Positions 1-64,000 of a stretch of DNA of 64,000 nt are shown one piece after another. Under the pieces are notes generated by a model. The model was not told the DNA's origin and did not search any database. It was given only the letters and a program-made list of their open reading frames with translations. The stretch is taken from assembly GCF_964019385.1 (NCBI RefSeq), contig NC_088654.1:4695097-4759096 (forward strand). Direction: 5' to 3'. This DNA comes from Sycon ciliatum (lineage: Eukaryota > Porifera > Calcarea > Leucosolenida > Sycettidae). Position 1 is the first letter of the stretch. Each line of letters starts with the position of its first letter. A program made the translations under genes and the position numbers.

Positions 1-2185
1 CACGTGCCAAACGATCATTGACGAAGGGCAGTTTGATGATGGATGTGTACGATTGTTGTCGTTGTCTGGTGGATGATGGTCTTGGTGTGCTTGCATGGTG
101 CTTGGCTGCTTGAATAGCGTGTTGTGGGTAGTCGTTTTCTCGTAGTAATGTCTCGATCTTCTTCTCTCCCCGCTCCCTCCCCCTGTCGGTTGACGCGTTG
201 CTATTTGCGCGCCGAAACTGCTCCTGGGCAACCGAACGCTTCACCCCCAATGGCAATGAAGACTCGTACGATAGATGGACACCACTATGACTGGGCTTAA
301 CGAACAACTCCCACTGCACAACACCACTCGCCACAGAGATAGACAAGTCGAGGTAGCTGACTGTGTGCGAGACATTCTGCCGGGTGTGTTCTACTGTGAA
401 GCGTATGTCTGGGTGTCTGCTGCTCAAGTACTGCACGAACTCCATCAACTTGACAAGACCATGACACCATACTACCAGACAATCATCGATGTAGCGACGA
501 TACAAGCGAGGCTTCCACGGAAACATAGCCATCGCCTCCGACTCGAGCTTCGACATGAAAATGATTGCCATTGGGGGTGCGAGATGGTTGCCCATTGCCA
601 GGCCTTTCCGCTGCCGGTACTGGACACCGTCAAATTCGAAGTAGTTAGACGATAACACGACTGACAGGAGCTCCCGAACATCCGACAGTGACAGGTGAAA
701 CATATCTACTTCCTTCCGATGCAACTCCAAGAACTCCATGACGACATCAATGCTCTCGACAACTGGTATGTTAGAATACAACGAGACAACATCCAGTGAG
801 GCAATGATACAATCATCGGGAAGAACACCAACATCACTCAACACGTCAATACACTCCTTTGTACTGGTCAAATGTGCTGGAACGAACTTCAACAACTGAT
901 TAAGGATACGTTCCAGTAACAAGGAGACATTATCCATTGACGAACCGCACGTAGACACAACTGGGCGCAGCGGAAGACCTGGCTTGTGGTCTTTGGGTAG
1001 ACCGTAGAATTGGCTCAGTCGTGAGTTATGTGGGAGAATGGCTTTGGCGAGTGGTTGTGGTAGCTTGTGTTGGGTGATCTCAGCGACTTTCTTGCGTGTG
1101 TGTTTGTCAAGGTCTTCTACCTTCACGTCACAGCGCTCATAACTATCCCGACACTCCAACATGACATTCGCTTTCTGTACATAACTGTCACGAGACATCA
1201 CTACAAATCCCTTACTCTTGTCAGATGGCTTAACCACGATTCCTTCATTCCTCCGTAAGGTGGAGAGGGCCTCCTTCTCCCTTCTCATTAGTTGACGTCC
1301 GTTATTGGAGGTATTGATGTCGGCCTCTCTCTTGTACAGTCTCATGATGTTTCCCTTCAGTCTCCTTAATCCGTTTTCCTTCTCATCATCCATGCTTGGC
1401 GCTTGCTTGGTCGTGGTTGCAATCTTTCTCAGTCTCGTGTCATTGTCTAGATGTCGCACGGGCCTCCCCGTAACCGTCTGATGAGAAGCTGCTTGCGTCC
1501 GGTTTTTCTCCGCCTCTTCTTTCCACCTCAAACCGAACGCCAGTCTCTCCACACCCACCTCCGCCTGCTGTACTGTTGACTTCGTCACGCGTCTGCCAGG
1601 AATAAACTTTGGTCCGAGCTCCATCACCTTTCTCGCTACCTCTGGCACCTCGCTCTCCACCGCTTCCTCAATCACAACTCTATTTCTCCGATTCTGGGCA
1701 TCCATAGCTGGGGCCTGCCCCGCCAATGCCTCCCTACTCCTCACCAAACAGTCCAACTTCCTTCTCAGTCGCCTCGTCTCGTCCTCCCGTACACACTCGC
1801 TCATTTGACTGCAATGGCCTGTCACCCATGTCGCTTTGCCTGGCAACATCCTCCTGTGGACTTCCCATCGCAGAGATGCTTGCCTGTCTTTGAGTCGTCT
1901 TATGCAGGTGAACTTGTCCTTTATGATTTGATTCAGAACTAGTTGCTGGAAACGGGTCTCTTGTTTGGCAACGGCGGCTCCAAAAAGATGCGTAGCCTTC
2001 GAACAGTTCCTAATACATCCAGGAATAACACCATTATGTCGACAGGCTGTAAGAAATTTGACAGAACACCTACTCTTAGACAACGACACACTACATTTCA
2101 CCAATTCCCAGGGGAGAGTGCGATCTGGACCAACAGGATAAACTTTTCTAAGCACTCGCAGACTCCATTGCAGCCATTCACACAT
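1..2185 (-). CDS. Penelope-like reverse transcriptase (partial, runs off left edge)
   Basis: Penelope-like ORF on the minus strand. The frame appears open from inside the terminal repeat (ATG at 2185, MCEWLQW) to position 1, over 700 codons; I checked it in segments rather than base by base. RT motifs in order: a KPSDKSKGFVV segment near 1205-1237, FYGLPKDHKPGLPLRPVVS near 960-1016, LAMGNHLAPP near 570-606, and the catalytic RYIDDCLVVW near 470-500. The C-terminal GIY-YIG endonuclease would lie beyond the window but is visible in the inverted copy at 2481-3564. The protein would nick DNA and prime reverse transcription on the target. An upstream in-frame start cannot be excluded because the frame continues into the repeat. 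Confidence 0.8.
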   Translation of the reverse strand, partial: MCEWLQWSLRVLRKVYPVGPDRTLPWELVKCSVSLSKSRCSVKFLTACRHNGVIPGCIRNCSKATHLFGAAVAKQETRFQQLVLNQIIKDKFTCIRRLKDRQASLRWEVHRRMLPGKATWVTGHCSQMSECVREDETRRLRRKLDCLVRSREALAGQAPAMDAQNRRNRVVIEEAVESEVPEVARKVMELGPKFIPGRRVTKSTVQQAEVGVERLAFGLRWKEEAEKNRTQAASHQTVTGRPVRHLDNDTRLRKIATTTKQAPSMDDEKENGLRRLKGNIMRLYKREADINTSNNGRQLMRREKEALSTLRRNEGIVVKPSDKSKGFVVMSRDSYVQKANVMLECRDSYERCDVKVEDLDKHTRKKVAEITQHKLPQPLAKAILPHNSRLSQFYGLPKDHKPGLPLRPVVSTCGSSMDNVSLLLERILNQLLKFVPAHLTSTKECIDVLSDVGVLPDDCIIASLDVVSLYSNIPVVESIDVVMEFLELHRKEVDMFHLSLSDVRELLSVVLSSNYFEFDGVQYRQRKGLAMGNHLAPPMAIIFMSKLESEAMAMFPWKPRLYRRYIDDCLVVWCHGLVKLMEFVQYLSSRHPDIRFTVEHTRQNVSHTVSYLDLSISVASGVVQWELFVKPSHSGVHLSYESSLPLGVKRSVAQEQFRRANSNASTDRGRERGEKKIETLLRENDYPQHAIQAAKHHASTPRPSSTRQRQQSYTSIIKLPFVNDRLAR

Positions 2186-2480
2186 TATAGGGTACCTCAC
2201 TTCAAACTCTCCAACTACGGTCTCTTCGCTGCATATGTTCACTTCACTTCCAAAAAAACAAATAATATTAGATATAAATTGAATGCACCAAATTTTCGGG
2301 CATGGCCCATCTTCAGGGTGAAAAAGAAAACCATTCAACTAAAGCCAACAAAAACTGAAACGAGTATATATGCTGTGTGGTGCGGTAGTGCTGGAAATAT
2401 TTGTATGTGTGAAGGGTAGCAGCAATGGTGAAGTGTGTTGGTAAAAAGGGAAGGAGCGAAAGAGACCAGTGGAGAGCTGT
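2140..2480 (-). repeat. Penelope terminal repeat (pLTR), minus copy
   Basis: About 341 bp, reverse complement of 3966-4307 with only a few differences. It carries the start of the Penelope ORF and a hammerhead-like motif. Read on the minus strand it is the 5' repeat of the long copy. Confidence 0.85.
2286..2320 (-). ncRNA. Hammerhead-ribozyme-like motif in Penelope repeat
   Basis: On the minus strand: CACC (stem I), CTGAAGA (core, CUGANGA), a GGGC-CAT-GCCC hairpin (stem II), GAA, a minimal A/T stem III, then GGTG pairing with CACC. Hammerheads with very short stem III are known from Penelope-like elements and act as dimers. One extra U sits between the core and stem II, so this copy may be degenerate. 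Identical to 4126-4160. Confidence 0.45.
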
Positions 2481-3564
2481 CATCATTTTCATGTCGAAGC
2501 TCGAGTCGGAGGCGATGGCTATGTTTCCGTGGAAGCCTCGCTTGTATCGTCGCTACATCGATGATTGTCTGGTAGTATGGTGTCATGGTCTTGTCAAGTT
2601 GATGGAGTTCGTGCAGTACTTGAGCAGCAGACACCCAGACATACGCTTCACAGTAGAACACACCCGGCAGAATGTCTCGCACACAGTCAGCTACCTCGAC
2701 TTGTCTATCTCTGTGGCGAGTGGTGTTGTGCAGTGGGAGTTGTTCGTTAAGCCCAGTCATAGTGGTGTCCATCTATCGTACGAGTCTTCATTGCCATTGG
2801 GGGTGAAGCGTTCGGTTGCCCAGGAGCAGTTTCGGCGCGCAAATAGCAACGCGTCAACCGACAGGGGGAGGGAGCGGGGAGAGAAGAAGATCGAGACATT
2901 ACTACGAGAAAACGACTACCCACAACACGCTATTCAAGCAGCCAAGCACCATGCAAGCACACCAAGACCATCATCCACCAGACAACGACAACAATCGTAC
3001 ACATCCATCATCAAACTGCCCTTCGTCAATGATCGTTTGGCACGTGATGTTCGTCGTACGGTGAGGTCTTTCAGTAAGGATGTGCGTGTGGTGTTCCAGT
3101 CCGGTCGGTCACTAAGGGACATGTTGGTATCGTCATCATTGTCCCGTCCTGAATGCCCGAAGGAAGTGTATAAGAAGAGAAGAGGGAGGGGGCGACCAGT
3201 TGAATGTCGTGCATGTGATGCTGGTATGGAGAGTGGTCAATGTTTGTCTCAGGATGTTATCTACTCGATGTTATGTGCACTTTGCGCCGAGGAGTACGTT
3301 GGCGAGACCGAGCGAACTGCAAGGAAGAGATTTGAGGAGCATTGCAGAGAGGCCAAAGCGCAAGCGCTGGAGACGCCATGGGGAGAACACTATGCAGAAC
3401 ACCACCCACAACAAGCAATCACATCTACACCCATCACCAACGCATCAATTCTCGCCAAGCAGTCGTCCCTTGTGAATCGTCGTATACGTGAAGCAATGTT
3501 CATTCGTGATAAACGCCCAAGTGTTAACAGGGATCGTGGCTGGAGACTGCTGGACACAGTGTGA
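2481..3564 (+). pseudogene. 5'-truncated Penelope RT with GIY-YIG endonuclease
   Basis: Plus-strand partial copy of the Penelope ORF. It begins abruptly inside the RT palm (FMSKLESEAM), keeps the catalytic YIDD in RRYIDDCLVVW near 2547-2580, and continues without a stop to TAA at 3562-3564. The C terminus has a cysteine-bearing linker (ECRAC near 3205) and a GIY-YIG-type nuclease (YSMLC near 3260, YVGET near 3295, then an R and an EH pair). RT fused to a C-terminal GIY-YIG domain identifies endonuclease-positive Penelope elements. The upstream RT motifs are missing, so this copy cannot encode a complete enzyme. An ATG at 2425 opens the same frame but lies in terminal-repeat sequence. Confidence 0.85.
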
Positions 3565-3664
3565 AATTATTGTGTTAGATGCTGGTGTTGTAAATTGTGG
3601 TAGACTGTGATGTTGCGAATATATTATGATAATATTTGATATTTGATGTTTATGTGTGCTAGCT

Positions 3665-3737
3665 GGTTATATGGTTATATGGTTATATGGTTATATGGTT
3701 ATATGGTTATATGGTTGTATGGTTATATGGTTATATA
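3665..3737 (+). repeat. 8-bp tandem repeat (GGTTATAT)n in Penelope 3' region
   Basis: About nine near-perfect copies of an 8-bp unit, one with a G for A. It lies in the 400-bp 3' untranslated region between the ORF stop and the 3' terminal repeat. Confidence 0.9.
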
Positions 3738-3822
3738 GTGCTTAGCAAATAGTTGTCGTCATCTTTGTCTTCACACCCATGGACCCAACTACATTGATGC
3801 TTTGCATTCTATTCTCCATGTC

Positions 3823-4034
3823 ACTAACACATATTCACACTTACAGACACAGCTCTCCACTTGGCTCCTTCACTTTCTACCAACACACTTCACCATTGCT
3901 GCTGGTAACCACACTTCTCGTGCTTTCCCTTCACATCGCACTAACACATATTCACACTTACAGACACAGCTCTCCACTGGTCTCTTTCGCTCCTTCCCTT
4001 TTTACCAACACACTTCACCATTGCTGCTACCCTT
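3823..4034 (+). repeat. ~117-bp direct duplication entering the 3' pLTR
   Basis: The segment beginning CACTAACACATATTCACAC occurs at about 3823 and again at about 3939, each followed by the ACAGCTCTCCAC and CCAACACACTTCACCATTGC blocks. The second unit runs into the terminal repeat, so the repeat edge has been duplicated once upstream. Confidence 0.75.
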
Positions 4035-4307
4035 CACACATACAAATATTTCCAGCACTACCGCACCACACAGCATATATACTCGTTTCAGTTTTTGTTG
4101 GCTTTAGTTGAATGGTTTTCTTTTTCACCCTGAAGATGGGCCATGCCCGAAAATTTGGTGCATTCAATTTATATCTAATATTATTTGTTTTTTTTGGAAG
4201 TGAAGTGAACATATGCAGCGAAGAGACCGTAGTTGGAGAGTTTGAAGTGAGGTACCCTATAATGTGTGAATGGCTGCAATGGAGTCTGCGAGTGCTTAGA
4301 AAAGTTT
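3966..4307 (+). repeat. Penelope terminal repeat (pLTR), plus copy
   Basis: Matches 2140-2480 in inverted orientation. It ends CTTAGAAAAGTTT exactly where the duplicated block starts. It also encodes the first residues of the Penelope ORF (ATG near 4262). Confidence 0.85.
4126..4160 (+). ncRNA. Hammerhead-ribozyme-like motif in Penelope repeat (plus copy)
   Basis: CACC 4126-4129, CTGAAGA 4130-4136, GGGC/GCCC hairpin 4138-4148, GAA, and GGTG 4157-4160 closing stem I. Same single-base irregularity as the minus copy. Confidence 0.45.
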
Positions 4308-4317
4308 TCCTTTCTAC

Positions 4318-4742
4318 TTAAATAAATTTCTGTTTTATTTATTTATTATGGATTCCCCAAAGGCCGAGGCCTAAGTCGAGGGGGTCTCCGTTCATGGCTT
4401 ACGGGGAATATATCTGCAAAATTATAACATTATAGATTGAGAAGAGGAAGGGTTATAACAAATGCGTACTGTAGAAATCAGCCATAACATTCGTTACTAT
4501 GTTACAGAAACTCTGAAAGGAATTAAACCAGTGGGTTCAAAGCGTGTGTTGGCAAAGATGGTACGAACGCGAGACACAAAGCAATGACTATTTTGGGTGA
4601 TTCTAATGTCAGTGGGGAGAGAATTCCAGGTGACAGCGGTAACAAAGAGGAATTGATGGTTGCAAAGTTTGCCCAGCAGCGTAGTATCACTTTCGCTCAT
4701 AAAATCTAAAATATGGTGGAAACAGAGCTGTATGGAGTTGAT
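4318..4742 (-). mobile_element. 5'-truncated LINE 3' end (copy A)
   Basis: The minus strand encodes a fragment ending an RT protein (4497-4700; VTAVTWNSLPTDIRI is the W-N-x-L-P signature near the C terminus of many CR1/jockey-type LINE proteins). A 3' UTR and a TAAATAAATAAA tail at 4325-4345 follow. It is truncated upstream at about 4742. The same fragment is at 49831-50255. Confidence 0.6.
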
Positions 4743-4745
4743 TTT

Positions 4746-4882
4746 ATTCCCGTAGCTATGCAGAAGACGTTACTTCAGTAACGTCTGGCGCTAGCCAGGG
4801 TCCACACAGCTTTAATTCCCGTAGCTATGCAGAAGACGTTACTTCAGTAACGTCTGGCGCTAGCCAGGGTCCACACAGCTTT
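4746..4882 (+). repeat. Two tandem 69-bp units with internal palindrome
   Basis: Unit ATTCCCGTAGCTATGCAG... occurs at 4746 and 4815. Each holds a perfect 9-bp hairpin, AGACGTTAC-ttca-GTAACGTCT (4765-4786 in unit 1). It is conserved at 50259-50395. Confidence 0.85.
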
Positions 4883-4885
4883 GAT

Positions 4886-6402
4886 TTGGTATTTGTTTGT
4901 TTGTGTGTTTGTTTGTTTGTTTGTGTCACGCCTGGCGCTATCCCGTATCTGACGGCAAAAAATCATAGGGATGTTATAAATTTTTCAATTCTCCTATTTT
5001 TTTTTTTAGGCATATCCTGGGATTCGAACCCGCACTATCGCCCTACATGCATTCCCCCATACACTTCGCATTCATACCCATTCACCCAAGTTGCTTCACG
5101 TTATGATCTTGCGTTTGAAAGCCGTATTTGAATATTGCGGGCAGCTGTATGTGGCCAGCGGTGTTTGATGGTACGGTACGGGAGACGGTGTCGTATTACC
5201 CTCGATCGTACCTGTCCCGTACCTATCCCTACCGTACCGTACCAGCAAAGACGGCTGGCCACAATGCATATTCAAATAGGGCTTTCAAATGCAAGATAAT
5301 TATGTGAAGCAACTTGGAAGAATTAGTATGTATGCGAAGTGTATCGGGGGATGCATGCAGGGCGCGATAGTGCGGGTTCGAATCCCAGGTTATGTCTTAA
5401 AGAAAAAGGAATTTTTTAAAGACCGGGGATGCATGCAGGGCGCGATAGTGCGGGTTTGAATCCCAGGTTATGTCTTTAAAAAAAGGAATTTTTTAAAGAC
5501 CGGGGGATGCATGCAGGGCGCGATAGTGCGGGTTCGAATCCCAGGTTATGTCTTTTAACAAAAAGGAATTTTTCAAAGACCGGGGGATGCATGCAGGGCG
5601 CGATAGTGCGGGTTCGAACCCCAGGTTATGTCTTAAAAAAGAATTTTTCAAAGACCGGGGGATGCATGCAGGGCGCGATAGTGCGGGTTCGAATCCCAGG
5701 TTATGTTTTTACAAAAAACGAATTTTTTAAAGAATTTATAACATCCCTATGCTTTTGTTTGTCTAGGTCATCAAGGCAAAAAAGCATAGCGTAGGGCCCT
5801 GAGCTTCCAAGCTCTCTCGTTTGGTATTTGTTTGTTTGTGTGTTTGTTTGTGTCACGCCTGGCGCTATCCGTATCTGACGGCAAAAAAGCTTAGGATGTT
5901 ATAAATTTTTCAATTCTCCTATTTTTTTTCAGGAATATCCTGGGATTCGAACCCGCACTATCGCCCTACATGCATTCCCCCATACACTTCGCATTCAGAC
6001 CCATTCTTCCAAGTTGCTTCACGTTATTATCTTGCGTTTGAAAGCCCTATTTGAATATTGGGGGCAGCTAGACGGTGTCGTATTACCCTCGATCATACCT
6101 GTCCCGTGCCTATCCCCTACCGTACCGTGCCATCAAAGACGGCTGGCCACAATGCATATTCAAATAGGGCTTTCAAATGCAAGATCACAATGTAAACAAC
6201 TGGGAAGAATTAGTATGTATGCGAAGTGTATCGGGGGATGCATGCAGGGCGCGCGATAGTGCGGGTTCGAATCCCAGGTTATGTCTAAAAAAAAAGGATT
6301 TTTTTAAAGAATTTATAACATCCCTATGCTTTTTTTTTGTCTAGGTCATCAAGGCAAAAAAGCATAGCGTAGGGCCCTGAGCTTCCAAGCTCTCTCGTTT
6401 GC
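4886..6402. repeat. tRNA-like fold-back repeat block (copy A)
   Basis: Two successive fold-back structures. The first has arms of roughly 4960-5180 and 5200-5420 around a GTACGGTACGGG palindromic centre; the second covers about 5820-6402. Arms carry GGGTTCGAATCCC or its complement, an intact tRNA T-arm/pol III B box, so the block looks derived from a tRNA-type SINE. GTTT-rich starts at 4890 and 5825 and shared ends (TTTATAACATCCCTATGC) bound each half. No gene seen. Confidence 0.65.
5345..5705 (+). repeat. Five tandem ~75-bp tRNA-like units
   Basis: Five repeats of GGATGCATGCAGGGCGCGAT followed by AGTGCGGGTTCGAATCCC and an A-rich linker, starting near 5347, 5427, 5506, 5586 and 5660. Each has a T-arm/B box; one has a T for C (GGGTTTGAATCC). 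No complete cloverleaf is evident, so these are not tRNA genes. Repeats touch each other through A-rich linkers, so this is not a CRISPR array. Confidence 0.8.
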
Positions 6403-6469
6403 CAATATTCTTTGGAGAGCGAGTGACGCCGCTCGGTCATGGCTGTCAGCTTCGGCTGGCCCATGGGTA

Positions 6470-7877
6470 ATGTCTTCTTCGCCAGGAAACAGGCAAGCTT
6501 GTGGAAGTATTTTGAGTAGTGGAGCAAAAGGCCAGGGCTTGTTTCGCATTGGTACGTTCAACGTCCGTGGACTTACTTCAAATTTCAAAAAAATCAACTT
6601 ATTTCAGACCTCAATAAATACAGAGTTGGACTCTGCTGTCTTCAGGAGACTAAAATCTCCGAAGGCTACGATGGAAATATTGACAACTACCGTCTACTGT
6701 GTCTCTAATCGTCGTGTCGATATTATGGACTCGGATTCGTGGTGGAAAAGCAGTTACTGCACCGAATATATTATTGGCAGGTGTCGGACCGTATCGCCGT
6801 GCTACAGTTATGGTTCTCTGGGAGAACGCTGTGCTCATTTATAAATGTCTACGCCCCGACGTCAACACGCGTTGCAGCAGACCATTCATGCCTAGACGAG
6901 CTCTACAACAGCTTGCTGGAAACAATTCAAAAACTAAGGTCTTCATCGCTGCTGTTCCTGATGGGAGACTTCAACGCAAAACTTGGGAGACGACCACCCA
7001 GTGACTGCCACTCCATATCCTATGCTGGTTCACACTCAAGGGGCCATCGCAACTACAGCGGCCAGACGTTGGCTGATTTCGCGTCGAGCAATTACCTATT
7101 TGCCTGTAACACGGCGTTTCAGCACCGTGCAGAACATATCACCACATGGACAGGCTGGCGCCACAACCCTAGTGGAGGTCCACCTTTACCCATTTACAAC
7201 CAAATAGATTATATCCTGTGCCGTCACAGTGAAAGGTTTGTGGTGACGGATGCCAGATCATACGCCGGGACAAGCTTAGAAAGCGATCACCGTCTTGTGC
7301 TGGCAAACCTCAACCTGACAAAATTGTACAAGAAGCTCAAGAGGCCGCCAGTAGCCATATCCAGCAACGCAAAATTCAATTATCGGAATTTAATGACCCG
7401 ACCAAGAAAGCAAAGTACAGAGAGGCTATCAACGAACATCTACAGGACCTCAGCAAAGAGCAGGAAGGTGTCAATGCGGAGCAACATCTGCAGTATATTG
7501 TGAACGCTATGAGTGAGGCAGCAAACACATCGGTGGGCCGCGTCCCTAAAACAAACAAGACGCATAGAAATGGCTTCAGCGGGGAAATTGAAAAGCTAGC
7601 AGCAGAGAAACGCAAACTGCGTCTCGACATTACGGTGTGCAGAGATGGAACGAAGGTAAAAGAAATGAAAACACGACGCAACAGGCTGGCACGCCAAATT
7701 CGCCGGGAATGCCTCAAGTTAGCATCGACTCGACTGGACGAACGTGTAGCTGAAATAGACCAAATGAAAGACGACGCGAAAATGTTCAAAGCAACACGAC
7801 TACTGCGCCGACAGCAGCAGTCACCAGTTGTGGTTGAAGACTCTGATTGCAAACTCATTGCACAACCTAGTGAATAA
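6470..7877 (+). pseudogene. LINE AP-endonuclease region (copy A)
   Basis: Encodes an apurinic-type endonuclease that would nick target DNA for reverse transcription. Motifs: TFNVRGL near 6557, SSLLFLMGDFNAKLG near 6943-6987, NQIDYILC near 7199, SLESDHRLVLANL near 7276-7314. The reading frame is broken near 6590 in an A-run and again near 7380; the last part (7500-7877) ends at a TAA near 7876 where copy B has CAA-type coding (GAATCAGG). The 3.3-kb insertion follows directly at 7891. Confidence 0.8.
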
Positions 7878-7996
7878 GGCGAAGCATTAAAGGGGCACTC
7901 CGGCTTCCTTTTCGACGCCGAGTTTTCGATGCCAAGACGAAGGTAGGTGAAAGAGAAGACCCCTCGAACAAGAACGAGTCTCCAGAAGCGATCGAG

Positions 7997-8400
7997 TCGA
8001 GCAGGAAGACGACTTTTGAATTTCGCCGAGCGAGCGCTGATGACGTAATGAGGGATTAGCTTGCCAGTGGAAATGCATCTGCGCACATACATTTCACATA
8101 CTTTTTGGCCAATTTTCAATCGAAGAGGAGGTTGTTTTCTATGTTCTCTCAACGTCGTGAGCGATCCCGTCTTCTATACCCTTCCAGGTACCCTGAAGGT
8201 CCTCCAGAGGAGAATTTATCTCCAGCGAAGCGTTGTTGATCCGCTAAATTCGTCTCGAGACATATTCACCCAGTGCAGTGCTGATAAATGTAGAATGTTG
8301 AATCTGTGATAATTGTCGACGATGGAGAGAGAGCTAGAGGTTGATAGCCGCTGTCGCAGGGAAAGTGAATCTGCTGGAAGTCACGACGGGGAGCTTGTTA
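7997..8400 (+). repeat. Left inverted arm of TTAA element
   Basis: Reverse complement of 10612-11009 with few mismatches, starting TCGAGCAGGAAGACGAC. The 106 bp outside it have no counterpart on the right side. Confidence 0.85.
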
Positions 8401-8689
8401 GCATCACATGTGCATCCAGACTTCAAAGCACCTTGACGGAATCGGGGAGTACTGACTATTTGTCTCGCCCTCAGTTTAGTGAATTTTATGACCAGAAAAT
8501 TATTCGATCAGGATCCCTTCTACAAGATGTGTAGTACAGGTGATTTCTGAACTTGACGATATGGAGACCGACCAGTAGACCTACCAACAACGTGTACCTG
8601 CAGGAAATTCACCCAAGGCTATTGCTATCCTCTTCAGTGGCTGTAGTTTTTTAGTAAAAATATGTTCACTTCTCTCAACATACTCCTGC

Positions 8690-8932
8690 ATGGCAGCAAG
8701 AAGGTGCGCTATGGAATTCAACGCCACAATCGGCTTCGCCCAGCTGTGGATGAAGCATGGTCAAGTCATGGCAGTACATATACTTGAAACAGATGAGAAA
8801 TTGAGATTCATTTGTGATGGGAAGTTTGACTGCCCCAGTGACCGAGTCAAGCATTGTCTTTTGCCGTGGCACAAATTGCTGAAGAATCCGAGATGGTCTT
8901 GGAACTATGCACATGGATACTACCAGAAATAA
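8690..8932 (+). pseudogene. Possible Kolobok-type transposase remnant
   Basis: An 80-codon frame between the inverted arms. It contains CDGKFDCPS followed by a K and C (about 8815-8860), which resembles the D-G-x-F-D-S-P-G...AK motif of Kolobok-like transposases. Together with the TTAA target site this suggests a decayed Kolobok element. The evidence is one short motif, so this is a weak call. Confidence 0.3.
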
Positions 8933-10611
8933 TGGTGGCATGAACCATTGTGGAATGGGACAGCTCACGGAGAATACTGGAATAGCTCAAGTATCTCTAA
9001 GTGATTGTAAATCCTGTTCTGGCTGATAGCTTCGGCCTGCTACGCCCGTCCATGTACAATGATGGGAACATGCATTTCTGTTTTCTACATACTTGCCGGC
9101 TACTGTACTGTGGTATTACAGTTGCAGGTCCCTTATATAAAAATATGTTCAACCCCCTCCCACATACCCACATTATAAATATGAACTAACACTGAATCTC
9201 ACTGTTGGACTCGCAGACGGCTAGAGAGCAAAGGATTAATTTATAGCAAAGAAAAGGACCAGGGAACTACAAGTAAATTAGCTACGCTATAATGTCCATG
9301 AACAATTTCACTGTATTTAAAATAATTTTGTTTGCTACCCTGAGAACTCCGAAACTTTAGAGCACTGTGGATTATATGTGGATACACCATTTGTGGAAGG
9401 AAAAGTGGAATAATTTCTAACACATTGTTCAAATGATTATAGCACTGAATTGTTGAGATTGTGAGCACATTCCAATCAGCACTCTACATATTTTATAAGC
9501 GGTGGCAATTGTTAGGAATAGGTCGTGAGTTGTCACAGTGCTCCAGTATATGAGAGAATGTTTTGTTTGTCTAATCGACGGCTCGTTTGAAGCCAGAGTT
9601 GTCTGAACTTGTTTCAGTCGACTTGATTCTAGATAGTAGTCGAAGGAGTACTATGAAGTACACACCACACGTAGTCCGTAAGGTATCTCGTGAGAATTCC
9701 GTCGGTACACATCAAATCAGCTTGAAAAGATGGCTCCTCTCTGTTTCTTGAAAGCCTGTATAATTGGACTGTGGCTCCAGCGATTCCCTTCTCAGAGCAG
9801 ATACCATACCCAATACCGTCAATGCATATTGGACAGACCTGTATGCACAACAGAAATAGTGGAGAGAAATCGCTAAGCTCATGAACATGTCAGTGAAGTT
9901 TGAACTGCCGTTGTTTGTGGCCATCAGTATAAACCTATCGACTATAAGAATAATGTGCAAACAAACTTCTATCACCACAGCTGGGGCCATGGAATTATAA
10001 ACTTAGAGAACTGCCAATTCTGGTCTGAGTTGCGTTCGAGGCCTGCAATTCATGATGGCTATCGTATGTTGCATTGACCAGAGATCATATTATAAAACTT
10101 CCATGCCACATTGAAACACGCACCACTTTCGAGTACTTTGGTATCCCCCACCAAATGGGCATTCGTTCTCGGGGTGGCAGGCGTCACTATTCGTTATGCC
10201 TGGCTCAGATTTCATTGACCCCAACTGGCATGAAGAATCATTTTTGACTGGATTTCAGTACAAGTTGTAGAACTGCAGAATCAATTTCGTTGTATTTGGG
10301 CAACCATTTCACTACAAACGCTCTATTGGGAAAATAGAATTTTTTTATAAAATACATGTCCAAATTTCACATCTACCCAAATCGGAATACTTGATCACGT
10401 ATTCAGTACTACACGGAATGTTTAGAAAACGCCAGGGAATAGGAATTTGCTAACGAGAACTCCAGGCCAGGGTACGAGCATACGAACAAAACAAGATAAA
10501 AACTCACCAGTGTACTTGTAGTAATTCATGTCGGTGTAATATTCACGATAAGCAACGAGGCACCCTCCGATTTGGTCAAGCTGCTTTGAAGTCTGGTTGT
10601 TCAGGTGATAC

Positions 10612-11009
10612 AAACGGGCTCCCCGTTGTTACTTCCAGCAGCTTCACTCTCCCTACGACAGCGGCTATCAGCCTCTCTCTCCATCGTCAACAATTATCAC
10701 AGATTCAACATTCTACATTTATCAGCACTGCACTGGGTGAATATGTCTCGAGACGAATTTAGCGGATCAACAACGCTTCGCTGGAGATAAATTCTCCTCT
10801 GGAGGACCTTCAGGGTACCTGGAAGGGTATAGAAGACGGGATCGCTCACGACGTTGAGAGAACATAGAAAACAACCTCCTCTTCGATTGAAAATTGGCCA
10901 AAAAGTATGTGAAATGTATGTGCGCAGATGCATTTCCACTGGCAAGCTAATCCCTCATTACGTCATCAGCGCTCGCTCGGCGAAATTCAAAAGTCGTCTT
11001 CCTGCTCGA
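10612..11009 (-). repeat. Right inverted arm of TTAA element
   Basis: Inverted partner of 7997-8400. The 201 bp beyond it (11010-11210) are unrelated to the left outer end, so one terminus has been replaced or lost. Confidence 0.85.
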
Positions 11010-11214
11010 GAAAAGTGCCGTCCTCCAACCTTCGAGCGCGATATCTCAACAACCGTTGGAGCTATCGTAAAAACGATTACACTAACGGAAAGCTGAGGAT
11101 GTCAGCTACATACTTCGATTTTCACGATAGTGCAATATTTGAATAAGTTATGGCTGTTTGAAGTCATCGACGGAACACCGTCGAAATTTGTATAGTGGGG
11201 AGCCAAAGGGTTAA

Positions 11215-12770
11215 GGCAACACTTCCGTGCTATATTCTGTGATCCTGCTCTGGAGTCATCTAGGCTCTTACGGACAGAGGAAGACCTTAAAAACCCTATA
11301 AAGCAGACAGAGGTACATGTCGCAGCTAAGCGCTTGAATAATGGCCGAGCTTCAGGACCAGATGGGATACCTGCTGAACTTATCAAGTATGGAACACCAG
11401 CACTGTTCTCGAACATTGCCACTACATTCAACAATTATGCCAAAGACAAATCACTCAATCTAGGCGATGGGCTACTGATACCGATACCAAAGCCGGGAAA
11501 GAAAAGAGGTCCTCCTGGAAATGTAAGGCCAGTTAGGCAGTTAGGTACCCTGTTGAACACCCTACGGAAACTTCTTTCATCGGTCATCCTGACGCGGATC
11601 AAGCCCGCTATCAACGGGTACTTGTCACTGAACCAGAGCGGGTTCCGGTCAGGGAGAAGTACTGGAGACGTGGTATACAGCTATCGGTGGTTATCAGCAA
11701 GATGCCTACGGGTTGCGTCGGAGATCTCAATCTTAGGCATTGATATGTCAAAGGCATTTGACACTATATCAAGGGGCAGGCTGATCGATATACTGTCGTC
11801 AGTCATTGATCATGATGAGCTGCACATCATCCAATGCCTTCTGACAGACACCACAATAAAAGTAGAGCTGAATAACATTCTCAGCCAACCATTAGTCACA
11901 CATAATGGAACCCCACAAGGTGATTCTCTATCGCCAGTCCTGTTTACTGTCTACCTCGAGGCTGCATTGAGGTTGATTCGAGAGCGACTCTCACCACGAC
12001 CAGCATTGGATATTCAGCTTCAATTGCCCAATGAAACAGCGTATGCGGATGACGTAGACTTCATCAGCACCAGCCTACAATATTTGCATGACAATCAACC
12101 CATACTATCATCCTCGTTAGCGGAATACAACTTAAAAATGAATGAAGCCAAAACCGAATATACTACAATTAAAAGAGAAAAGGACAGAGTAGACGAGCGA
12201 TGGCGGAATACGGTCAAAATAGGATCGATGCTTGGAGTGGAGGAAGATATCAGTCGGAGAAAACGTCTAGCAACATGTGCCTGACATCAGCTGTGGGTGA
12301 TATGGCTGAGAGGTAACCATGCCCGTGAACCCCTTCAGATTAGGTTATACAGCAGCTTTATTCTCCCAATACTTCTTTATAACTGCGGAACATGGAGCCT
12401 GACAGAGACTCAAGAAAAAAAACTTTACTTGTTCCACCGCCAGCAGTTACGAGCAGTCATAGGGGTCAAATATCCCCGTATAATACGCAATGAAGCACAG
12501 TACAAGCGCACTGGCTCCAAGCCAATTAGCAGAATCATCCGGTCTGCTAGGTGGAGAATCCTTGGCCACATGCTTCGACTAGACACCTCATCCCCGGTCC
12601 AGCAGGCTATGTCAGCATACTTTAAGCCAGGAAGCTCAGGGTTCCGAGGCCGCCCGAGAACAACCCTCCCGCGATCCATCAACAACGACCTGAAAAATTC
12701 CAGATCCACAAACTCCCTCACATCACACGAGGATCTAGTTGCACTGAGGCAGCTTGGCCAGGATCGTTGA
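11215..12770 (+). pseudogene. LINE reverse transcriptase and C-terminal region (copy A)
   Basis: Non-LTR RT that would copy the LINE RNA at a nicked target. Motifs: RASGPDGIPAELIKYG near 11344, NQSGFRSGRST near 11631, GIDMSKAFDT near 11738, NGTPQGDSLSPVLFTVYL near 11905, and catalytic YADDVDF near 12042. The frame stops at TGA 12282-12284 and resumes at 12297 with the C-terminal YNCGTWSL...ILGHMLRLD region to 12770. A 12-bp insertion (GGCAGTTAGGTA near 11534) is absent from copy B. The 3' UTR runs to the (AAT)n tail, interrupted by the hammerhead element at 12919. Confidence 0.85.
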
Positions 12771-13063
12771 AAGTGGAAGGAACTAATGTGTGCTGTGTGT
12801 AATGGCTGAAGTTATACAATTACACTAGATGCCCTTAACAATAATAACGGATACAATTACACTAGTTACTGTAACACACTAGATACTCTAACAATTTTAT
12901 CAACAATTATGATAATTAAGAAAGGGTTTGCTCCCCACACCGGAGCTCGCGCTATTCCGCCGACTTTACTTGACACTTGACTGACTCACGACTGCTATCC
13001 AGAGCACACGAGAAGTCCATCGAACCTTCGACTCGGCAAACCTGCAAGAAAGCACCACTCCCT

Positions 13064-13109
13064 GCTCAATACACAGTGTTTCGGGGAATTCACCCCTCAT
13101 CAGTTGAGC
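13064..13109 (-). ncRNA. Type I hammerhead ribozyme
   Basis: Full conserved core on the minus strand: GCTCAA (stem I), CTGATGA, stem II GGGG-TGAATT-CCCC, GAAA, short stem III (ACA/TGT with loop CTG), then A and TTGAGC closing stem I. Predicted cleavage is between 13070 and 13069. All core positions are intact. Confidence 0.85.
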
Positions 13110-13727
13110 TTGAGTAGGCTGAGGAAGATTGTGCCTGAAGAGCACCACTTATAGAGTGCTCTCCAGGCACAAACATCACCAGGGATACAAACTTACAGAG
13201 ACGCTCCGCTTCCAGCGCGACAAACACCTCGTGAACACCAGATAGCAGCGTGAGTCAGTGTCGCTCCTGGACGGTGAGACAGACGTGTATTGAGCAGGGA
13301 GTGGTGCTTTCTTGCAGGTTTGCCGAGTCGAAGGTTCGATGGACTTCTCGTGTGCTCTGGATAGCAGTCGTGAGTCAGTCAAGTGTCAAGTAAAGTCGGC
13401 GGAATAGCGCGAGCTCCGGTGTGGGGAGCAAACCCTTTCTTACAAGTCATCGCCGAAGTCGCAACCACTACTTCGTACTGTTGTGCCCAGCGCGGGCTTG
13501 CGACTAGTTGGTTTGGAGGTGACAGCGTTGCGAATGACCGAGGGTCCTCGACGTCTGTCTCACCGTCCAGGAGCGACACTGACTCACGCTGCTATCTGGT
13601 GTTCACGAGGTGTTTGTCGCGCTGGAAGCGGAGCGTCTCTGTAAGTTTGTATCCCTGGTGATGTTTGTGCCTGGAGAGCACTATATAAGTGGTGCTCTTC
13701 AGGCACAATCTTCCTCAGCCTACTCAA

Positions 13728-13773
13728 GCTCAACTGATGAGGGGTGAATTCCGCGAAACACTGTGTATTGAGC
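13728..13773 (+). ncRNA. Type I hammerhead ribozyme, stem II mismatch
   Basis: GCTCAA 13728-13733, CTGATGA 13734-13740, stem II GGGG/CCGC (one G-G mismatch against the other copies), GAAA 13755-13758, stem III, cleavage predicted after A13767, TTGAGC 13768-13773. Likely weaker than the other two copies. Confidence 0.8.
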
Positions 13774-14671
13774 AGGGAGTGGTGCTTTCTTGCAGGTTTG
13801 CCGAGTCGAAGGTTCGATGGACTTCTCGTGTGCTCTGGATAGCAGTCGTGAGTCAGTCAAGTGTCAAGTAAAGTCGGCGGAATAGCGCGAGCTCCGGTGT
13901 GGGGAGCAAACCCTTTCTTACAAGTCATCGCCGAAGTCGCAACCACTACTTCGTACAATTATGATAATTACCACATCAAATGCTGCAGAGACCTATCCAG
14001 AATCGGCAATATGCTGGCCCTGGCCTGGAGATCTGCAACTACAATCAGCTTCTACTCTGCAACATTAACGGATTAGTCCCCTTTGTCGATTGATGGATCA
14101 ATCGGTAGATTCGGCTCTGTTTTTCTTTCCTTTCTTTCTTGTTTTGAATTGTATGTTGAACTCATTGGATTTCTCAAGTTGTATTCTGTATCTCGTTATC
14201 GTTATATTTCCCTCTAGCCCTCTCGCTTAGGATGAGCTTTCTTTTTTATGGCAGCTTAAGCGAAGGCTATATACCTGCTTTATGCAGGTTGATGCCAACG
14301 TGAACAAGCAAAATAATAATAATAATAATAATTTCAACAACTCGGAGTTATGTTACTGGTATGGATGAGGTCGGCCAGAGTTCGCATGGGGTGCATGTAG
14401 AACTAATTCATTGTTATCAATAAAATCGAAAAAAAGCGAGGAGACGTTATCGGCGCTACAATTGTTTGTGTCAATACTCGGAGTAGATGAAGCAGCTGAA
14501 GCACCAACTAACCCTACGTACAAACTGCACCCTGTACAAGCCTGTGGGGTCGGCCCCAGAAAAACAATGAACTTTATGCTAGTTGTGTGTTTTCTTTGCA
14601 TTACATTGTTGGTACGTCATTATACAGTGGCGATTGACATTTTTTGGATTATTGTTTCTGTACTTTGCAGG

Positions 14672-15085
14672 ATGAGCCGAAGACGCACACATGCAAAGTT
14701 GAAGGCAATTGCTCAGCCCTACTATCCGCCAGTAACTCGAGCTCGAGCAAAGAGGTCTCAGCTTGCAGCAAATATGCTTCCTGAGAAGGAATGTTCTGCA
14801 GCATTTGCAAACACTGACCCTGTGTTGGAGCAGTCAACTGCCGTGACTGAGATTGTAGAGGCTGCAGATCCTGCTGAGGACTTAAGCGTATCACACGATG
14901 GAATTGTTGCCCAAGGGAATCATTATTGTGTGAAACGCAACAAACTGGACCTGGTTTCTTTCGACGTCTGGCGCTCTGTTCTGCTACAGATGCTGTCCGT
15001 TAGAGCCATCATCCGACTGTGTCAAGCATCACGTCATTTCCACCGATTTTTCATGAACGAGGAAACATTCCGGTTCCTTACAGAG
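14672..15085 (+). CDS. F-box-like protein, coding exon 1 (copy A)
   Basis: First visible coding exon of a two-exon gene. A pyrimidine-rich acceptor (TGTACTTTGCAG) ends at 14670, the ATG is at 14672 (MSRRRTH), and a donor GAG|GTGAGC follows at 15086, leaving phase 0. The 138 codons begin with a basic stretch (about residues 1-30) and end in an F-box-like segment, LVSFDVWRSVLLQMLSVRAI, then a CQASRHFHRFF helix. F-box proteins recruit substrates to SCF ubiquitin ligases; that role is inferred. An upstream 5' UTR exon is implied. The frame is open upstream to 14411 in copy A but shifted in copy B, so I start at 14672. Copy B differs at three residues. Confidence 0.6.
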
Positions 15086-16364
15086 GTGAGCGTTTACTTT
15101 AGAAGTTGCCAAATATAATTGCGTGTCGTACTAAATTGGGATGTCGAGCGAAAAATTGCACTAGATAGGGCCTGTCGAGGCAGCTCGAATCAGAGTGCTC
15201 CATGCAATAACGGGCTGTGCGATATAACCAGGGATGTGTTTTCGACCCAGATAAGAGCCAGGCACAAGTGGGGGCGTGTCAAGGCAGATTGAAGCAGAGT
15301 GCTCCATGCACAAATGTGAGGAGCAGTAGATCCAGAGAAGAATGCTCAGGCTAGAGAGGAGCCAGGCATTAACAGAAAGTCACCAGGTCACGGACCGTGA
15401 TTTGTTACTCCCGCCATTTGAGGGTAACAGCGCAACGACTGCTGCATGCCGTGTTGCACGAAATGCACAATATTTTACAGCAGTCAGGATTCAGCAGTCA
15501 GGGAAGAATGAACTAGGAAAAGTTATTCCTGTACTGACTAGAGAAAGGATGAACGACAAAGACGAGTCATGGGGCCGGAAGAATCTCCAACCAGAAAACC
15601 AACTGCCTACTAATTGGAGAGGAGATGTACAAGTAGAAGCCAAATTTCACCAAAACCAATTTTCTTTGATAGTGCGGTTTCGTGATGTCCACAACTTTCT
15701 TAGTAATCATTGGATAGGTCTTATTTAATAATACTTCAATGGCACCGTTTAAAACGTTACTGAAGTACGTCAAGTACAAGACACTTTTCGATTGATATCC
15801 GAATTGTTTTTCACTAAACAAAATTAGTAACGAAAAGATCAAAGTAGCGTAGTACCCGGTTTGGGAGGCTCGACTTGATTTAATTGTTCAGTCAGATTTC
15901 ATCCTTGTGTACTGGGGATGGGTGGAGCGACAAAGGTTAATATTTCGAATATATAATTATGTAGGACGCAGTATAGAGTCCATGCACTATATGATGTCCA
16001 GCACCCTATATAGAGTCCATTGGTCCAAAATCCACTATACAGAGTCCAGGAGTCCACTCAGTTTTTATCAGCTTCATCCTGCCGCGCAATCCCCTATAAG
16101 GAGTACACTTTTTCTACGAGTCCCCTATTCACGGTCCAGAAGTCCAGTTTATCCAGTCACACCGTCCTGTGTGTTGTGCCCGAAAGAGAACAAACACATT
16201 TTTAGTTTTGCTTGCCTCGTGGCAGCGCATTCCTTTCTTCACTTCAGCCATGGCTGCCAGTTCTGCTGTGCAGTTGCTGACAGTAATCTGTCTCGAGGTA
16301 ACCAAGGAGGATAAGGAGACGTTCAAAATCAAATCTGGAAAGCGTCTTGTGATTCTCTGAAGAC

Positions 16365-16655
16365 GTTTCATCAGTGCGCGGGATGAAAGCAGAGATTGCA
16401 GAACGAGAAAAGTTCAGCACAGTTCAAATCTGACGAGTCAGGTACACTCTCTTTCGTTCGACGCCACAAGGATCCCCTGTTTGGTTGGCCATTGCTGCCA
16501 GTAAGACGTTTGAACGGTTTCATCAGAGCGAGGGATGAAAGCAGCAAGCGGAGAAAGAGAAAAGTTCAGCACAGTTCCAATCTGACAAGTCAGATACACT
16601 GACACTCTCTTTCGTTCGTCGCCACAAGGATACCCCTGTTTGACTGGACAAGAGC
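16365..16655 (+). repeat. Tandem ~145-bp duplication inside the intron element
   Basis: Two imperfect units beginning GACGTTTCATCAG and GAACGGTTTCATCAG, both running through AGAAAAGTTCAGCACAGTTC and ending near CACAAGGATCCCCTG/CACAAGGATACCCCTG. Seen also in copy B near 57498-57790. A 36-codon ORF just upstream (16250-16360) has no recognisable similarity. Confidence 0.7.
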
Positions 16656-17804
16656 TGCCTGTACCACCGTGTCAAAAGGCTGTCCAACTACATGGCAGGA
16701 CGATGACTGAGGTAAGGAAGCTTTTACTGGTTTCGATTGGTCTGCTGTTCTGTCGTTATCCTTGAATTGTTTTTCCATTTTCAAGGAGCGTATCGCGTTT
16801 GTTTGATGTTGCTTGAATGAATGCCCTAAAAGTAATCAACCACTTCGTAATAGTCCTCAAGGACTGCAACTGTGCAAGGACTTTGCATCAATCGTATACG
16901 ATCGTCTAGCTATCATCAATTATTATTTTATTTCATGAGAAATGTATTTTTATCCCTGTGATAATTATGTGAACTCCACGACACTCTTCCTCTAGTATGA
17001 TGTCAAATACAATGGGATCCACAAACGCAGTGCCAGTGTACTAGTAGTAAGAGGAGGATTGCTTGTATGCCAATGACAAGAAAAAGCTTCTCAAGCTAAT
17101 ACTCGTATTCCCTGAAGTAACCGTTTTGATGTCACGAACATGACATTGTGTCAGTGAAACTGCCTCGTGACAACAAATCATTGCATTTCCATCTTGAGGA
17201 AGACTGACTGACGGCAACGCTGTACAGATTGTTTAAATCATTTCATTTCAATTTAGTTGCAGTGAAGTGAAACACTGTGTACACTACATGTATGTTGGTG
17301 TGTCCGTGCGTCTTGAGTGTGCACAAACGATCTTATTCCTCGTATTACTAATAGATTATTGTCCCCACCGTCACCTGTTCACAGGTCTTTGAGTGGATGG
17401 ATTTTCATTGAGCATCACATTCGTTGAGAACTTGGTTGTTGTGTGCTCCCATGCATCATTACGGTAATAAGCGTATCCTTGTGCTATCTATTTGTTGCAG
17501 GTGTGCTGAAGCTTGCGGAACTGAGTGCTGCTGAACATTTGCATGGCCATGAGCAATGGTGAAGCTTGCTATTGCACTCTCAGCATGTGCTAGTACTATG
17601 CTGACCACTGCACTTTGTTACTCTCTTACACTACTACGTGTATGTTAACGTGCGTGTACCCGTCCCCGTATGCATTCGTTTCGTATAATTATTTGTTATC
17701 CCTCTTGACTTTACATGTAAATGGGTGGACGTTTGCATGGCTGTTGGACTTGCGTGTGTATTGTGTCTCTACTCTTTTCTTGGTGTTTTCTTGGCGTTGT
17801 ATAA

Positions 17805-17806
<2 letters not shown>

Positions 17807-17848
<42 letters not shown>
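17807..17848 (+). repeat. (TG)n microsatellite, copy A
   Basis: About 20 TG units; the copy B equivalent (58939-58999) has about 30, so it changed length after the duplication. Minus-strand His-Thr ORFs here are artefacts. Confidence 0.95.
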
Positions 17849-17853
<5 letters not shown>

Positions 17854-19422
17854 CAATAATTTGAAAACAAATAATTAATCCTGCCCTCTCCATTATTCTC
17901 TTTCGATTCTTGGTTTTTTCTAGGTATTTTCTTGGCGTTGTGTGGGTGTGTGCATGTGTGTGTGCGTGCACAATAATTCGGCAACACTACATGATTGAGA
18001 TATTGTAATTTGCAGCGTCTGCGAAGAGACCACTTGATTTGAGGATGGTGTTTGTAGGGTTTTTCATGTAATGAAGTGGCTGCAGTGGCGCCTCAATACT
18101 TATTTTTTTTATCTTAAGAAGTGAATGATGTAAAGGATTAAAGGGAGAGGCCGTTTTCTGGTTAATATTCACTGCTTACAGCAGATCCTATGTCTAATTT
18201 CGAACTCGATAGGGGATGCCTAATTGGCTGGACTTTATACAGGGAGTGTTGTCCACATAAAGACTCTTTAAAGTTGATTTCAAAGTTTGGACTCCGTACA
18301 GTTGATTTTGGACCAATGGACTCTATATAGGGGGAAGCCAATTGGCTGGACTCTATACAGGGAGTAATGTCCATCTAAACTTTGAGCTCACAGTTGATTC
18401 CAAGTTTGGACTCTGTACAGTGGATTTTGGACCAATAGACTCTATTATAGGGGTTGGACATCATATAAGGGCTGGACGCTCTACTGAGTCCAACATAATA
18501 TAATTAATAGCAGACTCAGCGGAGGACGTTCAGGTTGGTTGTAACTCTGAGTTTGATGCCGTAAGGAAATCATCAGACAACTGATACTCGGGTCTACCCA
18601 ACAGTATGCTTATAAACACATAGGGCCACAAGCATAAACAAATTTAGCGCTAAATCTGGTGTGAGGAATGGGGAGAAAGCTGGCGCGGGCCAAGGCGCGA
18701 CAGTAGAAGTGCCAGGAGGGTGGCGGGCAACAGGCAGGTGTGAGCATGAAAGCGCGGAAAGAGGCGATGGGGAGGCAGCGCACAGCAGATAGGTGGAGGT
18801 GCCAGGAGGATGGCAGGCAATGGGCCAGTGAGATCGTTACAAGTAGGGAGTCGTTTGGTGACGGGCCGGCGTGAGCAGAGTGGCATCGCGAACAAAAGGC
18901 GAAGGGATTGTGTTATTTTAAAATATTATTGGGTGCTCAGGCAAACTCTTGGCATATTGATGGAGAATAGCACTTCATTATATAGAAAAGAAAAGGACCA
19001 AGGAATTACAAGTTACGCTATAATGTCCACTAACATCACCAGTTGCTAAACAATCAGCTCATGATATAACATTGCACGACACTGACCCGGACTCCTTGGC
19101 TCTCCATCCGGGTCAATTTATATTTTACTTCAAGTTGAAGTTCGGAGACCGTACATGTAGATAAAATGTGTGTGTTTTGAGCGATCTTTTAAAATGTATT
19201 GGCTGCAGTGGAGTCAGCGTAGTTCGAAAAATAAAAGTATTACGACCAATGGTGCTTTCAATAACGTCTCTGTGTGACATTATGACGTGATGTTAGTTCA
19301 CGCCTCCCTTTCGCGATCACATGTGACATAGGTAGGCCAGAAAAACCTTTTTGAAAGACCTCTTGATTTTGCCTTGATTCAATGTGCATTTACCGTCTCT
19401 CCCAATGCTTTACTTTGTGCAG

Positions 19423-20349
19423 AACCGCTACAAGATCAGCCCCAACCTTCACATGAACATCAGTTACAAAGCCATATGCAGAACACTCTACACAGCTGTG
19501 TCATTGGCACATTTGAAGTGGAATGATTGGTTTTTTCTTCGTTGGGTCTACAAGGACTTCACGCAAGACATAGCCAGCAGGATCAACAATTATTTATATT
19601 GTCTTCCCGTTCTCAGCCAAATAATGCAGAATGACCCAGAGCAATATGAGCCGTGGAAGCCAAAGTTAATTCTCCTGCCCGGCTTCAACATGCCCCCGTT
19701 TGTGCGGGCACGGGAAGCGAAGAAAATGTTTCCCAACCTATCCTTAAATGAGATCAGTAAACGGTACACAGGTCCCTTTGATGTTGTCGGCCAATATTCC
19801 ATTGGCAGCCTGAAACAGATGGAGTTGATCCGATACGGATCCGTGGAAGTGTACCAGGCTGCACTGATCAAAATGTTGTTCCAGGGAACACAGGAACTTG
19901 GTAAGTACTTAGTCTACCATCACCGTTGTAACAAATTTCGTGACGTCGTGAACTGTTTGCACAAAGTAACAACTGTTGCTCAGGCTATGACATTGTTACC
20001 CTGCCTCGGAGGTGACTGGGAAGCATTGCCTCCTTTCCTGCGCATTACCATTGATGGGCCGCAGTTGACCTGGAGGGCACCGTCCGTCGCAGTGAATATT
20101 TGTAAAATACATTCCGCAGTCAAATCGTACATTGAAGAACGCCTGCTGATGGACATTGACGATTATTGCGGCGCATGTTCAGACTACCACAAGAGGCACT
20201 GCCACGTTAATGGATGGCTGCGTACCCAGAAGGCTCTCTTCAGAGGCTTCGGCAAATATCTTGCCTTTCAATATCCCGACTACAAGGTATGGACCAAATA
20301 CGAGCTACTTGAGGCCATGACGGAGTATGGCAGCACGCTAGGGGTTTAG
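19423..20349 (+). CDS. F-box-like protein, coding exon 2 (copy A)
   Basis: Exon 2 of the gene starting at 14672. The acceptor (TTACTTTGTGCAG) ends at 19422 and the frame is phase 0, matching exon 1 across a 4337-bp intron. It has 308 codons and TAG at 20347-20349; with exon 1 the product is 446 aa. I do not recognise the domain. It is rich in aromatic residues (LKWNDWFFLRWVYKD) and has a Cys/His cluster YCGACSDYHKRHCH near 20164-20205 that could bind metal. Copy B differs at about six residues and both are stop-free, so both may still be functional. The 3' UTR and poly(A) signal were not identified; 20350-21250 shows no other gene. Confidence 0.65.
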   Translation, partial: NRYKISPNLHMNISYKAICRTLYTAVSLAHLKWNDWFFLRWVYKDFTQDIASRINNYLYCLPVLSQIMQNDPEQYEPWKPKLILLPGFNMPPFVRAREAKKMFPNLSLNEISKRYTGPFDVVGQYSIGSLKQMELIRYGSVEVYQAALIKMLFQGTQELGKYLVYHHRCNKFRDVVNCLHKVTTVAQAMTLLPCLGGDWEALPPFLRITIDGPQLTWRAPSVAVNICKIHSAVKSYIEERLLMDIDDYCGACSDYHKRHCHVNGWLRTQKALFRGFGKYLAFQYPDYKVWTKYELLEAMTEYGSTLGV

Positions 20350-21250
20350 ACATGAAAAAGTATTGAAAAGTAAAAGTGGCTAGCTTAGAGCTGTAATAGG
20401 TGGGCAAATGTCGTTCACAGAAGGCATCCATGCATTTGTACCGCCTGTGGTACAGTTCCCGATTTGTCGCTTGCGTTATTCTTTCATGTCACGTTTATAT
20501 CCACTTTCCCACAGAGAGTCATACAACTTCCATAATCCGAACCCCCTACGAAATACGATAGGTGTCCTCCATTACGAGACTTTATAAGCAGTACCGTCCT
20601 TCCTAGAGCATCGCCAATTTTGCTCAGCAAGTCCCCTATCTTCTGTGCCTTTTCTCCTTGGCCCCATTTCCCTTTGAAATACAGACCATATCTACTGCGA
20701 ATGAAAGACCGAATTGAACGCCATAATTCTAGATTCCCACCTCATTTGCACTGCTGCACCACGCGACGCTGGCCCGTGGTAACCCCCTTGCTGTTTCGCC
20801 TTAGCCCTGTGCCTGAATTACAACTCTCTTTGTTGCAATCTTCATGTAATGTTGGTGCTTTTCTTACCTCAATTTCCCACTTTCGTTTTCTTCTTTCATT
20901 TCTTCTCCATCTCCATTGCCGGTTAGCGTCCACATCCATTGTATTGGATGCCGACATAGCACCGTGAAGAAATGAATGACTATAATACATTACTAGTAGG
21001 TATCCTTTAAGCCTCGCACTGGTTTCTGTGGCCGGAACATTCCTACGTTATAGACGGCAGTATTCTGTCTTTGCGATTGCATCACGTGATCTGATTGATT
21101 CTTATAAAATTTGGAGGCCGTCAATGTACGTTGTTTCATCTTTTGACAAGAAAGGATTTTACGATACAGTAGTAGGGAGGTTTTGTCCCACGTAACGGAT
21201 ACGAGAACGGGTGATACAGGTAAAGTTCATGCAATGGACCCACGTTCGCA

Positions 21251-21544
21251 ATGCTGTTTTTAGTCACACGGAGCAAACAAAGGCATGAAGCCAAAGGCCC
21301 AAACTTGGTCAAAGACGAAGCTTCGAAGCTCATCGAATATGTTGTTCGTGCTACCGAAACTTCTTCAGCTGAGCACACTCACAGCTTGCACAATGCGCTC
21401 CATTATGATTTTCACCCACGTTCTGGCGGAACGTGGGTGAGCATCCATACACGGTACGTCGTGAATCAGAAAACGACTGTACGTGGGTCACTGAGTATCG
21501 AGTGGTACACACACATAAAGTACACATGGATTATGTGGGACTAA
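21251..21544 (+). CDS. Hypothetical 97-aa ORF (copy A)
   Basis: Open frame from ATG 21251 to TAA 21544, translated identically in copy B (62404-62697) although the DNA differs. No recognised domain. At 97% background identity, conservation over 97 codons is weak evidence. It contains the hairpin at 21413-21439. 21545-22650 holds short GGT-rich repeats (22262-22310) and no supported gene. Confidence 0.2.
   Translation: MLFLVTRSKQRHEAKGPNLVKDEASKLIEYVVRATETSSAEHTHSLHNALHYDFHPRSGGTWVSIHTRYVVNQKTTVRGSLSIEWYTHIKYTWIMWD
21413..21439. repeat. Perfect 11-bp hairpin
   Basis: CACCCACGTTC-tggcg-GAACGTGGGTG. The ACCCACGTTC core also occurs at 21237 and, partly, at 21482. Conserved at 62566-62592. Confidence 0.8.
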
Positions 21545-22654
21545 ACCTCCCTATTGCCGTGTGTAATGAGACGACTGGGATTGTAAAACACAACCAAACT
21601 CAGTCAAGCAGGTAGAACACTGGAATCAGTCATGAGCATGAGACTAGGAAATCTAGCTAACGTCGCTGCCAGCGAGCTGTGGTTTTACTGTCAGTGCTGC
21701 TATTAGACCTCCGGCTGCTCCAGTGTATCCTATACACACGTGGAAACCCGTATTGAGCGATCCTTTCGGTGAGAATGCGTACATATACTGCTACTAGTAC
21801 CTACAACTACCAAAAGGTAAACTACGCCTTGAGTAATCCTGTCCAGCTCAGGCAGTATTGTTCTGGATTTGATGGACGACTGAAACATGTAAATTGTTTT
21901 CGTAAAGCAAGTTTGAAATGGATGAATGCTGATATTTTCCGTGATGAAGAGGACAAGCTGAATTGAAATGCCATTACTTTATTCGATACGTAACAATGGT
22001 TGATTATTATGGTGGTGAACACCCACCTGGCGATATGTAGGTAACTACACGCCTGTCCACACACGCTCTCTAAGCCCGGCCAGAGGTCTTCTCCTTCTCA
22101 CCACAACCACCACCATCAGTTCGCGCTTGGCGCCTAGTCAATGCATGGTTAGGACGAAATGTAAGTCGCAATCGAGCTACATTGTATATCGTTGCTGGGT
22201 CACCTTATATGTGCCACGTGTGACCTGATGTACCAGCCTGCTATGTCAGATACCGCTACCCAGGCGCCATGCGCAAACTGATGGTGGTGGTGGTGGTAGT
22301 GGTGGTGAGAAGGAGAGCTCTGTGCCAGAATAACTTTGCAGCCTGGAGAGCGTGTGTGGGCAGGCGTGTATTTACCGCCATATTGTCGAGTTTGTGTTTA
22401 CCACCATAATAATCAACCATAAGTACAGCTGCAGACTGCAGTGGTGTCATCAAATTCATTGACACGTGACAATGATAAGACTAACGTGAAAAAGTGTAAA
22501 AGAAGAAGAGCGAAAGAACAAGGAAACCAACCGAAGTTTGAGAACTTATTACAGAATGTAACTCGGATGGTGAGCAAATTTAATTATTGTGAAAAGAAGA
22601 AGGATAAAATGTTACAAGTTATGACTAACTGCCCACCAACGTTTCCAGATCTTA

Positions 22655-22890
22655 TACAGTCAGCGTTGCGCTTTCCTTTCCTTCCCCTCTTGTACCTTTC
22701 CGAACCTGAGCTTTCCAAGTTGAAAGGTTGTTGGTTTGCGCCTTGGAGAAGTGTTTGAGCTAGGTGTCAGGTCGCCGAATGTCTCAGTTCTCCTTGTCAG
22801 TTTTGTGCCATTTTGTCGCATTCGCTGACTGTACAAGATCTGGTTACGTTGGTGGACAGTTCGTCATAACTCGTAACATTTTGTCCTTCT
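22655..22890 (+). repeat. Dispersed ~240-bp repeat, member 1
   Basis: Shares ordered blocks with 23560-23715, 49590-49815 and 63830-64000: CCTTCCAAGTTGGAAGG-like palindrome, AGCTAGGTGTCAGG, CGAATGTCTCAGT, GTCAGTTTTGTGCC and CATAACTCG. No coding potential. Confidence 0.7.
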
Positions 22891-22925
22891 TCTTTTCACA
22901 ACTTATTACAGCATTAAAATATCAA

Positions 22926-23413
22926 GAAGTTGGTTGCTCCAACGAGGAGCACACGCTTCTTGCCGAACTTGACACTTGACTGACTCACGACTGCCATCCG
23001 GAGCACACCAGGAGCACGTCGCACCTTCCGCTCGGCAAACCTGAAAGAAAGCACCACTCCCTGCTCAATACACAGTGTTTCGGGGAATTCACCCCTCATC
23101 AGTTGAGCTTGAGTAGGCTGAGGAAGATTGTGCCTGAAAAGCACCACTTATATACTGCTCTCCAGGCCAAACCATCACCAGGAATACAAACTTACAGAGA
23201 CGCTTTGTTTCCAGCGCGACAAACACCTCGTGAAGCCCCAGGTAGCAGCGTGAGTCAGAGTCGCTCATGGAGTTGTGCTAAACAGACGTTGAGAGCCAGT
23301 ATAGCTATTCACAACGCTGTCACCTCCAACAACTAGTCGCACGTCCGCGTGAGGGACAACAATACGAACTTAGAAGTTGCGACTTCGGCGGTAATGTCAT
23401 GAAGTAGTCTAAG
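22926..23413 (-). mobile_element. Single-unit hammerhead retroelement
   Basis: A 488-bp insertion flanked by 13-bp direct repeats ATTAAAATATCAA (22913-22925 and 23414-23426). About 85-90% similar by eye to the units at 12919-13954, minus strand, with one complete hammerhead. No ORF. An independent insertion of the same family, about one unit long. Confidence 0.85.
23063..23108 (-). ncRNA. Type I hammerhead ribozyme
   Basis: Minus strand: GCTCAA, CTGATGA, GGGG-TGAATT-CCCC, GAAA, short stem III, then TTGAGC. Core and stems I and II match 13064-13109 despite divergence of the surrounding unit, suggesting selection on the ribozyme. Confidence 0.85.
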
Positions 23414-23559
23414 ATTAAAATATCAAATTAAGAAAAAGAAGAAAGAACGAACAAATTATGCGTTTTAAACCAACAATACACCAAGAAAACGAGATAGAAC
23501 AACATCAGATAGTGCGACAACAAAGCACAAAACTGACAAAGATATTGAGACATTCAACA

Positions 23560-23715
23560 ACCTACTTTCCTCGCCCTCTTTGGACCTTTGCTAACCCGAG
23601 CCTTCCAGGTTGGACGGTTGCTGTTTTTCGCCTCGTAGATATTTTGAAGCTAGGTGCCAGGGCGTTGAGTGTCTCAATATCCCTGTCATGTCATGGTCCT
23701 GTCTTCTTTCTTAAA
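23560..23715 (+). repeat. Dispersed ~240-bp repeat, member 2 (partial)
   Basis: Diverged partial copy of the repeat at 22655: GAGCCTTCCAGGTTGGACGG, GAAGCTAGGTGCCAGG, GAGTGTCTCA. Confidence 0.6.
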
Positions 23716-23898
23716 TAAAAGTATGAATGGCGAAGACATAACCGCGCCACCTTGCAAAGATAGAATGTAAGTGTGACAAATATACATGAAAATTTTAAAA
23801 GTGCAGAAACAACTCATGAACAAGTGGAGTGGATTTATGAAAATGACCTAAGTGCAACAACATGTTCTTTTTCCTTACACAGACTAGGCTTACGCGAG

Positions 23899-25029
23899 TA
23901 GGCCTCGGCGGGTAATGCTAGCATTGTAACTGGCATTACGAGCATCGGTTTGAGAACTAGCAATGCTCCAGCATTGTACCCGGATTTGGAGCCAAAACAA
24001 GCATTAGCGCCCAAAAGTGTCATTTTCTCACTTCATCATGAGTGTGCATTACTCAATAAAACAGGAGCTCTACAATGTAACGTACACACTGTACTTTGTA
24101 CCAGCGGCTTTTGCAAGTTTTGCTTAAGTTAGCCCGCGACCTCGCAACATGCGTCTCTTGTTGCGAATCTTAGTGGCAGCTGCTAGGTATAGACGTAACA
24201 CGTTGATGCCATCATGGGAAACGGAAAGAAACCTTGTCTTTCATATTCACAGAGTCATGCAGTGCTGGCTTGCTTGCACCATGAGTACATCAAATGGAAA
24301 TGTGTTGGAAGTCTCTGATTCTTCGGAGGAAGAGAGTGAGGAAGATGAGTACGAGACAGAGGAGGATAATAAGGAAGACGAGAACGAGGCAGAGGAGGAG
24401 GATGAGCCCGGTGAGGCATGCGCACGACTGCCCAAAGCCAAAGGAGCAAGCATATCTAGGGTTAGTAACATTCCTACTATTGTGACAGTGTGTTCACTGG
24501 GTGCCAGTATTATGCCCCATTGTGTTGCTAATGGATTGCTGCAATGAATCACCAAGTCTTGGTGTCTGGACTGATTACCTATACTCATGCACTAGTTGCC
24601 CACGGTGCTGATTGACTCATTCCACGAAGTGGTACGTTGACTTATATTGTACTTTTTCATACCACACAATATATTAAATTTCCAAAATAGCATTCCGTAG
24701 GCACCCTCAAAGTACTTTGAAGACTGTCGACGTAGGGTTCTGATTTACTGTTATTCACTGCTGGCTCATGATAGCAACTTCAGTTCTACATCATTTTGAA
24801 ATAGCATCACCATTATAATCTACTTTCAAAGTACTAGGTACTGCCAAGAGCAGTATTCCGTGCAGTGTGACTTACATTATGACACAATGCCATATGAGTG
24901 GTTCACATTGCCTTTTCAACTAGCATTACAAGTCCAAATTAGCATTCTAACGAGCATTATATGACCGAATAACTAGCAATGCTGAAAGCATTTTGAGCTG
25001 AAATAACTAGCATTACCCGCCGAGGTCTA
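23899..25029. mobile_element. Non-autonomous hAT-like element with AATGCTAG termini
   Basis: 23-bp terminal inverted repeats TAGGCCTCGGCGGGTAATGCTAG (23899-23921) and its near-perfect complement (25007-25029). Subterminal AGCATT/CTAGCAT repeats are dense at both ends (23912-24020, 24900-25015). The terminus closely resembles that at 30845-30867 beside a hAT transposase. No clear target duplication. The interior carries an acidic ORF instead of a transposase. Confidence 0.7.
24281..24547 (+). other. Acidic ORF inside the non-autonomous element
   Basis: MSTSNGNVLEVSDSSEEESE starts at 24281; an almost unbroken Glu/Asp run to about 24410 is followed by a short basic segment. It could be a captured exon (a GTTAGT donor-like site lies near 24461) or low-complexity chance coding. 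No domain recognised. Confidence 0.25.
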
Positions 25030-25317
25030 ACGACGGCAGTGGTTTTGGAGGGAACACTTGAAAGGACGTGACTTCTTCTGTCAAGTAAACTGTCCGCCAT
25101 TGAAGTAGAATATGGCACTAAAGTCGGCGCGCTGTTCACTGCAATCAAGCTACACTACTTGCGGAGACGATCAGTTTTGCAACCTTAACCATAACGCACC
25201 TCTTACTATTCTGACTGCGCAGAGATATGCAAATAGCCAGTTACCGTATTATCTCTAATATAAGCACAGTCTCCAATAATAGCACGTCTCCAATAATAGA
25301 ACACCTTGGGGCGGGAT

Positions 25318-25602
25318 TCAAAAAATAAAGTGCTCAGTCTCCATTATAAGCACACTGTGCAAATTCTTTATCTGTACCGGCGAAAAAACCCTGAAATGTG
25401 TGTGTCTGACATAGGCCTTTCCCAAATCCAGCTGGACATTGAATGTTGCTTGACCGTCTTTGCTCAACACCTTTCTGCCAGCACTAAAGACCATCTCTTT
25501 GGACTCTATGGGAGAGCGGCGCGTGTTTGTCGTTCCCCTGTTAAGCAGTTCTGAATCTAAAGTCGTCAGAACATCACTTCCTACATACATACCTTTGTTC
25601 AC
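25318..25602 (-). pseudogene. Possible hAT C-terminal fragment
   Basis: The minus strand encodes MVFSAGRKVLSKDGQA, resembling the ERVFSxAG...KxR start of the hAT dimerisation domain. No other hAT motif nearby. 25235-25365 also contains repeated CTCCAATAATAGCAC-type motifs resembling pogo/Tigger termini. Confidence 0.25.
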
Positions 25603-25965
25603 ATTTCATTACTATAATAATTGGAAAGCTAGCCCTTTTTATAGCCGGCTTTTTCCCTTCGTCTTGCAGTGCACGTTTCTCTCGTGGCACAGTGACTCAT
25701 AACATGCATGGGAATTAAATTATTGTATCAATCCTAGAGGGTTAATCCTATTGAGCCTTGATCCTAGAGGGTGGTAGCGTTCCTGCGGAAAACTCGGCCG
25801 GCCTCCAGCAGAGTCTCAAACGAACCGTGATCTTTTTTCAAATTATCCAAGATTTTTAAACAGTTAGGATATAATTCGTTCTCTTCGCGAGCCTCATTGC
25901 TTTGCAGTGCTCTACCAGCTATATACTAGTCTTAAAACATGCCAGGATTCTTCAGATTTTGCTGC

Positions 25966-26496
25966 TCAGCTTTCGCATATCCTAGCGGTTCCAACAAGTC
26001 CGAAGCAGGTGAGGTGGCGGTAGAGCGCAGCTCCCGCGGGGGACGTTGAGTCAGTTGGGCACCAGTGCTGGTGCTTACAGTTGAAGTCTCCAGTCAGTAT
26101 GACGTGGTACGAGGACATGGGGATAGTGACCAGGGCATCGGTGAGCATGTTACAGAAGTGATTTATCTCTGTGCTTTTGGCAGAGGGTGGGCGATAGGCA
26201 CTACAGACAATAATAGGCTTTGGGGAGCCGGAACAAGGTTTAAGCTCCACCCACACTGTTTCACAGGTAGGGCGACTGAGGTCGTTGTGAAGTTGGATAC
26301 AACTGAAACGATGATCACGAACGAGAATAGCGACTCCACCATATCCCCTGGAGGCGGTACCAGACTTGTTTTCGTTAGGAGGTCGATCACGCCGAAAGGT
26401 GGTGTATCCAGAGATACTAAGAGCGACACTTGGAGCTAACCAGTTTTCACTGAGGCAGATAATGTCAGGTCTGTGGATCTCGGCAATAGCCGACAA
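25966..26496 (-). pseudogene. LINE endonuclease fragment (CR1/L2-like)
   Basis: Minus-strand AP-type endonuclease: RPDIICLSENWL near 26440-26475, GYGGVAILVRDH near 26310-26345, VCSAYRPPSA near 26180-26210, HVILTGDFNCKHQHW near 26055-26100. It ends in a stop after the GDFN region, before the SDH motif and RT, so it is 3'-truncated or interrupted. ORF1 pieces lie upstream on the same strand (26612-26940). Confidence 0.75.
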
Positions 26497-26611
26497 TTCT
26501 GCGGATTTGTTGAGAACGGAGCGGCAGTTAACTTAATGGAGAACAAGTTTAGCTTTTCCTGGCAGCGCGGGTAGTAGGGCCGAGCCAGTGGATTTAGGTG
26601 GGAATTGGCCA

Positions 26612-26940
26612 TCATTCGCTAGCTGTTGCGACATCGTTTGTGCTGGTGCCATAGCTGTCACTTTTGAAGCGCCAGGGTCGGATGGTGTGGGAAAGCATGT
26701 CAGCCCAGAATGCCTTATTGGCTACTTTCTCCTCGTCGGCTGCCTCCACAGTCACGCGTGCATATGCAGTCCTGAAGTAGGCTGATGCATAGACGACGCA
26801 TTGCACTATGTCGACCCCATGATCGGCGCACCATTTAGCAATAGATGATGCGGAGCAGTGAGGTTGCACGTTCCCAATGTAAAAGACCTTATGCTTTGCC
26901 TGGGGTGCTGCCGTCAACTCAGCAACATGGCCACCGGCGG
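26612..26940 (-). pseudogene. LINE ORF1 fragment
   Basis: The minus strand encodes KHKVFYIGNVQPHCSASSIA and a following segment (ARVTVEAADEEKV, then HTIRPWRF), resembling the RNA-recognition-like part of ORF1 proteins of CR1/L2-type LINEs. Same strand and order as the endonuclease at 25966-26496, so probably one element. Its N-terminal end is cut by the MITE at 26952; codons upstream of 26940 belong to the MITE. Confidence 0.55.
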
Positions 26941-26951
26941 GGGGTGTTGGC

Positions 26952-27306
26952 GCCAAAATCCGTGTGGGCGCTACGGATTTTTTCCGGGCGTGCTCCATAC
27001 GATTTTTCGGCACGGAGAATCCGTGTGGACTGGCTTTCACACGAACCATGTTTCTATGGAGATTTTGCGTCATCGGGTGCAGAAAGATTTTTCGCGTACA
27101 AATTTGGTACGAGAAACATGGATTTTCCGCGGGAAGTTTTGATTTCGGTACAAATTTTCAAAATACAAAGGCATAGCGCGGGAATGTGACGTGTTTGCGA
27201 TCGTAACCTAGGCAATGACGGCAAACACATAAGTTCCGTACTCCGGAACATTTCACTGCTCGAAAACGACGTATAAAAAATCCGTAGCGCCTCTACGGAT
27301 TTTGGC
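26952..27306. mobile_element. 355-bp MITE
   Basis: Imperfect ~32-bp terminal inverted repeats: GCCAAAATCCGTGTGGGCGC at 26952 and, read inward from 27306, GCCAAAATCCGTAGAGGCGC, both continuing TACGGATTTTTT. No ORF. It sits at the junction between oppositely oriented LINE pieces. No clear target duplication. Confidence 0.7.
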
Positions 27307-28236
27307 ACGAAAAATCGTACTCCGGAACCTCCCTAATACTGTCAAATGCCGTGGAAACCCGCTACCAGCAGTTCCCCATGCGAAGTATCTGGGCATCACG
27401 ATAGACGAGCACGTTCGATTTGACGAACACGTTAACAATGCTGTGAAGAAGGCCTCGCAGAAGGTGGGAGCACTATGGAGAGCCCGCCGTTGCCTTACAA
27501 GAAAGTCCAGAGAGCAGTACGTGAAATCCGTTGTGATGCCAGATTTGCTCTACAGGTCCGTGGCGTTCTCTGGGGTCCCGCCTTCAGGTCCAGCAAAACC
27601 GTGCGGCACGCGCCATATTCGGCCTGCCACCTCGCACAAGCGCCCAACCTCTGCTTGCTCGCCTGCAACTGTATGGCATCGAAGAGCTCCACAAGCAAAA
27701 GACCCTTATTATGATCTGGCGTTGCTCGAATGGTCGGGCAAGCAATGCACTGCAAGCCCTTTACTTCTGGAGCATCCCAGTACTCGAACAACGCGCCCGC
27801 AACGCAGCTTCGGCGTTCGAGTGCCCAAATCTGCCTCCAAAGCCGGCCACGACCGTCCAACCGCTCGCGGGTCCATTTTATGGAACACCCTGCCATCCGA
27901 CGTGCGTGGTATTACCCAGTACCACCAGTTCAAACAAGCCTGCCTCCCTTTCTGTCTTGCTAGCAGTAGCACCCACTACTGAACACAACAGGAATCTTTG
28001 AACGTTTGCGGTACTCCACAGTACCAGTCATGTGCTGTTTACCGCCTCCCCGTTGTTGTATTCTAACGTTAACGTTATTCATTGACAGAGCGTTCTTTGC
28101 TTTGTACTACACCCTGCTATCATTAAATTTTTAGGCTAACTACAATATTTTACTGTTTCCATTCGCTTCCATGTAATTGGGCGACACCGCCCGTTTGGTT
28201 CTGCGAATTCAAATAAAAATGTACCTACCTACCAGA
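27307..28236 (+). pseudogene. LINE RT C-terminal end and 3' tail
   Basis: Plus-strand C-terminal part of a CR1/L2/jockey-type ORF2: AKYLGITIDEHVRFDEHV near 27385-27440, then KVGALWRARRCLTRKSREQY. The frame shifts near 27580. The 3' end has AAATAAAAATG then TACCTACCTACC near 28222-28236, a typical short tail repeat. Orientation is opposite to the endonuclease piece at 25966-26496. Confidence 0.65.
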
Positions 28237-28749
28237 TGGCTTCTTGGTCAGACTAAACAAGTGCTGAAAGCAGTATTTTTTTTAACTAAGATCTTCAAGT
28301 GTTGTGATTATTGTGAGGTTTTGTGTGAAATTTTAATTTTCGGCTTTCACATTTCGTTAATTTCTTACTTTTTAGACGGGGTCCATGGACTAGAACACAA
28401 TAACTTTTTTTAGAAAACTGCCATAAAGCAGTTTTTATTGCTATAATGACGCATAGCGCTTGACCCGGGTTGAAATTTCGCTCCCAGGGATTGAAATCAA
28501 CCAGTGTCAACAAAATCGTACAAACGTACTTCTGTGCGTATCTCGCGCCAGGTCTGAACGGCACTGCAGATGCAAATTTCGCGCGAACGGATTCACGTGA
28601 CCATACAGGACTGTAGAAGTTTGGGTTTTTTTGGACAAGCCTTGAGCCTCTTGTACGGGCAAAATAACACATTTTGTGAAGAATCAACACAATTACATAA
28701 AACGAATCATCAGATACAGAGTCTGTCACTCAGTAAGATCACTGCAGGT
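28237..28749. other. No gene recognised
   Basis: Short frames only. GACCCGGGTTGAAATTTC near 28463 recurs in the same orientation at 30514, flanking the RT gene below. Confidence 0.5.
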
Positions 28750-30471
28750 TCACTGGATGCGTGCCTCCGCCGCCACTAGCACAGCAGGGGACTCAGGCAC
28801 GGCAGGAGCAAACATGCTCCTTGAGCCACGCAGGCACATAGCACCACAACGCACCAGGGCAAACCCAAGGCGGCAGCGCAGCAAGAAGATAATCTGCCCG
28901 TATGGCTCCTTACTCTTCTCAGCCAGGAGAGAGGCGACCCGCGTGAAAAGAGCATTGGCATGCTTGCCATAGCCACCAGAGGCAGAAAGCACAACGGGCA
29001 CGAAGGAGGCATGCTCAACTTCACGTACTCGCTCTTCGTACTTCCGGCGCTTTTCCTGTTCATGGCGTCTGTAGCTAGCAGCGAGGGAGGTGGCACGATT
29101 CGAAGACGCAAAAGGGTTGAACACCGGTACATCAATAAAGATGCGCTTGAATCGGCCACCCCACACACCACTAGCCGCAACGTCCAGCCGAGCTTGCTCC
29201 TCCGTGACAGCTGTGCGATGGCGGAAGGCCTCTCCGGTGACGGGCTGAAGGTGGGGTTCCACTGACACGTTGTGAGCGACCTGCCTTAGAGCTCTGGCGG
29301 TGATGTACCTCACCTCGTTATGTCGCAGCGTCGGGAAGCCACCAAACGGGAACGACAGGGCGTGACTCACACTCAGCGGCTTACTGCACACGCAGAGGCT
29401 TGGGAGCCGAGGAGGTGTCCAGCCGTACCGGAGGCACAGGCCATCCCGGAAATCTCCCTTGCTGAGTGTGAAACCATGGCGGCTGAGGGGGCGGCAGGTC
29501 AGCCAGCTGGATGCACCCTTTTCTGGGGCCAGGTCGAGAACAGGGGCCAGCTCCCGGTGATCCGAGCGAAGGGCGTCAGCCATAGACTTGAACGCGCTCC
29601 GCTTCTCGGCCCGAGCCGTCGCCTTGACCGTCCTGAGCTGAGTCAGAGAGTCGCCAAGAGACGACTCCTGCTCCAGCAGGCGAGACACGAGGCTAGCCGT
29701 GATCCTTCGGGATGAGGTGTACTGTTCAGCCACTGAACAAGGGTCTGCCATACCCAGTCCTCCATGCCGGCAAGGCAGAGAGAGTAGGGAGCGAACAGTT
29801 GTCCCAGGTGGAGTTTGACCCGTGATGGCCGGGATGAGCCGACCGCTGATTGCGTGTTCCAGCGGTTCAAGTAGGGACGGCGGGATGGAGGAGGTCCGGC
29901 ACAGGAAGGACCACTTGTTTTGCAGGCCCTGTGTGAAGGCGGAGTAGGCGGCCTGTGGCTGCGATGCAGCGATGGTCGTGAGCTGCGCAACTTCCTCACA
30001 CCAGGTGGCGACCTTGGACTGGACAAATTGTTCTATAAACTCATCCGTGCCCAAAGGTGCACCAAGGTGGCGGCAACCATCACACGTGACCTGCACACCG
30101 GTTCCCTCGAACATCTCGATAGCAGCTGCGTACCTGGAGGGCTTGACCAGGAGGAGTGACTTCTGGGCATTGCAGTGGTAGCCATACCCGGGACCGTGGC
30201 TGACCAGATTGTCCCACCATTGGCGAACAGGCGTTAGCTTGCCACCGGCTGCAGCATCGTTCGCATACCAGCCCTGTTTCGCACCAGGCACTGCAACTTT
30301 CTTGATGAGCGGGAGGACTCCAAGCGCATATACGGGCATGGCCAGAGGGTCACCCTGAGTGGTACCCTCGCACGATAGCAAGCACTCTCCATCAACGAAT
30401 AGGCGGGATGTGGACTTTTGGCGGCATATCAGTATTTGACCCGGGTCAACTGTCTTCATGTAAACGCTCAC
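28750..30471 (-). pseudogene. Retroelement reverse transcriptase, N-terminally truncated, substituted active site
   Basis: A 573-codon minus-strand frame. Motif B is EGTTQGDPLAMPVYALG (near 30320-30375). The catalytic box reads GWYANDAAAGG (near 30245-30280), where the family norm is YADD; the first catalytic Asp is Asn, so the enzyme should be inactive. Downstream: KSLLLVKP, RHLGAPLGTDEF, AAYSAFTQGLQNKWSFL, LLSLPCRHGGLGM, then a Cys/His region CVCSKPLSVSHALSFPFGG with RHNEVRY. This domain order is common in RT ORFs of marine invertebrate genomes; I cannot name the clade. Fingers and motif A are missing; the frame starts beside a GACCCGGGTCAA repeat at 30430-30530. Confidence 0.75.
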
Positions 30472-30823
30472 CTCTTTTGTCTATCGTACAGACTTTCAAC
30501 CCGGGCTGAACTCGACCCGGGTTGAAATTTCTTATGCAAACACAGCCTTGGTCAGTGCAAGCTGGGGACGCTACGGGTACGGGATTTGTGGACTGCATTC
30601 TCTCTACTACATGCACTCCCTTCAGTTGAGCAACTTCTACTTGCAAGGAGACAATGGCGTCTGTCTTGCTCGTTCGAAGACATTCTATTTCTGCAGCCAT
30701 ACCTTTTATAGTCTCGTTAAGCAGCTGGAAAGTGGAGAGCAGGTTGCTTACCATTTGGTCTGGTGACTCCCGTATTCCTAGTCCTTCCTTGCGAAGGGCA
30801 ACAACCAAGTCTTGTCGGCCCAT
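30446..30823 (-). CDS. Hypothetical coiled-coil-like ORF
   Basis: 125 codons (MGRQDLVVALRKEGLGIRES...), leucine-heptad-like between residues 25 and 75, ending in the GACCCGGG repeat. It may be the N-terminal part of the neighbouring retroelement or a captured fragment. No family recognised. Confidence 0.2.
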   Translation of the reverse strand: MGRQDLVVALRKEGLGIRESPDQMVSNLLSTFQLLNETIKGMAAEIECLRTSKTDAIVSLQVEVAQLKGVHVVERMQSTNPVPVASPACTDQGCVCIRNFNPGRVQPGLKVCTIDKRGERLHEDS

Positions 30824-30844
30824 TGTCTCTGCTTTGGTCAGTCC

Positions 30845-30867
30845 TAGGCCTCAGCGGCTAATGCTAG
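30845..30867 (+). repeat. hAT terminal inverted repeat (left)
   Basis: TAGGCCTCAGCGGCTAATGCTAG differs at two positions from the terminus at 23899. Four ATGCTAGTT-type subterminal motifs follow within 100 bp. The matching right end was not found by 33000. Confidence 0.65.
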
Positions 30868-31152
30868 TTTTTTTGGGCAAAAATGGTTTTGGCGATGCTA
30901 GTTATTTTGGTTGCTAATGCTAGGTTGAGTGCTCGTTTGCAGCATTAATGCTAGTTTCAGCACCAATAAAAAGGAAAGAAAATATTGTACAGAAATACTT
31001 TTTCGGATGGTCTTGTGTCTAATTTCATTGTAGACACGATCAGATGAAACAGGGCACCATGGTAAATTAAAGATAGAAATGCGATACTAGTAGTCGATAC
31101 ACGGTGGACAATGTCTGGCAACTATCTTCGTGTCCCATTACGGCTTGGGAAC

Positions 31153-32604
31153 TCACAGCTCATGGCCACGGTTGTACTGGAGCATGAGCTCCACTTCCAG
31201 GTGGTCTGTCAGTGTTGAGGCTTGCTGGCTACTCGTTGCTGCTTCAAGGAGCGAGAAAACTCTCTCGGCAGCAGCAGATGATGGCGGCACAGTGATGACG
31301 ATCCGGGCAGCATTCTGCCACAGCGGCAGTTGAACTTGGTCTCTCCACCAAGAAAGGCGGTCTTGGCCAGGTTGAGTATCAGCAGCAGCAACCTTGTAGG
31401 CTGCAAGCTCCACCTTGAGCTGTTGGATAGTGCCATCTTTATCCAGGGGCGGAAAGGCACGGAGACCATCAACTAGAGCGGGAACTGGATTCGTCTTGGC
31501 AACGAATATTGGGCAGCACAGCCTGGCAGCCTTGTATGCCAACACATTGGCAAACAGCGGTGAATCCTCATGGTTGAATTTTGTGAGGAAGTAACGAATT
31601 GCCGGACGCACGCAACCATTGGCATGCTCTTTCAACTGGTTCTGGCGGCCAACATCGCCGGGTGCAATGTCCTTCACAAGAGCTTCAACATTGGGGTAGA
31701 CTGCATCTTGGGCAGCAGTAGCCACCTCTTGCAAATGAGTGTATGCATCCACACTCAACATGCCGTCGCCTTCAATGATGTCGGTTTTGCGGACGAATGG
31801 TTCCCCAAAATCAACGGTGGCAGCCAGCTCCATACGAAGCATATCACAGCTGTCAGGTGCCGTTTCGTTTTGCAGGATGGAACGGAGGCGGCGACAGGCA
31901 TTCGGGCTTGATTTACATTCCTCCAAGAAGGGCTGAACATCCCCGAAGTATTTGAGCAGTTGTTCCAGCACTTCCCACAAACTCCACCACCTGGTTGCAC
32001 TGTGAGACTTCGGTGATACACCTGTCCGTGTCTTCCAAGCGAGTTTAGGGGCATGACTGCGAGAGAAGAGACTGACCCACCATTGGCAGAACTCATCCAG
32101 GGCGGGGGTATCAAAGTGGTCTCCAATATTGTTCAAACTGTGGGAAGCGCAAACTACATCCATGGAACTCGGGTACAGCAAGTCTACAACATGCCGCACT
32201 GCAACCTTGTTAACAGATGCGCCATCACGTACGAAGGCAACTGGCCTATTGGCAGGTATCTGAAGGAATGTGCTCAGGCAGGCAATAAGTTCTCTGGCCA
32301 TCTCCGTTCCTCGCATGCTTTTGGCAAGCACATGCATTCTCACCAGGCGTTGCTGGATGCACCATGATGCGTCCACGTAACGAATGATGATGGCGAATGC
32401 CTCGCCAAGATGGGTGGTACCGTCGAAAATTACTGCAACATGTTGTGCTTGCTTGATTTCCTCTTTCAGTTTCCCCATCTCCACCTCAAGCAGGAAGGGA
32501 ACTAGCTGAGCCATATGTGAGCTGTGCGTGAGGTTGAGATTGTTATTAGTAGTTAGTGCGGGGTGGGTTCTGGTGCACTTTTTGACCGTTGACCTTTGGG
32601 CCAA
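31153..32604 (-). CDS. hAT family transposase, N-terminus missing
   Basis: A 483-aa intact minus-strand frame. hAT features in order: AVIFDGTTHLGEAFAIIIRY (first catalytic Asp, residues ~57-76), RPVAFVRDGASVNKVAV (second Asp, ~116-132), VCASHSLNN (C-x2-H, ~150-158), SATRWWSLWEVL (~207-218), and the C-terminal dimerisation domain with WWRDQVQLPLWQ, TVPPSSAAAERVFSLLEAAT and LTDHLEVELMLQYNR. It excises and inserts hAT DNA. The usual N-terminal BED zinc finger is absent; sequence upstream of 32604 is tandem-repeat DNA. The terminal repeat at 30845 lies 0.3 kb beyond the stop. It could be a recent transposase or a domesticated one; one stop-free copy cannot decide. Confidence 0.8.
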   Translation of the reverse strand: MAQRSTVKKCTRTHPALTTNNNLNLTHSSHMAQLVPFLLEVEMGKLKEEIKQAQHVAVIFDGTTHLGEAFAIIIRYVDASWCIQQRLVRMHVLAKSMRGTEMARELIACLSTFLQIPANRPVAFVRDGASVNKVAVRHVVDLLYPSSMDVVCASHSLNNIGDHFDTPALDEFCQWWVSLFSRSHAPKLAWKTRTGVSPKSHSATRWWSLWEVLEQLLKYFGDVQPFLEECKSSPNACRRLRSILQNETAPDSCDMLRMELAATVDFGEPFVRKTDIIEGDGMLSVDAYTHLQEVATAAQDAVYPNVEALVKDIAPGDVGRQNQLKEHANGCVRPAIRYFLTKFNHEDSPLFANVLAYKAARLCCPIFVAKTNPVPALVDGLRAFPPLDKDGTIQQLKVELAAYKVAAADTQPGQDRLSWWRDQVQLPLWQNAARIVITVPPSSAAAERVFSLLEAATSSQQASTLTDHLEVELMLQYNRGHEL

Positions 32605-32750
32605 ATATGGCAGACTGTGTCGGGCTCGTTTGGTCTGGCTCGGGACTCCCCCAGGGTTTGACCTTTGACCTTTGGGTTAAATAAGGCACACTGTGTCGGG
32701 CGCGCTTGGTCTGGCCCCGGGACTCCCCCAGGGTTCGACCTTTGGCCCTG
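32581..32750 (+). repeat. ~76-bp tandem repeat, 2.2 units
   Basis: Units at 32581-32656 and 32657-32733 and a partial unit to 32750, each TTTGACC..TTGACCTTTGGG and CTGTGTCGGGC, ending GGGACTCCCCCAGGG. Confidence 0.85.
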
Positions 32751-32821
32751 CCATGCCATAAATGTCATCATGTTCTTTTCCGTGGCGACCGTGCACTTGT
32801 GCACGTTCGTTGTATTCGCAC

Positions 32822-32852
32822 CAGGGAGTAGTAAAATACGTACTACTCCCTG
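32822..32852. repeat. 12-bp perfect palindrome near Polinton left side
   Basis: CAGGGAGTAGTA-aaatacg-TACTACTCCCTG. It lies 213 bp before the polymerase ATG. AGTAGTA-like sequence is reminiscent of Polinton termini, but the partner end on the right is missing, so this is only a candidate terminus. Confidence 0.4.
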
Positions 32853-33064
32853 ATTTGCACATAGTAGATGTGCAGTGAATGACATATTGCGCATGCGCGC
32901 ATAAGCACGCGGAGTGTGCGACCTTCAGTGGCCCTGCGGAAAAGACGTATACACAAGGTGGACTAGTACACGTGTCATTGTAGGCTGATAGCCGACCTCA
33001 TATACGCTGTACGGGGAGATTATTTCCTCAGTATGTTGTAGGCAGTGCTGGAGGTGACGTGACG

Positions 33065-36000
33065 ATGGCGGAGCCAAGTGCAAAACGATCTAGGCAGCCC
33101 AGACAGCCCACCTCGAGTGCCGTGCGTGGGTTTTTGAAAAAGTTTTCTTTGCCAGGTTCAGGCACTGATCCTCTCGTCTTTTTCAGCAGCCATCATGACG
33201 AGCTCAGACAGGTTCTCCTCGAGGAGCTTCAGTCTCACACTTTCAAGGTGGTTTTAGTTTTGAGGGTGGAGATGACACGAGAGTCGGCCACGGGTAGTAC
33301 GTCTGCCGTCCCGTTTTTTAGAACTAGACCGGCTCGGATCCTCAGCGAAGGGGATATTGATAGTGCAGTCAAGACGATGGTGGCGAGGATCACTGGTCTT
33401 ATTGATAAGTGGATGCAGAACGGATCCAACTGGACCGTTTCTCGAGTGAGACAGCTGGATGTATCGACAGCAAAGTACACTCCTCTTCGAGGTGAGTTTC
33501 TGTTCATCCGGCAGTGTTTGTTCGAAGCCTGTCGAATTTCTTGTGGAAAGTTGTAGATGTATTGTTTTGTACTAGATGTACAGTTTGTCGTGATTGTTGA
33601 GAGGGTGTAGTTGTGATGTGGTGTTACTCTGAGCAAAGCCTTCGTTGTATTTTTGTGGTGTACTGTAGGTGGTGCAGCTGCTATCCCGCCGAAATTAGAA
33701 AAAAAGAAGGCCATCATTAACATAAAGAACAACGATGACAGGTGTTTGATGTGGGCGTTGTTGTCAGCGCTGCACCCCGTCGAACAGAATGCTGAGCATG
33801 CATCCAAGTACACCCAGTATGTGGAGGATCTGCGGTTCGACGGTGTAATGTTCCCTGCAACGCTCCGTGATGTATCCAAAGTGGAGATACAGAATGGTCT
33901 TGCAATCAATGTGTTTGGGTACGAGGGGAATCTGTACCCACTCTATCTCAGCGAGCGACAGGAGACTCCAATCAACCTCCTTCTACATGACAACCACTTC
34001 ACATGGATAAAAAACTTCAGTCGTGCATGTGAGAATAAGAACAAGCGGGCAACACACTACTGCTTGCGATGCCTCTCCGCACACAAAACAGCAGACTCCC
34101 TGCAGCATCACAGCGAGAGATGTCAGGTGATGAAGCCCGTGCCAGTCGTCATGCCCACAGCAAAGGACAGCATCCTCAAATATACAAATTTGAAGCACAG
34201 GATGGTGGCTCCATATATCATTTACGCTGATACGGAGGCCATCATTGAGCCGATGGAGGAACAGCATGGCAGCAGCACTGTACGCACAGCCCGTCATGTA
34301 CCATGCAGCATCAGGTATGTTTTGTTGTTGGTGTTGTTTTTGACTAATGTTTGCTGTACTCATGCCTGCACAGTGCTTCCTGTTATTCCTTCTTGTCTTG
34401 TTCTCCCCTAATTGTGTTCGTGTTGTAGTATGTGCATTTTGTGTGATTCCATTTTTTCAAAAAATCACTCATTCTTACTTTCCTTCTTCTTTTATGCTCT
34501 TGTAGATATGCTGCCATCCGATCCAACGGTGAAGTCCGTGGCGAGTTTGGCGACTGCAGTGAGAATGCCATTCACAACTTTTTCGACAGTCTCAAAGAGT
34601 TGGAAGGCAGTATCCAGGAGGATTTGGCTGATATCAAGCCAATTCGCATGACGGCAGAACTGGAGCTTGAGTTTCAGAACGCAGTCAACTGCTGGATATG
34701 TGATGAAGTACTTGGAGAAGATCGTGTTCGTGATCATGATCATCTCACTGGTAAGTATTATAATTTTTTGTTTATTTTTGTTGTTTTGCAGTTGTGTGTA
34801 GATATGCGCATGATGTGTATAGTGCATTTTCATGTCTTTGTAGCTGTTTGCATCTGTGTTTTATCATGGTGTATTGAATTGTATTGTCTGTGGTATCACC
34901 TTCACTGTAGATGTTTACTATGTTTGTGTATTCCCCTCTTTCTGAATATCTGCACAGACAACTACCGTGGTGCTGCACACTACCAGTGTAATATTCAGCT
35001 AAGTATCTACCCAGATCGCCAGATCATTCCGGTTGTGTTTCACAACCTGAAAGGGTACAATGCTCACCACCTCATCGCCCACATTGGTATGACCGAGGTT
35101 GAAGAGGTGGAGTACGAGGACTCTAACCAGCGTAAGCGGATTAAGAAGGTTGGTGAGATCAGTGTCATCGCCAACAACATGGAGAAATATATTTCATTCA
35201 AGTGGCGTCAGTACCGCTTCATCGACTCCATGGCCTTCTTGAACTCCTCTCTTGACTCGTTGGTGAGCAACATCCCGGAAGATGCGCTCAAGCTTACTCG
35301 TACATTGGCCCATCATGACCTTCTCCTGCGTAAGGGTGTCTACCCCTACGAGTACATGGACTCCTTTGCTCGGTTTGATGAGACACAGCTGCCACCTAAA
35401 TCAGCATTTGAGTCTAGTTTGACTGGAGAAGGTATCAGTGATGCCGACTATGCCCATGCTCAGAACGTATGGCAGGTAAGCAGCTTGTGCCTTCTGTATT
35501 GTGCTCTACTTATGACTTTGAATGCTGTTGTGATGTGCTCTACACATTTTTTTTTGTACTCATTGCTCTCTATCTGTGGATGCTTGTGTGCATGTGTGTA
35601 TGGATGCTTGCGTGTGTGTGTGTGCGTTGTTGTTTAGTTTTTCGTTTTGCAGACATTTGAGTGCAGTACAATGGAGGCCTATCATGACCTCTATTTGCAA
35701 ACAGATGTCTATCTTCTAGCAGAAGTCTTTGAGCATTTCTGCAAGACGGCATACAAGACGTATGGGTTGAATCCAGCCCATTACCTTACTCTCCCAGGTA
35801 TGTTCATCAGTCTTTGTTGTTGTCCAATGTATTCTCTCCTTTAGATGGTGTTCTCTGTTAGTATGCTTGTGCTTTCTTGTCGGTGTATTTATATACTTTT
35901 TGCATGGTGTATTGACTTTCGTGTTTGTGTTCTGGTGTGTTGTATGGTGTTATGTAGGATATGCATGGGATGCTCTACTACGGTTCACCCCGATTGAACT

Positions 36001-37566
36001 GCAGCTGCTCACGGATGTAGACATGCATCTGTTTGTCGAAGCCGGTCTACGTGGGGGCATCTCAATGGCGTCGCAGCGGTACGGCAAGGCCAACAACCCA
36101 ACGATGGATCAGTACAATTCTGCCGAGCCCACATCATACCTGCTATACCTTGATGCCAACAACCTGTATGGCTGGGCTATGTGCCAGAGTATGCCGACAT
36201 CCGAGTTTGCCTGGTGTGACAAGAACCTGTCCGAGATACTGGCACACCCTGTAGATTCGAGCACTGGGTTCATTGTGGAGTGTGATCTTGAGGTACCCTC
36301 TTTGCTGCACCACTACTTCAATGATTATCCACTCGCACCGGAAGTGATGAGAACATTCTCAGATAAGCTATCACCATACCAACAAGCACTTGTGGAGGAG
36401 CTCAAAGTGTCAGCCGTAGATGGAGTCAAGTTGACACCCAGTCTCCTACCCAAGTCCAAGTATGTGTTACACTACTGTACACTGCAGCTGTATTCGCGTC
36501 TGGGCATGATGGTGACCGCTGTTTACAAGGTGTTGGGATTTCAGCAGAGTGCCTGGATGGCCCCCTACATCAATCTGAACACTGCACTTCGCACGAGGGC
36601 TACAACCGACTTTGAGAAGAGCTTTTACAAGGTAAATGCAACCGTTGTGTGCAGTCTTGTATGTTGTTGTTGTTGTTGTTGTTGTTTTTGTCGCATGTAT
36701 GGTGCAAGTGTGACGTGGAGTATGCTAATTGAAAAATATGCTGATGTGAAGGAATGGCATGATATGATTCTCATGTGTCATGTTTGCCTGTTTGTGTGCT
36801 GCGGCTGATGAACAACTCAGTCTTTGGCAAGACGATGGAGAACGTTCGTAATCGAATACGCATCGATCTCTTGCGAGAAGAAAGTGAGGAGCAGGTACTG
36901 AGGGCAGTGAGCAAGCCTACATATGTGCGGCACGACATTTTCCCAAACGGGCTTGTCGGAATAGAAAAGCAGCACACTGAGATCAAGCTCAACAAGCCGG
37001 TCTATGTGGGTATGTCGATACTAGACCTGTCAAAGGTGCACATGTACTCTTTCTATTACGATGTGCTGAAGGAGCAGTACGGTAGCAGAATCCGGCTGTT
37101 GTACACCGACACCGACTCTGTTATTGTGCACATAACCACCGGTGATGTTTATGCAGAGATGGATCTGTCTCTGTATGACACCAGCAACTTTCCCACTGAC
37201 CATCCTCAGTACACTTCTGTCAATAAGAAAGTGGTTGGCAAATTCAAACATGAGCTTGGTGGGAAATCCATGGTGGAGTTTGTAGGTCTAAGATCGAAGA
37301 TGTACTCCTACATCGGGCAGGAATCGGCCAAACGGGCCAAGGGTGTGCGGAAGGCAGTCCTGGCAAATACCATCACCCACAAGGACTATGTAGATGCACT
37401 GCTCAGTCATCGTGTGTCTGCCAGGCCTATGACGGGTCTCCGATCACATTGCCACACAGTGTATGAGGAGGTAACCACCAAGGTGGCATTGTCTCCATTC
37501 GACTGCAAGCGGTATATACTGGATGATGGCATGGCCACACTTGCATATGGTCACAAGGACATTTAA
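33065..37566 (+). CDS. polB: Polinton protein-primed DNA polymerase B, seven exons
   Basis: Replicates the element by protein priming. Exons inferred from splice sites and frame: 33065-33491, 33669-34314, 34506-34750, 34958-35475, 35653-35797, 35958-36631, 36805-37566. Phases match throughout and total 1138 codons plus TAA. The N terminus has an IINIKNNDDRCLMWALLSAL segment typical of Polinton polymerases; exonuclease IIYADTEAI (exon 2); DHDHLT and RGAAHYQCN either side of intron 3; motif A YLDANNLYGWAM (exon 6), motif B LMNNSVFGK (exon 7), motif C YTDTDS (exon 7). Introns are 160-207 bp; five are GT-AG, but intron 6 ends CGG, not CAG. The start is the ATG at 33065. Catalytic residues seen are intact. 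Confidence 0.85.
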
Positions 37567-37771
37567 TGGGCAGGACCCCACATTGAACATGTTTCATCAT
37601 TTTCATGCAAAACTCCCCGCCATTCTTCTGTCTAATATTCCTCCTTTCTTGACGTGTGGAGCTGGCTCCAACACTCTACATTTTTGTTAAATATTTCAGG
37701 CTTGTTCCTCAATTATATTGCAGGATATAGTGCATTGTGCGGTATAATAATCTTCATCGCATCATAAAATA

Positions 37772-38206
37772 TTACCCTACATACTTTGGTTTGCAGTGTG
37801 TGCGCAGCATAGTCCATATATCATCAAATTGATCAAGTTCCGTATCTGCGGGCATATATTTCCCTAGCTTGAGAAAATGCTTATATACTTGCGTAAATTT
37901 ATGCTCACAATGATGACATAAAAATGAGATTAAAGTCCATATGATGGCCAGTATGAATGTAGTTATGATGCTTGTTCTTTCGGCTGGTGAGGTTTGAGTG
38001 GATTTCTCTGCCACCACATTGCTGGCTCCGAACAGCACTGGTGCAAGCAGGAGTAGTTGTTGAGTAAGTTTAACTTTATTCAAACGCCCCTTCACTTTCT
38101 CATAGGTTCCGCTGTTGCTCGCAGTTGATGGCTCGGCTGATGGGGTGTCATTGCTTGAGGAGTCCATCTTGATCTTACTGCACCGGGAATTTTTTCTCAC
38201 ATCCAT
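37772..38206 (-). CDS. Polinton-associated small membrane protein
   Basis: 144 aa, two hydrophobic stretches: LLLLAPVLFGASNVVA (~70-85) and IITTFILAIIWTLISFLC (~99-116), after a Ser/Thr-rich N terminus. Family not recognised. The ATG (38206) overlaps the last codons of the Bcl-2-like gene by 10 bases, a compact virus-like arrangement suggesting one transcription unit. It lies convergent to polB, 205 bp from its stop (37567-37771 holds no gene). Confidence 0.6.
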   Translation of the reverse strand: MDVRKNSRCSKIKMDSSSNDTPSAEPSTASNSGTYEKVKGRLNKVKLTQQLLLLAPVLFGASNVVAEKSTQTSPAERTSIITTFILAIIWTLISFLCHHCEHKFTQVYKHFLKLGKYMPADTELDQFDDIWTMLRTHCKPKYVG

Positions 38207-38751
38207 TCAACCATTAGTATGAGAAAATTTATGGCCAAAAAGGCTGAACGAGGATGAGTCCATACTGAGCGATTTGACCAGTTGAAGTCGTGTGTAAGGG
38301 TGTTTTCAAAACTTTGCCAACCTCCTTTTTCCGCCAACCAGGGTGAAACATTGGTGGTCATGTAATCTAAGTGCCAGGTCATGACATGATGTACATAGTG
38401 CAATCCCAGTTCCGTTGAATTCTCCATACAGATGTTCGCTAACTCGCTGCTGAATAAGTACAGGGCCACAATTTTAACATGGCTGATACCGTTTTTAAAT
38501 AGTTCTTTTGCAAATGTAAGAAATTGCGTACGACCCGTTCTGGAGTTGAAACACAGTTGCCGCATCAGCACCTGAAATCTCGATCCACTGCGCCTGACTA
38601 AGCGACACACTCGTACCAAAACTCTAGAAAGCCGAGATGGTTTCGACTCCGGCGACGATACACATTGTGGTAGGTCTACATGACCTTGTTCTGCCAGTCG
38701 ATCAGCAATAACAGCAGAAGCAGATTTCTTGCAGTAGTCTGCATTGTGCAC
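38197..38751 (-). CDS. Bcl-2-like apoptosis regulator encoded by the Polinton
   Basis: 184 aa. Three Bcl-2 homology-like motifs are in the family order: BH3-like CRLVRRSGSRFQVLMRQL (~48-65), BH1-like ELFKNGISHVKIVALYLFSS (~83-102), and BH2-like SPWLAEKGGWQSFENT (~136-151), whose W...GGW..F core is the hallmark. A hydrophobic tail, SAFLAINFLILMVEWM, at the extreme C terminus would anchor it in mitochondrial or ER membrane. Bcl-2 proteins bind BH3 helices of pro-death partners; presence of BH1-BH2 and a tail anchor suggests a survival-type member, but anti- or pro-death action cannot be told from sequence. It sits between integrase and a membrane protein, same strand, stop overlapping the next ATG. 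The start is the first ATG, 38751. Confidence 0.7.
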   Translation of the reverse strand: MHNADYCKKSASAVIADRLAEQGHVDLPQCVSSPESKPSRLSRVLVRVCRLVRRSGSRFQVLMRQLCFNSRTGRTQFLTFAKELFKNGISHVKIVALYLFSSELANICMENSTELGLHYVHHVMTWHLDYMTTNVSPWLAEKGGWQSFENTLTHDFNWSNRSVWTHPRSAFLAINFLILMVEWM

Positions 38752-38755
38752 TGCA

Positions 38756-39333
38756 TCATCGTTTCCCTATACTACTATCCTTGGAAATATACCTCATTTC
38801 TTTCTGCGATACCCATTGGTTGAACTTTTCGGGGTATCCCTTCCACTTGACCAGCAAACTACCCTCACGTCTTTTCAACACCTTATCGATTCGAAATGTA
38901 GCTTGCTCAGTCTTCATGAGCTGCTGTTTGTAGAAGCTTCCTGTGATGGGTTCATCGGCAAGGTCTTTCACTTTGTAGGTGACCGGATAAGTGGGGAGAA
39001 CCTTACGAATCACAAATACCTCTTCGGTCCAGTTGGGTGTGTATCCCTTCGCAAACATTCTTTTTTCCACTGTAATGCGAACTTTATCTCCGACTTGAAA
39101 GACAGGCTCATCCGCAATGGGCTCATACAGTTGCTCAATCGGTTTTCCTAGGGAGGCTTCCATGGGGGTCATCCCAATTGTACGGTGTTTTCTATTGTTG
39201 TAGTTGTCGACAAGTTTTTGCAGCACATCGATGTAGACGTTGGTCGAGCGAGCGGTGAAGTGCTTCCACATACGAGATTTTAGCGTTCTGTTGAAACGTT
39301 CAACGACGACGGCTTTTCCTTCATTCTCTGTAC
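38756..39333 (-). pseudogene. Polinton integrase, C-terminal part with chromodomain
   Basis: Downstream half of the integrase gene, separated from its core by the gypsy element at 39334. Just below the insertion the minus strand reads VVERFNRTLK near 39290, carrying the third acidic catalytic residue. Then VDNYNNRKHRTIGMTPMEA (~39150-39210), an SH3-like segment (FQVGDKVRITVEKRMF), and a chromodomain (FRIDKVLKRREGSLLVKWKG, then YPEKFNQWV) before the stop at 38756. Chromodomains are found in many Polinton integrases and may direct insertion to modified histones. The Bcl-2-like gene follows after 4 bp. Confidence 0.85.
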
Positions 39334-39515
39334 TGTAACAGGTTTAATCAAACTTGAAAAGTAAGAGGCCTGGTTGAGCGTGCCTCGACCAGTTATATGC
39401 AAAATGTGATAGTATACATGTGGCAATGGCGCCAATGAAGGTGCTAATAGACAGGCGTAAGACGCATGAGGTGCGAGGGAGTGTAAAGTTATAGAGAACA
39501 GGGAAAACTGTTACA
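39334..39515 (-). repeat. Gypsy 3' LTR
   Basis: 182 bp, TGTAACAG...CTGTTACA. The adjoining minus-strand purine-rich tract (AGGAGGGGATGA at 39516-39527) is the likely polypurine primer. Confidence 0.95.
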
Positions 39516-39707
39516 TCATCCCCTCCTATGGAGAGGAAGGAGCTTATAACCCAAATGCTCAAGTGGAATAGAGTACAATAAGCGCAAACACGTGCGAGAC
39601 GAAAAAAGGCTTGAAGTAACACAATAAGACGACTGAAACTCCATGCAAATAAAGTGTAATAAGCTCAACAAATGTGTAAGGTGAAACTAGAAGTTCAACT
39701 GCAAAAC

Positions 39708-40259
39708 TCAGCGGGCAGAAGCCAAGGTTTTGTACTTCTGAAGTGGAACAATGTCATTACCAGATTCATCCAACAAATAATGTTCAGGCTCCCAAGTGGC
39801 ATCAGAGTAGCCTTGCCACTTGACTAGGTACTGAAGCTGATTCTGCCGGCGGCGGTGACTGAGAATGTTCTCCACCACATAGCGGGCATGACCATCAAGG
39901 TCCGTGATAGGCGGAGGCGTAGGCTGTCTCCTATTAGGAATAGCGTTCTTCTCGTAGGCACGGAGTGCCGACACATTAAATACCGGGTGACAGCGGCTGG
40001 TATGAGGCAACTTGAGCTTGTAGGCATTCGGGCCGACCACATGGGTTATAGGAAAGGGGCCAAACCACTTGGGGCGTAATTTATGGGATGGTCGGTCCCG
40101 AGCTTCAGGAGTCAGGAGGAAATCCCGGTAGACCATTACCAAATCTCCCACCTTCAGCTTTCCCTCGACCCTTGTCCGATCTGCATAGAAGGCCTGACGA
40201 GCTTGAGCTGCCACTAGCGCATCTTGTGAGATCTTGACCGCGTCTTGTCTTGCTTGCAA
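39708..40259 (-). CDS. Gypsy integrase C-terminal region with chromodomain
   Basis: 183 codons in a different frame from pol, overlapping its end (40214-40259). It includes a KVGDLVMVYRDF SH3-like segment, KLRPKWFGPFPI, SRCHPVFNVSALRAY and a chromodomain (RYVVENILSHRRRQNQLQYL, then VKWQGYSDATWEPE). In relatives this is continuous with integrase, so a one-base shift near 40240-40300 separates them, by mutation or assembly error. Confidence 0.85.
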   Translation of the reverse strand: MQARQDAVKISQDALVAAQARQAFYADRTRVEGKLKVGDLVMVYRDFLLTPEARDRPSHKLRPKWFGPFPITHVVGPNAYKLKLPHTSRCHPVFNVSALRAYEKNAIPNRRQPTPPPITDLDGHARYVVENILSHRRRQNQLQYLVKWQGYSDATWEPEHYLLDESGNDIVPLQKYKTLASAR

Positions 40260-43200
40260 CCAATCAGCTGAATCTCTGCCTCCTGAATAGGGTTGAGGAA
40301 GTCGGGTGGCGCTCTGGGATTTAGACCGTAATTTAAGAAGAACGGTGTGTTTCCTGTAGATGATTGAGTAGCGCTGTTGATAGAAAACTCACAGAGAGGT
40401 AGGAGCATATCCCAGTTATCTTGTTTATGATTTACAAAAGCCCTCAGCACATCCTCTACTATTCTGTTTACTCGTTCAGTTAGGCCATCTGTCTGAGGGT
40501 GATTGGCAGTACTAAATGCTAGTTTCGTTCCTAAGCGATCAAACAATTCCTGAAAAAATGCTGCCGTAAATCTTGGATCACGATCACATACAATACTAGA
40601 ACTCAAACCATGAAGTCGAAATACATGTTGAATATACAGATCAGCACTTCCTTTAGCGTCAATAGTAGAGGAAGTAGGTGCTAAATGTACACACTTTGTC
40701 AAGCGGTCTACAAATACATATATAGCATCATGACCTTTGTCGGTCCTAGGCAAACCCATGATAAAATCCATCGAGATATCTGCCCACGGCTGACTGGGCA
40801 CTGGTAAATTCTGCAAGAGACCAGTTTTTAGCTGGCCGCCTTTAACTCGTTGGCAGACGTCACATGACTTGACAAAGGCCTTTACATCCAGTCCCATTCT
40901 GGGCCAATAGAAATATCTAGAGAGTCTGAAATAGGTGCGATCTCGACCGGGATGCCCCGCAGTCACACAGTCATGGTATTCTTGAAGCAGGGCGAGTCGG
41001 AGTTTGCTACTCTTTGGAATGCATAACCGGTTCTGTGGTGAAGATCTGAGATAAAGATAACCGGGTGTTTCATTTAGAAGGTAACGGTCGTGCAGATTGT
41101 CATGGCTTGAATTTTTCAGTCTCCTGATAATGGGAGCAAGATCCTTGTCGCACTTGTAACCGCTGACAATTAACTGCGCTAAGTCTGGATTAATCTCTAG
41201 GGTATGCTCTATGGCATTCAACTGAATGTTAGGAGGATAGGATGACCCGCCTATTTCAGAATCACTGAACAGATCTGGACGGCGTGAAAGCGGGTCGGCA
41301 ATGTTTTTCTTTCCTGGTTTGTGAAAGACCGTAAAGTCATAGTCAGCTAAAAACTCTACCCATCTTGCCTCACGCTTGGTGAGAGTCGGTTTGGTTCGTA
41401 AATAGACAACACCCATATTATCAGTCATCAGGTCAAAGTGGCGGAATAGATAGATTCTCCAGCACTTTAATGCAAATACCACAGCCAACGTTTCCCTCTC
41501 GGCCGCAGTATAGTTGCGTTCTGCAGCTGACAGTTTCCGACTACAATAGGCTACGGGATGCAAATCCATATCTTCTCCCTGCTGCAGGAGCACACCCGCC
41601 ACTGCAAAGTCACTTGCGTCAGTTTCTACCATGAAGCTTTTCTCAACATCGGCCAGTTGCAACACTGGCGCCTCGAGTAATGCTGATTTTAGAGACTCAA
41701 ATGCCTTCTGTCTAGCAGCGCTCCATTCAAAGCGTGAATTTTTTCCGGTGATTTCTTCTAATGGACGAGAGATGGTCGAGTGTCGATCTATGAACCTTCG
41801 GAAATAGTTTGCAAAGCCAAGAAACTTCCTCACATCAGTTACTGACGACGGAGTTGGCCATGTTTCCACAGCACTTATCTTCTTGGGATCAGGGGAAATT
41901 GATGTGCCGTTGATTTTATGCCCCAAGAAGAGAACTTCTCTCACGCCGAATTCGCATTTAGACTGTTTGCAATACAGCTCACTATTTCTAAGTGTTTCTA
42001 GAACTGTTTGAAGATGATGCTGATGTTCTTCCCAGGTCTTGCTGAAAACTAGAATGTCATCCAAGAATACTACAACGAATTTTCGGAGATGCGGTTGCAG
42101 AATAGAGTTCATGAGAGACTGAAAGGTGGCCGGGGCATTAGTCAGCCCGAATCCCATGACTCTAAATTGGAAGTGGCCGAACGGCGTATTAATGGCCGTC
42201 TTAGAAACATCCGAGTCTTGAATTCTGATTTGATTGTAGCCTGACCGCAAGTCCAACTTGGAGAAATATGCACTGCCCTGGATCGTGTCGAATAAGTCAT
42301 CAATATTAGGAAGACAAGCTTTGTTTTTGATCGTAATTCTATTCAATTCTCGCCAATCGCACACCATTCTCAGAGTACCATCCGACTTTTTCACAAAAAA
42401 CACAGGTGCACCGTATGGCGACTTACTTGGCTCAATGAATCCCTTCTCAAGTAATTCTGATAGCTGTGACTGGAGCTCGTCCATCTCTGGTTTCGGCAGG
42501 CGGTAGGCGGGTCGAGACGGTGGTCTGGCTCCATCTTCTATCTGGATTTCATGGTCGACTGGTCTCTTCGGTGGAAGCTCATTCGGCAGCTCGTCTGGAA
42601 ATAAATCCTGGTACCTCTTGAGCAGGTTCTGGATGTCTTGTTGCTCTGATTCCTGGAGTTGTGGCCCGGAACGATTCTCCTCGTTTGCAGCAGTGACCCA
42701 TGCAAGAAACCCCTCGGCTCCACTCCTCAGGGCATGACGAGCTTGTCGGCCACTGATAAACATGCTTTCCACAGATGGCCGGTCGGCTGTCGGCGGGTTA
42801 GCTGAAGGCAATTTGGCAACAAAGGGCTCACCGTCCAACTGAACTTCGTTCGTACGGAAGTTGATGCTGGGGTTGTTCCTTGTAAGCCACGGCTTGCCAA
42901 GAATAGCGTCGTAGCGAGTCAGGGGATACACAGTAAAGTGCTGTTCCTCACTGAAGCCCCCGACTGTCACCCTTAGCGTGCGTGTGGAAATCTGCGGGAC
43001 CTCGCTGGTCGAGCCGTCCGCCAATGTTACGCTCAGCACTGCTGAGCTTGCATCCGTGTCAAGATGATGCTTTCGAACAAAACTGTCTGCAATGAAGTCA
43101 TGCGTCGAACCGGAATCTATCAGCATCACTGCACGGCGACCGCCGATCTTTCCCTGTATGCGCAGTAGGTCGTGTTCAGGTTCATTGCCGACGCTGACGT

Positions 43201-43360
43201 TGCTGACATGACACCTTTCTGCAACGGGACAATTTCCTACAGCTATGGGTGTCTCCGGCTCCGTAGGTTCCTGGAGAGCAACGTCTTCAACCTCCAGAGC
43301 TCCGAACCGGTTAGCGACTGGTACCGGCGTGGGTGCTTCGGTCGTCGCCAGTAAGCGCAC
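40214..43360 (-). CDS. pol: Gypsy Pol: protease, RT, RNase H, integrase
   Basis: 1048 codons. Order: aspartic protease (MLIDSGSTHDFIADSFV, ~79-95), RT (MVCDWRELNRITIKNKACLP; FSKLDLRSGYNQIRI; catalytic VVFLDDILVFSKT near residue 430), RNase H (MVETDASDFAVAGVLLQQ), integrase zinc domain (HPGRDRTYFRLSRYFYW, then CDVCQRVKGG), and DDE core (DISMDFIMGLP; SIVCDRDPRFTAAFF; QTDGLTERVNRIVEDVL). It synthesises and inserts the element's cDNA. It overlaps the end of gag in another frame, so translation by frameshifting near 43365 is likely. It ends early in a frameshifted tail (QDKTRSRSHKMR). Confidence 0.95.
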   Translation of the reverse strand: MRLLATTEAPTPVPVANRFGALEVEDVALQEPTEPETPIAVGNCPVAERCHVSNVSVGNEPEHDLLRIQGKIGGRRAVMLIDSGSTHDFIADSFVRKHHLDTDASSAVLSVTLADGSTSEVPQISTRTLRVTVGGFSEEQHFTVYPLTRYDAILGKPWLTRNNPSINFRTNEVQLDGEPFVAKLPSANPPTADRPSVESMFISGRQARHALRSGAEGFLAWVTAANEENRSGPQLQESEQQDIQNLLKRYQDLFPDELPNELPPKRPVDHEIQIEDGARPPSRPAYRLPKPEMDELQSQLSELLEKGFIEPSKSPYGAPVFFVKKSDGTLRMVCDWRELNRITIKNKACLPNIDDLFDTIQGSAYFSKLDLRSGYNQIRIQDSDVSKTAINTPFGHFQFRVMGFGLTNAPATFQSLMNSILQPHLRKFVVVFLDDILVFSKTWEEHQHHLQTVLETLRNSELYCKQSKCEFGVREVLFLGHKINGTSISPDPKKISAVETWPTPSSVTDVRKFLGFANYFRRFIDRHSTISRPLEEITGKNSRFEWSAARQKAFESLKSALLEAPVLQLADVEKSFMVETDASDFAVAGVLLQQGEDMDLHPVAYCSRKLSAAERNYTAAERETLAVVFALKCWRIYLFRHFDLMTDNMGVVYLRTKPTLTKREARWVEFLADYDFTVFHKPGKKNIADPLSRRPDLFSDSEIGGSSYPPNIQLNAIEHTLEINPDLAQLIVSGYKCDKDLAPIIRRLKNSSHDNLHDRYLLNETPGYLYLRSSPQNRLCIPKSSKLRLALLQEYHDCVTAGHPGRDRTYFRLSRYFYWPRMGLDVKAFVKSCDVCQRVKGGQLKTGLLQNLPVPSQPWADISMDFIMGLPRTDKGHDAIYVFVDRLTKCVHLAPTSSTIDAKGSADLYIQHVFRLHGLSSSIVCDRDPRFTAAFFQELFDRLGTKLAFSTANHPQTDGLTERVNRIVEDVLRAFVNHKQDNWDMLLPLCEFSINSATQSSTGNTPFFLNYGLNPRAPPDFLNPIQEAEIQLIGCKQDKTRSRSHKMR

Positions 43361-43368
43361 CCCCTTTC

Positions 43369-43638
43369 TTACTGGCGACCAGCGTTTGGGTAGCGCTGTC
43401 CACCGTCAGTACAGTCTTTAGCGAGGTGGCCTGGCTTCCTGCAAGCAAAGCAGTGTCCCATTGCTCGCAGTTGGACACGCTCTTGGTCCGTCAGCTTGCG
43501 GAGGCCCTGACCACGGAAGCTGGGCACGGAACGCGACTCTCTACTGGCTGGTGGCCCCGACGCCGGTGGCCCTGACGACTGCTCCACGGTGTTTGCTGCC
43601 ATGACAGCTTGCTCCAGGGTACGTGGATGCTCACGCAT
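43369..43638 (-). CDS. gag: Gypsy Gag, C-terminal part with zinc knuckle
   Basis: Frame with CCHC zinc knuckle CFACRKPGHLAKDC (near 43410-43455), which binds genomic RNA. It belongs with 43662-44207; the two are separated by a frameshift near 43660-43730. The open frame actually extends upstream of the first ATG (43638). Confidence 0.8.
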   Translation of the reverse strand: MREHPRTLEQAVMAANTVEQSSGPPASGPPASRESRSVPSFRGQGLRKLTDQERVQLRAMGHCFACRKPGHLAKDCTDGGQRYPNAGRQ

Positions 43639-43661
43639 GACCTGTCGCTGGATGTGCGGAA

Positions 43662-44207
43662 CTAGACCCCTGACGAACAGCAGCGCTCTGGTGTGGTGGT
43701 CGATTTCCGCACTTGCAGGCTGAGGCGAGTGAAAGCAGCAATGTATGCGTCCAGCGACCCGCGCTGTGCTGCGGAAATTAGTCCCATACGCGATGTTTCC
43801 TCGTTGTGCCGTGGTCCGTACACATCGCCAAGTGCCGCTTTCAGAGCAGGCCAGTCGGAAAACACTTGGTTAGCTTCCAATGCCGATATCAACCAAAGAC
43901 GAGCGTTTCCAGTCAAAAATCCTGCCGCGTAGTCGACCCTCTGTGCCGCATTTGGGAGTGCCAACGACCGTAGGGCCATGTCCATTGCAAACGTCCATTC
44001 TTTGAATGTAGCGGAATCTCCTCCAAACACAGGCGGCTCTTTCGTAAGGCGGGGTGTTGGCTCCCACGGTTCTGAGTTCGGATGTATCGTTCGGTTTCCT
44101 TGGCTAACGCGCTGAGCGGTCTTGATATCGTTTATCAGCCGAACGACGAGTACGAGGAGCGTAAGCAGAGCGACCAGAACACCTGCCAAAAGCAGAGTAG
44201 GAACCAT
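43662..44207 (-). CDS. gag: Gypsy Gag, N-terminal part with hydrophobic leader
   Basis: 181 codons. Capsid-like region EPPVFGGDSATFKEWTFAMD and FLTGNARLWLISALE. Unusually it begins with a strongly hydrophobic stretch (TLLLAGVLVALLTLLVLVVR, residues 3-22) that looks like a membrane anchor. The ATG (44205-44207) lies inside the primer-binding site. It ends in a frameshifted tail ERCCSSGV. Confidence 0.8.
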   Translation of the reverse strand: MVPTLLLAGVLVALLTLLVLVVRLINDIKTAQRVSQGNRTIHPNSEPWEPTPRLTKEPPVFGGDSATFKEWTFAMDMALRSLALPNAAQRVDYAAGFLTGNARLWLISALEANQVFSDWPALKAALGDVYGPRHNEETSRMGLISAAQRGSLDAYIAAFTRLSLQVRKSTTTPERCCSSGV

Positions 44208-44219
44208 CCTCTGCTACCA
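44202..44219 (-). promoter_or_regulatory. Primer-binding site, initiator tRNA-Met
   Basis: Minus strand TGGTAGCAGAGGATGGTT, one base after the 5' LTR, complementary to the conserved 3' end of eukaryotic initiator tRNA-Met over all 18 bases. Confidence 0.9.
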
Positions 44220-44220
44220 G

Positions 44221-44403
44221 TGTAACAGGTTTAATCAAACTTGAAAAGTAAGAGGCCTGGTTGAGCGTGCCTCGACCAGTTATATGCAAAATGTGATAGT
44301 ATACATGTGGCAATGGCGCCAATGAAGGTGCTAATAGACAGGCGTAAGACGCATGAGGTGCGAGGGAGTGTAAAGTTATAGAGAACAGGGGAAAACTGTT
44401 ACA
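44221..44403 (-). repeat. Gypsy 5' LTR
   Basis: 183 bp, identical to 39334-39515 except for one extra G. It contains promoter and polyadenylation functions by position. Confidence 0.95.
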
Positions 44404-45238
44404 TGTACTGTACATGTGAATGTCGTTTTTCTTCAACCACTCCTTGAACGTTTTGTTATAAAATTCCGAGCCATGGTCCACCAATAGTAGCTTAGGTTTC
44501 CGATTGGTTGTGATGGTTTTAAAGGCTGAGACAACACTGTCCCCGGTTTTTTCTTATAAGTGGCACACTCCAAGCATACTTCGTGTATATGTCTATAACA
44601 TTGAGAATATATCTAATTCCTTCGTTATATTCGCTAAAGGGCTGCATTTCTACGAGATCAGCACTCCATACATCGTCCTTGCCGTAAACGTCCACTTTTC
44701 TGCGTGGGAAATGTACTCGCTTAGGTTTATGTAGCTCATCGGCAAGATCATCTTGCCAATCCCCACCAACCATGACTTGATCGTTGTGAAGGGTATCGTG
44801 AGAGAACGTACAGGAGAGGAATTCCAATACTCCGTCTATACCAGTCTTTGAGAAGACTTTCGCTACCAGGATGGCATAACGTCCGCAGACCGCTGTGCTT
44901 CTATCTTGAATGACTTGCGTATTGGTGTACAGGTTACAGCCGGAATAAACATTAAGAAAACATTGTTTTAGTTCTGGTTCTTTATAGTCTTCGGCCATCT
45001 GCATCAATGCACGCCCGAAGCTGTCAAATATCAGAACATTATCGCCTTCCCTACACACCGTCAGCCAATGGTGTCCCCCTTCGGGTTTGTCCAGTATCGG
45101 GAGTATGTTGTCCGTGTTACACACACAAAACTCGCCATGGTTTAAGGCAGGCAGGAGATCGTAGCTAGTCACACCTCGGAACCCGCGAATGTGTTTCAGC
45201 GCAGACTCTATGTCCACGTTGCTCAGCTCCACATCCAT
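44404..45238 (-). pseudogene. Adenain-type protease fused in frame to Polinton integrase core
   Basis: One frame starting MDVELSNVDIESALKHIRGF (45238). Protease part: GGHHWLTV (catalytic His), FDSFGRAL (acidic residue), VIQDRSTAVCGRYAI (Gln and nucleophile Cys); it would cleave virion precursor proteins. With no stop the frame continues via DELHKPKRVHFPRRKV into the integrase core: DVWSADLVEMQPFSEYN (first catalytic Asp) and GIRYILNVIDIYTKYAW. A shift in an A-run near 44545 ends the frame at 44519; integrase continues in another frame with VDHGSEFYNKTFKEWL (second Asp, 44440-44484) up to the gypsy insertion. The integrase end is at 38756-39333. Confidence 0.8.
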
Positions 45239-45240
45239 AC

Positions 45241-46290
45241 CTAGTATACCAGGGATTTTCCTTTCAGAATAGCAAGTGTTCGGTAATAGGGACTCCTTGT
45301 ATTGCTAGCCACTTGCCGATTCTTGAAGACACTTTTGATAAAGGTGGCATCATCAACCATGTGCTCTTTGAGACCTAACATAAATTGTTCTGCGTTGATA
45401 AGTTTTGCTTCTTTGGTTCGAGTGTAGGCGTTGATCATATCTCCTATACCGGAATATTTGTCTGCGGATCCTGGTATGGCTAGAAGCTGAGTTCTTATTG
45501 CAGCCAATTTCACATTACTCCTCGAGTGGTTTGGAAGCGCATCAAGGTTGGCTGCTGCTGCAATCTGCTGGAATGGATAACGCGACAGGTGAAACTGATT
45601 GATTTGGTTGACCAGAGTAGCATAGTCTTTGAGGATTTGAAATTCGAGATTATCTCTAGTGTTTTCCATTCTACCTCTGAGCCCCTGCTCATCCTCCTGA
45701 TAGACTTGGTGTAGTTGCGGCCTTGCACTGAAGTGGCTGCTTTGCAGAAAGGCTTCCGGTATCTTATGGTCTACTAGAAGTTTACCAAATGTATTTATCA
45801 CTATTCTATCAAACTTTGGCTCCATGGCGGTTTGCAGTGGGATACTAGCGGCAGAGATGTTTCTCCTCCTTCTAGCCTCTGGTATGGACCCTCTTGCCAT
45901 TCCAGAACTCTGATCATAATCGAGGAGATTCGATGCAACAGCATTAGTAACCGAGGATGGGTTTATCAGATCCGGATTGTTCTTAAATGTTCTATCATAC
46001 ATAGCCTTTACTCGAGGGTTTGATTTCACTTGGGAGATAGGAAATGGGCGATCTTCTTCGGGGATATAGGCCAGTGCTTCTCTCACTTGCCCGGAAAATG
46101 TCTTATAATCTCCACCTCGTACTGGAGGAGTACCTTGAACCTCCCACATGGTGTCACCTTTACTCAGGATATCCTGGGGGTTTTGTAATATCATCTTCAT
46201 GGTCTCGTCTCTCTTCTCTGGTGGTATTGGGTGAGTACGGCCGTTGCACTCGATGCAGATAGGTTGGAAGTGCACCCGTATTCGCTCCAT
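45241..46290 (-). CDS. Polinton-associated 349-aa protein, unrecognised
   Basis: Intact 349-codon frame between the ATPase and the protease-integrase, ending 2 bp before the latter's ATG. The N terminus has CIECNGRTHPIPPEK (possible metal-binding pair); the middle is helical and Gln/Asn-rich (LVNQINQFHLSRYPFQQIAA); no membrane segment. By position it could be a virion or assembly protein. I recognise no motif that proves this. Confidence 0.65.
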   Translation of the reverse strand: MERIRVHFQPICIECNGRTHPIPPEKRDETMKMILQNPQDILSKGDTMWEVQGTPPVRGGDYKTFSGQVREALAYIPEEDRPFPISQVKSNPRVKAMYDRTFKNNPDLINPSSVTNAVASNLLDYDQSSGMARGSIPEARRRRNISAASIPLQTAMEPKFDRIVINTFGKLLVDHKIPEAFLQSSHFSARPQLHQVYQEDEQGLRGRMENTRDNLEFQILKDYATLVNQINQFHLSRYPFQQIAAAANLDALPNHSRSNVKLAAIRTQLLAIPGSADKYSGIGDMINAYTRTKEAKLINAEQFMLGLKEHMVDDATFIKSVFKNRQVASNTRSPYYRTLAILKGKSLVY

Positions 46291-46305
46291 TTCTGTACAA
46301 CGGGC

Positions 46306-47206
46306 TTAATCAATCTCATCCACTCCTACCCCCCGTGCTTCACAGCCAGCAATCCACTCAAAACTATCAACTTCGGATTCGATTTGGACAATTAGTTTTA
46401 CTCTAGGGAATGTGACCTCCCAGGTGTCTCCAATCTTAGTGACGGTAACCACATCCCACTCACTGTGGGTGGGTATAATGCGAACACTGACACCATCCAT
46501 ACTTACTATAGGCAGAAAATACACAACCTTCGAGGTTATGGAATCACAGTGAGTATAAAACTCATTGCGTGATGCATCGACCGCTAGAAAGGGTCTCCAA
46601 CAAGCTTCTAATAGTTTTTCATAGAGTTTATAGACAAGATTAGCTTTCAAACAGGATCCGCCAAATAAAGTATGAAGATAGCGTTTGATGTTGGATTTAT
46701 CTGTAAAGCGAAAAAGATAGAGGAAGTTGGTATTTATCTTCATATCTTTGATGTTATCAAAGCTTTGAGAGAGAAAGAACACATTAAGTTCATAATGATG
46801 GCTATACATGGTGAAAAACTTGTAAAGACATTCCCTCTGACTGCCATGCTTCAGTCCCATGACACGTATATCATCTATAATGACAAAGGACTTGGGCTGA
46901 ATGTCCGTCTCTTCGATACACTCAGGCATTGCACTGTAATGTTTAAACTCCGTGCCTTCCTGCCTGTTGCTCCGGTGAAGTATTGGAGATGACGTAAAGT
47001 CGTTCCGGCTTTACTTCTCGAAGTATTTCCTTGAGGTAATGGGATTTCCCCATGCTGCTCTGACCCAGAAATAGCACATTTTGTCCCCATGTTTGGAGGG
47101 AGAGGAGAATCTCAGAGTACTTGGGTTGAGATCGTAGAGACAGACCTGCTACGCGGAGTAAAGAGGCAGATCCTCCTTTCAGAGACAGCAGTGATGAAAA
47201 GTCCAT
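46306..47206 (-). pseudogene. Genome-packaging ATPase (FtsK/HerA type), frameshifted
   Basis: Two adjoining frames. 46943-47206 has the Walker A loop LFLGQSSMGKSHYLKEIL (near 47025-47075). 46306-46929 has Walker B KSFVIIDDIRVMG (near 46860-46895), then FFLSQSFDNIKD, a sensor-like segment. ATPases of this type pump DNA into capsids of Polinton-like and other double-jelly-roll viruses. A one-base shift near 46960-46980 separates the halves. The stop is 15 bp before the 349-aa gene. Confidence 0.8.
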
Positions 47207-47227
47207 ACTTACTATAACGAGAAAAAA

Positions 47228-47347
47228 TTAAATGTTAAAGCTCTGAGGTATAAACGAAGGGTTATGGGTATTTTCGATGCGAGTTCGGATACGGTCAGTA
47301 ATGGTTTCTGGAGGGTTTGAGGATCGTCGTCTTCTACCTCTCTTCAT
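47228..47347 (-). CDS. Short basic peptide
   Basis: 39 aa, starting MKRGRRRRSSNPPETITDRI. The Arg-rich N terminus recalls small DNA-condensing virion peptides, but it may be the remnant of a longer gene: the ATG is 6 bp from the T-run at 47353 that ends the Polinton. Confidence 0.35.
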   Translation of the reverse strand: MKRGRRRRSSNPPETITDRIRTRIENTHNPSFIPQSFNI

Positions 47348-47348
47348 A

Positions 47349-47352
<4 letters not shown>

Positions 47353-47389
<37 letters not shown>
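47353..47389 (+). repeat. Poly-T run, 37 bases
   Basis: Probable 3' poly(A) tail of a minus-strand retroelement to the right, or an insertion scar. It marks the end of recognisable Polinton sequence. Confidence 0.85.
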
Positions 47390-47390
<1 letters not shown>

Positions 47391-47400
47391 AGCTGTGAAC

Positions 47401-47935
47401 ATGCCGTTGATCGACTATTCATATCCAAACGATAGCTACAAGCAAGGATCGGTAACCCCAAAGCAGGCCTTTGGGAAGCCATGCTTTGATCTCTACGTTG
47501 AGGAGGACGACACAGACTCTCGGTCTGCTGGTGACTCTACTGGAGAGGCGAACGTGTGTTCTGCGGGCAGAACCACACACCCTACGGAATGCGATCGAGA
47601 TGCAGGCAGCAAGTCGCCGGTAAGTGACTTAGAGGTTATCTCGCCTCCCGAAGACTCCATATTAGATGTCAATGGCCTGATCGAAAGCATCAAGACCGAA
47701 ATAGTTGGGACAGTCAAGGCTGAATTGGCCGCCCTTCAGGAAGTTTTTTCAGGGATCTCCTCGGCAATCGTCAACATGCAAGGGGAACTCTCCATGATTA
47801 GAAAAGAGCAAGCTGACCTTGCACACACGCATACGCCTATTAGTACGGTGCAATCAGATTCCCGTATATCTGCGCTGGAGGACAAGTGTAAGGAACAGGA
47901 AGCGCGCCTCAAGTCAGTAGAGCATATGCAACACA
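47401..47935 (+). CDS. LINE ORF1-like protein, interrupted by assembly gap
   Basis: Frame from ATG 47401 (MPLIDYSYPNDSYKQ) to the gap. Ser/Thr/Asp-rich N terminus, then a predicted coiled coil from about residue 100 (DVNGLIESIKTEIVGTVKAE, then LEDKCKEQEARLKSVEHMQ), like ORF1 proteins of L1/Tx1-type LINEs. Such proteins bind the element's RNA. The RNA-binding part would be in or past the gap. Confidence 0.45.
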
Positions 47936-48135
47936 NNNNNNNNNNNNNNNNNNNNNNNNNNNNNNNNNNNNNNNNNNNNNNNNNNNNNNNNNNNNNNNNN
48001 NNNNNNNNNNNNNNNNNNNNNNNNNNNNNNNNNNNNNNNNNNNNNNNNNNNNNNNNNNNNNNNNNNNNNNNNNNNNNNNNNNNNNNNNNNNNNNNNNNNN
48101 NNNNNNNNNNNNNNNNNNNNNNNNNNNNNNNNNNN
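47936..48135. other. Assembly gap (200 N)
   Basis: Exactly 200 N, probably a gap of arbitrary size. The order across it, and hence the distance between the two duplicated blocks, is not certain. Confidence 1.
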
Positions 48136-49589
48136 AATTAATTATTTGAGCTGAACGCAAGTCGCGGCTTGGCTGACCTCATCAGGGTGACGTAGTGCAC
48201 GAGCTGCGCTGTTTCAGATCTGATATGCACAGTTGCACACTCTGGTTTATGCACTCTTGGTACAGTGCATAACTTCAGGTTGCATGCCGGCATTATCCCT
48301 GGACCCTACCTAGAAGTAACCCCTTTTTTACCTTTCGCCTTCCACGCTCATTCCCGATTCGTAGTACGTTTACTTTCGCTGTCTGCATATAAAAGCTGCT
48401 GGGTTATTGGAGCCAGTTCACTTCAATCGTGCTTTCCTTCCTTGCTTTCTTACTCAAGACTGCCTATACAGTTCTCTAACGTTACATGTCCCGTTGTAAG
48501 CCAGGTGAGCAAGCCGTCATGTAAACACAATGGTGAATCGTGGTGTTCAGGAAATTGTGTTTAGAAGCTAATGCAGGTCTTTTGTAACTTCTCCCTGGAA
48601 TAATCATCTCGCTTTGTTTTCGTGTCTCCGAGTCTTTCTGCTCCTGGTTGTCTAGCATTCCTGCAACGGAGAAATTTCAATACAAAACAGCTAGTCCTTG
48701 CCCTATTCGTGTTGTGCCTCCTTAATCGCTCGACTTCCCACTACATTAGTTATCGTGAGTTGTGCAGTGACTGGGTACACTTCAATTGTCCTTCTGGCTC
48801 CTCGTAGATCTACATGTCAAGCGTATCGCTCCAAGCATTTGCGAAGTAAGCCAGACAGACCACACAAGGCAACGGACAAGGTAGCAAAGAACAAGAAGAT
48901 CAAGAACCCCACTAAATCCAATACTTACCAGGTAAGCCCATCAGATATCTACTCAAACTCACAATAATGAACACCAATGCCGTTATCATTTCTGGATTCC
49001 TTGACCATAATAGTAGTACTGCACCCCACCCCTACCTTTCTTGTTCCATTCACAATCTCTTCATATTATGCGCATTGGAACCCAGGACGGACCCTGTATT
49101 TTGTACTTCAGTATTGTATTTTATTACTTTACTTGGACATTCCCAAGAGACCCTAAGGTGCCCAAGATGAATGAATGTGGTAAGTTCCTGGCGAAATGAA
49201 TTGGAGATACGATTTGTGCATGACAACGTACGTCGTGTGAAACAACTTGTTTTGTAGTCAACTAGTCCATCACAATGTTATGCATGAGGAGTACTGTACG
49301 AGTTTGGCTTTCGGCTTGTACAATTTGTTCTCGCAACGCTTCCCCCTCTTTACTTATCTTTGATATTTATGACCCACCCAAGTTGGGTGGTGTGCTGCTT
49401 TGCTGCTTCGAGTTGTAGTTAGACCGCTTTGTCAAATCGCCTACTGGTCAGCCGTCTTGTCATCGTCCAGTAACAGTGGGTCCAATGTTATTAGGCATTT
49501 TGCCTGTTTTGATTTCCACTATAAATAAAGTATACAACAACATACAACAAGTAACAATCGACATTATTTGTTCCGTTAGGACTGTAGCT
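48136..49589. other. No gene recognised; possible short exons
   Basis: Two donor-like sites end short open segments: CCAG|GTGAGC near 48504 and CCAG|GTAAGC near 48931, the second after a Lys-rich stretch (DKVAKNKKIKNPTKSNTYQ). They could be exons of an unidentified transcript. Nothing else supported. Confidence 0.3.
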
Positions 49590-49815
49590 TTTGCTCGGTT
49601 TCGTTGCGCTTGCCTTCTCCTCTTTGGTCTTTCCATAACCTTGAACCTTCCAAGTTGGAAGGCTGTCGGTTAGCGCTACGGAGATGTGTTGAAGCTAGGT
49701 GTCAGGACGTCGAATGTCTCAGTACTCTGTCAGTTTTGTGCCTAGTTGTTGCACTTTCTGACTGTATCTAGTTACGGTGGTGGAGAGTTACTCATAACTC
49801 GCTTCCATAATATGT
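49590..49815 (+). repeat. Dispersed ~240-bp repeat, member 3
   Basis: GAACCTTCCAAGTTGGAAGG palindrome, GAAGCTAGGTGTCAGG, CGAATGTCTCAGT, GTCAGTTTTGTGCC. Ends where duplicated copy B begins. Confidence 0.7.
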
Positions 49816-49830
49816 CCTTTTCCTTTCTAC

Positions 49831-50255
49831 TTAAATAAATTTCTGTTTTATTTATTTATTATGGATTCCCCAAAGGCCGAGGCCTAAGTCGAGGGGGTCT
49901 CCGTTCATGGCTTACGGGGAATATATCTGCAAAATTATAACATTATAGATTGAGAAGAGGAAGGGTTATAACAAATGCGTACTGTAGAAATCAGCCATAA
50001 CATTCGTTACTATGTTACAGAAACTCTGAAAGGAATTAAACCAGTGGGTTCAAAGCGTGTGTTGGCAAAGATGGTACGAACGCGAGACACAAAGCAATGA
50101 CTATTTTGGGTGATTCTAATGTCAGTGGGGAGAGAATTCCAGGTGACAGCGGTAACAAAGAGGAATTGATGGTTGCAAAGTTTGCCCAGCAGCGTAGTAT
50201 CACTTTCGCTCATAAAATCTAAAATATGGTGGAAACAGAGCTGTATGGAGTTGAT
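49831..50255 (-). mobile_element. 5'-truncated LINE 3' end (copy B)
   Basis: Virtually identical to 4318-4742, including the coding fragment at 50010-50213 and the TAAA-repeat tail. Confidence 0.6.
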
Positions 50256-50258
50256 TTT

Positions 50259-50395
50259 ATTCCCGTAGCTATGCAGAAGACGTTACTTCAGTAACGTCTG
50301 GCGCTAGCCAGGGTCCACACAGCTTTAATTCCCGTAGCTATGCAGAAGACGTTACTTCAGTAACGTCTGGCGCTAGCCAGGGTCCACACAGCTTT
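50259..50395 (+). repeat. Two tandem 69-bp units (copy B)
   Basis: Units at 50259 and 50328, same hairpin as 4746-4882. Confidence 0.85.
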
Positions 50396-50398
50396 GAT

Positions 50399-51915
50399 TT
50401 GGTATTTGTTTGTTTGTGTGTTTGTTTGTTTGTTTGTGTCACGCCTGGCGCTATCCCGTATCTGACGGCAAAAAATCATAGGGATGTTATAAATTTTTCA
50501 ATTCTCCTATTTTTTTTTAAGGCATATCCTGGGATTCGAACCCGCACTATCGCCCTACATGCATTCCCCCATACACTTCGCATTCATACCCATTCATCCA
50601 AGTTGCTTCACGTTATGATCTTGCGTTTGAAAGCCGTATTTGAATATTGCGGGCAGCTGTATGTGGCCAGCGGTGTTTGATGGTACGGTACGGGAGACGG
50701 TGTCGTATTACCCTCGATCGTACCTGTCCCGTACCTATCCCTACCGTACCGTACCAGCAAAGACGGCTGGCCACAATGCATATTCAAATAGGGCTTTCAA
50801 ATGCAAGATCATTATGTGAAGCAACTTGGAAGAATTAGTATGTATGCGAAGTGTATCGGGGGATGCATGCAGGGCGCGATAGTGCGGGTTCGAATCCCAG
50901 GTTATGTCTTAAAGAAAAAGGAATTTTTTAAAGACCGGGGATGCATGCAGGGCGCGATAGTGCGGGTTTGAATCCCAGGTTATGTCTTTAAAAAAAGGAA
51001 TTTTTTAAAGACCGGGGGATGCATGCAGGGCGCGATAGTGCGGGTTCGAATCCCAGGTTATGTCTTTTAACAAAAAGGAATTTTTCAAAGACCGGGGGAT
51101 GCATGCAGGGCGCGATAGTGCGGGTTCGAACCCCAGGTTATGTCTTAAAAAAGAATTTTTCAAAGACCGGGGGATGCATGCAGGGCGCGATAGTGCGGGT
51201 TCGAATCCCAGGTTATGTTTTTACAAAAAACGAATTTTTTAAAGAATTTATAACATCCCTATGCTTTTGTTTGTCTAGGTCATCAAGGCAAAAAAGCAAA
51301 GCGTAGGGCCCTGAGCTTCCAAGCTCTCTAGTTTGGTATTTGTTTGTTTGTGTGTTTGTTTGTGTCACGCCTGGCGCTATCCGTATCTGACGGCAAAAAA
51401 GCTTAGGATGTTATAAATTTTTCAATTCTCCTATTTTTTTTCAGGAATATCCTGGGATTCGAACCCGCACTATCGCCCTACATGCATTCCCCCATACACT
51501 TCGCATTCAGACCCATTCTTCCAAGTTGCTTCACGTTATTATCTTGCGTTTGAAAGCCCTATTTGAATATTGGGGGCAGCTAGACGGTGTCGTATTACCC
51601 TCGATCATACCTGTCCCGTGCCTATCCCCTACCGTACCGTGCCATCAAAGACGGCTGGCCACAATGCATATTCAAATAGGGCTTTCAAATGCAAGATCAC
51701 AATGTAAACAACTGGGAAGAATTAGTATGTATGCGAAGTGTATCGGGGGATGCATGCAGGGCGCGCGATAGTGCGGGTTCGAATCCCAGGTTATGTCCAA
51801 AAAAAAAGGATTTTTTTAAAGAATTTATAACATCCCTATGCTTTTTTTTGTCTAGGTCATCAAGGCAAAAAGCATAGCGTAGGGCCCTGAGCTTCCAAGC
51901 TCTCTCGTTTGCCAA
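50399..51915. repeat. tRNA-like fold-back repeat block (copy B)
   Basis: Same organisation as 4886-6402, with the five tandem T-arm-bearing units at 50857-51217. Confidence 0.65.
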
Positions 51916-51979
51916 TATTCTTTGGAGAGCGAGTGACGCCGCTTGGTCATGGCTGTCAGCTTCGGCTGGCCCATGGGTA

Positions 51980-53480
51980 ATGTCTTCTTCGCCAGGAAAC
52001 AGGCAAGCTTGTGGAAGTATTTTGAGTAGTGGAGCAAAAGGCCAGGGCTTGTTTCGCATTGGTACGTTCAACGTCCGTGGACTTACTTCAATTTTTTTTA
52101 AATCAACTTATTTCAGACCTCAATATATACAGAGTTGGACTCTGCTGTCTTCAGAAGACTAAAATCTCCGAAGGCTACAATGGAAATATTGACAACTACC
52201 CTCTACTGTGTCTCTCGTCGTCGTGTCGACATTATGGACTCGGATTCGTGGTGGAAAAGCAGTTACTGTACCGAATATATAGATATTGGCAGGTGTCGGA
52301 CCGTATCGCCGTGCTACAGTTATGGCTCTCCGGGAGAACGCTGTGCTCATTTGTAAATGTCTACGCCCCGACGTCAACACGCGTTGCAGCAGACCATTCA
52401 TGCCTAGACGAGTTCTACAACAGCTTGCTGGAAACAATTCAAAAACTAAGATCTTCATCGCTGCTGTTCCTGATGGGAGACTTCAACGCAAAACTTGGGA
52501 GACGACCACCCAGTGACTGCCACCCCATATCCCATGCTGGTTCACACTCAAGGGGCCATCGCAACAACAGCGGCTAGACTTTGGCTGATTTCGCGTCCAG
52601 CAATTACCTATTTGCCTGTAACACGGCGTTTTAGCACCGTGCAGAACATATCACCACATGGACAGGCTGGCGCCACAACCCTAGTGGAGGTCCACCTTTA
52701 CCCATTTACAACCAAATAGATTATATCCTTTGCCGTCACAGTGAAAGCTTTGTGGTGACGGATGCCAGATCATACGCCGGGACAAGCTTAGAAAGCGATC
52801 ACCGTCTTGTGCTGGCAAACCTCAACCTGACAAAGTTGTACAAGAAGCTCAAGAGGCCGCCAGTAGCCATATCCAGCAACGCAAAATTCAATATATCGGA
52901 ATTTAGTGACCCGACCAAGAAAGCAAAGTACAGAGAGGCTATCAACGAACATCTACAGGACCTCGGCAGAGAGCAGGAAGGTGTCAATGCGGAGCAACAT
53001 CTGCAGTATATTGTGAACGCTATGAGTGAGGCAGCAAACACATCGGTGGGCCGCGTCCCTAAAACAAACAAGACGCATAGAAATGGCTTCAGCGGCGAAA
53101 TTGAAAAGCTAGCAGCAGAGAAACGCAAACTGCGTCTCGACATTGCGGTGTGCGGAGATGGAACGAAGGTAAAAGAAATGAAAACACGACGCAACAGGCT
53201 GGCACACCAAATTCGCCGGGAATGCCTCAAGTTAGCATCGACTCGACTGGACGAACGTGTAGCTGAAATAGACCAAATGAAAGACGACGCAAAAATGTTC
53301 AAAGCAACACGACTACTGCGCCGACAGCAGCAGTCACCAGTTGTGGTTGAAGACTCTGATGGCAAACTCATTGCACAACCTAGTGAATCAGGCGAAGCAT
53401 TAAGGCAACACTTCCGTGCTTTATTCTGTGATCCTGCTCTGGAGTCATCTAGGCTCTTACGGACAGAGGAAGACCTTTAA
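51980..53480 (+). pseudogene. LINE endonuclease and linker (copy B)
   Basis: Same endonuclease motifs as copy A (MGDFNAKLG near 52475, NQIDYILC near 52711, SDHRLVLANL near 52797). Inactivated independently: TAG at about 52577, another TAG near 52632 (copy A has CAG there), and TAA at 53478-53480 (copy A reads through). A T-run difference near 52090 shifts the 5' frame. The linker 52752-53477 is open. Confidence 0.8.
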
Positions 53481-54960
53481 AACCCTATAAAGCAGACATC
53501 GGTTCATGCCGCAGCTAAGCGCTTGAATAATGGCCGAGCTTCGGGACCAGATAGGATACCTGCTGAACTTATCAAATATGGAACACCAGCACTGTTCTCG
53601 AACATTGCCACTACATTCAACAATTCTGCCAAAGACAAATCACTCAAGCTAGGCGATGGGCTACTGATCCCGATACCAAAGCCGGGAAAGAAAAGAGGTC
53701 CTCCTGGAAATGTAAGGCCAGTTACCCTGTTGAACACCCTACGGAAACTTCTTTCATCGGTCATCCTGACGCGGATCAAGCCCGCTATCAACGGGTACTT
53801 GTCACTGAACCAGAGCGGGTTCCGGTCAGGGAGAAGTACTGGAGACGTGGTATACAGCTATCGGTGGTTATCAGCAAGATGCCTACGGGTTGCGTCGGAG
53901 ATCTCAATCTTAGGCATTGATATGTCAAAGGCATTTGACACTATATCAAGGGGCAGGCTGATCGATATACTGTCGTCAGTCATTGATCATGATGAGCTGC
54001 ACATCATCCAATGCCTTCTGACAGACACCACAATAAAAGTAAAGCTGAATAACATTCTCAGCCAACCATTAGTCACACATAATGGAACCCCACAAGGTGA
54101 TTCTCTATCGCCAGTCCTGTTTACTGTCTACCTCGAGGCTGCATTGAGGTTGATTCGAGAGCGACTCTCACCACGACCAGCATTGGATATTCAGCTTCAA
54201 TTGCCCAATGAAACAGCGTATGCGGATGACGTAGACTTCATCAGCACCAGCCTACAATATTTGCATGACAATCAACCCATACTATCATCCTCGTTAGCGG
54301 AATACAACTTAAAAATGAATGAAGCCAAAACCGAATATACTACAATTAAAAGAGAAAAGGACAGAGTAGACGAGCGATGGCGGAATACGGTCAAAATAGG
54401 ATCGATGCTTGGAGTGGAGGAAGATATCAGTCGGAGAAAACGTCTAGCAACATGTGCCTGACATCAGCTGTGGGTGATATGGCTGAGAGGTAACCATGCC
54501 CGTGAACCCCTTCAGATTAGGTTATACAGCAGCTTTATTCTCTCAATACTTCTTTATAACTGCGGAACATGGAGCCTGACAGAGACTCAAGAAAAAAAAC
54601 TTGACTTGTTCCACCGCCAGCAGTTACGAGCAGTCATAGGGGTCAAATATCCCCGTATAATACGCAATGAAGCACTGTACAAGCGCACTGGCTCCAAGCC
54701 AATTAGCAGAATCATCCGGTCTGCTAGGTGGAGAATCCTTGGCCACATGCTTCGACTAGACACCTCATCCCCGGTCCAGCAGGCTATGTCAGCATACTTT
54801 AAGCCAGGAAGCTCAGGGTTCCGAGGCCGCCCGAGAACAACCCTCCCGTGATCCATCAACAACGACCTGAAAAATTCCAGATCCACAATTTCCCTCACAT
54901 CACACGAGGATCTAGTTGCACTGAGGCAGCTTGGCCAGGATCGTTGAAAGTGGAAGGAAC
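53481..54960 (+). pseudogene. LINE reverse transcriptase and C-terminal region (copy B)
   Basis: RT motifs as in copy A: GIDMSKAFDT near 53915, GTPQGDSLSPVLF near 54085, YADDVDF near 54219. It stops at the same TGA (54459-54461) as copy A, so that stop predates the duplication. A later TGA (54849-54851) truncates the C terminus only in copy B. Confidence 0.85.
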
Positions 54961-55810
54961 TAATGTGTGCTGTGTGTAATGGCTGAAGTTATACAATTAC
55001 ACTAGATACCCTTAACAATAATAACGGATACAATTACACTAGTTACTGTAACACACTAGATACTCTAGATACTAGATACTCTAACAATTTTATCAACAAT
55101 TATGATAATTACCACATCAAATGCTGCAGAGACCTATCCAGAATCGGCAATATGCTGGCCCTGGCCTGGAGATCTGCAACTACAATCAGCTTCTACTCTG
55201 CAACATTAACGGATTAGTCCCCTTTGTCGATTGATCGATCAATAGGTAGATTCGGCTCTGTTTTTCTTTCCTTTCTTTCTTGTTTTGAATTGTATGTTCC
55301 ACTCATTGGATTTCTCAAGTTGTATTCTGTATCTCGTTATCGTTATATTTCCCTCTAGCCCTCTCGCTTAGGATGAGCTTTCTTTTTTATGGCAGCTTAA
55401 GCGAAGGCTATATACCTGCTTTATGCAGATTGATGCCAACGCGAACAAGCAAAATAATAATAATAATAATCAACAACTCGGAGTTATGTTACTGGTATGG
55501 ATGAGGTCGGCCAGAGTTCGCATGGGGTGCATGTAGAACTAATTCATTGTTATCAATAAAATCGAAAAAAAGCGAGGAGACGTTATCGGCGCTACAATTG
55601 TTTGTGTCAATACTCGGAGTAGATGAAGCAGCTGAAGCACCAACTAACCCTACGTACAAACTGCACCCTGTACACGCCTGTGGGGTCGGCCCCAGAAAAA
55701 AACAATGAACTTTATGCTAGTTGTGTGTTTTCTTTGCATTACATTGTTGGTACGTCATTGTACAATGGCCATTGACATTTTTTTGGATTATTGTTTCTGT
55801 ACTTTGCAGG

Positions 55811-56224
55811 ATGAGCCGAAGACGCACACATGCAAAGTTGAAGGCAATTGCTCAGCCCTACTATCCGCCAGTAACTCGAGCTCGAGCAAAAAGGTCTCAG
55901 CTTGCAGCAAATATGCTTCCTGAGAAGGAATATTCTGCAGCATTTGCAAACACTGACCCTGTGTTGGAGCAGTCATCTGCCGTGACTGAGATTGTAGAGC
56001 CTGCAGATCCTGCTGAGGACTTAAGCGTATCACACGATGGAATTGTTGCCCAAGGGAATCATTATTGTGTGAAACGCAACAAACTGGACCTGGTTTCTTT
56101 CGACGTCTGGCGCTCTGTTCTGCTACAGATGCTGTCCGTTAGAGCCATCATCCGACTGTGTCAAGCATCACGTCATTTCCACCGATTTTTCATGAACGAG
56201 GAAACATTCCGGTTCCTCACAGAG
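55811..56224 (+). CDS. F-box-like protein, coding exon 1 (copy B)
   Basis: 138 codons with the same acceptor and donor (GAG|GTGAGC at 56225) as 14672-15085. Three substitutions against copy A, none in the F-box-like segment (LVSFDVWRSVLLQML, then RLCQASRHFHRFF). The upstream frame is shifted relative to copy A, supporting the ATG at 55811 as the start. Confidence 0.6.
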
Positions 56225-57090
56225 GTGAGCGTTTACTTTAGTAGTTGCCAAATATAATTGCGTGTCGTACTAATTGGGATGTCGAGCGAAAAATTGCACT
56301 AGATAGGGCCTGTCGAGGCAGCTCGAATCAGAGTGCTCCATGCAATAACGGGCGGTGCGGTATAACCAGGGATGTGTTTTCGACCCAGATAAGAGCCAGG
56401 CACAAGTGGGGGCGTGTCAAGGCAGATTGAAGCAGAGTGCTCCATGCACAAATGTGAGGAGCAGTAGATCCAGAGAAGAATGCTCAGGCTAGAGAGGCGC
56501 CAGGCATTAACAGAAAGTCACCAGGTCACGGACCGTGCCTTGTTACTTCCGCCATTTGAGGGTAACAGCGCAACGACTGCTGCATGCCGTGTTGCACGAA
56601 ATGCACAATATTTTACAGCAGTCAGGATTCAGCAGTCAGGGAAGAATGAACTAGGAAAAGTTATTCCTGTACTGACTAGAGAAAGGATGAACGACAAAGA
56701 CGAGTCATGGGGCCGGAAAAATCTCCAACCAGAAAACCAACTGCCTACTAAATGGAGAGGAGATGTACAAGTAGAAGCCAAATTTCACCAAAACCAATTT
56801 TCTTTGATAGTGCGATTTCGTGATGTCCACAACTGTCTTAGTAATCATTTGATAGGCCCAATTTAATAATACCTCAATGGCACCGTTTAAAACGTTACTG
56901 ATGTACGTCAAGTACAAGACACTTTCCGATTGATATCCGAATTGTTTTTCACTAAACAAATTAGTAACGAAAAGATCAAAGTAGCGTAGTACCCGGTTTG
57001 GGAGGCTCGACTTGATTTAATTGTTCAGTCAGATTTCATCCTTGTGTACTGGGGATGGGTGGAGCGACAAAGGTTAATATTTCGAATATA

Positions 57091-58936
57091 TATGTAGGAC
57101 GCAGTATAGAGTCCATGCACTATATGATGTCCAGCACCCTAGATAGAGTCCATTGGTTCAAAATCCACTATACAGAGTCCAGGAGTCCACTCAGTTTTTA
57201 TCAGCTTCATCCTGCCGCGCAATCCCCTATAAGGAGTACACTTTTTCTACGAGTCCCCTATTCACAGTCCAGAAGTCCAGTTTATCCAGTCACACCGTCC
57301 TGTGTGTTGTGCCCGAAAGAGAACAAACACATTTTTAGTTTTGCTTGCCTCGTGGCAGCGCATTCCTTTCTTCACTTCAGCCATGGCTGCCAGTTCTGCT
57401 GTGCAGTTGCTGACAGTAATCTGTCTCGAGGTAACCAAGGAGGATAAGAAGACGTTCAAAATCAAATCTGGAAAGCGTCTTGTGATTCTCTGAAGACGTT
57501 TCATCAGTGCGCGGGATGAAAGCAGAGATTGCAGAACGAGAAAAGTTCAGCACAGTTCAAATCTGACGAGTCAGGTATACTCTCTTTCGTTCGACGCCAC
57601 AAGGATCCCCTGTTTGGTTGGCCATTGCTGCCAGTAAGACGTTTGAACGGTTTCATCAGAGCGAGGGATGAAAGCAGCAAGCGGAGAAAGAGAAAAGTTC
57701 AGCACAGTTCCAATCTGACAAGTCAGATACACTGACACTCTCTTTCGTTCGTCGCCACAAGGATACCCCTGTTTGACTGGACAAGAGCTGCCTGTACCAC
57801 CGTGTCAAAAGGCTGTCCAACTACATGGCAGGACGATGACTGAGGTAAGGAAGCTTTTACTGGTTTCGATTGGTCTGCTGTTCTGTCGTTATCCTTGAAT
57901 TTTTTTCCATTTTCAAGGAGCGTATCGCGTTTGTTTGATGTTGCTTGAATGAATGCCCTAAAAGTAATCAACCACTTCGTAATAGTCCTCAAGGACTGCA
58001 ACTGTGCAAGGACTTTGCATCAATCGTATACGATCGTCTAGCTATCATCAATTATTATTTTATTTCATGAGAAATGTATTTTTATCCCTGTGATAATTAT
58101 GTGAACTCCACGACACTCTTCCTCTAGTATGATGTCAAATACAATGGGATCCACAAACGCAGTGCCAGTGTACTAGTAGTAGGAGGAGGATTGCTTGTAT
58201 GCCAATGACAAGAAAAAGCTTCCCAAGCTAATACTCGTATTCCCTGAAGTAACCGTTTTGATGTCACGAACATGACATTGTGTCAGTGAAACTGCCTCGT
58301 GACAACAAATCATTGCATTTCCATCTTGGGGAAGACTGACTGACGGCAACGCTGTACAGATTGTTCAAATCATTTCATTTCAATTTAGTTGCAGTGAAGT
58401 GAAACACTGTGTACACTACATGTATGTTGGTGTGTCTGTGCGTCTTGAGTGTGCACAAACGATCTTATTCCTCGCATTACTAATAGATTATTGTCCCCAC
58501 CGTCACCTGTTCACAGGTCTTTGAGTGGATGGATTTTCATTGAGCATCACATTCGTTGAGAACTTGGTAGTTGTGTGCTCCCATGCATCATTACGGTAAT
58601 AAGCGTATCCTTGTGCTATCTATTTGTTGCAGGTGTGCTGTAGCTTGCGGAACTGAGTGCTGCTGAACATTTGCATGGCCATGAGCAATGGTGAAGCTTG
58701 CTATTGCACTCTCAGCATGTGCTAATATTATGCTGACCACTGCACTATGTTACTCTCTTACACTACTACGTGTATGTAAACGTGCGTGTACCCGTCCCCG
58801 TATGCATTCGTTTCGTATAATTATTTGTTATCCCTCTTGACTTTACGTGTAAATGGGTGGACGTTTGCATGGCTGTTGGACTTGCGTGTGTATTGTGTCT
58901 CTACTCTTTTCTTGGTTTTTTCTTGGCGTTGTATAA

Positions 58937-59002
<66 letters not shown>

Positions 59003-59647
59003 ACAATAATTTGAAAACAAATAATTAATCCTGCGCTCTCCATTATTCTCTTTCGATTCTTGGTTTTTTCTAGGTATTTTCTTGGCGTTGTGTGGGTGTG
59101 TGCATGTGTGTGTGCGTGCACAATAATTCGGCAACACTACATGATTGAGATATTGTAATTTGCAGCGTCTGCGAAGAGACCACTTGATTTGAGGATGGTG
59201 TTTGTAGGGTTTTTCATGTAATGAAGTGGCTGCAGTGGCGCCTCAATACTTATTTTTTTTATCTTAAGAAGTGAATGATGTAAAGGATTAAAGGGAGAGG
59301 CCGTTTTCTGGTTAATATTCACTGCTTACAGCAGATCCTATGTCTAATTTCGAACTCGATAGGGGATGCCGAATTGGCTGGACTTTATACAGGGAGTGTT
59401 GTCCACATAAAGACTCTTTATAGTTGATTTCAAAGTTTGGACTCCGTACAGTTGATTTTGGACCAATGGACTCTATATAGGGGGAAGCCAATTGGCTGGA
59501 CTCTATACAGGGAGTAATGTCCATCTAAACTTTGAGCTCACAGTTGATTCCAAGTTTGGACTCTGTACAGTGGATTTTGGACCAATAGACTCTATTATAG
59601 GGGTTGGACATCATATAAGGGCTGGACGCTCTACTGAGTCCAACATA
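57091..59647. mobile_element. Non-autonomous TIR transposon in the intron (copy B)
   Basis: Equivalent of 15958-18497: TATGTAGGAC left end, GTCCAACATA right end, with internal ~145-bp tandem duplication (57498-57790) and longer (TG)n at 58939-58999. Confidence 0.65.
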
Positions 59648-60573
59648 ATATAATTAATAGCAGACTCAGCGGAGGACGTTCAGGTTGGTTGTAACTCTGA
59701 GTTTGATGCCGTAAGGAAATCATGAGACAACTGATACTCGGGTCTACCCAACAGTATGCTTATAAACACATAGGGCCAGAAGCATAAACAAATTTAGCGC
59801 TAAATCTGGTGTGAGGAATGGGGAGAAAGCTGGCGCGGGCCAAGGCGCGACAGTAGAAGTGCCAGGAGGGTGGCGGGCAACAAGCAGGTGTGAGCATGAA
59901 AGCGCGGAAAGAGGCGATGGGGAGGCAGCGCACAGCAGATGGGTGGAGGTGCCAGGAGGATGGCGGGCAAGGGGCCAGTGAGATCGTTACAAGTAGGGAG
60001 TCGTTTGGTGACGGGCAGGCGTGAGCAGAGTGGCATCGCGAACAAAAGGCGAAGTGATTGTGTTCTTTTAAAATAATATTGGGTGCTCAGGCAAACTCTT
60101 GGCATATTGATGGAGAATAGCACTTCATTATATAGAAAAGAAAAGGACCAAGGAATTGCAAGTTACGCTATAATGTCCACTAACATCACCAGTTGCTAAA
60201 CAATCAGCTCATGCGATAACATTGCACGACACTGACCCTGACTCCTTGGCTCTCCATCCGAGTCAATTTATATTTTACTTCAAGTTGAAGTTCGGAGACC
60301 GTACATGTAGATAAAATGTGTGTGTTTTGAGCGATCTTTTAAAATGAATTGGCTGCAGTTGAGTCAGCGCAGTTCGAAAAATAAAAGTATTACGACCAAT
60401 GTTGCTTTCAATAACGTCTCTCTGTGACATTATGACGTGATGTTAGTTCACGCCTCCCTTTCGCGATCACATGTGACATAGGTAGGCCAGAAAAACCTTT
60501 TTTGAAAGACCTCTTGATTTTGCCTTGATTCAATGTGCATTTACCGTCTCTCCCAATGCTTTACTTTGTGCAG

Positions 60574-61500
60574 AACCGCTACAAGATCAGCCCCAACCTT
60601 CACATGAACATCAGTTACAAAGCCATATGCAGAACACTCTACACAGCTGTGTCATTGGCACATTTGAAGTGGAATGATTGGTTTTTTCTTCGTTGGGTCT
60701 ACAAGGACTTCACGCAAGACATAGCCAGCAGGATCAACAATTATTTATATTGTCTTCCCGTTCTGAGCCAAATAATGCAGAATGACCCAGAGCAATATGA
60801 GCCGTGGAAGCCAAAGTTAATTCTCCTGCCCGGCTTCAACATGCCCCCGTTTGTTCGGGCACGGGAAGCGAAGAAAATGTTTCCCAACCTATCCTTAAAT
60901 GAGATCAGTAAACGGTACACAGGTCCCTTTGATGTTGTCGGCCAATATTCCACTGGCAGCCTGAAACAGATGGAGTTGATCCGATACGGATCCGTGGAAG
61001 TGTACCAGGCTGCACTGATCAAAATGTTGTTCCTGGAAACACAGGAATTTGGTAAATACTTAGTCTACCATCACCGTTGTAACAAATTTCGTGACGTTGT
61101 GAACTGTTTGCACAAAGTAACAACTGTTGCTCAGGCTATGACATTGTTACCCTGCCTCGGAGGTGATCGGGAAGCATTGCCTCCTTTCCTGCGCATTACC
61201 ATTGATGGGCCGCAGTTGACCTGGAGGGCACCGTCCGTCGCAGTGAAAATTTGTAAAATACATTCCGCAGTCAAATCGTACATTGAAGAACGCCTGCTGA
61301 TGGACATTGACGATTATTGCGGCGCATGTTCAGACTACCACAAGAGGCACTGTCACGTTAATGGATGGCTGCGTACCCAGAAGGCTCTCTTCAGAGGTTT
61401 CGGCAAATATCTTGCCTTTCAATATCCCGACTACAAGGTATGGACCAAATACGAGCTACTTGAGGCCATGACGGAGTATGGCAGCACGCTAGGGGTTTAG
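60574..61500 (+). CDS. F-box-like protein, coding exon 2 (copy B)
   Basis: 308 codons, phase 0 acceptor at 60573, same stop as copy A. The intron is 4349 bp. The Cys/His cluster YCGACSDYHKRHCH is conserved. About six substitutions against copy A, clustered near 61030-61050 (MLFLETQEF against MLFQGTQEL). Both copies are intact, so two potentially functional paralogs or alleles. Confidence 0.65.
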   Translation, partial: NRYKISPNLHMNISYKAICRTLYTAVSLAHLKWNDWFFLRWVYKDFTQDIASRINNYLYCLPVLSQIMQNDPEQYEPWKPKLILLPGFNMPPFVRAREAKKMFPNLSLNEISKRYTGPFDVVGQYSTGSLKQMELIRYGSVEVYQAALIKMLFLETQEFGKYLVYHHRCNKFRDVVNCLHKVTTVAQAMTLLPCLGGDREALPPFLRITIDGPQLTWRAPSVAVKICKIHSAVKSYIEERLLMDIDDYCGACSDYHKRHCHVNGWLRTQKALFRGFGKYLAFQYPDYKVWTKYELLEAMTEYGSTLGV

Positions 61501-62403
61501 ACATGAAAAAGTATTGAAAAGTAAAAGTGGCTAGCTTAGAGCTGTAATGGGTGGGCAAATGTCGTTCACAGAAGGCATCCATGTATTTGTACCGCCTGTG
61601 GTACAGTTCCCGATTCGTCGCTTCCGTTATTCTTTCATGTCACGTTTATATCCACTTTCCCACAGAGAGTCATACAACTTCCATAATCCGAACCCCCTAC
61701 CAAATACGATAGGTGTCCTCCATTACGAGACTTTATAAGCAGTACCGTCCTTCCTAGAGCATCGCCAATTTTGCTCAGCAAGTCCCCCATCTTCTGTGCC
61801 TTTTCTCCTTGGCCCCATTTCCCTTTGAAATACAGACCATATCTCCTGCGAATGAAAGACCGAATTGAACGCCATAATTCTAGATTCCCACCTCATTTTC
61901 ACTGCTGCACCATGCGACGCTGGCCCGTGGTAACCCCCTTGCTGTTTCGCCTTAGCCCTGTGCCTGAATTACAACTCTCTTTGTTGCAATCTTCATGTAA
62001 TGTTGGTGCTTTTCTTACCTCAATTTCCCACTTTCGTTTTCTTCTTTCATTTCTTTTCCATCTCCATTGCCGGTTAGCGTCCACATCCATTGTATTGGAT
62101 GCCGACATAGCACCGTGAAGAAATGAATGACTATAATACATTACTAGTAGGTACCCTTTAAGCCTCGCACTGAGTTCTGTAGCCGGAACATTCCTACGTT
62201 ATAGACGGCAGTATTCTGTCTTTGCGATTGCATCACGTGATCTGATTGATTCTTATAAAATTTGGAGGCCTTCAATGTACGTTGTTTCATCTTTTGACAA
62301 GAAAGGATTTTACGATACAGTAGTAGGGAGGTTTTGTCCCACGTAACGGATACGAGAACGTGGGTGATACAGGTAAAGTTCATGCAATGGACCCACGTTC
62401 GCA

Positions 62404-62697
62404 ATGCTGTTTTTAGTCACACGGAGCAAACAAAGGCATGAAGCCAAAGGCCCAAACTTGGTCAAAGACGAAGCTTCGAAGCTCATCGAATATGTTGTTC
62501 GTGCTACTGAAACTTCTTCAGCTGAGCACACTCACAGCTTGCACAATGCGCTCCATTATGATTTTCACCCACGTTCTGGCGGAACGTGGGTGAGCATCCA
62601 TACACGGTACGTCGTGAATCAGAAAACGACTGTACGTGGGTCACTGAGTATCGAGTGGTACACACACATAAAGTACACATGGATTATGTGGGACTAA
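62404..62697 (+). CDS. Hypothetical 97-aa ORF (copy B)
   Basis: Same predicted protein as 21251-21544, with the 11-bp hairpin at 62566-62592. Support is weak. Confidence 0.2.
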   Translation: MLFLVTRSKQRHEAKGPNLVKDEASKLIEYVVRATETSSAEHTHSLHNALHYDFHPRSGGTWVSIHTRYVVNQKTTVRGSLSIEWYTHIKYTWIMWD

Positions 62698-63829
62698 ACC
62701 TCCCTATTGCCGTGTGTAATGAGACGACTGCGATTGTAAAACACAACCAAACTCAGTCAAGCAGGAAGAACACTGGAATCAATCATGAGCATGAGACTAG
62801 GAAATCTAGCTGACGTCGCTGCCAGCGAGCTGTGGTTTTACTGTCAGTGCTGCTATTAGACCTCCGGCTGCTCCAGTGTATCCTATACACAGGTGGAAAC
62901 CCGTATTGAGCGATCCTTTCGGTGAGAATGCGTACATATACTGCTACTAGTACCTACAACTACCAAAAGGTAAACTACGCCTTGAGTAATCCTGTCCAGC
63001 TCAGGCAGTATTGTTCTGGATTTGATGGACGACTGAAACATGTAAATTGTTTTCGTAAAGCAAGTTTGAAATGGATGAATGCTTATATTTTCCGTGATGA
63101 AGAGGACAAGCTGAATTGACATGCCATTACTTTATTCGATACGTGACAATGGTTGATTATTATGGTGGTGAACACCCGACTGGCGATATGTAGGTAACTA
63201 CACGCCTGTCCACACACGCTCTTTAAGCCCGGCCAGAGGTATTCTCCTTCTCACCACAACCACCACCATCAGTTCGCGCTTGGCGCCTAGTCAATGCATG
63301 GTTAGGACGAAATGTAAGTCGCAATCGAGCTACATCGTATAGCGTTGCTGGGTCACCTTATATGTGCCACGTGTGACCTGATGTATCAGCCTGCTATGTC
63401 AGATACCGCTAACCAGGCGCCATGCGCAAACTGATGGTGGTGGTGGTGGAAGTGGTGGTGAGAAGGAGAGCTCTGTGCCAGAATAACTTTGCAGCCTGGA
63501 GAGCATGTGTGGGCAGGCGTGTATTTACCGCCATATTGCCAAGTTTGTGTTTACCACCATAATAATCAACCATAAGTACAGCTGCAGACTGCAGTGGTGT
63601 CATCAAATTCATTGACACGTGACAATGATAAGACTAAGGTGAAAAAGTGTAAAAGAAGAAAGAGGGCGAACAAATTAGAGCGAAAGAACAAGGAAACCAA
63701 CCGAAGTTTGAGAACTTATTACAGAATGTAACTCGGATGGTGAGCCAATTTAATTATTGTGAAAAGAAGAAGGATAAAATGTTACGAGTTATGACTAACT
63801 GCCCACCAACGTTTCCAGATCCTATACAG

Positions 63830-64000
63830 TCAGCGTTGCGCTTTCCTTTCCTTCCCCTCTTGTACCTTTCCGAACCTGAGCTTTCCAAGTTGGAAGGTTG
63901 TTGGTTTGCGCCTTGGAGAAGTGTTGGAGCTAGGTGTCAGGTCGCCGAATGTCTCAGTTCTCCTTGTCAGTTTTGTGCCATTTTGTCGCATTCGCTGACT
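63830..64000 (+). repeat. Dispersed ~240-bp repeat, member 4 (cut by window end)
   Basis: Copy B counterpart of 22655-22830, with GAGCTTTCCAAGTTGGAAGG here restored to a better palindrome than in copy A. Confidence 0.7.

Follow-up and report, generated by a model that had tools for sequence, protein, structure and literature searches.

A Bcl-2 homologue carried by Polinton elements of the sponge Sycon ciliatum

Why does a gene resembling a regulator of cell death lie between the integrase and the polymerase of a mobile element in a sponge? The ORF list of a 64,000-nt stretch of Sycon ciliatum DNA (the window) contains a 184-codon ORF on the minus strand (38197-38751), which had been proposed, from its letters alone, to be a Bcl-2-like gene carried by a Polinton. 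Here we ask whether the homology is genuine, whether the gene belongs to the element, where it came from and what it may do.

The reading frame and its predicted protein

The window ORF matches the Pfam Bcl-2 profile (PF00452) with 57.7 bits against a cut-off of 31.4 (E 1.9e-15), with ORF residues 51-145 covering positions 8-100 of the 100 in the profile. Given this score, it is not a chance ORF, and the original prediction of a real Bcl-2 homologue is borne out. The intact protein of a sibling copy (P0001, ENA), which is near-identical to the window protein, scores 57.4 bits. Because P0001 begins with ATG and reads differently at its start, we consider the window copy to be frame-disrupted over its first ~13 codons, as laid out below together with the neighbouring gene.

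38197-38718, minus strand: Bcl-2 homologue, family-frame part, corresponding to residues 14-186 of the sibling protein (PF00452, 1.9e-15; sibling comparison)
38719-38751, minus strand: N-terminal segment of the listed ORF, in a disrupted frame (sibling reading differs; sibling start is ATG)
37772-38206, minus strand: TM144, a 144-aa ORF whose hydropathy shows a single strongly hydrophobic segment; the same gene adjoins the Bcl-2 copies

Two details of the original prediction do not survive this comparison. The GTG start is not genuine, since intact siblings begin with ATG (in the window ORF the first methionine codon after GTG is residue 63); both it and the apparent 4-base spacing from the integrase result from the small frame disruption. 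Downstream, the ORF does overlap the membrane-protein gene by 10 bases, and a sibling (L024) keeps this arrangement.

The motifs that had been claimed for BH1, BH2 and BH3 fare unequally. The BH2 stretch SPWLAEKGGWQSF is present, and BH2 of the element protein (WLAEKGGWQSF) aligns to BH2 of solved proteins. BH1 and BH3 can be traced in the alignment yet are degenerate: in place of the canonical NWGR and Gly-Asp cores the alignment places SHVK and VCRL, and the nearest host gene, described below, has THGK and MCRQ there. Family membership nevertheless stands, as BH1 and BH3 cores vary among accepted Bcl-2 members, while the groove mechanism becomes less sure. The predicted C-terminal hydrophobic tail is also present, with a 15-residue hydropathy mean of 2.58 in P0001 and 1.98 in the window copy; in the structure prediction this segment is short and model confidence there is low.

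Structure prediction, which had been suggested as a check, yielded a helical Bcl-2 fold that matches solved Bcl-2 structures. The top Foldseek matches were HyBcl-2-4 from Hydra (6wgz, query TM-score 0.72) and trBcl-2L2 from Trichoplax (6yld, 0.70). By sequence, the best solved relative was likewise 6wgz_B (E 9.1e-10), whose title names HyBcl-2-4 with a HyBak1 BH3 peptide.

The element and its copies

The Bcl-2 ORF lies within a Polinton remnant with the following parts.

32548-47352: Polinton remnant, left end intact, right side lost after the ATPase-like gene (sibling alignment with one large break)
32548-32979: left terminal inverted repeat (TIR), first bases AGTAGT (92% match to the end of the sibling on contig C4, L048)
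33653-37566, plus strand: PolB-like gene, several blocks with intron-like stretches between them (at most 41% identity to a 1286-aa ORF of IMG/VR contig L054)
38756-39271, minus strand: C-terminal part of the integrase, weak chromo-domain match (Chromo 5.1e-5, below cut-off)
39338-44403, minus strand: insertion within the integrase gene (alignment break against siblings)
44519-45238, minus strand: adenovirus-type protease and N-terminal part of the integrase (Peptidase_C5 21.7 bits against 21.3)
45241-46290, minus strand: ORF349, a 349-aa ORF of unassigned function, conserved in siblings
46306-47206, minus strand: packaging-ATPase-like gene, split into two ORFs in the window (GxxxxGKS motif and gene order)

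In the window copy, then, the left end (32548) is preserved, the element breaks off near 47352 and the integrase holds an insertion of ~5 kb, which we read from its ORFs as a Ty3/gypsy-like retrotransposon. In siblings, protease and integrase form one fused 468-aa ORF (L024:5190-6596 and L011:5311-6714, both minus strand); the L011 ORF matches rve at 5.5e-11 and Peptidase_C5 at 20.5 bits, slightly under the cut-off, with a weak chromo match. The ATPase-like gene of L024 is a 231-aa ORF with the GxxxxGKS motif. The sibling gene order comprises the PolB-like gene on one strand and, on the opposite strand, TM144, Bcl-2, the fused protease-integrase, ORF349, the ATPase-like gene, a 255-aa ORF for a basic protein and a capsid-like ORF spanning 454 aa or more. 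Three further ORFs follow: one penton-like, one of collagen type and one that matches a TFIIB zinc ribbon very weakly (L048:3254-3919, plus strand, E 0.077). The collagen-repeat gene (L048:4082-4900, minus strand, PF01391 6.4e-16) is possibly a fibre.

The names PolB, capsid, penton and ATPase are based on order and motifs. Besides Bcl-2, the element genes above Pfam cut-offs are rve, collagen and, by 0.4 bits only, the window protease piece. The gene at 33653-37566 we take to be PolB from gene order and its YTDTDS motif, its window pieces giving no Pfam polymerase match; the window's 207-aa ATPase-like piece gave no Pfam match, and the sibling capsid-like ORF, absent from the truncated window copy, gave no Pfam match and only chance matches in the PDB. 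Two features expected of Polintons are present: a retrovirus-type integrase (the rve match in L011; interrupted in the window copy), and the termini of the C4 sibling, the one element examined, which has 426-bp TIRs of 99.8% identity ending in AGTAGT/ACTACT and a 6-bp target-site duplication, with CTTCTG flanking both sides. Passages of one paper describe vertebrate Mavericks with AGT-repeat ends of such type (PMC8097293).

How often does the gene accompany the element? Searches of the sponge's own genome covered 538 Mb in 313 contigs. The Bcl-2 protein gave 41 matches and PF00452 gave 43, comprising 36 element copies and seven host-type loci, one of these below cut-off. Among 150 scored integrases (of 394 candidates), 36 are 96-100% identical and 114 are 64% or less identical, the latter representing sister families. 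A Bcl-2 match lies downstream of the own-family integrase in 36/36 cases, 32 of them at a distance of 35 bp, so that the gene occupies the same position in the other Polintons of this family found in the genome, as anticipated. Four Bcl-2 matches have no such link: three are host genes (contigs C5, C3 and C13) and the fourth (L016, C8:35032280-35032669) is a lone 3' fragment of the Polinton Bcl-2 gene next to an 821-aa reverse-transcriptase-like ORF.

An uninterrupted 186-aa protein starting with MQCTMQ is encoded in 33 of the 36 copies (35 fetched loci and the window), the exceptions being the window copy, one copy split by an insertion (L027) and a degraded one (L028). In L024 the Bcl-2 start lies within the integrase stop codon, a one-base overlap, and the gene overlaps TM144 by 10 bases; this packing of neighbours is virus-like.

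Several further features of the region and of the polymerase genes were observed. The PolB-like gene (window 33653-37566, L011, L024) shows four to five intron-like gaps of about 76-220 bp relative to an uninterrupted relative; several sister-family PolB rows have open frames of over 1,100 codons. The genome also holds 17 facing PolB pairs, ~4-6 kb apart and 97-99% identical to the PolB of the Bcl-2 family, for example C6:868743(+)/874873(-), C5:19097470(+)/19102945(-) and C8:6822319(+)/6828228(-). Beside these pairs lie relics of the final part of TM144, riddled with stop codons, and no integrase or Bcl-2 row stands between the paired copies; these palindromic arrangements are probably non-autonomous derivatives. 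Long direct repeats of ~98% identity and up to 8.9 kb flank the element region (window 13955-22830 with 55096-64000), as does a second pair (4305-7890 with 49818-53403).

Insertion into the element and capture from the host

If the gene is cargo, related elements may show the site without it. We sampled 19 of the 114 sister-family integrases, a non-random set of the top 15 in rank and four with PolB rows; in the PolB table behind the gap measurements, for which 145 of 462 candidates were scored, 7/19 junctions have no row. In 12/12 measurable sister junctions the polymerase-integrase gap is 138-468 bp, which leaves no room for a Bcl-2 gene. In the Bcl-2 family this gap, measurable in 34/36 copies, is 1,184-3,522 bp in 33 (most 1,196) and 5,899 bp in one. 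The one readable sister junction, that of the closest sister (L053, 64%), contains no Bcl-2 or TM144 ORF. Likewise, in IMG/VR contig L054 a PolB-like and an integrase-like ORF (the latter label being our reading) face each other with a 15-base overlap and nothing between.

L054 was the one contig returned by an IMG/VR scan with PolB. With the C-terminal part of the integrase as query, a single weak similarity emerged (39% over residues 15-51, in L052), and scans with the Bcl-2 protein, a Bcl-2 alignment (A3), the capsid-like ORF and the fused protease-integrase confirmed no relative. Since the measured sister junctions leave no room for the gene and L054 has none between PolB and integrase, the two-gene cassette of Bcl-2 and TM144 is probably a derived insertion, although the sister families may instead have lost it. 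The overlapping neighbours, the TIRs and duplication around one sibling, and the lack of room at the 12 sister junctions together argue that the Bcl-2 gene is element cargo and not a host gene, in agreement with the original prediction.

Which host gene was the donor? Protein searches found four Bcl-2 proteins in all. Two EukProt proteins came from a profile search, P0002 (named Apoptosis regulator Bcl-2; 98% identical to the ORF of the C5 locus, L015) and P0003 (named BAK; 97% identical to the L018 ORF). The nearest host gene is the C5 locus (L015, P0002), with 47% identity to the element protein over 157 residues against 33% for the BAK-like P0003, nearness being judged by these pairwise identities and by rank in the own-genome search. 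Four host-type loci (C4:1311896, C4:27156977, C13:8417051 and C3:41284213) are not among the own-genome protein-search matches, and a closer donor there is therefore unlikely. No Polinton gene was found in the 9.9 kb around the C5 gene. The host BAK-like gene occurs twice in nearly identical form (C3:41304035 and C13:27761312; L017, L018), through recent duplication or as an effect of the assembly.

The C5 gene differs from the element gene in its C-terminal tail and in an intron. Its coding sequence stops directly after GGW at GTGAGT and resumes after CATGCAG with SSFE, a GT-AG intron, whereas the element gene reads GGWQSFENTL without interruption. Because the host intron is absent, capture probably proceeded through mRNA; alternatively, the intron may have been lost later, inside the element. 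For mouse Bcl-2-family genes, passages of PMC8998228 place the membrane anchor and BH motifs on separate exons.

Proposed function and relation to known systems

The 33 intact copies form 15 haplotypes with a mean difference of 0.38%. Their codon variants comprise 10 nonsynonymous and nine synonymous changes over 434 and 124 sites, respectively (pN/pS 0.32), a nonsynonymous deficit with a one-sided binomial p of 0.0135 in a test that ignores copy relatedness and mutation bias. The comparison was restricted to copies with a full-length, ungapped, stop-free match in a fetched stretch spanning the gene. Corresponding values are 0.42 for protease-integrase (13 copies, p 0.019) and 0.32 for the ATPase-like gene (11 copies, p 0.027); those for ORF349 (0.57, 11 copies, p 0.11) and TM144 (0.61, 26 copies, p 0.23) are not significant.

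We propose, with reasonable confidence, that a Polinton lineage of the sponge captured a host Bcl-2 gene and kept it as a selected accessory gene, and that its protein is pro-survival like the viral homologues. The gene, probably taken up as processed mRNA, would have come to sit, together with TM144, where the integrase and PolB ends face each other, and would have been retained while the element spread to at least 36 places. Its product, held to the membrane by the hydrophobic tail, would bind and restrain a BAK-type effector of the sponge, and a cell with a replicating element would thereby be kept from early death, to the possible benefit of an infectious cycle. A virus-type pro-survival Bcl-2, presumably anti-apoptotic, is the most likely identity of the gene, and restraint of BAK its most likely action, since the protein combines a selected Bcl-2 fold and a hydrophobic tail with the lack of a canonical BH3 core and most resembles pro-survival proteins capable of binding BAK BH3 peptides.

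For this mechanism, SHVK in place of NWGR at BH1 is a real caveat. Some poxvirus proteins with a Bcl-2 fold restrain autophagy or innate signalling, and a non-apoptotic job of this kind, though rather unlikely here, would suit the degenerate BH1 and BH3 cores. Passages of PMC8998228 read a comparable loss of the BH1 glycine as altered function; the well-kept BH2, the clear sequence similarity to pro-survival proteins and the retained tail speak against such a shift. Could the gene instead be a useless passenger, intact merely through the youth of its copies? The low divergence noted above, and the 99.93% identity of two element copies across 2,952 bp of the capsid end, do indicate youth, but the nonsynonymous deficit, a frame still open despite divergence to 47% from the host gene, and the tight overlap with neighbours make this improbable. 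We give still less credence to a BAK-like death gene aiding particle release late in replication: the fold is common to BAX and BAK and the host BAK-like protein is 33% identical, but the closest host protein is the Bcl-2-named one (47%), and BAK requires a canonical BH3 core, which the element protein lacks. A host gene beside the element by chance, an assembly error or a chance ORF can be dismissed in view of 36/36 linked copies on many contigs, the TIRs and target-site duplication around one sibling, and the Pfam profile score.

What would a pro-survival Bcl-2 mean for element and host? With an intact gene in dozens of copies, the element may keep its cells from dying. That a virus-like, integrating element of a calcareous sponge holds a captured Bcl-2, apparently under selection, suggests that elements of this kind would have gained from blocking apoptosis in an animal lineage that branched early; if so, cell death in sponges may serve as a defence against viruses. 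Three traces make the capture history readable: Bcl-2-free junctions in the sister families, a donor lineage in the host and the loss of an intron. In passages of PMC8998228 the Bcl-2 family is said to be of obscure origin, and a proposed horizontal transfer is mentioned; Bcl-2-bearing Polintons offer a concrete vehicle for it, the direction here appearing to be from host to element. More speculatively, and we regard this as unlikely, the 36 Polinton copies, outnumbering the seven host-type loci, might determine how readily the cells of the sponge itself die, through protection of those in which the element replicates and integrates. If true, Polintons would act as modifiers of apoptosis in an animal group that ranks among the earliest to branch off, and antiviral apoptosis and its viral counter-measure would become testable in a sponge.

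Viral Bcl-2 homologues occur in gammaherpesviruses, adenovirus (E1B-19K), an asfarvirus and poxviruses, and are known mainly from viruses of vertebrates. Like them, the element gene is short and intron-less, and encodes a host-type fold with a hydrophobic tail in a DNA virus-like genome; unlike them, it resides in an integrating sponge Polinton, is nearest to a sponge gene and is known here from sequence and predicted fold. Viral Bcl-2 proteins are of a known kind. Of a sponge Polinton with such a gene we saw no mention in the literature searched, a scope outside which the 2021 adintovirus and coral polintovirus papers fall. The searched portions of PMC6431247, PMC11071296, PMC10812802, PMC8097293, PMC11071308, PMC11252502 and PMC6505742 describe no Bcl-2 gene in a Polinton; the term match in PMC11252502 is the program bcl2fastq, and that in PMC6505742 consists of separate mentions.

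Three systems come closest. For adintoviruses, elements of the same broad class (PolB, integrase, adenovirus-type protease), passages of PMC11071296 mention anti-apoptotic homologues in mammal-associated species, a similar type of accessory gene; the sponge case differs in its host, its PF00452 gene and its defined junction, the word Bcl being absent from the searched text of that paper. Giant Burro retrotransposons of planarians, according to passages of PMC6431247, carry a BCL2-like motif and thus also place a Bcl-2-type domain on an invertebrate mobile element, there within a retrotransposon polyprotein and here as a separate gene of a DNA element. Finally, HyBcl-2-4 (6wgz) and trBcl-2L2 (6yld), the best Foldseek matches and by their titles solved with BAK BH3 peptides, are cellular genes of other phyla, 24-27% identical to the element protein in the Foldseek alignments.
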